The position numbers were made by a program, and so were the translations under genes. The notes beneath the pieces were generated by a model that was not told where the DNA came from, ran no database searches, and saw only the letters and a program-made list of their open reading frames with translations. Of a stretch of DNA of 64,000 nt, positions 1 through 64,000 are shown one piece after another (positions within the stretch are counted from its first letter, which is position 1; the number at the start of each line of letters is the position of its first letter). Source of the DNA: Dipylidium caninum (lineage: Eukaryota > Platyhelminthes > Cestoda > Cyclophyllidea > Dipylidiidae); the NCBI GenBank assembly GCA_017562135.1, contig QEYB01001046.1, positions 1,488,001 through 1,552,000 of the forward strand, read 5' to 3'.

Positions 1-331
1 CGCTGAAGGAGGTGTCCTCCTCGTCGTCGGGCTCGCTCAGGCCCTCGCCGCCCTCCACTTCGCGCACGTTGACCGACGCCTTCTCCAAGTGTTGCGAGAG
101 CACGGCTTCGCTTTCGTCGAAGTCATCTACCTCCTCGAGCGCGGCAGCAGCAACCTCTTCATCCGTGGCCCCGGCGTCGTCTTCATCCTCCTCGAAGAGG
201 CCGTTAAAGGAGCGCGTCTCTGCGTCGAATTGCGCGTCTCGAGCTCCGTAGGACCCGTGGACGCCCGGGAGCCCCTCGGAGAGAGTTGGCGTCGGCGCGG
301 TCAGCGGTGGCTGCCAGCTCAGTCGTCCACC
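1..331 (-). CDS. CLSTN: calsyntenin exon 14: acidic cytoplasmic tail (partial)
   Basis: The acceptor TTTTCCTCAG leads into a phase-0 frame, 110 codons long and open to the window edge. It begins GGRLSWQPPLT and becomes rich in Glu/Asp (FEEDEDDAGATDEE, EEVDDFDESE, LSEPDDEEDTSFS), as in the acidic tail of the family. The plus-strand Ser-rich ORF over it is its mirror image and is not a gene. Confidence 0.85.
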
Positions 332-3300
332 CTGAGGAAAAGAAGCAAGTTTTGCATCCGACTGTGGCCGCAGTGCTAAAGGCGTCTGCACAAACGCCCC
401 CACTTCAACTCCTCCTCATCCGCGCAATGCAGTCTCTTGTCAGGACAACAAAACGCACGCATGGAAAAAGTGGATGCCGCCAAAGGAATGCCGGGGACAT
501 CATCGCGCAACGCCGAGGTAGTGGGAATTTGGCCGGAATTTACGATGTCGTGATTATTAATGAGAGCGCAAGCAACAGGGCCGATCCGGAGCGCTTTGGC
601 CTCGCTGCCTTCAGAGAGTCGCGAGGGAGGCGATTGCCGCCCGAGGGGGTGAAGTCAAGGCGAGTGCAGCACCATTAGGGGACGCCTGCGGTCCACTTGA
701 GAGCGGAGCGGGAGCGAGTGCTGCTGGCCCCAGTTCCAGACAGGCGAAAGGGATCTCCGCCCCTCGGAGGAGGGCAACGCACCCGCCTGCGCGAGGCGGG
801 AGGCACCGAGTCAGTCGGGAGGATGCAAGTGGGCAGGGAGGGGCGCCGGTCGTGCATCGGACAGAACGCGTCAGCCTCCCAGAGGCGCCATGTGGCCGAG
901 GAGGCGTTCGGGAAAGTGGCGCTGGTGCAGAAAGGCGCGTACTCGACAAGGGAGGCCCAAACAACTGGAGGTGGGGACAGAAGGGAGTGCGGGTCGTTAT
1001 TCAAGGCAGCGTCTACTTGGTCGTCCACCCGATCAGGTGAATTACGCAATCCCTGCGAGTGGCAGCGAGGCAGAAGTTGCCGACGAACGGAAGCCGCTCG
1101 CGTCACCGCGGACGCACAGGCCAAAAAGTCTCCGCAGCCAGGCGTTAGTGGACAAAGAGACGCGCTTCGAGTAACAGGACCAGAAAATTGTAGGACTCGT
1201 GCAAAAGACTGCTGACACACGTGCCAAGTCGGCAGGTTGGAGTGTTGGGCGGTGGCACTAGGGCGGCAGGAGGGTTTCCCTCACCGCCTTGGCTGGAGGC
1301 AGGAGGCCGGCGAGACAGACGGGGAAAGGCGATTAAGTGAGGAACTCGGAGGCCTCGGATCGGCACTTTCGCCGAGATGGCGCAGTGGGGGCGGACCGGG
1401 GGGTGTGCGCGCCGCACCGAGAACACACTGCTGCGCACATACTTTGCCAGCGGAGACCTGGGGCTTGCGAACACACACACACACACACACACTTTGTGTG
1501 CACAAAAGGATGGGGCGCGGCTCTGGTAAGGAGGCAAATGAAACGTCGAATGCCTGAGTCACGCAAACACACACGCTCACACACACACACACACACACAC
1601 ACACAAATAGGGCGGTTTGTGTTCCGTCGGGAGTTTGCGCCATCGCTTGCCAAATTACGTGTCTCCACACACGAGTGAGTCGAGCGGCGGGGAGGGGAGA
1701 CTGCCGGCCGGCCGACCGGCCAGCCGGCCAGCCGCTCCCCCGTGCGCCGACTCTCCCACACCGCCGCGACGGGCGGCGGCGGGCGGATGGCTCGAATCAG
1801 GAGCAGAAAGTGACACTTTGCGATGTGAAGAAATGAGACAGAAACAAAATACTCTCTCAGGTCGTGTGGAGTGTGTGCTGGAGCCACCGTTGCGAGTGGG
1901 GTTAGAAAGACCACGAGGCCCAACAACCAGTGGTTGGCGACACTCGAACCGGCCGCCTCGAGGTTAAAGGGCGAAAAGGCGTAATGAATAGTTGAGGACA
2001 CGGGAGAGTGGGCGGCGGATCGCCCCTGGGGATGAGAGTGCCAAAGGTGTCAATTCTCTTTGAAACAGTCGTCCACTTGACTGCGGTTGAGCAGGATACC
2101 GACTTTCCCTGTGGCGGCGACTCGCGTGGTGGGGAAAGTTGTCTCGTCCCCCTGACGGTCTTGGCGGGCGATTTGTGAGGCTTAGGATGGCGGCTGCGGG
2201 TTACGCGGCCCACCGGCGGTCGCGTTTTGTGCCGGTGAGGCAAGTTATCGCCAGACGGACAAAAAAGGTACATCGGACAAAGGCGGCTGCTACACCTTCC
2301 CTTGCGCCCGACCGTCCAGCGCCTACGGCTCTGCCCGCAGGGAAGAGAGGCCCCACTCGAGAGCTCGTCAATTCGTTTTAACCCGGTCTGTGGAGGGCGG
2401 TGGGGGGAGTCAAATTTCTTACCTCGAGTTTTTCAATGGGATTCTCGATGACATTGAGGCGCGTCTCAGGCCGGATTTGGAGGCGTCCGGGGGGTTTGCA
2501 CTCACTGCGTCGGAAGAAATTTAGTTGACCGTGACGCAGGCCGACAGACTTGGAGACAAAGAAGGCTGCCACGATGACGAGGACTGCGATGCCGCCGACA
2601 CCCAGGCCGATCGCCAGTCCCGTGGAGTTCACTTTCGGCTCAGCGTTCTTCTATGTAACAGCAAGGGGAGAGAAGGTTGCAGAGGTTAAGAAGCATAAAA
2701 TACGCCGTCCCCAGGTGCAACGAGGTTTGTTGGAGAATGCCTCCGGGTGGATTTCTTTCTCCTTAGCTTTACTCCCGAAGGTCGGGGTTCCTTTTGTTGA
2801 CATTTGGTGGCGTGCACTCCTCCTTTCGACTTAAATTTGCTCAGCAAATGACACAAGACGCCTGACGGTGGCGCGCCCCAGCCTGCCGCAAGGCCACCGA
2901 GCCGCTCGTGCGAGGCCAAACTGCTTGCCCGGGCGCGGGACTTCGCCTCCTCTCAGCACTCGCATCGAGAGGACAGAACTTAAGTGGCCCCGAACCAAGC
3001 GATGCGCCGCTGCCCGGATTTGGGGCGCCTTTGAGAGCTGGAGGAAGAATGCCGCGAGGCAAAGACTGCCGACATAGATGGCAAATGGGCGGGCAGCGCG
3101 TGAAGAAGCCCCTTTGGCCATCGCGCCTGAGACCAAAGTGAGGGACGTGGCGACGGCCGAGTCAAAGATCACCAGGTTGTTAGGCGATGCAACGGAACCC
3201 GAGTCGCAAATAGACATGCGGTTCGGCGACTTTTCCATCACCGGGGCGCCTCGGGGTTAATCGAGGATGGAGAAAATGAAGAGCGGAAAATCTCACCTTG

Positions 3301-6300
3301 ACGAGAAGGAGGGAGGGAAGGGAAGGAGCTCCAACTACGCAGCCATTTCCACCACATGTCAATTCATTAGCTCGTGGGAGTGACAAACGCCCCCCTTCGT
3401 TTCCGCCGCCTGGGGAGGCACTCCTAGAAGTAGGCGTTTGCGCTCGCAACAAGGAGCGCTCAACTGGGCGAATTAGGTGGAGGGAACGAACACGTGCGAG
3501 GATGAAAGAGTGACTTCCTCGCGGGAAGAAAGCAGGCGCTTGCACTGCTTCTCCCAAAGAACAGGAGGGGGGGGGGCGACTGGGCTTTGGTCTGTGCAAG
3601 GGTCCGAGGTTTGTTTGCTTTCCGTCACCGGTTTAAGATGAACGAAACCCTGGTGGACACTAAGCGCCACAAGCTCAACGCATGCCAGAATTAGCGCAGG
3701 CACAAGACGCCGCGTGTCCACACTGCGGAGGCGGGGACCCAGGAGCCGCATCCGGGGCACTCGGGACGACTTCTCTCAGAGCAGCCAACAACAGTGGGTG
3801 TGTTGACATGTTTGGTGGTCTTCGTGCCCAACTGACGAGTTTTTGCTGAGGCGACGGGGCGTTTGACGGGGACAAAATAGACGGGAGAGCGTGCAAATGA
3901 AGACTGAGAATGTAGAGGGATGAAACTAAAAGCGGCCACCACCTGGGTAGTTGAAACCCAAACTTCTGCAGCATCTTAGCGCGGCTGCAGGTGAGCCGAT
4001 GAACCTGAAGCAAAAAACCGCCTGGAGAGCATCAGGGGCTCTGCAGCGGTCACGTCGCCCCAGCCTTTACCCACGCCTGGCTGGAAACACGGACAGTTGA
4101 CGGAAATGGCCACAATCAGACGCACCTGCGGGGTCTCCCTCTGGTGGAGCGCGAGGGAGTCGAGTCCCCGCACCTCCTTGTCCGAGTGCGCGAATTGAGC
4201 TCCGGCCACAGCAGCGCGGTACTGCGGAGATGGGTCGAGGCGTTGGTACGTCTCTGCAAGACACCAGAGGCACGTGAAAAGCGCAATGATGAATGGAAGA
4301 CGCGAACAGCGGATGCGAAGAAGACGTACTCACGACTCGAGGCCACTGCGCCTCGTCCAGTGCGTTGGGGTCATCAACAGCCGCGGCATCATCGCCATCA
4401 TAGTCCCCGTCGTCATCGTCCTCGTCGCCGTCGTAGTCGTCCGCGGCGTAGTCATCGTCGTCGGGCACCGCTTCGCCAAGGCTCTTACGGGAGTTGTCGG
4501 AGTAGACGACGTCGCCACCCATTTTGGCCTCCTGGGCGATTGCGGGGGAACTCAGGAGGACCTGCCAGAGTTGCATAAGCGGAATAATTTGGGCGAATTT
4601 TATAGCAATACGGTTTACATTACTTTATTTAACTTGGAGTGCATAGAGGAGCTATAAAATCCACAATCATTTCCTGGCGTTTGGCGGGACAGGGCGGTTT
4701 ACTGCCTTACTTCCGTCGGCTGGAGGGTGAGTGGAGGCCCACACCCGGAAGACTGACCGGATGAGGCGGCAACTAAATTGCCACCACCCACGTTGCGCGG
4801 CGGCAAAGTGTTTGACCTCCGAGGGGGGGGGAGAGGGGGAGGATCAGAAATGCGAAAAAAGGCGGTGACCTCGACCCTTTCAGGAGGAAGGGGACCGGGT
4901 GAACGCATCCCCTTTTTCGGTCCGCCGACATTTGTGGGTGCGCGAGGAGGCGGACAAAGAAGGTCTCAACGCTTTTCACGTAATCCGTGCTTGAGCCAGG
5001 CGCTCCCGCTAGGGGCTTGGAGCTCCGTGTTAACCAGCTTTGGCCTCCGAGGAGGATCACTTGCTTCAGAAATTCATTGTCTTCCGGAAACACAATTTTT
5101 TTGGCATGCCAAGTTCACGAGGAGGAAAAAGACCGCCGTCTGGCCATGATTAAAGCGATTAGCACGGGGGAGGTCGAGTACAACACCGAAATCTCGAGAT
5201 TAAGCCAACCTGCACGGTGAAGGGGTCCGTGTTAAACCCAGCGTCGTTGTAGGAGCAGATGAGCTGGAATTTTCGTTCCAGAAGGAGGCCAGAGGAGAGG
5301 CTTCTGTCGGTGACGCGCTTCTCAATTTCGACGGGTGGCCAGTAGCGGAAGCCGTGGAGGAGGCTGGCGTACTGGCTGGCCGTCTGGCGGCCCCGCATGA
5401 GGACGCCCATCTGCGTGGGCTCCACGGAGACGCCCAGCTCGTAGGCCCGGCCCGCTGGCCAGACAATGCGCTCGCCGTCGTTGAAGTCGAGGCCGCTGCC
5501 GTTGACCGGAAGGACGAGGCACCGGTCGAGGATGAACATCGAGGCCGATCGCGTTACAGCGCGCATTTGTGCTAAGAGGCAGCAAGCAGAGTTTAACACC
5601 CTCGCGACTTTCCCGGCCAGTAGAATCCCACAGCGCTTGCCAAGCGGCCCTTAATAGCTTGAAAATTTACCGGGGCACCGAAAGACTTCAGCGTGGTACG
5701 CCAAAAGGGAAAATCGGGAAACTGACGGAGAGGAGATAACGAATTGTTCCAATCGCCAGAATTACTAGTCTCCTCGACTTATAAATCACGGATTAGACGT
5801 TGACCAACAGGCCTGAGTACCAAAGACTTGGAGAACGTCTGCGCGGCCTTCTTGGAACTGGAAGGCCAAGAATGCCGCCGCAGTTCCTCGCAGGGGCGAG
5901 GATCGACGAAGCTGGTCAAAGGCTGCGCGGGTGGACGGGAGGCAGACTTGTGTGTAAGTGTTCACACGCATTGATGGCCTGTCTTCCGGCCAAGGGGCGC
6001 ATGTGTCCGCCTCCATCCACTCCGTCGCCTCCGCCGCCCCACAATCAGCGCACGACGACCCCACGCGACCCACTGCAGTCCGCTCCACTTCGCCGCCATC
6101 GCGCACGGCAGACTGCGTCATTGTTGGGCGGCGCGAGGGAGTGAAACGACATTCCGTCTCTTCTTATTAAGGAAACAGCTTGGCCCATGACTGGCTAAAA
6201 CAGCTTTCCTCATCACAATTCGGCAAGTTGGAGAAGACGAGCATTTCAGACTGCCAACAGGTGAAAAGAAGGGACTTGAGGCAGGTGGGCATAAATGCGC

Positions 6301-9300
6301 GGAGGAAAGGACCACAGGCTTTCGCAGAGGTGCGACGAAACCAGGGAGTCGTGGCCCCCCTTTGAGCTGCCGGGAGCTCGACTCTGTCTGGTTCATCGCA
6401 TCGAAAGGGCGAGAAGAACCGGCCTCGGGCAGATTTAGCTTCGAGTGGCAGGTAAAATCGAATTGTAAGGGGCAGTTATCCATGGGAATTGTCCATACGG
6501 TGAGGGAAGTATTCGGTATTATGTGGCCTAACCGAGAAATTTTAGGGTTTCCTGTGTCCAGGGCCACGAGATGACACCACAGTATCCGCCAACAGGCATA
6601 TCGAATTTCTGGCACCAGGGAGGCAGTGAAAAAAAGGGAGCCTCGACGAATTCGGCTTGGTATTTACGGGGGGGGGGAAATGCGGACGGGGGCGGTGCGA
6701 GCTGCTACAAACCGCCCCCCCGCGCGTGTGACGACGGGGCGGTGGAGGGGCGTGCGCGGACGCCTTAGTTGGTGACAACTTAGCCGCCTGCGCTGCGGGA
6801 ACCATGACGCCTTCGTCACCTTCGGAGGCCGGAGGCTGCGCACCCCGTGAGGTGAACGACAACGGCGTCCAGCTAGGTGGAGAGCCGCGCGGTGTCGCCT
6901 TTCCCTCAGCTGAGAGTTCATTATTACCGCTGGAGGTAGACGAAGATCTGAGCGACATAACAAGGCATGTCGAGTGACTGGATAAAAAAGTTTCACTGCG
7001 ACGACTGCTCTTTCGTAACTACACGGAGTCTGAAGGCAATCCAACTTGGCGAACGTCAACGAAGAGTGAGGAAAGGCAGGGGGAGGGGGGGTTGAACGAA
7101 TTGCCTCCCTTCAGCCGCCACTAAAGACGTCTTTGGTGAGTTAAAAGCGGAAATAGACGCGGTGGCCACCAACACTCGGCCACTTCTTTCCAGTGCGCAG
7201 TAGAAAGAAAATTGTGCGACTCGAAGTGTTCCGACTTCGGCCTTTATCTGGCTGATAAAGACAAATGCGGTTGGCAAAAAGCCCACAAACACGCCTGCGC
7301 GCGGGTGCAAGTCACATTCAGCTTTCAAAGGTCAACTGTCAAAAATACGATGGTGGTTTCTAGAAAAAAGAAAATAAGGAACGTCTAACGCCAGCCACGA
7401 GGAGACGAGGACGCACAAAAGCGGGCCGGGAGGCGAACTGGCTGAGGGCTCGGGGCGGCGAAAGCGAGCGAAACACCTCGAGCCACCACGAGTCTATAAA
7501 GCCGAAACGAGGCGAACAGAAGTGCTGCGGGTTAATGGCGCTGGAGGCCGGCGGGGGGCGGCCGAAGTGCCGAGGTCAATCACCGGCGCGCACGAAATTA
7601 CATGTCAGTCAGAGCGCAAGTTGCCGAGGCCGCGGAGGGGCCCAGGCGGGCGAAACCGAAGGAACAATTGGCCCGCGAAAGTACACAAACGCAAGGGACA
7701 CAGCGCGATTAACAGTGTTTATTTACACGATGGGGCGAGGGCGCGGGCGGTGTGCATAACCCGTCTCCGCTCAGCTCGGCGCGGGGCTCAGAGCCGCGCA
7801 GTCGGTGCCCTCCTCGACGGCAATGTGGGCAGAGCGAAGTCACCACTCCTCTCCCAAGCTCCTTCAACTGTGCGTGATGAATTGCCCACAAAACCGTTCT
7901 CCTACGGCAAAGAAAATCTCCACCTCCGGGCGAATAACCCCCCGAGTAATGCTAACAGGCTCCAACGCGGGGCGGCACACTGCCTCCCTCTGCTAAAAAA
8001 ATTGTATCTTCTCCGAAGGCCGGGGAAGTGGGAAAGAGTTGATGCGCACAGCAAAATTATATGAGGAGGTAGGACGATTTCCGGACGTATAAAGTCTGCG
8101 GTGGCATTTTATTTGCCCTGAAGCACGCATTCTGACGTTGAGGTCTTCCACCGAGGGCTAATCGAGTCCTAAGCGCTAGAAAGCGGCTCAAGATGAGTGA
8201 AAAAAGAGTTCACGCTCACTGGGCACATTGGTGAAGGTGAATTCCAATCCGGGGAAGATGACGATTCCCGGCTCCAGCACGGGGATGTCGGCACGGACGA
8301 CTTCTTGACCGAGGACGCCGAGAACCAACGCCGTCGAGGCCTGTTGTTTAACGGGTTTGGCTGATTGCCCTGACGACGGCTCAACCATTTCGTTCCGAGG
8401 CACCCAGGAGGAGTCCATGGACCGCGGGAGTGCGGCCTCGTCGTCTGATGTATCTACTGCCGAGTCGTACAGGATGAGTGGAATGACGGCGGTGCTGATG
8501 TTTCCCATCTGACGGCCAGCGCATCTGCAATGAGAAGTCGGGAGAGGAGGAGTCAATGCCTAGTCGGCCGCCTCTACCGCGTCGTGGGACAGGCGGGGCA
8601 CCGCGAACGGCCACAAGGACAGGGGTAAGAGGTGAACTGGCAAGGCAGAGGCGAGGAGGAGGGACAGGAGGGCCAGCACTCTGCTCGCGGTATAGGAATG
8701 GGGAAACTCATTGCTCAGTCATGTCTTCTGGGCGGAATTCCCCCACAGATGCGGTTGTCCACAAACACCGGAAAGGTGAAAGTGACACCTGTCAGCGAGA
8801 TTGTAACCCCCTCAACCCTGTGAGTCTACGGAAGAGACGTCTGGTGCCCACTAGAAGACGAGCTGGGCCTTTGCGCAGATCGAGGGGGCGCACTACAAAA
8901 ACCTGGGATAGGAGGCTGGAGAAGTCTCCCCTCCGAGGGCGGAGCAGGGGGAAGGGATTCTCGACCGAGGAAAACGCACACCGGCTGGCGATTTAGCGTG
9001 TCATGCCTTCGTGTTGATGGTCTCGGAGGGTTGTATTAAACCTAATAAACTCAAAAACTCCTCCTGGATTACCAAAAAAATCTTAGATAGAAGAATATGT
9101 CGGCGGGAGACCGCTTGTAGTCCAGATTTAACGAGGCCCACTACGGACTCTGACGGAATGAAATGAGAAACCCCAGTTTCACCGCCGGCAGCACACGAAA
9201 ACTAATCGCATCACAGGTCCACGGTTTGAAAGAACGCAAAAGGACCGTTTAGGAACGCCAAAAGGAGACGCAAGAGGCAATAAATCATGCTCCTGCCCCC

Positions 9301-12300
9301 TCGTAGGCACGGCGATAAATTGCCGGAGTTCGTTGATCTCAGCAAGATTATCTAACGCTCTTTGCGTTAACAGCCGTGAGGAAAATGATTTTCTCGAGAT
9401 AAGTCCCACTTTTGGCTTGAAGCCCTAAACACTTCTCAGCCGCTGACGGAGAGGAGCGCCTCCCCGTCACAATGCGTCGTCGCCTCAGGAGGTGACAGCT
9501 ACATGACGCGTGTTGGCACTCGACGGGGTCTCCTCATGCCACGCGAATGACTCGCACACGGAGGGCTTCGTTGCAAGACTGGGTGAAGAATGCGACAAAC
9601 GGTCCGTCTCTCAGGGGGGCGGGAGACGAAGGCGTGGACAAAGTCAGTTGGTCGGACGAGATTATGTTAGAGCGAGTGGACTGTAGGCGAAGGACTCAGA
9701 CGCTTCTTTTCCCTCTCAGCCGCCAAAAGCCTTACCTGAACACGGTGGCCAGTTCAATGGCACGTTTGTTGGATTCTGCGGGTTCGAAGGTGAGCTGAGT
9801 GCTGGTGGACCGCGATCTTGCGTAGGCCACGTTGCTGATGAGGTCAACCGCCTCCTCCGGGGTCACCGACTCAATGACAATGTTGCCGTTGTTGAGGAAG
9901 ACATTCACGTCGTCCGTAATGAGCTGCGGGTGGGCAGAAAGGCAATTACCACTGGGAAAGATCCTCGCAAGTCGCCTTCATTGTGAAGCACATTTCGCCC
10001 AAAAAAAGACAATTGAGTACCGAAATTACCCGAGAAAACCAGAAAGGAGAGAAGAGTTTAAAGGCCGACTGTTCGCTCTGATAGACGATTTAACAAGCCC
10101 GAGAGGAGGCATCAGACTCAAGAAAGACTCATGTTGTTGTGGCTCCAGCGCCTTTTCATATTCCCAAAGAGGAAATCTCTTTACCACTGAACTCGCCATG
10201 GCCTCGTGGACTTCGGAACGCCGCTTTTCTTGGGGTGGCCGGCGCGATGAGGGCAAATAGCGGGCAAATGCCCCTTCCCCGCAGATGCAATCGTGCGGCC
10301 GGCCGAGGTTGCGCGGTCACGGCTGAGCCATCCTGAGGGCTTGCGGAGAGAGGCCTGCCACACGCCTTTTCCACAGCCTCCCCCCCACCCCCGCCCCCAG
10401 CGCTGTCTGCAGGTGCTCCTCGTCCAACATGCCACTTGCATGCCCATTCGTTCCATTTTCTACGCGGAGTTCTACCAGTTCTACCCACCGCAGTCTTAAC
10501 AATTGTGTTGGCCAGACCTGGCTTGGAATCCAGTGCGAGTGGGAATTAACCACGCGGGCTGTCCGGTCTCGGGATTGTCGTAGCTGCACAGGAGAGGGAG
10601 AGGCCAGGAGGCGAAGCGGTTAACCTAAACGCGAGGAAAATGTGGACGATGGCAGAGCGGTCTCACACCTGCAGACGTGGCGTTCAGCTTTGGAAACTGT
10701 GGTTCCGTGAGTAGGCCATGCAGTAGGGTCCGCAGCGCTACATCATCAGGGCGGAAGAATGCGCCGAGGATGAGCATCGGGGGAGGGGCAGAGGAGAGGC
10801 CGCTGCAGGCCGGAGAGCACTGTCGAGGCGCGCGACCGACCCCCGACGAGGGGCTGACCCGGCGGTTTATGGCCGCAAGAAAAGAAGGCGCCGAATTGCG
10901 TCTCCGCGGCGAAAGACTTTCCGAGGGAGGTGGGTACGCGTCTGTCAGGGGAGCTTCAGCCCCCGCCACAGTGTCCGTCGGCCACTCACCTCGCCAGGGA
11001 GGCCTTAACAGGGCGGGATCAGCGACCGCATGTCTGCCTCTGCGCCGGTCGGCAGGGCCAGGGGACGTGCTGCAGCGGTGGAATGGCGCACAGGTGTGAT
11101 TCGTCGCCATGACGACGGCAACGACGACGGCGACGACCTCGATTGGGGCCAATTGGAAGTGCGCACCGCTGAGGAGTGCATCACCCGCCCACATGCGCAC
11201 TTCGCCGACTCCTGCGCCCTCACCCGCCCCGCCACTTGCTTCACCTTTCTCGCTCTCGCTCCGTCGCTCTCTGTGAGTGTGCTTGTGTGGGTGTTTGTGT
11301 GCATCCTGGCGGCGGCGGCGGCGGTGGTGGTGGTGAATAAGAGGCTATGAGTTGGAGGTGTTAAGCAGCGGGGAGACGAAACTGCGGCGGAAACTGAATT
11401 AATTTGTGAGTCAACGTGTGCCAATGTGTGCTCAGAGCGTCAGGCGTGGGGAGGGAAGGAGGAGCGATCCACGCATCGTCCACTCTGGAAAAATTTCCAT
11501 TAACTTAATCTGAGGCTCACGATGAGACGAGGACCCGACTGGAGCACTGAAAAGCGCCCACACTTCGAAGGTGACACCGCCATGACGCAATAATAACGCC
11601 ACAAGCGGTTACCCAAGGTGTCTTCATCCCATCCCATCTCATCTCGACCTTTTTGGTGGGAAGATCGCGCAGGCGGAAAGGTGTCCGTGGCCCTGACCGA
11701 CGCCTGGTCGCTGCCACGCACCGACATCTAAGTTCTCAATCAACACCAGAAAATGCGGAAAAACATCACCTTGCCGATTTGGCGACGCTAGAAAAAGGAA
11801 CTTTGTTCTAGAAAAGTTCTCGTGGCAGCGGATAGAAGTTACTTCATAAACAGCAAGCATTAAGCACACCCTTTACACTATCACACTTAAAATATTTTGT
11901 AGTGTTTCCGACACAGAAGTATGGTCGCCTCTCAGTTCGCCAGTGCGAACGCGTCTTCGTGAAGAGAAAGGAGGAGTTTACTGGTGGGCTGGGGAGAACC
12001 GTCACTCCGCCGACTCGCAAAAGGGCGCCAATGACCCACGGAGAGATTAAGGCGTCTGAACAAAAGTGTGAGAATTTCAAACTCTCGTTTCATCGGCGCA
12101 ACAGAGCACAGAAAATCATTGCGTAAATGACGCGAAATAGTTGGGAAAACACAGTTTACTTGGCAACAGGGTGGCCTGCTGAGGGAAAAGTTCCGCCATG
12201 TCAGACGCTCAGCAAAGGGGAACTGACAGCAGTTAAGGCAAATTGTGACAAGAACGCGCAGTGAAGAGGGGGTTGGAGGAGGAGGAGGAGACACTCACCC

Positions 12301-15300
12301 GGCTCGCCCGAGGAATGAGGAGGGTCTCGCCGCATTCCGCGAGGCAGCGGGAGACGCTCTGGTCCTCGTTCCGGCCGAGGAGGAGGGTCATGCCCGCGAG
12401 AGCCCCGCTGAGGGACTGGTGCGCCGAGGGGACGCTCGGGTCGTAGCAGGTGCCGACGGTGATGCTGAGGGGAGAAGAAGAAGAAGGCGCGAAAACTTCA
12501 GACCTGCCTGTCTTAATGACCGAGCTGTCTGCCAAGTCACTGACATTCAAAGCACAGGATAATTAGCGAACAATCTGAGGCAAGCAGCTTTATCGCCTCA
12601 TGAGTTGCAACTTTTCTGCTCCTTAGCATGTGAAAGCTGGTAAAAACATTGAGTGTGACCGCCGTAAACCTCGTCGCTTGTGTGTTAAGACGGAAAAGGT
12701 CACGCCGAATGAGTAAACTTCTCCACGCACTCCACTAAGTCGCATTAGCTCGACTGCCGTTCGTCAGGATTCACAGAGACCTCAGGCCGCGGTTTCCTTC
12801 GTCTCCCAGCCACACCCAACCTCGCAGCGACGACCTCACTTCCGACACTCCAATCTTCTGTGCATTCCGGCTTTCATTTGTGGTTATAAGGGTGGAGAGG
12901 AAGAAGTAGGCAGGGGAATCAACAGGGAGGTCGACTTTGTGAAGACGCAAAAGTGGGCAAAAAAGAGCGCGGAGCACCGCTTCCTGGAAGCTCTGGTTTG
13001 TATTGTCTGGCCAAAGGTACCCATCGACGGTACAGAGCAAGACTGAAGCAGGCGAGCTCGACACGCCGTTTCGCGCTTCCTGGCGCCTCACCGCGCTAAG
13101 AACCAGTTCTTTCTGGAAGGCATCTCAGTGAGCGGGGCTGCTGTGGCAGTGAATGAGGCCCCACCACTGCAACCAGATGAGAGGCTGGAGAACGTGGCAG
13201 GGCACCCACCAAACGAAGTGTTTCGTTAGAGCAGCCGCAATTTTTGCCAGCAAAACAGCCTCGAGCAGTGGCCTCCTCTCCAAGTGAGAGTAGGAGGAAG
13301 CAAAGGGCAGGCGACATGCCGGCCCGATTAGAAGAATGAAGCCTACGGCGAGGAGACAAGGGGACTCACAATTGCGAGAAGAATTCCGTGGACTGGCGGG
13401 TGACGTAGATGGGGTCGCCGAGGGCTTCGGGCGTGCCCACCAGCTCCCCGTCCACCATGAGAGTGCTGGCGCCGATGTCGGCGGTCTCACGGTCGAAGGT
13501 GATGCTGATGGAGTAGTGATGCCAGGAGAATTGGCTGGCGCCTTCGCTGCCACCACCTGCGCCGGGGCTGCGTGGACCATCACCACGGCAGACGTAAGAC
13601 GGCAGTTCAGGGAAGAAGTAGGTCCGGAATATTCTGTCCATCAGTGGATTGGCCGACTGTGGATTCATTGTGGTCATCTGCACCATGATTCGGCACTCCT
13701 TCAGACTTATCCACAAGGCTCGGCTCACCGTAACTGTCCAAGAATGAGGAAAAGGGCTTATTGTCAGAGGCAGCGCCTATGATGAGGAAAATGCAGGCCG
13801 CGAAGTTATGCCACGCCGGGGAGAGAAAGTCACTCCAGGGTGAATCAGTCGACTGTACGGCGGCCCAGGCCGAGGCCACAAGGCTCCGCTCACCGCACCA
13901 CACCACACAGGAATCGCTCTGGCTCGAGCACAACCGCCAACTTGCCGAGGAGCATGGGGTGGAACCACCTCCTGCCTCGACAAAGAGCCGTCGTCGATCG
14001 CGTGAGTGCAGACAAGGCGGTCTGCTGTCGCTCCTCTGCGCGGAGCTGCTTGCAGGCAGTAGACGACAACCACGAAGCGAAGCACCCGAGGCGCAGCAGC
14101 CCGTGATGAGAGAGAATGCCACGATGTAGCCTCGCAAATGCAAAAGTCCACTGGAATTTCACAGCCATTAGCATCACGCCGGTGACAACTTGCATTTCCG
14201 GGAGTGAAAGGTAAACAGTATTCGGGTGGGAAATTTCGCCAAGCGATTCAGGAGCATCTCAGGAGGTGCTGCATTTGCAATGCAGTGTGGAGTTGTTCCC
14301 ATCATTTTGCCGTCGAGGCTCTCTTCGCCCCACCCGGCGAAAATCAGCCCGTCTCAGTCGCCAAATGAGCCCGGTGCTGCGCACACATTCGTTTCGTGAT
14401 TTGATCACGTTGCGAAACACACTCAAATTCGATTACCCGCGCTGACGGAGGGGAAAACCAGGGCGGAGACCCTCCGTCACCGCCAATTACTGTGTGTCAA
14501 GTCTCCGTCGACTTCCACTCGGGATTTCGGCAAACGGACCGAGCGCCTGCCCCACAGGCGGAGCGAAGACGCCGCCATATCTGCCGCAAGAGGAGTTGAT
14601 CATTCGCAGAGCATCCCGCGGGGCTGCGAGAGGAGTCGGGGACGCTGGGCGCGTCCGGAGACCCAGTCAAGTCTCAGAGTGAAACGAGTCTCTTTTATCC
14701 CCGGGAGGGACACATTTCCGCTGACATGAAAGCGGTGAGGGTGACGCCAGTGGAGTTGAAGTCTTCCTGACGCTCGGCGCTTTTTATGCCCCGCGGTAAC
14801 AAAAGGCTCCGAAAAAAGAATCCCACCGAGTGTATTATGAGTGAGCAATTACGGTCAAATAAAACAAAAACAACTCCAAGGACTAATTAAACGCACAGGA
14901 GGGGTTTTGCCTTAATTTAATGCAGCAGAGCAGAGTTGGAGGAAAGTGAGAAGGAATTCTCAAGATCCCAGTTCCCAGACGAACAGAGGAGAACCGCTCC
15001 ACTGTGAGCAGTGAGACGCGAGCGCGGGTGAGATGTGTGGCACCAGCGCACACACATGAGGAGAGGAGGGAGCCGGTGCTCGAGCGCCCCGAGAACCAGC
15101 AGAGTGACAGCCGCACGACGCGGCGATTGTCGCCACCGCCCTGCGCAGGGTGGACTCTACAGCACCAGCCTCGGGAGACGACAACGAGAGACTGGCCAGT
15201 GTGCGAGGCAGGGGACACTTTATGAGGGCGGAGTAGAGAAAAGCCTTTGTTTTGTGCCCCGTTCAGGCACGCTCTGGGCGGTGGCGGAGGCAGCGAGGTC

Positions 15301-18300
15301 GAGTTGATCCAATGCTGGTCCCGTGGAGGCGCGTCCCTTGCGGTGGGACCTCGCCCACCTCCGCCGCAGTGGGCGGAAGCGATGCTTGCGTTAATTAACA
15401 TTTTACCGACGATTAAAAGCTCTGGCACAATGTGCCCCCTTTCCGTTTGACGGAGGGCGGAAACTCTTCTGCCCTCCGGTCCCCATTCAAAAGACCGCGG
15501 ACCACGCCCTCCTCCGCTACCGACCACCTCAGCCCGTCAAAACTTTCTCTCTCTCTTTCTCTCGCGCGCGCTCGCACTCCCTCCTCGTATCTCCAAAAAA
15601 GGAAACCGGAAAAAGGAGGAGAAGGAGAAGGAGGAGAAAAGAAGGGCCTCGTGCGGTGTGGGTAAACAATTGTGGGAGAATAAATCCGCCTAGAAGAAGT
15701 TAGACAAGTGTGAAGGCCTTGCATGACGTTTTTGGCGTTGCAGGCACAGATGTCAGCTTCCTAGGGACAAACAAGTCCGATCCACCTACCAACGGCTTCA
15801 AAAAATATTCTACAATGAAGAGAGGAGGAATGGAGAACGATGGGGTGACAACGGAGGAGCAAATCTGCTGCAGCCAACCGACAATGGCTCCAGCGTTAAT
15901 GTCGCACTCGCCTAGGGAAATAGGGCTTTGTAACCGCGAGAGGATCGCGGAGAACAGAAATGGGGAAGGAGGAGGCGGCTCGGCCATTGAATTCGGCCAA
16001 GGAGGTTCGCCCTCACCTCCACAAGTCCTGCGTTCCGACGGGTGGGTCGCAGAGGGGAGGGTAAATAAGAGTGCCGCCTACCGGTGTCCTCCTGGCTGCA
16101 GAGAATGCTCTCGTGGTCGTCGTTCGGTTTGGGTTCGCGTTGGAGCCAGAAGGAGAGCGTGAAGTCGCGTTCGAACAGGCTGCTAGGCGTTACCCTCTCC
16201 TGCCCCTCGCTGTTACTGGCCGCGGCGGCGGCGGCCACGAGTCGCGACGTGTCCAGACGCCAGCCCGAGCGGGCGAGGGAGGAGAAGCGGAGGCCGAGGG
16301 AGAGGGGAACCACCTCGGGCAGTGCGCCGATTGCTGGCGCGACGTGTTGTGCCAAAATGTCCCTGTGCGGGTCCGGCAGCAGGTCGACGAGGGTCCCCGA
16401 GTCGATGGCTGCAAGTGTGCAAGAAGCTGACGATGACACTTTGAACACAGATCAACTGGTGCTTGTTGAGTCTAACGCCTTCTGCATAGTGACGCTTTTT
16501 AGCTAGGCGGTAATCAACGAGACACCAGCCCAAGGAAGGGGTTTTAGGGGGGTGGGGCCAGTTAGGCGCCGAGCTGTGGCCCCCGTCGAAAAGTATTTCA
16601 GGCTAAGGAAAGAGGGGCGAACGCGTTCACGTCCTTGTCGAGGTTGAGCGCACTTTGAGGCCTGCACCCGCAACGAGAGGGGCGACTTTGTCCACTGCGT
16701 CGGCCGCCGAGTCTCCGTCCAAACAAAGAGCAGCGTCCACGCAACTCGCAGGGCTGACCTGTGGATCTCCGGCGTCGTTGTCGTGGCCAAAACCACGAAA
16801 GCCTAACGTCGAATCTGGCGGCAAAGTACGCCAAACAGACGCATTTTATTCCACGCGTTGTTGTACTCTCCTCACTGCCTGCGTTGAGCGCAGTTTTGTG
16901 ACAGAAGCGCGATGAGCCGTCGTTGTGGCTTCCGCACTTTGCGCGCTTTATGCAGACCTCCGTCATACGGAGCAGGCGACATTCTCTGAAGCGACCACGG
17001 GGGGGGGGGGGGGGGAATTTAGGGGAGGATGGGGCGGGCCGATGGCTGCGGACCACCGTGGCTCGGTCGGGTTTGGGCGATGTGCACAAAAGCCTTAACT
17101 GGGGAAGCAGATTCCTATTAGCCAATTCGGTTTCCTCCCAGATAGCAGTGGGTGAGCGTCCACAACGAGGCCACAGTTAACTTTATCGACGGCGGATGGG
17201 CCCATTTGCATCCGCAGCCAGATGCTGCGGTTCTCCCGCCGGAGTTGTGCAAATAACGCTGTGTTGAGGAAATCCCCAACTTTGGCGAGAGACAAAAAAG
17301 GGGAGGGAAGAAGGACCAAACACGCGGCACCTGCCTGACGTGGCGACTTTGCCCAACTCGGGCCGATGCGACACACTCAAACACTGGAGATCCATTTCTT
17401 CTTTCCGCCCTCACGATTCACTCTACCGTGACGTACCAGATCTCTTCCAAAATACACCCACACACTCACACACACGTGTGTTCGTTAAGCCGGAAACAGC
17501 GTCGATCCGCTTTAGCCCAAGGCGCCTCCCCCTCGGCGAGGGAAGATGTCAGAAGGAGGAGTGGAGTGGGAGGCACACTCGGGCTTTTGGATTCCGCATT
17601 TTGCTGCCTCCGATGCACGCAGCGTCGTGAAGTGTCATTTCTCCTCGACGTCAATCACCAGTGAAGACTGAGGCGCCTAAGTGCTCACGGAGGTGTGCCT
17701 CGCCACAGGGCCGAGCCACGAAAATTACCTGGTGCAAACGTTTCGTTTCTCTCATGATCGCCTCAGGCACGTTTATTAAAGGGGCTGAGAGAAAAAAAGG
17801 CGGATGAGTGAGGTGGGAGCAGTTGGGGTGCAGCGGAGCCGGCGGTTAAGAGTACCACGAGAATCGCGAAGGAGCCTTTCCCGCGAGAGCAGCGAGCGTT
17901 CAACGCGGTCCCAAGTTCCCCCACCTCAGCCCAAAAAAACCTGCCTCATTTTCTCAGAGCTTGCAATAACCACTGAGAGTCGGGGCTGATGAAAAGCCAG
18001 ACAAAACAAATGAACTTCGGGAAGTGGGCACGGCGGCATGTCGTGCAACCCCGCAGTCTAGTTAAATACGAAGTTGGAAAGAAGAAGGTGGAGTAGAAAG
18101 GCGGGGAGAAATAGTAATAAAGATAATGTTCAGAACCACAAAGTGGTACCCCGGTGTCAGGGGGATAGTTTCAAGGGGGAAAGGAATTATGAAAAATCTC
18201 CCTAAGACGATTGGAGAAGTTGACGGCCTCTTTTGAGAGTAATTAGACAGGAAGGTGGAAATAAAAGTGGCTTTCAGAAACACACGGGCAGGCAATGGAG

Positions 18301-21300
18301 GCGGAGGAGGAGGCGGGGTGGGGGGGGAGGGGAAAGAGAGGAGAGGACGAGAAGACGAACGTACCGCAGAGTTTGTGCTGCTCGTGGAGACTGCGAGGGT
18401 CGTGTCGGCAGAAGGCGGGCGAGGCGGTGGCGAGCTCCCTGCCCGGCAGGCCGGAGCGCAGACTCACCTGGGCGAAGATGCGCGAGTCGGCCTCGTCGCA
18501 GGTCATCCCGCACATGTCCAGCCGGTAGGAGGGCGGCCAGAGCAGACGCTTCGGTTGGTGCTCACTCGACGAGTGGTACAGCGAGGTGGGGAGGCCTGGG
18601 CAGAGGTCGTCGCGCATTAAGTCACAGTCTGTGTCCCACCCCACCCCACCCCCTCCGCAGGCCCGCTGCGGTGGCGACCGCAGCTTCGGCGGTAGATCGG
18701 TGGCCCGTGACGGGCGATGGGCGTGCGGTTGGCTCAACACGGCCCACTCGACTCCTCCCTACACAGTTGCTTATAAGTTTTGTTTACACGCAGTGCACTT
18801 TAGCGAAACATTCACCCCATGACAGGTTAAATTAGAAGCCCCACTTTTCCCATGTAGAGGACTAATGCACCGGATCGCCCCAATTCCAACTCGAGTCCCC
18901 CTTCCCAGGGAATTAGGATTTTCTCACGAGTATCGCGTCGAGTTCACCCCCTCTCCCGAGTGTTTGGCAAGCGGTTGAGGCCAAAATTTGCGGAAACGCC
19001 TCAGATATAGGGCAGACGGAGTAAAAAATTAACAGTGGCAGCATAACGCTCCCAGGGTTTTTGGGAGTCTAAAGAGGCTGAGAGGAGGCTATGCTCTCAT
19101 TCCGATTAGTTGAATCTGCTTGTCTTGTCATGTCTTGGCTGACGGAGAGACTGTCGCTGTTGTGAGAGCGGGGCGATGCCGAAGCGAGCAGAGCCAGCTT
19201 AAGAGTGCTCGAGCAAAAGAATGATGCGACCTGAAATAAATCTGCTCCCGGGTGCATCGGATGGGAAAGTCGGGCCACGCGAGGCACGTTGGAGGCCTCC
19301 GACCGGACTCGCGCCGAGTTGAAGGCTCTAAAGACGCTCCTGTGTTCAAGTGGAACTCATTCCCACTTGGGCATCGTCGCCTACGCCGCACCTCCTCCCC
19401 CTGTGCATCAGGCCGGGATCAGCAACAAAGTCACCCGCCGGTTAGGGTGCACCCGTCCGCCGAGGAGATGGGGACAGCGAGGCGCGGCGCAGCTCGGCGA
19501 GGCGAGTGGACTCACCGCTCCATCGCGGCTCGCAGTTGCCTTGGATGACCCTCACGTTCACAAGAGCGGTGGCTGATTTTACTCTCACGGCTGCACAGTC
19601 CCTGTACTGCACGCGAAAACGGAAATTCCTCGGCGAGGCATTGGTGAGAATCTCGCGTGTTCGGATGACACCTAATAAAAAAAGAAGGCAGTTTTTAGTG
19701 CTTGGAGGTAATTTTCCGAACTAAAAACCCCTGGATGAAGGTCATAAAACACAAAATTGGGATTCCTGTGCTGATGCCGGATCATCGCCCGACTTGTCAG
19801 GGTCATCTGGACTGCCCCAATTCCCACAGTATCAACATTTGCACTCCGAGCGGTTGATAGGCTGCGCGCTTAATTCTACCCGCTCCGCCCATTGGTGGAC
19901 GGCATTCTCCGAAACAGACGAGCGCATTCACAGGGGAAAATATGATTTTCCACGCAAAATTATTGCATGAACAGCGAGATACACCACCAAAACGACGAGG
20001 CTGCGTCCAGGCTGTCCGCGACACCCCGACTCATGCACCAGCGCGTCGCGGGAGTTCATCCCCCACTCCAAGGCAAAAACGCCACCTCCACAAATTGCCA
20101 TTCACAGCTTGCGAACAAACCGAAGTGAAAGGGTTGAATTCATCACATTGTGGCGTAAATGCGTGGTGGAAGAGGAGTGCAAAGAGCGGAGCAGTCGACC
20201 GCTCGAAGGACGAGCGTCGCATGGCCGAACGCGGAGGGCGTTGCAGGGGACCGGCGCTCCGCGGGTGCGGTGAGAGACGGGCTCGAATTCCGCCTGCTCG
20301 GCAAGGCAGAGCGCCTGGTGCCAAGTGGAATGTCAATAGGCGCGGAGCACGGAGCGCTCCGACGAATCACCTCTGGCGCAGGCGGGTGCCATGTGACACA
20401 CGACGCCGATCGCAGGGGCGTTGACAGGTGACGCATGCGCCGAGCGGCAAGGCAGCGTGGTGAGGCGAGAGGTCTGCCAAAGGAAGGGGCGCCTCTCGTG
20501 TGCACCGCGGCGCCTCCGTCCACGGAATCGGTAAATCCGTTTGTGGCCCGAGTGAAATCTCCCCGCCTCGGAACTGGCGGCAGGGCAAACAGGACGGACC
20601 TGCCCGCGTCCCCCCTCACGGCGGCCAAAACCGGTTCGATCAGACTGTGTTTCCGTCGACCCACCCGGTCCTCTCACCTCCGTGACACGACGCGCCCTCA
20701 GGCACTCGGGCACCCTGTCCACCCAAACGCGCTGTCAGTCATGGCATTTTCGTGTCGGAACCGAAAGGCAACAGCATTTACCGCTTTCACCTGTCACTGC
20801 TGACCGCAGAGGTCAAAGCATCGGAGGTTTCCTACTCCAAAAAGGAGGCACCAAAGTGGCGTGTTCACGAAAGTGTACAACTAAAATTCACCCACGCGTG
20901 CACATAAATCCATATCAGCGCTTTTTCGGTCGTCCAGCCATTGTTTTACTGAATACGCACTACTTGAGACAAAGTGCTTTCCTTCGAACGCACTACACGT
21001 AGGCTCAACTTTTGAATCAGCAAGTTGGGTGGCGATCACAATCGTCGCAGTGTGGAAACAAAGTGACCGAAAGTTCGTGCGGTTGACAGCGCTTGCTTTC
21101 GAGCGTTGAACGCGGTTTTGTTGCATGACGGAAAAAAAGGTTGAATATAAGGCTTGGGGAATGGCATCGGTCTGTGACGATGAAACGGAATCACGAGCCG
21201 TTTTTAGTGGGGCGACTGTTGTCGAGATTAACAGTCGGGTGGAGAGTAGGAGTAGCCTCATGACGACCGCGCTGTGCCAACGGTTAGGCAGCCATAAAAC

Positions 21301-23617
21301 TATGCAAATTACAACTCACTCACTCCCCAGCTCAGGTGGGGAGGGCAAGCAAGACGCCGTCACAAAGACGAGGACTTTGGAGATAATGGCAGAAATTAAT
21401 TCTAACGAGAAGTGGAATTCTGAGTGAAAAATCCCATGAATCACGAGAAGGCTGGTGTCAGAGGAGGAGTAAAAAAAGGGAGCCAACATGTTAATAGCCG
21501 ATGGATGAGCTAAACGATGAGAGATTAGGAACGAGGAAAAAAAGACAACTCTTAAGAGTTTCCGAAACAGGGTCTGAAGCCCAGAAGTGGTCAGAAGGTG
21601 TCGGTGGCGGCTCACTATGCGGTGTCGGTGGCGGCTCACTATGCGGTGGCTCCACCATTCTGCCATGACCGCTTGATAATGTTACACTTGAAAGGGCTAA
21701 ATTTATTCCCTGGTGAATAGTACCGCCGGAGGAATGAGTGAGAGAGAGGAATGGCTGGTCACGCCTCCCCCGTTTGCACTATTTACACCTCACGTGAGTC
21801 AAGGGCCATGATATTTTGAGTTTGAATTCAGTTTATTTTAAGCCTTTCGTCCTTCTTCATACTATTTCGTCAATCTTGTCTTTGACAATTGCTAAAACGG
21901 CTAGTAATGGAAGACAGCTGCTCACTGGCAGTGAAGGCAACTATAAAAACCGACGATAAAAGATGAAAGTGATATGAACCCTCCCGCCAGTGTGGAATCA
22001 ATGTCATACCAGTTGCTGTCGTATGTTCACAAGGTGGAAAATACTGTCAAACACCTAAAACAGGGGGTGTTTGACAGTGCGGAGAGATGTCTAAACGGAG
22101 GCAATGATTGTGGTCACTGGGTGACAACGTGTATGCGATCATCCAGTCTGAGTGCCAGGCATTAAGGTGGTGCAAACTATAAAGAGCAACTGAGAGCTGT
22201 CTAACCGTGGGAATCCACGTTAAAGGGCACCACGTCGCCGGCAAGAAGAGAGTAGCCGCAATGCTGATACCCATTGCTGATTGGGGCAGTAGGCGACTCA
22301 TGCATCACGGTAACCTTCCCGCAGATGGCACCCATACTGGTGTAGGTAACCGCTGAGAAATTGTAGGTGGCCTCGGTGAAACGCAACTGCTCATCTGCCC
22401 GAATATTGACATTCACCAAAACTCTGCAATACCAAAGAAAGGCAGGTATTTGAATAATGCCTTTTTAGAAAAAGCCTCACAAAATTAGACGGCTAAAATA
22501 ACACGAAAGAATTCGTGAGTGGTACTGTGTGATTAATAAAACAAATGCTACAGGAATATAACGAAATAACAAAGAACGGGAACTTCTACCTGCGAATAAT
22601 ATAAATAAAGATGCTTCCAAATAATAAAATCACCTACACAACAAGAAGAAATGAAAAAATTATTGAAGAAATCCCTTATTCTGCTCTGAATTAAATGAAG
22701 ACAACTAGCCCATCTAGAGATATCAAAACAGTCGATAGTATATTTAGCAAACTTAGGTGTTTTGACATAAAAGGTATTACTTATTAGGAACTCAACATTG
22801 CCACTTTTATTGTCCACGGAACATTATAATGAAAACCAAATATGTTAGAGTCTTACGAGACCCACTTGTTTTACAACATGGATGGAGGCAGTAATATGTG
22901 AACACATTTAAAATGTCAATCAACTCTTTTTTTTAGATCATAATTAGGACAGATAAATCAATTAAGAGTTTATGAAATTGCCTTAAATTGTAAAAGTTTG
23001 TGAAAATTTGAACTAGTTTTCATTTTAATAATAGGAATTAACAACAACCGCGATCTTGCTTAAAAGGCATATGGGACGCACTGTGGGAGATACTTTGCTG
23101 GGCAGACGAGAACTACCATTGAAAAGACTGTATATGAAGCTGAAGTTAACTAGTTCACAAAAAATGGAAGAAAAATGCATTTATGACTGACAGTACCTCT
23201 CTGAATAATTTGGTGGGCTGTCACAATCGTAAGCTTCAATTTGAAATGTGTACATTCTGTTTTGATTAAAATCCAAGGGTGCATCTTTGCGCACGCGAAT
23301 CTCCCCAGTTCCCAAAACGGTGTCTTTCAAATCCACCTCAAAAGGGAATTGATGTTCATCTTTCACAATCGGATGAAATCCACATATTTTTTTGGATCGG
23401 CTCGCGTTTGTCTTTGTGAAAGCTCTTAGTTGCGGAAAGAGCTTCACGGATGCTTCGTGTTTAAATAACTGTCCGACGTAGGCATTACCTGACTCCTTCG
23501 GTAAGTCAAACTCAACAGCAGGACCAAACCAAAGCCTTTGCGATTTAAAACCTCAGAAAGTACCTTACCTTGGCAAATGAACAGGCATGCAAAAATCGCG
23601 GCGCCTTGGATATACAT
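1..23617 (-). CDS. CLSTN: calsyntenin (cadherin/LNS type I membrane protein), 3' end off window
   Basis: Calsyntenins are type I membrane proteins with two cadherin repeats, a laminin-G/LNS domain and an acidic cytoplasmic tail; they link vesicle cargo to kinesin and act at synapses. Fourteen exons join in phase: 23569-23617 (ATG, signal peptide), 23197-23488, 22206-22423, 19516-19671, 18365-18628, 16082-16408, 13370-13733, 12299-12464, 9736-9923, 8220-8524, 5210-5571, 4334-4561, 2423-2650 and 1-331. Together they give at least 1159 residues; human CLSTN1 has 981. Family-like strings include IEAYDCD and ICGFHPIV (cadherin 1), ESILCSQEDT (LNS), RYWPPVEIEK and LERKFQLICS (membrane-proximal region) and LNVIENPIEKLE after the membrane span. 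The span is about residues 984-1006 (GLAIGLGVGGIAVLVIVAAF). All splice sites used are GT-AG. The first three exons lie in AT-rich DNA and the rest in GC-rich DNA. The stop codon is outside the window. Confidence 0.93.
1471..1605. repeat. two (CA)n microsatellites in a calsyntenin intron
   Basis: (AC)11 lies at 1471-1492 and (CA)14 at 1578-1605, separated by non-repeat DNA containing a shorter CA run at about 1566-1574. Both are in the last recognised calsyntenin intron. Confidence 0.97.
2423..2650 (-). CDS. CLSTN: calsyntenin exon 13: transmembrane segment and juxtamembrane tail
   Basis: The exon encodes 76 residues, phase 0 to phase 0. A short stalk (KNAEPKVNST) leads into a 23-residue hydrophobic Gly/Val/Ala helix, then a basic stop-transfer region (FFRRSECKPPGR) and LNVIENPIEKLE. 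The last string matches the LTITVNPMETYE region of the vertebrate tail. Acceptor TTACATAG and donor GAG|GTAAGA are both good. Confidence 0.9.
4334..4561 (-). CDS. CLSTN: calsyntenin exon 12: Asp/Tyr-rich ectodomain stalk
   Basis: This exon encodes 76 residues, phase 0 at both ends, between the last conserved ectodomain exon and the transmembrane exon. After about 35 ordinary residues it becomes almost pure acid: runs of Asp mixed with Tyr and Gly (for example DDYDGDEDDDDGDYDGDD), ending ALDEAQWPRV. It lies before the membrane span, so it should be extracellular or lumenal. Vertebrate calsyntenins as I remember them have their acidic stretch in the cytoplasmic tail. Confidence 0.8.
16999..17015. 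repeat. poly-G tract (17 G)
   Basis: An uninterrupted run of 17 G on the plus strand, inside the intron 16409-18364 of calsyntenin. In the pre-mRNA it is a C tract. Confidence 0.97.
21547..21560. repeat. 14-bp perfect palindrome AACTCTTAAGAGTT
   Basis: A perfect dyad 37 bp before the 24-bp direct repeat in the same calsyntenin intron. No function is evident. Confidence 0.95.
21597..21647. repeat. 24-bp direct repeat, two exact copies
   Basis: The unit runs from GGTGTCGG to CACTATGC. It occurs at 21597-21620 and 21621-21644 without mismatch and is followed by the start of a third copy. It lies at the edge of the GC-rich block, in the third calsyntenin intron. Confidence 0.95.
22043..22078. 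repeat. perfect 13-bp inverted repeat with 10-nt loop
   Basis: ACTGTCAAACACC at 22043-22055 is followed by a 10-nt loop and its exact reverse complement at 22066-22078. It lies 128 nt inside the third calsyntenin intron, counted from the donor at 22205. Confidence 0.95.
23569..23617 (-). CDS. CLSTN: calsyntenin exon 1: start codon and signal peptide
   Basis: The exon starts MYIQGAAIFACLFICQ, a typical short hydrophobic signal peptide, and ends one base into a Gly codon at a GTAAGG donor. The next exon supplies GT and continues NAYVGQLF, the start of the mature ectodomain. A possible 3' splice site (TTCTGCAG) lies about 6 nt before the ATG, so a 5' UTR exon or spliced-leader addition is possible. 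Confidence 0.8.
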
Positions 23618-24745
23618 CCTACGCTGCAGAATAAGGTTCCGAAAATAAAATTGCGCAGGCGGGCGGTGACCTTAGGAAAAACAAAAGTATTCACTTAGTA
23701 AAATAAAACAATCTTAGTCAGATATTTAATCTACTACAAACGCCTTATATAAAAGCAAAGCGTATATATTTGTGTTGCAATAAAATATATGTCGATAGAT
23801 TGTTGCGATTATTCTGATTTCTGTTTTTTGAAGGTACACGAGTAATAAATACTAGACCTAAATATTTTGATATATTTTCTTCCGCTACCGGTTCATATCG
23901 GACCACAACCATTTCGCACGTTAAGAAAGAAAACAATTTAGACTGGCCCTTATTGAGAACATGGGATGTCACCGAATAAGGAAATTTTCTCCACACAATT
24001 ACGCCTCCTAAGCACTTCCTGTTATTGTAATGTTTTTTTCCACTACGGCTTTTATTATTTATTCAGCCAGGTACGAATAATTGATTTCTTTGACATTATA
24101 AAATCTAAACATTGAATGTGTCTTTGATGCATTATTTACCCTTGAAGGAGTACGCATTGTCGAGGCGAAAGACAGAAGCGAGTACTCGTACAACTTTGTG
24201 GGAACTAAATTACTGGAAGAACCCAATGCACATTATAGGAATTTGTTAATACATTCACTGATCGATTTCTCATCACTGAAACTCTGCAGTTGCCGAATTT
24301 ATTAAATCCTAACTCCCCAATTCTTCAAATGCAGTTAACGCCACCAAGCAAATATTTTATCGCCTTCTCAGAAACCTCCATTGTGTGAATGCGTTAATGA
24401 GGGCTTATAGGGTACATTGTTTATGCTCAAATGGCATAAAATCTTGTCAGCCAGTTGAAGATGACTTTCGCCCTCATGTCTAGCTTGCCGGTACCATACT
24501 TGATGCCATGGGCTTCAAGATTTTCTGAGGCAATTCACGAAGCGCCTTCAGGATGGCGGACGCGAACGAAAAGGGGGAGATTGCGACAAAAGGCTTCTTC
24601 CAAGGGGTTCACAATCATGAGTCCGAAAAATGAAAGGCGCGTGTTACCTTTCAGAGAAATTGTATTTTAGTACAGACCAAATTGTCGGTTAAGTAAAACT
24701 ATGTACAGTTCTTAAGTCACACTAGAAAATACTAAGTTATTCTCG
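23618..24745. other. intergenic DNA upstream of calsyntenin
   Basis: AT-rich DNA between the calsyntenin ATG and the 3' end of the 24746-25636 ORF. It probably holds the calsyntenin promoter. AATAAA on the minus strand at 24298-24303 could serve the upstream ORF. A short, less AT-rich patch near 24450-24640 has open frames on both strands but nothing I recognise. Confidence 0.5.
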
Positions 24746-25636
24746 TTAATAGGAATTATGTTGAAAAGTGCGCCTCCGCTCAGGAATCTTTTTAATCCCA
24801 TTAATCAGAATAGTTCTGCTGTAGCCCTGCTCGTATTTATGTGTGGAATTCTTCTCCACATCAAAACGGACGCCCTTATGCGAGATTGAGGACAGAGAGT
24901 GGCTGAAGCAGACTGGCGAGGGAAGCTCCGTTCGTCCGCCTCCTCCTCCCCTACGTGTAATCGACGTCAGATCTCTCATCTCCTCATTCATTCGACGCAG
25001 TATCGGCCTGCATGGCAGGTTGATGGGGCCACCAGAAGTCCCCGGCGATGCCAAAGGGGGAATGTTAATTTTCTGTCTTGGAGACGTTATTTTGATGTCT
25101 GCCTTCGTTGTTTCCTCATTCACACAGGATGGCGAAAGGGGCATTAAAGCACCACTCGAAGACTTCGATTTAAGCGTCTGCGACACTGGGAAATCCTCTA
25201 CGGGGGAAGGCACGGGCGTAACACAGTCCGCTTTTTGTCGAAAGTTGGTGGTTTGCACTTGGTCCGCCCCCAGTTCACGGAGTCTGCTGGGACACTTCTG
25301 GAGATCTCGGTAAACGGAGACAATATTGCTTTTAAAGCTTCCAACTCGGAAATGAGTGAGCGGGGGTTGAAGAGTCACCCGAGAACAGACCAGACTGGTC
25401 GAGAGAAGATTCGAGTTCCGCTCACGTTTTTGTCTGCGTGCCTGAAGAGACGCTGGTTCCCTGGCGCAAAGTGAGCGAGAAGGCAGGACGTTCGGCAACC
25501 GGGGTAAGCTGAATTGTATGGCCATCTGTCTTGAGGATATATCGTCTTCTAATGACTGTCGCTGAGGCGCATCGAAACTGTGTGCCATCCACTCAGCCAA
25601 TCGCCTGCCTCCTCTTTCCTGTGTGCGCGTGTGCAT
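24746..25636 (-). CDS. unrecognised 296-residue protein, single exon
   Basis: An uninterrupted ATG-to-stop ORF of 296 codons in a locally less AT-rich island. I recognise no domain. The protein is basic, rich in Ser, Pro and Arg and probably mostly disordered; it has no clear membrane segment or signal peptide. Residues about 254-258 read KGVRF (context SHKGVRFDVE), which fits the RVxF consensus for docking to protein phosphatase 1, but this motif is short and common. The tail is basic (IKKIPERRRTFQ). The frame stays open about 20 codons upstream of the ATG, so it could also be the last exon of a longer gene. The length of the open frame for this base composition is the main support. Confidence 0.5.
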   Translation of the reverse strand: MHTRTQERGGRRLAEWMAHSFDAPQRQSLEDDISSRQMAIQFSLPRLPNVLPSRSLCAREPASLQARRQKRERNSNLLSTSLVCSRVTLQPPLTHFRVGSFKSNIVSVYRDLQKCPSRLRELGADQVQTTNFRQKADCVTPVPSPVEDFPVSQTLKSKSSSGALMPLSPSCVNEETTKADIKITSPRQKINIPPLASPGTSGGPINLPCRPILRRMNEEMRDLTSITRRGGGGGRTELPSPVCFSHSLSSISHKGVRFDVEKNSTHKYEQGYSRTILINGIKKIPERRRTFQHNSY

Positions 25637-27736
25637 TCGCCTCGACTTGATGTTGTCTTGACAACCTGTTGGGGGCTTGTGACATTCATTAACCCCTAGC
25701 CCAGGGAAGGAGTGTTAGGCTCTCGCCGGCATTTGCATCATGATGACCGCCCGAGGGCGAGTGGGAAGATGGTAGAACTCACCACACAACGCCTATCCCA
25801 GTCGAGCCTCACATTTTTACAAAATTAATGCTTCTGCACATGCAAAAGGTGAGTCTAATAAGGGCACGTAGGAGGTGAAATTCATTTTCCAATGAGATTT
25901 TTTCCGCCTGTCTTTGAGGTACGCACTTTTGTGCTCAAAGAATTGTATGAAAGACGAAAAGTGCCTGACTTGTTTCACAGTCCTTCTTATGCAATGCCAC
26001 GAAGAGTGCCACTACGACTATGAAGGAACGAGTGACCACATTCCTTTCGAATCACATACACACAGAGCAACGAGAAATTGAATTGCTAATTAGCGCTCCG
26101 CAGAAGGTTTAAGAGTCATTTCGTAATGCCCTGCCGAAGAACGGGGTCTTTTGCCAGTCACGGACGGGAAAGTCATTCATTTGAGGAGCAGCACCACGAC
26201 TCTGAGGTCCCGACTGTCGTCTGTTCCTCCTCGAGGTTTGAGCTAATATCTCCAGCCACCGCATTCATTTATCAGTGGTGGAGCTGTCACTCCTAAAGGC
26301 CACTTCACGCATATTTCCACCCCCGCTCGCTGATTAAGTGAATGACAAGAAAGTAGCCTGTCAACGTACGAGGATTTATCGCGGTGATGAAAACCTTAGG
26401 CCCTATTAAATAACGCAGTAGAGCACTGATTTTTATGATGGATGCTTCGACTAGACCACCTTCAATTCGACTCACGTGAAATAGCCGAGTTATCCATAAC
26501 CACGGCAGAGTTGTGCGTTAAGAGATCCACCTAATCACATTGTCCCTTCAATTGATTGAGCTTATATTTGGTCTATATCAGCATCAGAATGGGATCCCAG
26601 TTCGCTCCAGCAAGGAAAATACTTTTCACTTCACTTTACCGTCCTCATATCGGGAAGAGCAGATTTTGCAGTAGCGACATTTAAGTGGTAGGATAAACTA
26701 CACCTGCATCGCCTTCAAACGGGGCATTCGATTCACCTCCGGAGAGTTAACTAAGCATTCAACCATTGTCATATTTGGCCTGTCCGGTGAGCAAACTCGC
26801 CAGCGCTAATTGTTTCCCTCTCAAAAAGTCAACGGCGAATTAAATGACGGGCCTGTACTGATGCCACGTGTGGTCGCATATTTCCGCAGATATTGTCAAC
26901 TTTTCATCGAATCACGTATACACTTCACCTTCCTCGAATTGGGACTTTTCACTGGCATTTCCTCAATGGGCGCAAACCTGAATGGCATCTCTCTTTCGAC
27001 ACGGACCTGCCTTATTCCAAACAGTGATTGTAAGAACACCAAGTCAAGTTGTTCCTCATTTATGACTGATAAAGATGGCTTTGTCAATTGGCAAGTGTTG
27101 AGGTAGGTCTTTGTTTGATAGGTGTTAGAAAAGAATTAAAACGAGAAAGTAATGCTGTAGCACTACGAGGGAGAGTTCGGCAGGCGAGCAGTAGCGATTA
27201 AGTCCGCTAGAACCACGCCTACACGGTACACATTTGAGTCACTGCGGAAGGGATAAAATGTAAGCACAAATGGTGTGGTGATCACTATTAAGAGCTCGAA
27301 AATGAACTAGTGTAGCATCCTAAGCTGTAGTGCTACCGAATTTTGAAATAAGTTTTGACCTCGTGTACACATTTACGAAAGTCTCCGGTCACAAAAATCT
27401 AGAGTGACCAGATTTTTAAAAAAAAAATAATCACAAGATGAAGGAGGTTGGAAGAGCGAAGAGTTTTTCTTTAAATATAACGAACCAATCTTACTGGATG
27501 TTAACGTGGGACCTTATGCATCAGTAACACAAATTTCAAAACACACTACTCAAAAAATATAAGTAGCAAATATGTTTAATGCGGGGAGACAAAACATAGT
27601 TAAGAACATGTTAAATGACAAAGAATAACAATAGTAACGGAGGTGAGAACAACAAATAAGAAATATAAATGTCAGAAATTGTGAAAAAAACAATGGCATT
27701 AAATGAAAATAAGGGAACAAGTTAGAGAATGAAGGA
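25637..27736. other. intergenic DNA, no gene seen
   Basis: Mixed composition with short chance ORFs only (for example 26810-27106 on the plus strand, which lacks an ATG start). I see no exon with both family similarity and splice signals. Confidence 0.55.
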
Positions 27737-30362
27737 CTAGAACTTAAAAGTTAGGTAGTCACAAAGACAAGTGGGCAGGTCGAGACGGGAAACGTAGACA
27801 GGCAGGAGGGAGGGAACATGTTGTTTGATGGCCAATCGTGAAAGAAATTGCAGTGAGGGCACCCAACCTGGCAATGGGAGCAAATAACGATATAGAGAAC
27901 CGAATAAATGGGAGGAAGACTGCGCGCACGACCACAGAAACACGTTCATTTGAACAGAGTGGAACAGTTTAAGGCACGAAAGAAAATGAAAGAATTTCAA
28001 ATAATATATGGCACTTAGCAAAGTCAGGGCAATATGATAGGTCAGCTTATCATCTGTTCCGGGTCGTATTTACAAAATTTCGGTTGAGTTAAATAAAAAA
28101 GAAATAGCGTTATGGGTGAAGAGAATCTACAACTAGTGGAAGTTAATATTTAAGAAAAAAATTCACGAACTAACTTCGGTAATCGGTAAATACATAATCA
28201 GACGATATAACCAAAATGGCTTTTTGTGAACAATGATAAAGTGCGGTAATCAGGGCAAGTTCAAAAGATCTATTAGGCAAAACAATAATAGTATGGCGGA
28301 AATAGTAACAACCGCTTAAACTATTTGTACATCCAACCAACAGTGTGAACAACGCAGGCGTAAAGACAGTGTATGTTTTATTACCGTTGGTTTATTTGAT
28401 TATGAAAATGCATAAAACTATGTCAAAATTTGCTTTATATCCGATTTGATTAAGTTCTAGCAGATGCAAAACCTTGATTAGTAGATACGCGCTTGTTAAG
28501 AATCAAATAATTGTAATGAGATAATATCATCTGTTGGTATAAAAATAAACGAGTGTTCCGCTTATATAATACTTGCATCGAGATCGACAAAAAAGGTTTG
28601 AAACAGTCTGCGAGACGAGACCTGATGAAAGAAACTATGCTAAATCATTGCCGAGTTCACGATAAAAATCAACGATGATAGTTTTACTCGGAAAACCGCA
28701 TAATGGTTATATGTGTGATAAGAAATCCGTGAGGAGTCGCAAAAAGCGAAGGTTTTCTAATCAGGTTTCATGATAAATGAAGAGGATCGCGAAGAAAAAG
28801 TTCTCATAAAGGATTACTTAAAACGCTGTAGCTGTCAGAATTGATAAATCTCCAAAATAACAGAGGAAAATTGCATTATCAAAGAAGTCAGAAAGAATTG
28901 ATATAAATTCAATGACAGAACTGCAAAGAGATTTTTAAGAAAATCAAGCATTAAGAAACAAAGTAAGTTAAATGTAAAGTGGGTAATCACAGTTTCTACC
29001 GTAGTTAACAACATTTATACTGATAGATATGGAACATAAAACTGTTAAAATGAAAAACAGTTTTATGGAAAAGGAACACTGACCTAAAATCCACCTTGAA
29101 GTAAAGTAATAAAATTGAAAAGAAAAATCGGAGAACTAAAAGCACGATCTAAAGAACTTAAAGGGAAAATATTATAGGTATACTTGGAAGTAATCGGAAA
29201 AAACATATGCACCACACAAGTTCGTACGCAAAAAGGGAAACTGCGGAACCGTCTAAAGGTTAATTGAAGAATGGGTAGCTAGTCCAAACACTCCACAGTA
29301 ACTCTATGGTGCTAACTTATTGATCAAAAAAGGTGAAATAATCGGTTCAATGGATGAATTGTGGCAAATGAGATCTAAACGAATAAGTTTACAGTTAACA
29401 GACAGGAATGACGAAAACACCTCATTAAAGGATTCCAGCGAAACGTAGAATATTCATCACACAGCCTCTACATCTAATTTAAGTTGTCATAAAAAATGAG
29501 GGATCTTCGGGTTCCCGAAATCGAAGACTGCCAAGAAATGAGTAGGACATGGTGTGATGTGCATTGGGTAACAAAGAATGATAATATGATCCATTGACGA
29601 AATAAGATACGAACCCGTGTAGGCAGAAATAAGTTTGTAGATAGACGAGTCTTTCTCAACCAAGTCAATAGGTTTGTGTCCTCGAGAGTCTGATGGAGAG
29701 GCGAAAGCACCATGAAGCAGCAAAAGTCGAACCAGTTTCAAATCATGAAGTTCGGCGGCGATGTGAAGAGCAGTCGTAAGGCGGACACGCTTGTTTGGAT
29801 CAGCACCTAAATCGGAAAAAAGCCAACAGGAAAAATGGGGCTTGTCTTCGATTGTGAATGATAATTTAGTCCTACCAGCCATAAGGAGGTACTCGACTGC
29901 TGGATAAAATTGGTCTTTCACAGAAACATGAAGTGGACAGAAACCCTTGCGGTCACAAGCATTAACATCAGCGCCAGCGTCGACGAGAGCAACCATGGCG
30001 TCATAATGTCCTTGAGATAAAAGTAGAAAATAAAGCATACCATTCTTCACTGCATAAATAAGAGGAGAGCCCCAGTAAGATGGTGGATTAACGTTCGCTC
30101 CGCCCCGAATCAAAGCCCGGATTATTTCGACAGAACCGTTAGCTGCGGCATCGCAAATTGGAGTGTGCCCATCGACATTGTTAGCATTGACATAGAAACC
30201 CGCCTCGATTAAAACATTTACAGCGCAAAGGTTCCCGGCTAGGCATGCATGGTGCAAGAGGGTATTATTGTCGGAGTCGTGTTCAATAAAACTGGATTGA
30301 GATAAGTGTTGCAAAATTTCTTCCCTCGTGCCCGTTTCAACGGCTTTAATTGCAGCCAACAT
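27737..30362 (-). CDS. ASB: ankyrin repeat and SOCS box protein (ASB13-like)
   Basis: ASB proteins are substrate receptors of Cullin-5 ubiquitin ligases: ankyrin repeats bind the substrate and the C-terminal SOCS box binds Elongin B/C and Cullin 5. Four exons join in phase: 30041-30362, 29876-30010, 29615-29806 and 27737-27867. They give 259 residues; human ASB13 has 278. The ATG chosen (MLAAIKAVETG) is the first in frame; the codons before it contain no other ATG. Ankyrin signatures run through exons 1-3: NTLLHHACLAGNLCAV, DGHTPICDAAANGSVE, GANVNPPSYWGSPLI, AGADVNACDRKGFCPLHVS and TTALHIAAELHDLKLVRLLL. Exon 4 is the SOCS box: SLQFLSRLAIKQHV (BC box) and VSRLDLPTCLCDYLTF (Cul box). Introns are 30, 69 and 1747 nt; the two small ones contain no stop and can be read through. 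Confidence 0.9.
27868..29614 (-). other. third intron of the ASB gene, no other feature
   Basis: A 1747-nt AT-rich intron between the last ankyrin exon and the SOCS-box exon, with donor ACGG|GTTCG and acceptor TTGCCAG. The plus strand is A-rich. An alternative read-through of the donor would end the protein without a SOCS box within about 45 codons. Confidence 0.7.
30011..30040 (-). other. 30-nt intron of the ASB gene
   Basis: It starts GTATGC and ends TCTCAAG with a pyrimidine-rich middle. Removing it joins the G of a Gly codon to GA and restores the ankyrin spacing (VKNGHYDAMVALV). It is a multiple of three and stop-free, so retention would insert ten residues. Confidence 0.75.
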
Positions 30363-31680
30363 GTAGAAAACATTCGCGCACACGCACGCAGCCCACTGAT
30401 TGGTTGGTTGTTAGTTACGATAACGGCGCACTAGTTGGAGTTTAAAAAATCACAGAAATTTTACACTTTGTTTAAAACCCCCATATCGGCTCAGATATTT
30501 CGTTCGATATTTTTTAAAACAATTTAAAAACTGCATAAGGCTTTAGTTAGTATTATTTATGGGAAAGTCATCGAGTTTTCAAAATACTAGCCCACTAGCA
30601 AACAATTATCATACATTTCCTGCCTTAAATATTTTCAATAAATGAGAGGGTATGTATCCTTTCGGAAGGGGAAAGGTCCACCATTCATTCAAAGCCAGAC
30701 GAATGATAGTCGAACAAATCAAGATCCAAATGTCTATTCTCCCAAGAGGCCTTCTAGATAGTTGACTTTCTTTCTAATCGTCTATGAATCTTAATTGAAC
30801 AAAAGGTGAGACAACGATGCAATCTATGTTTTTCACTAAATATGAGTGTAACTCACCTATACATTTATAAAGGGATAGTTAGTACCCCTTACTAGCAACT
30901 ATACTAGCAGTTTAAAGATGTTTGAGTCCGTCCGTGATGTTCGCACCTTTAACCCGCTAAAAAAGCTGGTTCAACCTTCTCCCCTCTCAAGTACGAAGTT
31001 GCCATCCTTCACTGACCCTGGAGTACATTTACTAATCCCCCAGCTTAGCATGACCAAACCCTCTCCACTGCCACACTTTCAGGATTCCGAAACCCAGATT
31101 CGCAGCACATTCGTGACTGAGAGAGTCTCACCTCTGTATCTATTGTCGCTTTCCAACTCTTACCCAGCATGCTGTGTGGGACGGCGTTCGAAGTCAGTTA
31201 GGCTGGTTTACATGTAGGGTTTCATGTTAGTATTCCCCTCTCACGCTTGTTTAAAATTTAGCACTTATTACAGTACTGCTACTACTTCCAAGACTGAACG
31301 TTTAATTAGACACTTTTGGACACACCAACGAACGGTGGAAGGAAAGCAATGCGCTTACACGATCCTCTTTAAATTCGTAACAGCGAAACTAGTGTAATAA
31401 ATTGTAGGCTCTATCTTGAAGGAAATAAGTTGTTCAAACCATCTAGTAACAATTAATGCCGTACTCCGCCGTACCGCTGCAGTGTCCTGTTGCGTTATGC
31501 CTTCAACAATAACAGTTGTGCATCAAAGTTTCACATCTACCTTCCACTTAGCAATGGGGTTAAACCAAGTTTGCACATTAATGAAATATTTTTAATAACA
31601 ACAGACATAGTAACAATGGGTCGAAGGAGCATAAATTGCCATATGACTCTTTCTTAAGCCCTCATTGGAACTCCACCAAT
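30363..31680. other. intergenic gap between ASB and UBE3D
   Basis: AT-rich DNA holding the ASB upstream region and the UBE3D 3' end. It contains one plus-strand ORF, listed separately. A TTTATAAAG box lies at about 30865-30873. Confidence 0.5.
30918..31217 (+). CDS. possible small unrecognised ORF (99 aa)
   Basis: An ATG-to-stop frame that begins MFESVRDVRTFNPLKKL and is Ser/Pro-rich. A TATA-like TTTATAAAG lies about 45-50 bp upstream of the ATG. I recognise no family, and no flanking exon was found. A 99-codon frame is moderately unlikely by chance in AT-rich DNA, but there is no other support. Confidence 0.28.
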   Translation: MFESVRDVRTFNPLKKLVQPSPLSSTKLPSFTDPGVHLLIPQLSMTKPSPLPHFQDSETQIRSTFVTERVSPLYLLSLSNSYPACCVGRRSKSVRLVYM

Positions 31681-34600
31681 CTACGGTTTAGAGGAAGGCT
31701 CAAAAGTGATAATTGTCTGGTTGAAAACAATAAGAAAGATAGGTGTCAAAATCAAGCATACCGTAAAGCCTTCCATCTGTCCACTTCCACAGCGCAATTG
31801 AGGGGGCAGACGTTGAGTGATTTGGGACAGACAATTACTCAACATGACGCATGTCTCCACAGGCAATCGCAGGTGACTGACAGATAAGTCGCGATTCCAT
31901 TCATCAAAAAGGGCATCCTCTACTCTAAAAACAAGTAAAATATCAATTTAGATAATTATTCGCTTGAATTCCAAACAGTCTAACCGTCAGCTCCGTCAAT
32001 ATTAGTAGCCTCTTTCTTCACCAAATCCCCAGTAAGACAAGAAAGGCTGCAGCCGTCGAACACGTAAACACCAAATAATTGTGAAAGATTCACTATACTA
32101 AATGGAATATGTTCACACCTTATTATGTCCACTCAAATACTTAAAATTACAAGATAAATATTAAAAAGACATAGTTTTGATTAATTTCTAGGCAAGATCA
32201 ATTGCTAACTCCAAGTAGAATAAGTATTTGTGAGGTAGGAAAAACTCTCGTAGATCTTTGAGTTAAAGACCTACTTAGGGGGATTGGTGGAATTGTTTGG
32301 TGTCAACAAGCGGTAGAACACCCTCAAAATTGGCGTCTCTTCGGCTACCACCAATATCGTCTCAGTCGAATCCTTTTGACCAGAAGACTCACTTTCACAA
32401 GGTGGTGCTTTCGTCATGTCAATCGTGGCAGAGTAGAGACAGGAGCGCTGATCGAACAACCAAACCTACACAACGCAATGTAATAATGCCACGAATAAAT
32501 CTCAGTGGAATCGTTCCAAGGAGAATGCTTACCACAAGTCTGTGCAACCGATATCATTAGGCTGAGAAATTAAAATAAACCCCATCATTTAAGAGACATT
32601 AAAAAGCGAGAGGTGATTTTCCATATGACCGCCCTTAAAAGCAAACACAGTTATTAATCAGGTAAACCAAATAGGAATAAACACACCTTTTCGATTCCTT
32701 TTGATATGCTCATTCACAGTCGGTCTGTGCGGAGACACGGCCCAGTAAACATGCAAGTTTTGATTCTACGGTCAAGGCGGGTTTGAGACTACTTGTTTTC
32801 GCTTATCAAAACCAACAATAGAAGAACATTTAAGTCGTCGCATGCTATTATTTTGTGGTCAAGGATTGAAGGCAGACGAAGCAGTGAAGAACATTAACGA
32901 TGATCAGAGTGATACTCTAAAACTTAATATATATCATCGAAGGTTTAAAAAGTTTAACAGTTGAAACAGAAGTCACGAAGACTTTGAACGAAAAGGACGA
33001 CCTCAAAAACTAGCTGGTGATATCTTGAGTGCGATTTTGGATTGAGATCCTCGTCGAAATATGAGAGAATAACCACTCAAGATAGGTTTGAGTAGGCAAA
33101 GAATTAAGTTCCCTCACGAAACGGGAGAGATGGCACTCGACCAACAACGTACAATCCGCGCATTTCTATTGTTTCGGTATGGAACCGTTCTGTTTTTGTC
33201 ACGAAATGCAACTGGAAATTAGAAATTGATGCTACACAATAATCCTATACGAGAAACCATAGCTATCATCCAGAGAAGCACCTATTTCGACAACTAAACA
33301 ATCACTAACAATAAAGAAGGTCTTAAATAAAGGATTTTTTTACAAATCGGGCCGAACAACTACCTATACGAAGACAAAAGGTGTTAAAAAACGACGGAAA
33401 TAATATTGCTGATTAAAATGCAGGACTTATGCAATAATCACAAAAGAAGTTTTTTAATTGCTTTTAGGCTTTAATAATACATGCGGAAATGCGGAGTAAT
33501 AAAAGGCTGTATTGATTGCAGGCCCGGAATATGGGCTGTTTAGATCAAAAGTGATACTAAAAAATTATGACAACATATTGCAATTTGTACACATTGTATT
33601 TTAAAGTACTCAAAAATAATTTTACTTATGTCTCACAGATTGAAGTAATATCAGTGCATATAGTTGCTCATTTTCGAGGGTTGAGCACAAAATGATTTGA
33701 TGCAAATTTTTAGAAATAGGCTGGGGTTTTAAAAGCGAAAAGAACAGAATGTAGATAAACTAACCAAGGCAAAATTAATTGGAGCTTCATGAGAGCCAGC
33801 AGAAAGAATAATACGGTAGCGTTTGGCTTTGAGCATTTGAGAAAACAACAATTCAAAGAAGTCGATATCCTGTTGACTAAAAGGAAAAATTTCTAGAATT
33901 AAACAACTTACATCAAAGGAAGTGTCACATGGCGCAAGTAGTCACCGTCGGCATCAAATTCCTGAGTCCATACGTTAGAATTAATGGTCCACAAAATATT
34001 TACAGCATCAGGACCTTCGCCAACTTCAAGGAAAGTAATATTCATACATGGGAGCAAACTTCACTCTTACCAAGCCGACCGAGCATTACTTTACATCGGC
34101 GACAAAAAAACGCCTCCGAATCCTGTACATTCTGCAGTGAACAAGAGATCCAAACGTCAGGACTAAAAACTGCTTCGGTACCGTTACAGAGAGCATGAGA
34201 AGATGGAATAGCGGAGACAAATTTCGAAAGTGGTGTGCCGTTGCGAGGTGGAACCGGGTTTTCGGTATGACAGAAAAATCCGACTGGCTCCAAACCGTCT
34301 AATGAGTCAACGCACCAAGATTTATCGACCTCAGTAACATTTGCTATGTTGACAATATCTGCATCACAAAACTTGCAACGGAGCATGTCCCCATTCAAAA
34401 TGCGTTTACATATATCTGAGTAACGATTATCTTCACTCGCTTTTCGTGAGCAGGTTGCAGAAAGGGAAATTGATTCGCAATTAGCGAAAAAATTGGGTTT
34501 AATTTCGGCGGAAGCCGGTACAAAAGTTAAGTTCTCGAACTTAATGTCAATCCTCGAGGTGTTTTCAGAGAAAGACAAAGTGTTAGGAGCGACTAGCTCG

Positions 34601-34724
34601 AAGGAGCAACTAGAGGAGTGTGTAATAACGTTGTGCCAAACTTTTCATGCAATTCCCCAACTAAGGTCAGCGTAATCCTCTGGAGGCCATAGAGATAGTC
34701 ACCGTAGAAACTGTACACCCCCAT
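31681..34724 (-). CDS. UBE3D: E3 ubiquitin-protein ligase UBE3D (UbcH10/UBE2C-binding)
   Basis: UBE3D is the UbcH10-binding E3-like protein of animals. Six exons join in phase: 34642-34724 (MGVYSFYGDYLYGL), 34071-34609, 33912-34023, 33765-33876, 32275-32465 and 31681-31924. They give 426 residues; human UBE3D has 389. Family-like strings are FENLTFVPAS, CKFC (about residues 106-109), the hallmark FFCRRCKVMLG (Cys about 197 and 200, a second CxxC), FFELLFSQMLKAKRYRIIL, VWLFDQRS, LFDEWNRDLSVSHLRLPVET and LPPQLRCGSGQMEGF. The two CxxC pairs probably bind zinc. Introns are 32, 47, 35, 1299 and 350 nt; the phase check works at each. The frame runs on for about 25 hydrophobic residues after the family's usual end, which may be a real tail or an unspliced intron. 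Confidence 0.9.
32466..33764 (-). other. fourth intron of UBE3D, carries a mariner relic
   Basis: A 1299-nt intron with donor TTG|GTTAG and acceptor TTGTGTAG. It contains the degenerate mariner-like transposase remnant in the opposite orientation. The rest is AT-rich with nothing recognisable. Confidence 0.75.
32821..33330 (+). mobile_element. degenerate mariner-family transposase relic
   Basis: The plus strand encodes, with several stops, a Tc1/mariner-type DNA-binding region: RRMLLFCGQGLKADEAVKNI, then HRRFKKFNS, a stop, and HEDFERKGRPQKLAGDILSA, followed by DPRRNMRE. The pattern (W/H)xxRFKxF...ED.ERxGRPxKL is that of mariner helix-turn-helix proteins such as Hsmar2 and Mos1. Further on, after frame changes, FVTKCNWKLE and YHPEKHLF may correspond to the region around the first catalytic Asp (GDEKW...). 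No terminal inverted repeats could be found. It is clearly inactive and old. Confidence 0.65.
34610..34641 (-). other. 32-nt intron of UBE3D
   Basis: Starts GTTTGG and ends CTCCTCTAG. Reading through it hits a TAG stop in the first-exon frame; removing it joins HE to NCSFELVAPN and restores similarity to the UBE3D N-terminus. The donor is not strong, so the exact boundary is the least certain of this gene. Confidence 0.65.
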
Positions 34725-36610
34725 TTCGCCGAACACCCTAAGACTTGAAAACAATGTAACCTACTGATTCGGACCTCTTGGCTAGTCAATAACACAAACT
34801 CAAAAGGTCTCAAGGACGTGCTTAAAAAGTTGTCTCAGACATATATGTATAAAACAACCTAAAATTATTTCAAACATGCAAAGTTGCAGAGGAAAAACTA
34901 GTTGTACAAAGACGTATGTCAAGTTGCTTTTACTCTTACAAATGTAAGAAATGTATGCTGGGGGAGTTAATATCGTAAGTGTAAAAATACAATAAATACA
35001 TGATGGAAAATATCACCATATAGCAATGGTCTGTATTATTACCAATTTTGTTGGAATAAAACGGAGTAATTTCTTATTGACCTAAGATACATGGGTTCTT
35101 GATTACGAAACAGTCGGCTAGCCAATGATAACTCAAGAAGTGCTTAATGTAATCCCTTTTCAAGTCTTCTCCTGGATCCCAAAAATTTAAAGGACCCTGA
35201 TGAACAGAAAGGCCGTGTATAAGCTTTGCCAGAGGGTTGAGTTGCAAACGGTTGACTCGCTAACTAGTGGTGAACAGGCCGCAAAATATCATGTGACAGC
35301 GATATGGAAACGTGAGCTGTCTGATACTTGTCATGGTTTCTTTCGCATGAAATCCTTCATTTTGAAGTGTATATCTTTTGTTCTCTAATGGCTGGAACAT
35401 CCCGATTATCGCAGCTTCCGAACAACGAGTTTGTACAATATAAATTCAGTGAATACTAAAGGGTACATGATGAAACATACCCAACTCATTAAACATGATA
35501 TTTCCCCAAAAGTCTTATAACGATCACTAACAAACGAAATGGGTATTCTGGTTATTTCCATAGTAAGCCAAGTGATGATTTTTCTTGGCACACCGGTACA
35601 CGATTGTAAATTAATCAGTCTTGCAAAGGATGATACTCTTTTCTCAATGCAAAGTGCTTGAACTCTGAACTCACCTAAGATGTCATAAATGAGATAAATT
35701 TATGCCAATGGCTATTCGAAGAACAAAATAGTGCAAACCCGTTTCTAAGTGGGAAATATAACTACATACATTTGTCACTTGGTGTCAAAGTCAAATTTGT
35801 GACGCAGGTATGAAATGAAACATGTCTTAATAATGGACACCACCAACATATTCCCAAGAGTGAGAAGTTACTCCCTCAAGGGGATATTTAAGATGAAACC
35901 AGCCGTATTTTACCAAGATAATAAACTTTCAGAGTCAGAAATTTCTGCAGTGGTAACCAGTTAGCTTCATTTCGACGATTAAGGAATTAGATGTTTAGAT
36001 ATATTGGCAAGAATCTGTGGTGACTATAGGGAGTCCGCAATCATTTGCAATATGATAAAATATGCGTGGTTGTGTCCATAACCGTAAACGGTCCGAAGAA
36101 GAAAGTAATTACCACATGCTGTCAAGCCAGGTTGAACAGAACTGCAATATATTAACTCTCTAAGTAAATGCAGACGTCCGTTTAAGAGACTTTACAGTCC
36201 GGAATACAGCCGATTTGAGGTTGAATTGAAAGCAGGGGAGGAAAAACGTGCAAGTCATTTGTGGCGTTACTCATTCACGATTTTATAGTAATTTATTCTC
36301 ACCCTCGTGTTTCCTTATTTTTGACCTTGGTATATGTTGGTATATACTTTAATGTGCATTGAATTGGATTACGAGAACGAGAATGTTCGTAATCTCTAAG
36401 AATTAAGATGTCCTGGTTGTATAATATTCGATATCAACTCGCAAACTCACCAACTTTCCTTGGTATAATTTTGAACAAATTATGAATAAACCTGCAGACA
36501 TACAACGTTTTCCAAATTTAATGGTATTTTAAAGACAAATCATCCCGGTTATTCATATTGCCCTTTATGGCGGGCAGTCTAAAGAGATAAAGCCCCGATC
36601 CTCGCTTAGT
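34725..36610. other. bidirectional upstream region of UBE3D and FMNL
   Basis: 1.9 kb of AT-rich DNA between two divergently transcribed start codons; both promoters should lie here. I see no clear TATA box in a convincing position and no supported ORF. The plus-strand intron skew changes from A-rich to T-rich across this interval. Confidence 0.5.
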
Positions 36611-38077
36611 ATGGGCAATAGCCCGGGTTTTCCAGACGCTCAGTCTCCATATCCTGGGGTTCGTCGCTTATCTGACAAAGTCACTCCGAAAAATGATAAC
36701 TTCGAACTTCGGTGGCAGCGTTTTGTGGAATCCTTGGATGTCACTGACGAAAAAATGAAACTTATCGACCAGCTACCTTGCCCGCGGAAACTCGAGTTAG
36801 TTTTGAATTACGTAAGGCACGCATTTCCTTTAAACCGTTGATGTTAGGAACTCAACACGGTCAAGTTTTCCCCGTCTCACTGTGTTGAAAGTATTAAGAT
36901 GGCCCGCATATCGCAGATAGCAGTATTCCATATTTTTATTGTTTACAACATTTTAAGGCATCCAAACGGAAACAAGACCATGATGAGTTCCGAAAAATTT
37001 TTACTTCGGCAGAAATATCTTTACGTACAAATAAAATCGAGTAAGCATTCATCCATTTCTTTACTATTAAGATGGGTTTTGGAGTTCCTAGAGAATCACG
37101 GCTTAGATGCCATTGTCTCCTTTATGGGAGATTCCTTAAAATACCTTTCAAGGTGAGAACATTATCACACGTGATTTCTCAGAACGGACACTTTCCGGCG
37201 CACACAATTACATATGGATACGAGTCGGCGCAAAGCTTCCATGCCTTCGGAAGATTTCGCGCCCTCATCCCTTACTCGTCGTGATCTCTCAAGCCCAGCA
37301 AGAGCAAAACACACACGCGGCCCCAATGATAAACCACCTCCAACCCCAAACTTTTCATTGAGTCGGAATAAGTCTGCTTCACCCACTTTAAAAAACCAAA
37401 ATTTACCACTGTCAACTTCTTTAACTCTCGAAACATTGAAAGATTGCCTTCATTTATGCTTGAAGTGTTTTAAAACACTTCTCAACAATCAGGTTATTTA
37501 AATTTTCTGCTTGCAGACTACTTTTTTAAAAAATCTATTGGCACTTCTCTATTCGTTTCAGGATGGTTGCTCGAAAGCATTTGAAAACCCCGAAGTAATA
37601 GAAATAATTACTTTTTGCATTTTACACCCAAATTATGCGTAAGTGATGGTTCAAGATGCCTGTCTATTTTTAAAAGTGAACGTCCCATTTAGTTTCCATT
37701 TCGTCTAGGACAAAGGCTCTTGCACTGGACTTACTCTCGGCAATTTGCCTTATTGGTGGCGGTCATCCTAGGGTACTGAAAGCGTTCGAACACTTCCGTC
37801 GCACGATAGGGGAACATGCCTGTTTCGAGACCGTAATGAGTGATTTTCGAATTCACGAGGATCTGCCAATGGATCAATATAATTTGGAATATTCAGTCGG
37901 TTTTATTGAATTTTATTTATTTGTAATGATGGCATACCTATATCCTGTTTCCACTCTGGTTTCAAGGTTGCTTGTATTCAATTTATCAATATTGTGGTCC
38001 ACTCTCCTGAAAATATCAACCTTCGGGTGTACCTGCAGTACTCTTTTACCCTACTTGGCCTCGATGACTTTTTACGA
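36611..38077 (+). CDS. FMNL: FMNL GBD/FH3-encoding exons 1-8
   Basis: Eight exons separated by introns of only 36, 35, 31, 30, 69, 70 and 71 nt encode about 375 residues of the GTPase-binding and FH3 (armadillo-like) region. Matches to the FMNL family run in order: [59 protein letters not shown], and [20 protein letters not shown]. The variable loop in exon 5 is Ser/Pro/Arg-rich. This is the best-conserved part of the protein. Confidence 0.92.
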
Positions 38078-41000
38078 GTGAGTTTTCATTCATGTGTCCG
38101 ATTTGGAAAATCGCATCGGTGCTTCCATTTCTCATTTGAAATCGCTTGTATTTTCTCTCAAACAAATATATTAGCGTCCCAGTTTTATTATCTGTTTTGG
38201 AATCAATTAAAATGTCAGAAGACTCCATTTGATGAATGATCTAGTATACTACTTACCGTTCAAAGCAAGAGTTTTTCCTACTTCAGGCACTTCAAGCGAG
38301 ACCCGGTGATAAATTGAACCGACACGTTGAAGCTTACGTAAACAATATGGTCAATTGCTCCCTCCTTCTGGACGATGCCGAGGCCAAAGAGGCTGCTGTG
38401 GAGGAAGTTTCTCGTCTAGAGGTTGCTCTGGAGGCCTCTGAGAGTACAGCCAAACAACAAGCAGCCTCATTTAAGGTAAAGTATTTCCGCGTTATTCCTC
38501 CTCACCACTGTACTGTTTTCCGATTTGTTGTAAAACATTCGTTCCTAGTTTTCGCTTCCGACTTCAGTGTTAGTTCGTGATTGGATTTAGGTAAAGTAGT
38601 ATTCTTAATGGATAGGAGTTTATTCTGAATTCGGAGGCTATGAACTCATTAATGCTTTTTATTACCTCCAGCCTTATTCAGTACGGTTGCAAATTTTAAA
38701 GGATCTTAATATCTAACTTAAAATCCTATGTGTTGGTATACCATGGTCGGGGGCTACCCTCCTTTACTGCATGTACATGAAATGACACCTTACGGCTGCC
38801 TCTATGACAGTCCCAGGTTTCCTTTGGCAAGCAGAGACCAATGTGTGTGCAAGCTGCTTTTTCTAACGTGAGCTTACCGTGCTTGGCCTACCTTTAACAA
38901 AATGCCTTTTATGTATCATAAAAAGCTTTTTGAGATGATCAGAATCCTCGATTATGTTTCCCTTCCAATCGGTTTCCCCTCAGACCAAAGCGCTATTCCC
39001 ATCTTGTTCCAGGCATGCAAGTCGAATCATAATCAATATCATAGCATCGCGACAAGTGCTTTTTAATGAAGAACAAGTTTTCCTAATTCATTTCACTAAT
39101 TTTACTGTTTTATTTCATTAGACGTTTATGTTTGCCCATAATCTGGACATCCTTACTTTTGGAAATTTGTTGGTCGTACTGCTCGCACTTTAGTGCGATG
39201 TAGCCTTTGATGCAGGATTACGTCCATTTGTATTTTATTGTTTTTCGCCCACGTGTTTTGTCACGTGTTTGTGCTCTATTCATCAGCTTACAGGTGAAAG
39301 AGGATGGTAGAGACCATTTACTGTCCTAACTCTGTCTCGTTAACCAAAACGTAAGGTCTCGTGTTTGTGGATTAGCTTTGGATTTGCTGTTTTTTTTGAC
39401 GTCTTCTAGTGACTTAAGAACAAGTAAAAGAAACTCTTATCATCGTGCTAAGAGATTAACAAGCAAAGATTCGGAGGCTGTTTATTGGCACTATGAGTGT
39501 TTGTAAAAAATCAGGAGATTATGGGGCGTTTTTTAATTTCATTGTGAATACTAATTGTGTGAGCATAATTAAAAGTATGTTTAAAGTTGGTTAAATCGAG
39601 GGAATTTCAGTTATTACCACTGCTTACCGCGCATCATAGCATTTCTTGTAGCTAGATCAATTGACCGTTTCTCAAATGGGTCGTCCGAGATAACTCAAAT
39701 AGTTGTCACCTTAAGAAAAGCTATCACAGAACTTTGCTGCGACATGTATTCGAATTCATTGAGATTTTTTAGCTATGGATCACTTGTCAGCTGTCTTGGG
39801 CTGTCCAATTTAAATCGTATTTTTTTTGGGTCCTGTTAGCAAAGGGACATAGCTCTGTCGGAGTTGGTCGAATCCCTTCGCGGCAAGATCCGTGATATCA
39901 ACGTGGCAGCAGGGCAACAAGAGGCTGCGAACAAGCGCATTACAGAGCTGGAACAGTCTCTTGCAGCGGCGCACCGTCAGATTCAACGTTTGCAGGACGC
40001 CACCGTTAACTTCGATACCAATGCGTCAGCGGAAGCCACGGCGACCAATAGCCTGGGTCAGACACGCCCACCGCCCAACCCAAGGCAGAAAAAACCCTCT
40101 GTTTGCAATATGACTACATCCACGACTTTGCCTATGGGTTTCGAGTTCGCCGTTGCCGCTTCGGCGAATGAGGAAAGAGTGTCTACTGCAGAGGATGCGA
40201 GGAGTCCGAATGTCTCTCCACGTCCGTCTGGATCACGTCGCAAGTCCATGTCCCTCGAAGTGTTTTCCACAAGGGTTGGCAGTGGGAGTGATACTCTTTC
40301 CACATCTTCCCTCTCCTCCGTTACTGCATCGTCCCGCCAGTCCTCATCTGGGGTCAATTATGACACCTTCTCACGAAAATCGGGCTCCATTGCTGAGAGA
40401 CCCCGTCATGGACTCATTTCGTGCACTCTTATCTCCCAAGGTATACGCTCTCGTCCTCATCAGTTTAACTCACGAATGTCGTGTTGCTACCGGTAAAGGC
40501 ACGTAGCTGTTAATATAGCTTGGTATAGGGAAATTCTGCGACAGGAAAATGCGCATGAAAAATGTTTAAATATTGTGTATAGGCAATCAGGTTCCGTTGT
40601 TACTGCCACAGTAAATAACATGGAGGTGTTTCATAAGAACTGCATTGCTATCTTATCAGCTTGGTTCATCTGTAGCTCATTTCATTGCCGCCTGATAATG
40701 GGCCTTTTCTAGGTAGATGATGATGCCAGAATTGGTTTCTTTAATGATAATAAATTTGCCTAATACTCCAATGGAAATTGTGCTTCTTCACACCGCTCAA
40801 GTGAATATTTAAATCAACTAAAATGATCTATACGAAGTATAGACATTTGCACTTTCTCCTGGGACTTACATTCTGATATCTTAACGAAAATGGGTCGTTC
40901 AATTCTAATTCGTCAGTTATTTGAACGGCTTTTTATTTTCTTACCCTTGAGAAATAGCCTCTAGGTTTCTTCCCATTTAGTGCGGTTTGAGAGTAACTAC

Positions 41001-44000
41001 TTGTGGTGACCATTAAAAGGAATGCTCATACGCTTTTAGCGTTATTCTTTTTTTCTTTTTTTACAAGCTTTTAATCCGTCTTGACCCCACTTAGTTGTCA
41101 TGTACTCTTGGCACTTGATGTGTGATGTTTATCGTATAGCACATATTTAGTTCTTTCCACCCTAAAAGTGTGTGTATTTCTCAATTAAAGGTATAGTTAG
41201 TTTTACCCCGTGAAATATATAATTATCCTTGTCAGTAGAGTAAAAACAGACGTCTCATTTGCTGTCAGGGTTGAGAGGAGCGTCATTGAGACGTGTCCCT
41301 AATTTTTTCATCGCACGAAGTTTGTGTTTGCAATTTTTTGATTTTTGCTGATTTGCTGAGTTATTGGACAGTTTTGTCAATTCTCTTACATATTTTGTTA
41401 TTAACACTGCGTTAATTTGATCTAGGACAAAACTGCATTATTGTAAATTGTCTGCTGTTTAGTCACTTTCGGGTTGTATAGTAGTTGAAGGAGATGAATC
41501 TGGATAAGGGCCAGGGAGTCCGCGTGATAGTTTCATGACAATGATGTCGTACGTAATAAAATTGCTCCCCTAATTACCTGGCCAGCCGTCTTACTGATTC
41601 CATATGGATACTGACTCCAGTAAATCATTATCTTATTCGTCATTTTCCTTTCGCAGTAACAGACATGGCTCTGGCACGCAGGACTTTTGCCAACATCTCG
41701 ACAACCCTCAGTGTGTTGTTATCCCGGCTGGCCAGCACTTCGTGTCCCACCCCCCCTTGTCCCGCCCCCGTTGTCCCATTGCCTCGATGGCACACTTTTT
41801 TCACCGCTGGTGTCGGTGATGCTGCCGCTCCTCCTGCTCCTCGTCTCCGACTCTCCTGTGGTTGGGGTGGCGCCTCGACCATTTCCGTACAGCGGCTCCA
41901 CCAGTTGGCAGCTGTGCTGCCCGATCCCTGGGGCAAATACTTTGCCTGTGCCCATCGCGCCTTCAAACTGTGCGATGGCACCGACAACGTAGAGGAAGGG
42001 ACTGAGGGACAGAGCAGTGAAGGGGGAATTGAGCAAACTGTAGAACCAGGTTTCGAGGCCCAGAGGTAAGACGCTCGCCGGGCTTGCGCCCCAAATCTTT
42101 TTACTTGTTAGGATCGTTGTCATGTTTTTTTTTTAAGAAAGGTTTGATTTATTGTCTTACATTTCCGTTGATATCTTTCACTGTTAACCTTAAAATTTTC
42201 GACCATATTTCCCTTGGTTACTGATTTTTGCTAATTGGTTGTCTCATACATTGCTACTCCCTGGAATTGTGGAGGTTTTGCATCTGTCTGTCTGGTCAAT
42301 CGTCTTCATTATTTAAAGTTCTTAAGACCAGAATTTTTACTTATGTACTCGTGTTGGAATTGATTATCTTAAACTAATATTTCTGAAATCGGGATCGTTT
42401 CTCTCCATCTTCATGTTTTTTACCAAGCAACATTCTTTTTGTAATAGAATAGCCTAAATCATCTCTCTTGATTTCATTACTTCATTTTAATGTGCTGACT
42501 TCATAGTTGTTTCTCGACCGAAATTTGCCGGATCTCATTTTTACTGCCATTGGTGGCAAGGTCTGCGAGTTTTCGTTTTTCGCGTTTCCTATTTGTTATT
42601 TAATTTTGAAGCGTTAGTGATAATAGAAAGGTGTTTTCTGACATTTGCGTTTTCTGCAGATTCCTCCAATTTTTTCCACATTTTGCATTTCCTGTTTTCT
42701 TAAACGTGCTGAGACGTTTCTCCGGCAAGTTTACAAAGTTGGGCTATTTTTCCCGTTGGTATCCATCTATAACCTTGTCCGACGTTTCTGAGTGACCTGA
42801 CCATGACCACAATGTAGCCGTCAAGCTGTGAGTTGATTTAAATACTAATTTCCAACTTGTCGAGCAAAAACACAGCTCAAAGGACTCACTGGGGTTTACG
42901 TGTCTTACGATGTCTCCTTACTCGACGGTTTTTACAATTAGGGCCGTACACATTCCAGGTTCTAAGCTTATCTTATTGAGTATCATCTTCCAAGGCGTAT
43001 GGACACGGACCGATTTTTTCTTTGCGTATCATTTCATTTGTAATCGCTCAATTTGTCTATTTGAGTAGTCAATCGCTTCTCCTTGCCCTGCATATGAGGC
43101 AAGTAAAAGGGAACAAATACAAGACTAAATAGAATCGCTATTTGGCTGTTCCCTTCAGCAAGTCGGATAGCGATTAGGGTATCCTAAGTGTTTTTATTGT
43201 TAACATGAACATGCTGTGCACAATTGTTCTATCCTGTACGCTTAGTTCATCGCTTCCTAAAATTTAAACTTTTTCGATTGCGTAGTTCCAGTTAGACAGG
43301 AGCTATTTCCTTCAACATCGTTCGTTCGTTGGAAGTGGTGATGTTTATCATGTACTAGCAAGGATGGGTACGTGGTCGGTGTGTTCGACAGGAATATAGT
43401 GAACATCCATGGTCCATGGAGTGACTTTTCAAACGTATTTTCATGTAGACAGCATTGGAGAGGCTGTCTTCGAAGCTTATGAACTTTATCATTTATTTTT
43501 ACTAAACTTCTTTTCTTCCTGCGACAAGTCTAGCGTTATGATATGCAACAGGGTCAACACTTTCGGGAACCGCCTTGCAACGTTTTCTTTACGCCCCCAT
43601 TTTTGTACGCCTTTTTAAGCAACGTCTTTTCTCTTTGGTCGGTTATTCGATTTCCTTTTGTCTTCTAATGTTAAAGCCGATTAGCAATTCCCATAAATGT
43701 TCTTTTAAAACATAATAAAATATCATTTGAGTAGGGGAAACAATCTAAAATTTGATTTCATCTTATGATTAGATGCAAACAATTATGCCGACTTTTCAGA
43801 AGCAAAGGGCAACTTATTTGTCTCTTAAATTATATAACTAGTCGTTATGATTATTTCTATCGCGCTTTTGCCTTTTTGTTGTGGATCCATTTTTGTTCGT
43901 GTGTATATAGTCGCCTTCTTTTTTTTTTGGGACATCCGATGTACGGGGCTTATTCGCTTCGTCTTGGTAATATCTCTTGTTGAGTTCGCAAAAGACTGAT

Positions 44001-47000
44001 GCTGCTGTTAATTTCCTTGCTTTATAATCGGCGTGTTTTTGTGTAGAAAGTCAGCAGGTCCTGATCAAACTCATTGAATGGCAAAGTGAAAGGACATGTT
44101 TTGCGCCTAGTGATTCTTCTATTCGTCGCTCCTCCCAGGGCCGTAAGCATAGTATAAGGCCACTTCTGTCCACTTTACGAGCAGACAAGCCAATTGGATA
44201 GGTTATTTTACAGTTACCGCTTTTTCGGTTGTCACTAGCCTGTTGGACGAGTATCGAAGTTCTTTAGATGAGTTTACTGCGAAGATCGTAGTGCTATTGC
44301 TACCATCGCCTGTTGGGACAGACCGCGTTTCGGGTGCTTTTTACTTTCCCCGTCTTCTTGGCGAAGAAATTTTTTGGACGCCCCTTGGGTGTGGGTCTTT
44401 ATGGCAGAGGCGCGCGTTCACGCACGGAGGGATGAGGGATGAGGGATGGGGTAGGCACTAGAGGTGGTGGGCGGTAACGTGTATTAGTCACGTAGGTTGA
44501 CTAATTCCCTTTGCGTACGCCCTTGTATCCTCATTCCGTTTTACTCTGACGCTTTTGGCAGAGGATAAACCAATCGGACGGGCGGTTGCTAGTGTCTTCA
44601 GCCCGAACCCGAGACATCTGGCTGCCATCGATGTTCAAATATTTGTCCCTTTTTGACCACCATATTATACACGACCCGACATTTAGGCTTCATTGTTTAT
44701 TTAATACCTGTTAAATTGTGACGAATCTGCATTAAACAGTGCAATTATTTTTAAACTTTGGATTCAATGTATCAAAAGTAGGGTTTATTGTGGGGAAAAC
44801 GTATGGTCAGCCTTAGGTAAATAACTTTTGGCTAGATGCCTACCTTTAAAAGTTGAATATCTACTTGTCCCTAGCTCTAGCATGTAAGGTTTTCCGTTCG
44901 CTGCGTATACCACCACCAGGTAATATGTCCAATTCTGAATTCTATATTTGCTGATAGATGAGCGAATGTCTTTTCTTCTAACTCTCTCCGATAATTACCC
45001 GATGGTAGGTTTAGAGGTCACCTAGGCTGAACATGACAAATTCTGGTTAAGGTGAGTCCCAACTTCATCGTTAGATTTTTTTAGGTCAGAAGTTAAGCAT
45101 CAAGTTGAACTCTTGCATTTCTGTCTTCTGGATCCGCTTTTGTCATTCCACTGCATCGGTTTAGCAGTCTCCGTCATCGATACTGGACATTCCCTCCGTT
45201 TGCTAGTGTTTTAGTCACATAAGAACACGTTTAATGCTTTTGTCGGTTGCAGGCACTCATTGCTCGAATTTCATGTCCTTGATGGAGTGATAAAGTCAGT
45301 CCTATTCACTATTTATGATTTTTTTCCAAGTTATCACAGCTTGTTTTGACGGCAAATTATTTTCGATCCGTTTCTTTCCTACTAAGTGTCCTCTTCGTAT
45401 TTTGTCAGAATGTTGTCGACTATTCTTACTTTCTATTTTCAAAACCTTGTTTTTTTTACCAACTTTCCTTAGTATTTTTGCTCACTACCGTGAAACTTGA
45501 GAGCAGTGTTACACCTTTTTGTCGTATGACTTCTACTCTTTCGACGTGTACCTTTTAGATACGAGAAAATATTCCTTGAGACCAAGCTGTGCTTAGTTGT
45601 CTCCGCCTTCTTTAATCAGTTTTTGATCTGCTGTGCAAAGTTAAATTGTTCCGCTAAGCCATTCAGCGGTGGCCGTAATATGGTTGGGTTCTTCCGTTTG
45701 TTTCTTTCACCCCTTATAACATAGATAATGACTCCGAATGGGGTGTAATTGGTATTTAATCACTAATTTACCCTTGGTGAGCCCATATTGACCGCACATT
45801 CGCCATTTTGTGAAGACAAAATCTTATTGGTGTCCCTTTAAACTTCCCCTTATGGACAAACGCTTCTGTAATCCTATGAACTACGTAATCTTCCCTCCGA
45901 TTCTAACGACTGTAGTGTTTGTAAGTGGAATAATCTCATTATGAGCTTTTAAGCTTTTTCATCAAAGCCAAAAATAGTAAAAAATAGTTTTTATTTTAAT
46001 CCAGGTGAGAGTGACCTTGATTTATATTTTTCTATTTACTCCCTGTAAGACTTCTCGACCCATATGGTATCAGTGTTTGTTGCTCAGTCAACAATAATCT
46101 TTACTTATTTGACGGCGCGACCTTCCATCACTTGGTCTATTTACATTCCGACACACTTGTTTCGATCATTAACGAGTCGTCTAAAATAATTTCCTTGCTC
46201 CGTGGGACATTACAATTAAACTTGTGGCATTCGGTTTCCAGGCTTCTCCAATGGTTAGTTAGCTCTCGTCTCGTTACTTCCGATGCTATGAAATTGGAAG
46301 CTTCTCCAAGGCCTACCAGTGCGGAGGACGAGGTGGGCCAACGCGAGACCGTCGAGGCAGCAGCGGTGCTACCCCTCGTCACTGCCCTACTTTCCGTCAG
46401 TTTAAACCCCTTCGTGGCCACTCGCCTCCTCTCTCTACTCGAAGCCGTCACTGCCGTCGTTGGCAACAGCAGTAGTAGCAGCAGCAGCAGAAGTGGCAGT
46501 GGGTGGTGGCGCGAGTCTGGCGCACTTTCACGTCTCTTCGACGCGACAGAGGCTTACCTTCAAGTTCGTCTAACGGAACGTGACCTCTCGACCAGCCCTG
46601 TCTACCACCCCGACTCTTCTCCCGACTGGCCCTTGTTGCAGGCGCTTCTGCAAGTCAACCTCCTGCCTTTTGCATTTACCGCCAACTTGCAGCTGCTTAT
46701 TGAGGTAAGGCCGCTTGATCTCTTTGTTCACTTTGTTGTTTGAGTTTTATTTCCACTACTAAACCGCCTATTTAACTGGATAATGTTATTTCCGTTGTTT
46801 CGCCCATGTATCTGACGAAGTTAAGTTGTCTTTGTGAACTGGTTCAAAACTACGAGTGCTGTTTTTGAGATCCCACCTTGTGGGGCGAGAATCATTAAAA
46901 TATATGCCGATAGAATCCGCAAGTCGAGGTGACATGAGAAATAGCATGTCAGTTTGCTGGTGCGCTACGAGTGAAGCGTCTAAACTCGAGTCTAATCACT

Positions 47001-50000
47001 TCGAAAGCAATAATAAGTGTTCTGATGCAGTGAGCTTGAGGCACAAAGGTATGGGCAACGATTAACTGACCGTAGAATCCAATTAGAGGATAACTAATCA
47101 CAAAGTAGAACAACGGTGTTAGACACAAGCAAACTTACCGTCACGATTGGCAATTGTAATGATAATCAAGCCCATATTTAACCTTCTTCAGCCAAATTGA
47201 TCCGGGATCCTCGACTTTGTAGTAGGTTTACACACTAATTCACTTGATTTTATGAAGAATTGCGCTTGTTAACGCGTCGGTGCCAGTGTTTATGAATTCA
47301 AAGACCCGCATTGTCTACAGGTGTGCTTCCCCTCTCCTACCACCCTGACAATTGATGGTGCGCGTCAGCACACACACACACACACATTGACGTCCGTGCG
47401 GATATCGGCATGGGACTAGGTGTCCGGTGGTGTAGGAAGTTTCTCTTGTGCCAAAAGTACTCTTGGTGTTTTTATAGCGCCATCGTCTCCTTTTTGTCGT
47501 GAAACAAATTTGAACTAGGTGGAGCTTATTCTTTAATAATCGGAATACTTTGGTCCTATACGGCAATGGAGGGTGTGTTTGAGTGTTTTCCTCTTTTCAT
47601 TAAATTAAAATGAAGTAAAAAGCCTCCTAGTAATTTAAATAAATTCCCATTTTTGCATTGAATCACAATGTATGTGATTTTGGAGTTCTCCTTACAATGT
47701 AAATTTTTTTTGTAGATTTTATACAAAGTCAAATCATTTGCCCATCATTAAACGTGCCAAATTGAACGAGCGATGTAACGTACAGTTACATCTTGATTTT
47801 TCACTTCTGCCTTTTGTGTCTCGTAAGAACACGCATGACTGAGGTGGAGTGGCAGCCTCCGTCTCCATTTTTCGCCTTATATGTAGTCGGAGTAGCCATC
47901 GCCACACTAATAGCTTTTCCATAAACAGCCACTTTGGATCATGTTGAGGCCGGTAGTGACATGCGCGAAGGTGAAAGTGCACCACAGTGATCTAGAGACC
48001 TCACCTTACCGTGCTACAGCTTGGCGCTGCATGCTACTCAAATCATTCTTTACAAAGCAAACCTCACCAACAATCGTAATCTTCCTATCGCTATTTTGGA
48101 CACTAGGTTTGCACTCAAGTCGATGGCCGCTCACAGATATCAAATGTGATAGGGTGAAAGTGTTTTGCATTTGCTTCCTACCCGTAAAACTCTTATTTTT
48201 TTTTGGGATAATTATAGTAAATTTTCAGGCCTGGTATTGTGCTCCTCCATTTGCGCAGTCCATTTTTACGCCTTCCGCCTTTCCCCTTTTAGCAACTTGC
48301 ACTACTGTCCGCCTGCTGCAACTCAATAGTCGTCAGCAGTAAACTACCGACGGTGCTTCGCATTGCTGAGTCTCTGGCTGCTACATTCTTGGGAAAGCCA
48401 GATTTTCTCACTTTGGGGGTCAATGATCTTTCCTCTGTAAGTCCGTAAAATCCAATTACTTCCGGTTGTGATAGCTTAGAATCCTTCCATTTACCAGCCA
48501 GTCCTTCATAAGAAAATTTGGAGTATTTCGTCACCATTAATAATTTGTTGTTTAAAATCTGTCCTCCCTTTAGGAAACGCGTAGTTAACGTTTAAGGGTG
48601 AAGGTTAACCTGATGAAGGGATAAACTTGCTTTCACATCCACACCGGTTGCATGTTACATCCCACGCATTCCCCCTACTATTGGTCGTGTTATTTCTTTT
48701 CGCTCGTGGTTTTTTCTATTAATACTTCTACTTAATCATATTCACTCCTCGACCAGTATAGAGAATAATCTTAGAAGCGTAATATCATTTTGGCGGATCT
48801 TTGTTCTCCTCAGACCACATCTTAATATTTTTTTATGAATGTATTGTCAAAAAATTAGCACGAATTTCGAATTTTAAATGCGATAAGGCGCATTATTTCA
48901 TGTCACTCCTAATTGAAGAGTGGCTGTCTACGTCGTCGTTCCCATTCTTTAGCTTGCCGATTGGTGTTTATTGATGCGACGCAAGCCGAGTGACGTGGAA
49001 GTTGTCGCTAATAATGCGAGCAGAGACAGTCCCTGTGCGCCTCGATGCGGTTCCGAAAGTGTTTTGGGTGTCTCAGCCACAACCCACCGTCGCAAACCCT
49101 TCATGGAAGCATTATACAAGGCTGTCGAACTTGTTGCCCCTGAGGCGCTCGACTGGACCCACGACATCGTCTATCTTGATGCTGCTTCCAGAAGTGAGTT
49201 GAGCTTTTTACCACTAGATGAAAAGTGTTGACATGTCGTGGAGGCAGTATGGCGAAATAAAGCATGTTGCAGCCGTTACTGGATGAAACGGATCTGTCAG
49301 AACTCGCATTACATTTTGTCCAGATTGTTTGACAACCTTCCTTGGTGGTGTTTCCCTTTTCTGCTGGTTACACATCATTCATTTTTTCCGTAATTAAAGC
49401 GTTATTTGAGATGAAATCACCTAGAAATCTAAGTCTGGGGTAGAACTTTGCTTGGCCTCCAAGTGAATGTCTACAACGTGAATAACTTTCAAAACCCTTG
49501 GCAAAATTACTAAATTTAGCCATCCGTAGTCCGGCAGGTATCGATAAATTGTTTAAAACACTGACGGCCATCATTAACAAGTCTTTCGCACGCTAACTTG
49601 TCTTTTTTGCTCCATTAACGACATCTGGGATAGGTTTATAAGACCGGGAACAAGGTGATAGGTGGTTTTGACTCTTTCTTCCACTCCGAATCTTTTGTGA
49701 TTTGAATCCCTTTCCTTGCTATCCCTTTCGCGTAATACCTGCTCGATACGAACGTAACACTGATGGAGTCATGAAGTAGCGGGGGGTCCATAACGTCGAC
49801 AAGCTGCGTAACAGACGAATGACATCGAATCTAACTCACTGATTCATCCCCCCAGTTGTTGCATTCAGCAATTGAAGTGTCCGAAGGTGTGGTTGCCGTA
49901 ATTAACTGCCGTAGTGGTTACGCGGACTGTTTTGTTCCACGACTGAGCGTTTCGAAGAGGTCAACCGTACCACCAGGTCGCTCTTTCACGGCTCCTCCCC

Positions 50001-53000
50001 GCCCGCGTTGGGACGGCAGCCGGCAGGAGGATCAATTAGCAGTCCTCTGCTGTTGAGACCTGTTTCCACGGCTCTGCCGGGCGCTGTTAGCCCGGTGTTG
50101 TGAGTCATCTGCGCGTTGCAGTGCTCCCCCCACCCCCCCCCTACTCCCACTTTCCACTCCCGAAAATGCCCTTTTCCTCTGAGCGCGAGTGGCTTTATGG
50201 GCGATGTTGCCTCCTCTCTATTCCCTTCCCGCTTAAATAACTAGATTGTCGCCCGACTGCAGGCCCTATTGCATTTGGCAGTCTTACCAAAGTGTGTATT
50301 TGCGCGCATGTGTGTATACAAATACCTAATATTTAAATTCCGCCTGCTTGTCTTGTGTATTTGCTTTTGGGATGTTAACCTTCAACTGCTTCTCCTCCGT
50401 GTGCACCTTTGCTAGTTGAAAAAAAAGTGGAATGCTTCACGAGCGCCTTTGTTACTGTATAAGCCCCACTTTTAGCAGATTCTGTGCGAACTTTTCGTAT
50501 TTTTTATTTGTGGCTTTTTCAGGCCTTTATAATCCACGTTTTATTGGTCGTATTAATGGTTTGCCTCAAGCTTTTGCTATAAAAAAAAACTTGAACCGAC
50601 TTCCAAAATTTTACCTACTAATCCAGATATTGTATTGGACAACTTTTCCCTGCAACCATAATTTAATCACTCTTATGCTTTATCCACTTGAAGAAGTTCT
50701 TTAAGAGCAACATTTTTGTTTTTTTTTTTTACCATTTCTGATGCAAAACGACAGTGCTTCTCGTCTACCGATTTGACGCACACACACCTGAGATAGCACA
50801 CACGTGGTCAGGAAGTATGATAATCTGAATTGCCTGCTCTAATAACCGGTCTGCCCAAGTTGTGGAACTTCGCATCAGAAATGTATCTCCACCCGAACGT
50901 TTCCTCGTGTGGGCCATCCACCCGAGAACAGTTTCGGTTGAATAGTAACAAGATTCAAGCGATTTGATTGCCGACACTTTTGGGTTATCAGTAGAAGGTG
51001 GACTGTTATTGTTTATGGTTAGCAGCGCGTGTCGAAGTCGCTGGCCCGGTCACATCACCTAAGCTTTGTTTCCGCTTGTTTATTCATGCATTAGACGCAT
51101 ATGGAACACGAGTGGGGTAACCTTCTGCTTCTTGGTGGTATTTGTAGGGAGAATTAGTCTGGAATGCTCGACTTTCCCCCAGCCTTGAGGTTATTGGCGA
51201 AGCAAAGCTCGCTGATGGAATATGTCGGGGTTTTTCTTTGGTCGCCCACCCTTTTTTGTACTTGATCTGACTTTTTCAGTTTAGATCGCGTGGGTTACTG
51301 AGATATTACCTTGCCAACTAGCAGAATAGTTAGGCTCATTTTTCGGGTTAACTGCCTGGCGGTTAAATGTGTTTCACCTATGCACTTGACACTATCTCTG
51401 CCTAGGAATGAATGCTTGCTCCGAGACCCTTATATTGTTGCAATATATGATGATTAGTGAAAAAAAAGAATTAGCGAAAATCTTCGGACTTCAGGTTATT
51501 TATCTTAACTGTCCAATTTACCTCAGCCCCTATCATTCGCCCCTGGCTGTCTGGGAGACGAAACGTAAAAATAACCGCTATTTCTCCGCTTAGTCATTGT
51601 CATTGAAGTCGATTTATGGTCGTAGAAGCACTGTGCGGAAGAGCTCGGTCGTACGTATACACCTTGTTTCTGTCATTTGAATCTACCGCGTTACTGCCGG
51701 ACTGTATTTTCCTCTCTATCCCTATCTTGCGTCGCAACGGTAATATTTGACGCCGAACTCTATCACCCATACGGACGAGGTTAATCATTCGTCCTCGGGC
51801 GGATGGGCCCATTTACCTATTAACTTCCATAATAGGCTGTAGCATTTTTCTCTCACTACTTAGTTCTTTCTTACGAAAAAAAATAATTTCGCCGAAATGG
51901 CAGCACTAAATTTGTTTTCATTCCTCACTCTCCGCTTATGGTCTTAATGCCCTACAGCTCCCAGCCGCCTAATTCGCCCTTTTCAGTGTACTATAGACGT
52001 TGAAGGGTGGGAATTAATAGTAAGATTAGGACAATTTTTTATTGCCTGGCTGGGCCGATTTATCCACTTACCCACACAACAACTCTCCCCCAGTTTTGCC
52101 TTCGGACATGCGGGATCGGCTGCGCGATTTGGAGTATGCACTGTCGCTGCGTGACACTCTCTTCCCCGCGCCCGAGATCCCCGGACACCTGCAATATCTG
52201 GCGCCGGACGCATGGGCCAAGGTAACTGAGTTCAAGGCCTTGTTGACAGAAACGGAGATCCTCCTTGGCGCGGCTGCGCACTGTGTTTACTCTGCCACGG
52301 GACCACTTCGTCCGCCCACCTTCTCTGATCGCGACTTTGCCGCCGACATGGCTCTCTCGCCTGCTTTTACTCCTCTTTCAAGGCGAGTCATTCTACTTTT
52401 CAGTGGCATAATTTTATTATGGCATTGTTCATCATCGTTTACCAAACCTCGGGGTGAAGTTCCATTTCGTTCCCGCTTTCGGACTCGAGGGCAAATATCG
52501 CTCTGTGATATTATTCGCCGTCCGGTAGTATTTGGATGGGTAAGGGACACTAAAAGTCCGCTAGACTGAATAACTTTAGTGTTTGCCTTCATTCGCAGAA
52601 AGCCCCTTGAAGTGGATTCATTGGGCTGTCGGCATTATCTCTATCGTTAATAATTATTATTTTGCCGAATATCATCAAAATCGGAGGCGCGGAGATAAGC
52701 AAGGCAACAAGGTAGATGAATCTATACCATGTCCTTTTGTGACTATGGACACTTGGACTAAATTGATGAAATGTTGCAAGGTTATCATAAGTTGTCAATT
52801 GCAATTAGGTTGGCCGATTTGCGGAAGTCCACTTTTCATCGTTAAATGTCTAACATCCGGTGGCCCTGTTGTTGAACTGCCCAGGAGGGTTGCTGAGTAA
52901 GAACAGCATTAGGTTTCCTCCTCCCGCGACAGTTCGCCATCGCGTGCATCCAAGTGGAGGAGTGTCTCAGCCCCTTTAGAAATCGAGACGGTGTTGATGT

Positions 53001-55811
53001 TGTCGTTATACCCGAGATTCCATTGTCTGCAATACTGCTAGATGAACTCCTCATTTGTTTTTCCTCATTTCATCCTTCATCTGTTCGATCGTACGCTTAC
53101 CGTGGCGTGAAAATGGAGTAGAAGAGAGAGAGAAAGCAGTCATACGATGTAATTATTTTGCCTCGACGCTATATTCATTAAGATTCCCTAGGAAGCTACC
53201 AAGGTGGACTTGCACTTTTCTTTTTTCCCTCCCTCTCACAAGGCGAGGTGCCTAGTAGGTTATTCTCCTCTTTTTTTTGTAAATGAGAGTTTATCGGCGA
53301 AAGTGTATGCATTCACCGCAGTGTCTGGTAATAATGAATGAGATGAGCTCAAAAGGATGGCTCTTTAAACGGGCTACTTTTTCCTGTCAATATGCAGACG
53401 TCATCACTAGGGGTAGTGGACAGGGCCCTTCTGCGCCTATCATTTGGCGTTCTGTCACCTGCTCCCGTCTTATTATTTGTTCTGACAGATAATGAGATTG
53501 AATTTCCAGCTTCGACGTATACTGTTGAACGCTGTGAGAACAAATCCTTGCCTAATTTATTAAATTGAACTGTTGAACCGGAATTCCCCTTTACGTGAAT
53601 GGCAAGGTTTTTCGAGCTACCCTCTCAATGACATGCCGATTTGCATCTCCACTCGTTCTGACCGGAAGGCGTTCGGTGATGTTTGTGAGCTGTGGTCGTC
53701 TCTTCGCAACACCACTGCTCACTTGGCGCGTGTTCCAACTCACACGGGTGCCACTGTGACTCTCGCCGTGCGGCAATGTCCTCGCCTTGCCTGCGGAGCC
53801 CACTAATCACCCCTTCCGCGTCCATGTGCGCAAAATGGGCATTTTGTCACCTACGATGCATATGATTTTGTTTGACGTGGCGGCCAAACGTCAGCCATAT
53901 TTATTATTTTTCTTCTCCCTCTCCGAAATAATTCCTCGCTTTTTCTGTTCTAATAGCATTTTCTGGGGTTGTCAAAAATCCCGATCACCGCTTTTGCCAC
54001 CCATTTTGAGAGGCTGAACCACGTTCATTTGCCACTGTCTTAAACATTTGTACATTTATGCTATTTCATTTCTCCACTTAAAACACTCTTCCCTTTCTAT
54101 CGTCGTTTACGTTAACTCTTCGTGAGGATCTTTGGTGAGTAAAGTATCAGATTTGAAGTTGAGGCTGTTGTTTTGTTCTCCGCGGTTTCGACTTTTGCCG
54201 CAATAGTTTGCAGTTCTTCCGCTTTTGGCCGCTGCTCGGGCCCCGGGCTATTGTCTGGGGAAACATGACTATTCCGATCCTGATTATTTCGGTGTTCAGT
54301 AATAATTTGCAATTAGAATATCGCTTGTTGTTTACTCGGTAATGAGGGCTGATGCTCCACTGATACTCCGGTCCATTACGCAGACTCGTCATGGGGCTAT
54401 GAGCTTTCCCCTCTCTAACGTGTCGTCTAGCGGGACTTTAACACCCAACCTGCGAGTTCCCCTATGCAGTATGTAGATTGTTGCGAGGCATATAGGTTCA
54501 TAGAAGACTGTTATTGTTTGGTTAAATACAGACAAAAAAGCATCTTCTATTCTCGGCTAAGCTGTATTTTGCCAGAGACATCTAGCAAAACCCATTACCC
54601 CATTAATTTCTGTTCGGTTTAGAAGTGGTCAGTTGATGCCGAGAAAAGGGCGCGGAATCTGGCTAAAGCGTCGTCATGCAAAGTCTCCTCTACTTCCGCG
54701 CAGCGTCGCAACGCCGCCGCCGGTGACAGCGGAGCGCGCCGACACCGTTCCGGGAAGTCTGCCTCGCGCTCCGTCCAAAATGGTCACGTGAGTACCCACT
54801 CTTCCGCCCCGAGAGGGCAAGGAAGACGAGGACAGTCGACGCGTGTTTTCTTCTCCCTCTTCTCGCCCCTCTGTCTCGCTTTCGCTCAATGCTCCTCTTT
54901 CCTCGGCGTACTAAACCAAACCCCTTAATCTTATTCTTGCTAGGAAAAATGCACATGACGGTTTCTTGTGCACCAATATGGCCTTTGTTGTTCTGTCACT
55001 TTCAATATTACGCGTTTTTTTGACTAGTGCCTCAACTTGTACCCGATTGAGATCTCATGCACCACAGTCACGTCTTCCACTCATTACCGTGGTTCGTAAT
55101 GTATGTCGTCGGTAGTCCACTTCTCGATTAGTATTTTTGACGGCTGCTCATCTCTCCTCACCACTCGTTGTGAGAAATACTTGTCGACATTTGGTGATTT
55201 GCATTTACCCCACGTACAAAAGTGTGTCCTCGACGCAGCCATGACGGCCCTAGTCACTTCTCATCTTTTGACTTCATCGCACAAATTTTGCCTTGACCCT
55301 CTTATTTTTGATAATTTGGAGGAGCTTGCGTAAGGCAATAGCTTACCACCATTTCTTTACTGTGCTTCCTGCTTCCAGGAAGTGCACAACAAATTTTTGG
55401 TTATTTCATAGTCGCTTACGGTTGGGGAAATAGAGAGGTGCTAGCCATTTTCTTTCCCCTATCCGCCCTTTTCCATCCACCTTCTTCCTTAAGGGTGGTC
55501 TTCTTACCCGTATTCTCAGTGATTCGACTGCCTCAGCCCCGGCCTGCCTGGCTCCTTTATTGGAGATTGTGAAACACAAACCCTGATTTAGTTTCTCTTT
55601 GCCCTATCTAGGACAAAAACGATGGCGATCGTAAACGGAACGACACACGCCATCTGAACACCGTTGGCATTATGGACAATATTCTTGCCGGTAGGTGGTC
55701 TTGTCACTCCAGTGAATAGCTAGCTGCTCGCTGCACTTAGGCATCGTATCCTCCGTGCATGCGCTGAGTTTTTCAGTCCGCCGATGGTTGACGTTTAACC
55801 TTTTTGCTTGA
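36611..55811 (+). CDS. FMNL: formin-like protein (FMNL family) with divergent FH2
   Basis: FMNL formins are Rho-GTPase-regulated actin assembly factors held inactive by contact between the N-terminal GBD/FH3 and the C-terminal DAD. Exons: 36611-36811, 36848-36922, 36958-37040, 37072-37152, 37183-37492, 37562-37638, 37709-37895, 37967-38077, 38287-38475, 39840-40440, 41657-42065, 46242-46704, 48293-48436, 48953-49193, 52094-52386, 54623-54787, 55612-55690 and probably 55777-55811. All phases agree; about 1247 residues. The start MGNSPGFP resembles the MGN myristoylation start of FMNLs. GBD/FH3 matches include [34 protein letters not shown] and [20 protein letters not shown] coiled coil follows (residues about 400-490), then FH2 pieces from about residue 640 to 1155 and a DAD-like VGIMDNILA. 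No proline-rich FH1 is visible. The 52386 donor and the last exon are uncertain. Confidence 0.83.
38287..40440 (+). CDS. FMNL: FMNL coiled-coil and linker exons 9-10
   Basis: Exon 38287-38475 has [19 protein letters not shown] followed by heptad-like helix, matching the QAYLDNIFDVGALLEDTE region of FMNLs. Exon 39840-40440 continues the coiled coil ([20 protein letters not shown]) and then becomes a Ser/Thr-rich, probably disordered linker with basic phospho-type sites ([10 protein letters not shown]). The only proline clusters are [11 protein letters not shown] and similar short ones. Confidence 0.85.
40441..41656 (+). other. FMNL intron where FH1 and lasso would be expected
   Basis: A 1216-nt T-rich intron between the coiled-coil/linker exon and the first FH2-like exon. 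I looked for proline-rich or WxxL-coding sequence and saw none; no long ORF exists on the plus strand. Confidence 0.65.
41657..52386 (+). CDS. FMNL: FMNL divergent FH2-encoding exons 11-15
   Basis: Exons 41657-42065, 46242-46704, 48293-48436, 48953-49193 and 52094-52386. In-order similarity to FMNL FH2: [19 protein letters not shown] (family VTLLEANRAKNLAITLRK), [31 protein letters not shown] then [20 protein letters not shown] (family LNAIIAASxSIKSSQKLKxILEI), [20 protein letters not shown] (family DRKQTLLHYISNVVKEKY), and [19 protein letters not shown] then [11 protein letters not shown] (family [22 protein letters not shown]). Insertions include a poly-Ser stretch in exon 12 and about 30 residues in exon 14. 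The lasso and the GNYMN/GFKL signature are not found. The last donor is GGCGA|GTCATT; a GC donor four bases earlier is possible. Confidence 0.7.
42066..46241 (+). other. large FMNL intron, no other feature
   Basis: A 4176-nt, strongly T-rich intron with donor AGAG|GTAAGA and acceptor GGTTTCCAG. It holds only short chance ORFs on both strands. Confidence 0.6.
46705..55611 (+). other. remaining long FMNL introns
   Basis: Introns 46705-48292, 48437-48952, 49194-52093, 52387-54622 and 54788-55611. A (CA)9 run lies at 47369-47386. The intron 49194-52093 holds a GC-richer patch near 49850-50060 with an exon-like ORF that is out of phase. The intron 52387-54622 holds an open frame at 53573-53806 without usable splice sites. 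Nothing else is recognised. Confidence 0.55.
54623..55811 (+). CDS. FMNL: FMNL C-terminal tail and DAD-like exons 16-18
   Basis: Exon 54623-54787 ([20 protein letters not shown], then Arg/Ser-rich) takes the place of the basic helix after FH2. Exon 55612-55690 reads [28 protein letters not shown] aligns with the DAD core (G-A-I-E-D-I-I in FMNL, MDxLL in Dia). After the donor at GCCG|GTAGG a plausible terminal exon, 55777-55811 (acceptor TTTTTCAG), adds [11 protein letters not shown] and a stop, giving the basic cluster expected after a DAD core. Reading through the donor instead would end after GRWSCHSSE. Confidence 0.6.
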
Positions 55812-58053
55812 TGGCAGTGCGTCTCTCGTGACTTGAGGGTTGTGCGAGCTGGGTTTTCCCCCAAAAATAACCCGACTTAAGCCGATCTTCTTTTTCACAA
55901 AGGCTTCATTTAAATCAAATGAAGAGAACACTTAACCCACAAAAATGTAGAAATAGGCTTTATTACAGAAAGTGCCGATTTGTATAAAACGGGCACGCTT
56001 AAAATCCGTCCGATCTCTAAAATCTCACCATCCTGGGTTTTGTCTTGGGGACGCGGGAAAATCTTTTCGAGTCCTGCATGAGGTTGTCCTTTTCCAAACC
56101 ATAGGGTTGGACTCGGAGCCGCTGTACGCAGACGTCCACAAAGTGCCAACCAGGGGTCAGCAGCATGTGTCCGTCGCTGTCGCGTCCTCCCCACCCGCCT
56201 CTCCTTAACGCCGCGTGTACAGTCCCGGTGATCGCTCTTGTCGCCCCTTCCCCGCTCTGGCGCAGTGCCGTCCTCCTCTCCTCCCCCCCCCTTCTCCTCA
56301 TTTCATCTTCTCCCTTGTCATTTACCTTGGATTTTATTTACCGCCTCTTCTTCCGCGGGCTTTTCGAGCGGCTGCTAGCGATGCCTATGTGTTTCTCCAC
56401 CTTTCGACTTGCTGAACAATCAGCGTCCGATGCCATTGTACCTGTACATCTCCCGTCATTTAGACCTTACACCCACTTTTTGCAAAAATAACACTTGCAA
56501 ACGTAACACAGTGGCTCTCTTTTTATCTCTTATTAATATACGCTACTGTTGCTACCGTCTCGTGCCGTGCTACGCGCCCCCCACGGGGATGAGGAGGCGG
56601 CGGCAAACTGCGGTCTTTTCTCCCTCATTGTGAGCGACCTACTTATTTAAGTTAGTAGCACGCGACGGAATCAGTCGATGCACGGACGTGGCCGTGCCGC
56701 TCTCTTGCAATGCTCGTTTCGGCGTTTTCTGGCGGGCGGAGACGGGATGGACAACGAGGTGCTGCTCACGATTTACTGACTAACTGTAAATCCAAGTTTG
56801 CTTCGCGAATTCTGTTTATTGGGAGGGTGGTCGGTGTGCTTAGCCTTTCGGCCCTGTGGAGTTACTCACTGGCCCAAGTTGTTTTGCGGATTTTAGCTTC
56901 GAGAAAAAGGGTCATTATCAACGCTAGCTGCTCAAGTAGGTGATTTGTCAGTTGGACTAGTCTCAAATCCGCGATTCGCGGTTTATCCACCTAATATTGT
57001 CAAGTTACCCACAGAGGGGGACAACTTGACGACCCTGGGCACGGGAGATAGGTTACGGAGAACTTAGTGCGCCCTGGAAATTAAACTGATGGATGTTTTG
57101 CCGCAACTGTCCGCGGTGCCGCCGTTTGCTCTCACAGGAACAGTGAGGAGCTAGACGCAGAGGCGTCGTTGTCCTACCAATTGTCGACATGATGCTCACT
57201 TTGTTTCCTTGAGTAGCATTTCAGACTTCAAATGTCTAGTTTGCTAATCAATGGTCGGATTCTACCAAATTTGCACGCTCCTTACTGGCAAAGGAGAAAT
57301 GGGAGAGCTCGTGGGTGGCTGAAGAGACGCGCCGCTCGCGTTCTTTGCTGAGTGTCCCAACGCCTACCGATGCCGCTCTTGCATGTTAGACGGGGTCCAG
57401 AACTTCTCACCTCGTCTGACAGGTAACAGAGTGAAGTGGGTCCCAGCCACTAGCTGCCTGCTTGGCTGTTCACCGCGTTTCCGTCTTCGAGGCGTGACAA
57501 TGCAGGTGCGAGTGGCCTCTCGGGCTGTCTGTTTGCCGCCACCGACGCAAGATCGTCGCCACCGTCGAAATGACTACGAATTAGGTAGGGGGCAGAAGCA
57601 CTCACTCCGAGTGTGCCACAGCACAGTGTGGAGAACTCTCGACTTTCGCCGCCTCGTACCTCGTCTTTTATTGTTGCTTTTGAGTCACCGAACCTGTTCA
57701 CAGACGGGGTCGTGTGTCAGTGGCAGTTTGGCGGGAGACTGAGTCGAGGTGCCATGTGGGCGCCCGTCGCACACATCGGAGTGGCAATTAAACGGAGACC
57801 GAGTTAACCAGAGTTGCATTTACGAGGTGGATTTCGAAAGTCTTCATCAAATCGCGTATAAGTGAAAAGGTGGTACAAATAAAAGGGACCAGAGGCTAAA
57901 AATGACAACCCTTTCACCAGTCTGCCAGAATCGGGTTCACAACAGCGAGGGGAGTAGAAAGAGCAGCGCGCTGGCAGCAAAAGAGGTGAGGTACGCGGAA
58001 TGCAACCGAATGGAATGGAATGGAAGGAGAGGCCGCGCGCAGCCCCATTGGGC
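55812..58053. other. convergent intergenic region between FMNL and SLC25A1
   Basis: 2.2 kb between the two stop codons, holding both 3' ends. Composition changes from AT-rich to GC-rich near 56 kb. ORFs of up to 119 codons here look like chance frames in GC-rich DNA. Confidence 0.5.
57667..57672 (-). terminator. possible poly(A) signal of SLC25A1
   Basis: AATAAA on the minus strand, about 380 nt downstream of the SLC25A1 stop codon. It is a hexamer match only; no cleavage site evidence. Confidence 0.3.
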
Positions 58054-60499
58054 TCATGGCCGCGGCTTTTGAGCGGGCCGTATTTTGGAGAGGCTCTCCA
58101 TGAAGGTGTCGTAGATCATGAATGAGATGCACACGTCCAGACACACCCGTCCCAGTCGCGGAACTGTGCCTTTATAAAATCTTAAAGGAAACGAGAGAAG
58201 TTGTTTTGCGTTCTAATTTGGCAAACAGTTGGGAATGCGTGAGTGGCGCTGAAGCCACCCCAACAATGCGTGCTGCTGTAGACTTTTCACGAACACGCCG
58301 GTCGACGCACTGCCACGAACGACCTGCTTGGGCGGCCTAAGCAAAGATTTTGAGCAGAGTCGGTTCAACTGGGGCTGCGCGCGAGGTCGCACGCAGACTT
58401 TGTGTGGGACTCGAGCACCACCGCCGCGCGCCCCTCCCCTTGCGCTACTCACAAAGGCCACGGGACAGGGTGGTGCGGAGGGCTGGTGGCTGCATCTCGA
58501 GGGGACACACAACCTGGCGGGAGATGCAGCGCGGGTTAGTGGGCAGAGAACTCACGCGAGGGGGCCTTCATCCCTCAGAATCCTCCGCGCACAGTCGAAG
58601 GTGTTTTTGTACTTTCGAGCATCCAACCCCTAAGGAGGGAAGAAGACGCGGTTGTAAGGCTGAATAAGACCTACTACGCCCCATTTTGGCTTTAGAGGTG
58701 CACCCAAGGCGTGGTGGATAGAAGAGTGTAACGACACGAGGGCGACTTCTAACACCCCGTTCGTCCGCGACTTTGAAGGTCTCCTCTGCGCATTTCAGTA
58801 GCCTGAAATATACCCATTTTGGCATTGGTCCCCATAGTGCCACGGGAATGACAGCAGCCGGGCTTTGGTCCAAAGTCCGAACGCGCCATGGGCAGTGGCT
58901 CTAACACTAACGGGGAATGCGTCATGTGCGAGGGAGGCAAGTCGCAGACGTGGTGGGAATCCATTGTTGCGAGGGTCGACGGTGTATTAAGAGAGTTAAT
59001 CTTCACGCTGGGGAGATTATCACCAGCCTCATCCAGTCGCCGCCAAACTCATTCACTGATCCCATTGGGAGAGTCAGCGAGGAGGAGAAGGAGGAGCTCT
59101 CGAGATGAGAAAATGTGAGCGAACAGGGTGATGAAAACACTCTTTCACGAGGCGAAAATCGCCCCAGTTCTAAAATTGGGCAAGTCTTGAAGTGTTAGTC
59201 GGTGCAACCGAGGAGAAAACATCGTTTCGCCCTCCAATTTGCGGGGTGACAAACTCAGTTCCGAGGGTTGGCTGTAATTATCGTCAGTGGCGAGCGCTTG
59301 CACCCCAGGGAAATGATGGCGCGGGGCTGGAGGCGGGAGGGACGGAAGTAAGGACCAAGTCAGCGTTGCCATCAGCTTAGCAATTCGTAATGAGTTTTGT
59401 GGACCGTCGCGAACAAGCAGCGCATATTTCTGTCATCTGCGGAGGACGGCGTTCTAGGAGGACTTCTGTTGCCTTCGTCAGCATAACCCGCAAAAGAGGC
59501 GCCACTCCGACAGTGTCCCCTTAAGGAGTCATGAGATGTTTAGAGTACGCAAAAAAATTTAGTGAATCCAAGCTCCATCGCCTCTTGCGAGGCGTTGAAT
59601 TCCACGAATCCTCCCATTTTGAAGAGAAAAGCCCAGCACCGAAACTCGAAGTCCTTGTATCCATAAAGCTTAAACTGCCAACAAACGGAAATTTAGTTTC
59701 AACGACGTCGAGGTGTGTGCTGTCCCAGGCCGTGGCTGGTCCTCACGGCTTCCGTCGAAGCGGTAGACGCGACTACTCGCCATTCTCGTGGTCAGGAGAG
59801 TCGCGCAGTGACAAGCACAAGTCAACCCAGCCACTCCCGCTGTCCTGAGGGTAGAATCGGTGCTAAGGCGGTGAGGCAGAAGCGCCAGTGAAGACGTTGC
59901 CAATTTGGCAAAGAGCTGGATAATCTGGGCACCTCGAGACCGACTGTGCGGACTACCGAGCCCCCGTTTGCGACGGACCACGCGGGGATTGAGGGCTCGC
60001 GGAGAAGCGGTCCACCGGTCAGGAGACAGACCGCTTCCGGCGCTCGCCGGCTATTCGGAGTCGGGAGGAGCGACCCAACAAAACAATGGAGTCGCCTACA
60101 GCTCTCGACAGCCGCACCGCATGCAACAGCGCGGAGGACAGACTCGAGGGGAAGAGGGCGAGGGGAAATGTACGCTTCAGTTGGAGGAAAGGAGACACCA
60201 GTGACTTTATCCCCTGTTAAGCCAATCATTGACGAGGGATGTGAAAACACTCCTAATAGAAGTTGTCAGGCAATCTTCGAGTCTCAGGCAGAGGCAACAG
60301 CGTTCAAGTTGCCATTCTCTTTGACATTCTACATAGGTACAAAGAAGTCGAACACTAACCAAAGTATGTCGACGCATCCAGTGGCGCAACAACTTTGGAA
60401 GTGTGAAGGGGTCGAGAGAAGTCGCGAGTCACTGCGACAAAAACAGTGCATAATTCAATTCACAAGTTGTGCCGGCCTGAGGAGAAGCTACATGGGTCG

Positions 60500-60561
<62 letters not shown>

Positions 60562-61967
60562 AAGAGAGGAGAGATAATTATGCTCGCAAAACCGGAGAGC
60601 GGCGGTCGAGAGAAGACGACCAAGGAAATGAAATCTGCGAATCGGTCCACGGCATGGCGGTAAAAAATCCAAGTACGATGTTTACAACGGAGTGTCGCTG
60701 AGCATACAGGCATAAATGGAAGCCGCTCTGCGTCCTGCACCGCGAATTAAGTAGGCGGTGCAGCAGAGTTGGGGCGTGCAAGCAGCCACCACCCCATCGC
60801 CAGTGTAATTGGCGGGAAGAGGACGCCAAGGCAGAGAATTCCTTCGGCGGGAGGACTCGCCCGTCGCCTGGGCCGCCTTCGTCGGTCTGGCGACGACAGT
60901 CCTCGACCGAGACGGTTTGACTCCGACAGGGAGCCCAGGAATGACGCACGCCGTGGCGCCCCTGATGGCCTTGACGCGTGTGTGAACGCACCGAGTGTAC
61001 TGTAGCGTTACCATTCAAAAGTTTACTCGTTCTAACAGGCCGCGGAGTAGTGCGTCACAAGCGGTGGAGAGAAAGCGTAAACACAAGGACCCTCGTGGCT
61101 GGCTGCACTTAACTCCCGGCACGCGTCAAACCGCCTGGACGCCTGCTGCTCGGTGAATGCCCGAGCCAGGATCGACAGGCGGTGGGGCGGGGCAACGGCG
61201 AAGGTCAGACACAGCGGGGCACTGATTTTTCGCCTGGGGAGGACATCGTGCTCGAGAGAAAGGCTGATGAAATCTCGGCTGCCCATTCCACCGGGAGGGC
61301 CTCCTTTCGCTATTTGAGCGGGTGAGAGCGACGGGAAGCAGGGGAGGAAGGCCTGTCAGTTTTGTGATTTATGGCTATTTTGCACAATGTTTTCCTCCAA
61401 GGGTAAAAGGGAGGTCGACTACACAAAAAAATGCTCCTCTACGAGGGAGATGTATTTCACGGGTATTTGGCGCTTGACTTTGGTGAGTCGCCATTCATGA
61501 GGGCGATTACAAGGCTTTAAAGGTGTTCAGGGCACGTGGAAGATGAGGACATGACGCCAAAGATTGCCATTGCAGCCCTAGCCGCTATGGGGCATGGAGG
61601 CGCGCCGAGGCGGTCGCAGAAGAGCACTCCGATGGTAAACAGAGGAATTCAGGATTCCCTCCGCCCCCAGTCAGTAAAAGATAGGAAAGGGAGGAGGAGA
61701 AGGCGAAAAGGTGGAGCAGGAAGGAGAAGCATACCTGCATGCGGGTCTTAATCACGTCGAGAGGCGTGTTCCCGTAGACGGAGGCGGCGCCGGCCAAAAC
61801 GCCGAAGAAGCCAGTGAGTGCCTTGGGCACCGGCTGATTTGGCGTGGTGTCGCCGCGGTAGGCGCGGTAGCCCTCCTTCAAGCTCTCCATCACGAAGAAG
61901 CGGATCGCCTGGTTGGAGCCCTGCTTGAAGATGGTCGGCGTTACGCCCTGGTAGAGTCCCGACAGAC
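58054..61967 (-). CDS. SLC25A1: mitochondrial citrate/tricarboxylate carrier, C-terminal exons
   Basis: SLC25A1 exchanges mitochondrial citrate for malate across the inner membrane and supplies cytosolic acetyl-CoA. Three exons: 61735-61967, 58556-58629 and 58054-58180 (stop TGA at 58054-58056), phases matching exactly. They encode about 143 residues, the second half of the carrier: [56 protein letters not shown] (the third mitochondrial carrier signature, PxDxxK), [18 protein letters not shown] and [20 protein letters not shown]. The human protein is nearly identical at [28 protein letters not shown] and [13 protein letters not shown]. Introns are 3105 and 375 nt. The 5' exons, with the first two carrier repeats, were not found in 61968-64000 and probably lie beyond the right edge. 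Confidence 0.93.
58630..61734 (-). other. SLC25A1 intron of 3.1 kb
   Basis: Donor CAG|GTATGC, acceptor CCTCCTTAG. It is GC-rich and purine-rich on the plus strand and contains the (GA)n microsatellite at 60502-60558, which produces a long chance ORF with an Arg-Glu repeat. No gene is seen inside. Confidence 0.7.
60502..60558. repeat. (GA)n microsatellite, about 57 bp
   Basis: An uninterrupted GA dinucleotide run on the plus strand in the large SLC25A1 intron. Confidence 0.97.
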
Positions 61968-61970
61968 CTT

Positions 61971-61985
61971 CACACACACACACAC
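61971..61985. repeat. (CA)n run next to an SLC25A1 splice acceptor
   Basis: CACACACACACACAC on the plus strand, hence (TG)n on the coding strand, ending directly before GAAG at the 3' splice site of the exon 61735-61967. Confidence 0.95.
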
Positions 61986-64000
61986 GCAGAGGGCACTCGA
62001 GTGCGGAGTCAGCCCATGTCTCACGACCATCCTCACCCCCTGCTCCTATTCAAACGCCTTTTTTTTCAATCAGCTGCCAGAGTCGGCGTTTTTGGTGCCA
62101 CCCACACCGCGTGTGCGTGTGTCCGAAATGCCGGGGACGAAGAGCCTCCGAGGCCCGCCCCGTCTACGCCGCCCCACTTGCCGCTGGGACCTGCTTTGTC
62201 CGGATGACACCAAACCTACTGCTCTCGCTCCACCCTGTCTGCACAGCTAGCGGTCTCGGGGAACGATCGGTCTTCCCTCTTTCTAGCCACTGACCACTTA
62301 ATTTGAGGAGCTGATGCGTGCATTTCAAGGTCACATGTTTCCGCGGGTGGAGAGGGGGTTGGTGAAGCTGCCAAAAAAGATTACTGAAGAGACGTTCTCA
62401 AATCGTCTTTGACTAAAATTAATGGCTACTTCACCTGACACCACGTGCTTACTCGGTCGCTTCTGCATCTCCGACTAGACGAAGACAGGCACGCTCTTAA
62501 GCAGAGAACGGAAATCCCGACATCCGCGTGGAAACAACGCGGCTCCTTTAAGTAGCCCACTAATTATCGCCCGGAGCGGCCACAACGAGGCGATGGTGAC
62601 GTACACGACGGCGGCTGGCTGCCCTCCGCACGTACTCGCCCGACACCGGAGGAAACCTCGCCCCGTCGCCCGTCCCTCCTCGGGGGTTTTGGCAGGTCCT
62701 GGGTGGCTCACAATCAGGGAAGTCCGCGGTTCGCGTCTGGCCCTGCCCTCCCCATTTTTACTGAGCTCACCTTAGCGGTTTTTATTAAGACTACGGGCCC
62801 GTCCTCATTAGCTCGCCCGAGTGCCCAGGAAACGTCTGTCTCATGGCCGAGTCTAAAATGGGTCAGACGAGTTCATCCGAGGTGTCGGGACAAAAGCACA
62901 CGGCGTTTTCGACAGAACGAAAGTTTAATAATAGGTGTTTTGAAGAGAACACCACTTCAGCACACGGCTCAGCATAGTCTCTCCACTCAGGACATCGTAA
63001 ACTATGAGAATACAAGTTTGCAATTCTCTGCTCCAACAAAATATACGTTTTGCCAAGTGAGAAAGGTCCCAAAGTAGGCGGTCGGTGTACTTAGAACCTA
63101 CAGACGTGTGTAATTAAAGGGAGAAGCGAGACGTTTTGCTCTCCCACGGCACACAGATAATAAAGTTGGTGACAAACTAAAGCACTCAACTGTTGAGTGC
63201 GTCGTTGTCTGTCGAGCAACGGAAGAGGTAGTGGAACTTGAGCCCCTCACAATCGCCTATTCCATCGTCGACTGAAACGAACGGGTGGCCGAGGCGCTCA
63301 AAGCCGTCAACAACGAGGCGTTCGCCGATCCTTCGGTCCCGCGTCTGCGCTGTCCCCACCCAAACGTCTCCGAGTCGATGGAAAGGCCACATACACAGCC
63401 AGTCTCAGGAGTGTTGTGTCCAAGCAATGAGTCCTTCTTCGGAACCCCCTTGCACAGGCGCCAAGAGGTTCACAGTTCAGGGCCCGGCACGTGGGCCGGG
63501 GCATGGGCGATCCCCTTTCCAATGGGAGAGAGGAAGGAAGTGCAGTAGCCGCATTGAAAAGGGAGATTACCATCTTGCGTAACTGACGATTTATGGGTCA
63601 CGTGAGTACGATTTGCAGTGGTTATTCAGTCGAGCAGTGCCTTTGAGGGTCAAATTAAAATCTCCCAAGCGCGAGGCCTGATTGGCTCACTCCACGAACG
63701 GCCTCATCGCAAAGTCCACCGGGAAAGTCTAATTCAGACGGACTCTGAACGCGGCGTTGACAACGTGAGACTTGAGCGAAACGAATTCTGTTGACTAATT
63801 CCTCAAAAGTAGTTTGACAGGAAACTGGCTGAGAGGCTAGGAGATAGACGCAATCATACCAAGAATTAACAGTATCTTGTCACGATTCACGGAGTTCACC
63901 GTCAGAACAAAGGAAATAGACTTTGCTGCCTAAATCGCAGAGAGAGGTGACGTTGCCGGCGTGAGGCTCTATGAATTTTCCTTGGAGGCGGATAAGGGAG
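61986..64000. other. right-edge region, no exon supported
   Basis: Probably an SLC25A1 intron, since the exon at 61967 needs an upstream exon ending in phase 1. I searched the minus strand by eye for the expected carrier motif (PMETIKVKF-like) and did not find it. ORFs up to 124 codons on both strands look like chance frames. Confidence 0.45.

Follow-up and report, generated by a model that had tools for sequence, protein, structure and literature searches.

A gene on the + strand of the 64,000-nucleotide stretch of Dipylidium caninum DNA analysed here (the window) is probably, at odds of roughly two in three, the second FMNL-subtype formin of parasitic flatworms. We regard it as a pseudo-FMNL, a duplicated copy whose switch parts were kept while its actin-assembly residues were lost, and which most plausibly acts on its canonical paralogue. 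The original prediction had proposed a pseudo-formin that retains Rho signalling or scaffolding and is predicted to have lost nucleation. Comparative evidence favours this proposal: conservation extends over the GBD, DID and coiled coil, there is no FH1, the aligned orthologues have lost both the FH2 signature and the knob Ile, and an intact FMNL is encoded in the same genome.

The gene model is listed below; P0001 is the Taenia crassiceps orthologue, and the paralogue is the intact FMNL.

36611..36811, + strand: exon 1; start ATG (MGN...), PROSITE-like N-myristoylation motif, GBD start; 90% identity with P0001 residues 1-93
36848..36922, + strand: exon 2; GBD
36958..37040, + strand: exon 3; GBD, EISLRTN motif
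37072..37152, + strand: exon 4; GBD, WVLEFLENHGLDAIV; not in the protein models of T. crassiceps or E. multilocularis, but found in R. nana
37183..37492, + strand: exon 5; variable loop, then DID start
37562..37638, + strand: exon 6; DID
37709..37895, + strand: exon 7; DID/FH3
37967..38077, + strand: exon 8; DID/FH3
38287..38475, + strand: exon 9; FH3 end, coiled coil start
39840..40440, + strand: exon 10; coiled coil and Ser-rich linker, without a polyproline FH1
41657..42065, + strand: exon 11; FH1/lasso-linker position; PLPRW resembles the FMNL lasso P...W
42066..46241, + strand: intron A; phase 2, falls inside an Arg codon, like its counterpart in the intact paralogue (NRQR|CMGI)
46242..46704, + strand: exon 12; knob and linker to post; Trp at the knob Ile position (R|LLQW)
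46705..48292, + strand: intron B; phase 0, position as in the paralogue
48293..48436, + strand: exon 13; counterpart of the GNYMN/GFKL exon, 48 codons against 50 in the paralogue; GNYMN replaced by AATFL
48437..48952, + strand: intron C; phase 0, position as in the paralogue
48953..49193, + strand: exon 14; FH2 post
49194..52093, + strand: intron D; phase 1, position as in the paralogue (AASR|I here, AAAR|V there)
52094..52382, + strand: exon 15; end of the FH2-like domain; GC-AG donor, judged by orthology; one-base frame discontinuity relative to relatives near 52350
54623..54787, + strand: exon 16; basic tail
55612..55690, + strand: exon 17; DAD, RHLNTVGIMDNILAG
56105..56208, + strand: exon 18; LDSEPLYADVHK..., then stop at 56208

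All 14 junctions joining exons 1 to 15 were GT-AG and in phase, including the five that had been proposed at the outset (40440/41657, 42065/46242, 46704/48293, 48436/48953 and 49193/52094). P0001 runs across these five in a nearly gapless alignment, with its residues 412-612, 613-735, 741-893, 894-943, 942-1021 and 1022-1108 mapping on the surrounding exons at 59-86% identity. The gene end originally placed at 52386 was wrong; the FH2-like part stops at about 52382, and three further exons, including the DAD, extend the gene to 56208. The one-base frame break that precedes the DAD exons in the window copy is what a decaying pseudogene or a gene-model artefact might show. However, the sequence past the break is still conserved, DAD included, the junctions are in order, and orthologous proteins were found in at least 23 named species of tapeworms and flukes among the matches listed. 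We rejected this highly improbable reading on the conservation of the relatives. As tapeworm and fluke relatives show the same loss, the eroded copy looks like a long-lived regulatory copy rather than a dying gene. No orthologue from free-living flatworms or Monogenea was among the matches listed by protein searches that scored the 7990-7991 candidates sharing most words.

The original prediction read AATFLGKPDFLTLGVNDLSS in place of the GNYMN...GFKL signature. This reading was correct, in that exon 13 occupies the intron slot and has the phases of the paralogue's GNYMN exon, with two codons fewer. The spliced FH2 region did not match Pfam FH2 at a threshold as lax as E <= 10, and the window protein was without a match to PF02181 (cut-off 34.8 bits). 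This family matched 3 of 18 eroded family members (best E 3.5e-4; P0013 at 19.8 bits) and all five intact paralogues above the cut-off (256-275 bits). A canonical FH2 exon overlooked in the window would have spoken against the prediction, and none was found among 2061 six-frame ORFs of at least 20 residues; unfiltered, the best FH2 HMM score was 6.0 bits (E 0.51, minus strand) and the second best, 3.1 bits, lay in exon 14 itself. By comparison, four exons from the locus of the intact paralogue scored 57-122 bits.

The same losses were apparent in the aligned flatworm orthologues. GNYMN was absent from all 10 aligned eroded copies, GN[YF]xN occurred in 0 of 24 eroded models, and the knob column of the alignment held W, D or N in 13 of 13 copies. 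None of 23 eroded models contained a proline run longer than three in place of FH1. Eroded copies also carry insertions in the knob/linker region, and a second lasso aromatic was seen as a weak candidate in Opisthorchis (SIF) and not in tapeworms. The Lys of GFKL is absent as originally claimed, but most intact FMNLs aligned read GFRL (Arg in 7 of 8), so that this residue alone is weak evidence. Across the eroded family FH2-HMM scores formed no clear gradient, with 37-38 bits for Paragonimus P0025 and Fasciola P0026, 16-30 for schistosomatids (strongly biased in composition in some cases), 19.9 for Opisthorchis, 18-19 for Spirometra and Schistocephalus, 11.8 for P. kellicotti, 7-9 for P0001-P0003 and less than 3 for two truncated Paragonimus models.

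The FH2 fold was retained in two AlphaFold models, both of relatives rather than of the window protein. Confidence in these models was moderate for the FH2 helices but low as a whole, with mean pLDDT values of 56 and 57.5, and surface predictions are therefore weak. The best solved relative of the FH2 part was FMNL3 (4eah) and those of the N-terminal part were FMNL1/FMNL2 (PDB); most of the solved relatives listed were DID/armadillo chains, a single domain taking up the list. From intron positions, sequence and models we conclude that the region is FH2 in ancestry and predicted fold.

Retention of this fold is one reason to consider a fast-evolved yet working formin, in which the domain would dimerise and handle actin via substituted residues and FH1 would be dispensable. 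The FH2-like region is also still conserved within tapeworms (84% identity to T. crassiceps in the core, 80% in the post), GFQL and, for the most part, SLD persist in the schistosomatid members, and the knob column varies in intact flatworm copies too, being Ile or Val (Val in intact fluke FMNLs). Nevertheless, we give this possibility little credence, given the knob and GNYMN replacements in every aligned copy and the missing FH1. In addition, tapeworm–fluke identity in the FH2 core was 29% for the eroded copy versus 67-70% for the intact paralogue, compared with 57-58% versus 63-65% in the DID.

The N-terminal autoinhibitory region was conserved, as had been predicted, with Pfam matches to Drf GBD (67.7 bits) and FH3/DID (77.8 bits) both above cut-off. 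The window protein and all 13 eroded models containing the start of the GBD carry a PROSITE-like N-myristoylation motif. FMNL2 is described as myristoylated (PMC4432619). When FMNL2–Cdc42 contact residues were mapped, H222 was conserved and R261 and E360 were not; as the R261 position is Gln in intact flatworm copies too (P0024, P0091 and P0028), we draw no conclusion from these sites. The DAD motif, encoded by exon 17 and the start of the next exon, was identified by regular expression in 16 of 23 relatives, with a variant in P0025, and is common to the eroded copy and the tail of the canonical paralogue.

In a DID/coiled-coil tree with a DIAPH outgroup, built without MWHF sequences, eroded and intact flatworm copies fell among FMNLs, with a long stem (1.42) and an unresolved fork. 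We assign the family to FMNL rather than MWHF from its DAD, from 4eah being the best FH2 relative and from the names of the retrieved sequences. The paralogue, the FH2 fold, the DAD, the myristoylation motif and the spread across tapeworms and flukes all lie beyond the original prediction. No description of a pseudo-FMNL family was found in the literature searched, subscription papers and preprints being outside its scope. The schistosome formin in print, SmDia (PMC2734992), is a different gene, an intronless diaphanous formin with FH1-FH2.

These observations suggest that an FMNL gene duplicated before the tapeworm/fluke split. One copy would have stayed canonical, with FH1 and a GNYMN-containing FH2; the other would have lost FH1, the FH2 signature and the knob residues while keeping, by sequence, the GBD, DID, coiled coil, DAD and N-myristoylation motif and, by the models, the FH2 fold. 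The eroded protein would be anchored at membranes via its myristoyl group, closed by DID-DAD contact and opened by a Rho-family GTPase, and would neither nucleate nor elongate actin. In the open form the free DID and/or coiled coil may bind partners, the likeliest being the canonical paralogue through its DAD, as that paralogue has the same motif in its tail. The eroded protein would then position or restrain the paralogue, much as FH2-less Mwh reportedly antagonises Dia in flies; that study is said to have used a Dia fragment without the DD and not to have found the structural basis. Such a role in trans is suggested by motif similarity and the Mwh analogy.

A neofunctionalised scaffold, with the FH2 fold re-used for non-formin partners (microtubules, nuclear or membrane) rather than for regulating the paralogue, would account for the constraint on the FH2-like region within tapeworms. 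It would also suit the coiled coil, in which tapeworm–fluke identity was 38-44% for the eroded copy versus 20-25% for the intact one, in regions cut by rough landmarks. A divergent FMNL-type FH2 in a different setting is already known from nematode FOZI-1 (PMC5047451). We consider a scaffold of this kind unlikely, since the protein retains DID as well as DAD and its DAD motif recurs in the paralogue, a pattern most readily understood if switching of the formin type is still important. Under the favoured pseudo-FMNL reading, the two copies appear to have shared out the myristoylation motif and the FH1-FH2 engine between them, so a direct test of formin subfunctionalisation is possible. More tentatively, the pair might be one formin split in two: an FH1-FH2 engine minus its membrane anchor, and a membrane-bound, Rho-gated pseudo-formin (anchor, GTPase switch, coiled coil, DAD) that could position or silence the engine via trans DID-DAD contacts or hetero-oligomers.

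Few formins without actin assembly are known (Mwh, FOZI-1). Tapeworms and flukes offer an intact and disarmed pair with natural intermediates (GFQL-SLD in schistosomes, none of it in tapeworms), with which to study the importance of individual FH2 residues and the role of the autoinhibitory half by itself. The presence of both copies disagrees with the view, stated in PMC5047451, that the FMNL subtype was lost in Platyhelminthes.

Among known systems, the closest are the FMNLs (formin-like 1/2/3, FRL) of the Diaphanous-related formins, which share with the eroded copy the GBD-DID-coiled coil-(FH2 fold)-DAD order and the MGN start; a canonical FMNL also has its FH2 introns at the positions seen in the eroded copy. 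FMNLs differ in having FH1, the knob Ile and the FH2 signature, which the eroded copy lost together with most sequence identity, and in lacking its knob/linker insertions. The canonical fluke and tapeworm FMNLs (e.g. P0024, P0091, P0092) form the sister clade and share the DAD motif and, as compared in the window genome, the FH2 introns; unlike the eroded copies they have an FH1 with polyproline and an FH2 that reads GNY(M/V/I)N, but a start without the myristoylation motif. Mwh of arthropods and nematodes is likewise a formin N-terminal half without FH2 activity, reportedly antagonising an active formin; FH2 inactivity of the eroded copy is predicted. Mwh lost the whole formin C-terminus and is placed by DID-DD trees in the MWHF subtype (PMC5047451), whereas the eroded copy retains the FH2 fold and DAD, which rules out identity with MWH. 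FOZI-1 of chromadorean nematodes is likewise described (PMC5047451) as an FMNL-subtype protein with a strongly divergent FH2 alongside a canonical FMNL. A FOZI-1 type was ruled out by the presence of GBD/DID and by the Pfam search, which found no zinc-finger family in the window protein; FOZI-1 has zinc fingers and no GBD/DID, whereas in the eroded copy the GBD/DID half is the conserved one.

The formin gene of the window was rebuilt from the sequence as 15 exons (36611-52386, forward strand) encoding 1155 residues with zero stops. All 14 introns are GT-AG and in phase, and the five splice junctions of the original prediction were all borne out. The source genome comprises 106 Mb in 920 contigs, and its nearest relatives in the protein search were cyclophyllidean tapeworms.

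Features of the window, and the intact paralogue elsewhere in its genome
54623-54787, +, additional formin exon, from tapeworm orthologues
55612-55690, +, additional formin exon, from tapeworm orthologues
56105-56208, +, additional formin exon ending at the stop, from tapeworm orthologues
29490-30410, -, ankyrin-repeat protein (Pfam Ank_2, 92.4 bits)
61588-62049, -, mitochondrial carrier exon (Pfam Mito_carr, 54.8 bits)
23184-23552, -, exon with a weak Cadherin match (Pfam, 17 bits, below cut-off), which may represent a calsyntenin ectodomain
G000:C828:40007-57222, intact FMNL paralogue; the first exon matched begins MSTQD... and lacks the MG myristoylation motif

G+C content is about 0.54-0.62 over positions 1-22000, about 0.39 at 22 kb and higher again past 56 kb, so that composition changes abruptly inside a single contig. 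The exon at 37072-37152 (WVLEFLENHGLDAIVSFMGDSLKYLS), in the GTPase-binding part (GBD), is present in Rodentolepis nana and missing from the Taenia crassiceps and Echinococcus multilocularis protein models, through either alternative splicing or an annotation gap.

Compared with the aligned tapeworm orthologues, the window contains a one-base frame discontinuity near 52350 (region 52330-52382; ...FAADM / SLACFYSSFK), shortly before exon 15 ends and followed by a GC-AG donor. Past this point the reading frame differs for the final FH2 residues and for the exons encoding the DAD. The sequence was used as found and the break left unmended. Because the exons beyond it, including the DAD, are conserved, an assembly error appears likelier than a real lesion.

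Pfam detected Drf_GBD (67.7 bits) and Drf_FH3 (77.8 bits) in the window protein, and the FH2 model was unmatched even at E <= 10. The best solved relatives were the N-terminal halves of FMNL1 and FMNL2. Relatives from T. crassiceps and E. multilocularis (77% identity) and R. nana (70%) each covered 99% of the query, and the same pattern was found in Spirometra, Schistocephalus, Schistosoma spp., Trichobilharzia, Opisthorchis, Paragonimus, Fasciola and others. A precomputed Pfam FH2 is lacking in all of these relatives, whereas intact FMNLs from the same search have one. A search with an alignment of these eroded copies returned 26 matches, namely 24 members of the eroded family (P0088 being new) and two intact FMNLs; the family spans 23 named species (9 tapeworms and 14 flukes). 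Single members are already labelled in public records as, for example, formin-like protein 2, and no description of the family was found in the literature searched.

A search from an intact Mesocestoides FMNL showed that Schistosoma mansoni, S. japonicum, Trichobilharzia regenti, Paragonimus and Clonorchis have intact copies as well. Both copies occur together in five species: Mesocestoides corti, S. mansoni, S. japonicum, Paragonimus westermani and that of the window. Pruyne 2016 reports that the FMNL and MWHF subtypes were lost from Platyhelminthes, on the basis of FH2 searches in which Clonorchis and Echinococcus were represented (PMC5047451); our data disagree as regards FMNL. Another formin locus of the window's genome, L001 (G000:C296:4464822-4465991), encodes an entire FH2 within one uninterrupted reading frame (1079 codons) and, by description, is consistent with SmDia of S. 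mansoni, described as an intronless diaphanous formin (PMC2734992).

In a DID/coiled-coil tree (37 rows, 457 columns, DIAPH outgroup), the eroded copies formed one clade (100/100) and the intact flatworm copies another (99/98); the two clades were sister groups (100/100), placed among the FMNLs with a long stem. On these sequences, the duplication is older than the tapeworm-fluke split. A myristoylation-like N-terminus was found in the window protein, in P0008 and in 13/13 eroded models that reach the start of the GBD (the remaining ten of 24 models begin downstream), and in 0/9 intact flatworm models with a GBD start (five organisms). It also occurs in 98/151 other retrieved proteins, including truncated models and some non-FMNLs. 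The motif-free first matching exon of the window genome's intact copy lies one codon past an in-frame stop, and a further upstream exon is possible. Thus, ancestral features seem to have been divided between the two copies.

The domain order of the eroded copy is established, as are its FH2 ancestry and predicted FH2 fold, and the claimed loss of the GN(Y/F)xN signature was confirmed. In the GNYMN columns, cyclophyllideans have AATFL (as in the window) or ASTLL, Spirometra has ISGLL and schistosomatids have TNMLL/TNVLL/MKMLL. The motif was kept in 0/10 aligned eroded rows (10 of 13 given rows passed the pattern; the window was read directly), compared to GNY(M/V/I)N in 8/8 intact copies. GN[YF]xN was absent from the whole of all 24 eroded models, and a looser GNxxN pattern matched 1/23, inside a variable insert of R. 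nana rather than at the signature. Schistosomatid eroded copies, but not tapeworm ones, retain GFQL and mostly SLD. The lost GFKL lysine is weak evidence by itself, since 7/8 aligned intact FMNLs read GFRL. An Ile in the knob is called critical for actin polymerisation (Bni1 I1431, FHOD3 I705; PMC10192571). This Ile is absent from 13/13 eroded sequences: the window, the four further tapeworms and Opisthorchis have Trp, six schistosomatid sequences have Asp and one has Asn. The corresponding residue of intact flatworm copies is Ile (tapeworms) or Val (flukes), and this conservative substitution slightly weakens the argument. FH1-type proline runs longer than 3 were absent from 23/23 eroded models, and runs of at least 5 were present in 17/18 intact FMNLs. 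FMNL FH2 HMM scores within the eroded family fell, with exceptions, from 38 bits (Paragonimus, Fasciola) to 7-9 (P0001-P0003, P0001 being T. crassiceps).

The autoinhibitory DID and DAD and the coiled coil are conserved. The window DID is 96% identical to that of T. crassiceps and 57-58% to those of flukes. Between tapeworms and flukes (window against Opisthorchis and S. japonicum for eroded copies, Mesocestoides against three flukes for intact copies, with regions set by rough landmarks), DID identity was similar (57-58% eroded, 63-65% intact), FH2 identity was lower in the eroded copy (core, 29% versus 67-70%; post, 19-24% versus 49-51%) and coiled-coil identity was higher (38-44% versus 20-25%). 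Identity of the FH2-like core within the cyclophyllideans remains at 79-84%, so this region is constrained rather than free. A DAD motif was matched in 16/23 eroded models; P0025 (Paragonimus) has a variant, and the remaining models without a match, as well as P0088, end upstream of the DAD tail. The motif is common to both copies (GDGMMDEILAGL..EPLQAEVH versus DGIMDDILAGL..QPLRADVH in the intact copy). In both predicted models, which are of relatives of the window protein, the DAD stretch has pLDDT < 50.

FMNL2 is anchored to the membrane via myristoylation and a basic patch, its opening is proposed to occur when Cdc42 displaces the DAD, and the coiled coil mediates FMNL1/2 dimerisation (PMC4432619). 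The eroded copy would still be a membrane-bound, GTPase-gated switch and would not be an actin-assembly factor; we put the probability that it has lost actin assembly at roughly 0.85. Because the intact paralogue carries the same DAD motif, it would be the simplest partner, through putative DID-DAD cross-binding. That the paralogue is the main target we consider somewhat less likely than not.

Two precedents, MWH and FOZI-1, are also described in Pruyne 2016 (PMC5047451), and Mwh is the nearest functional one. Co-immunoprecipitation of the full Mwh and Dia proteins was weak, and the study did not find the structural basis of the interaction (PMC4346269). The Mwh GBD-FH3 fragment binds the Dia CC-FH1-FH2 fragment directly, and Mwh antagonises dia (PMC4346269).
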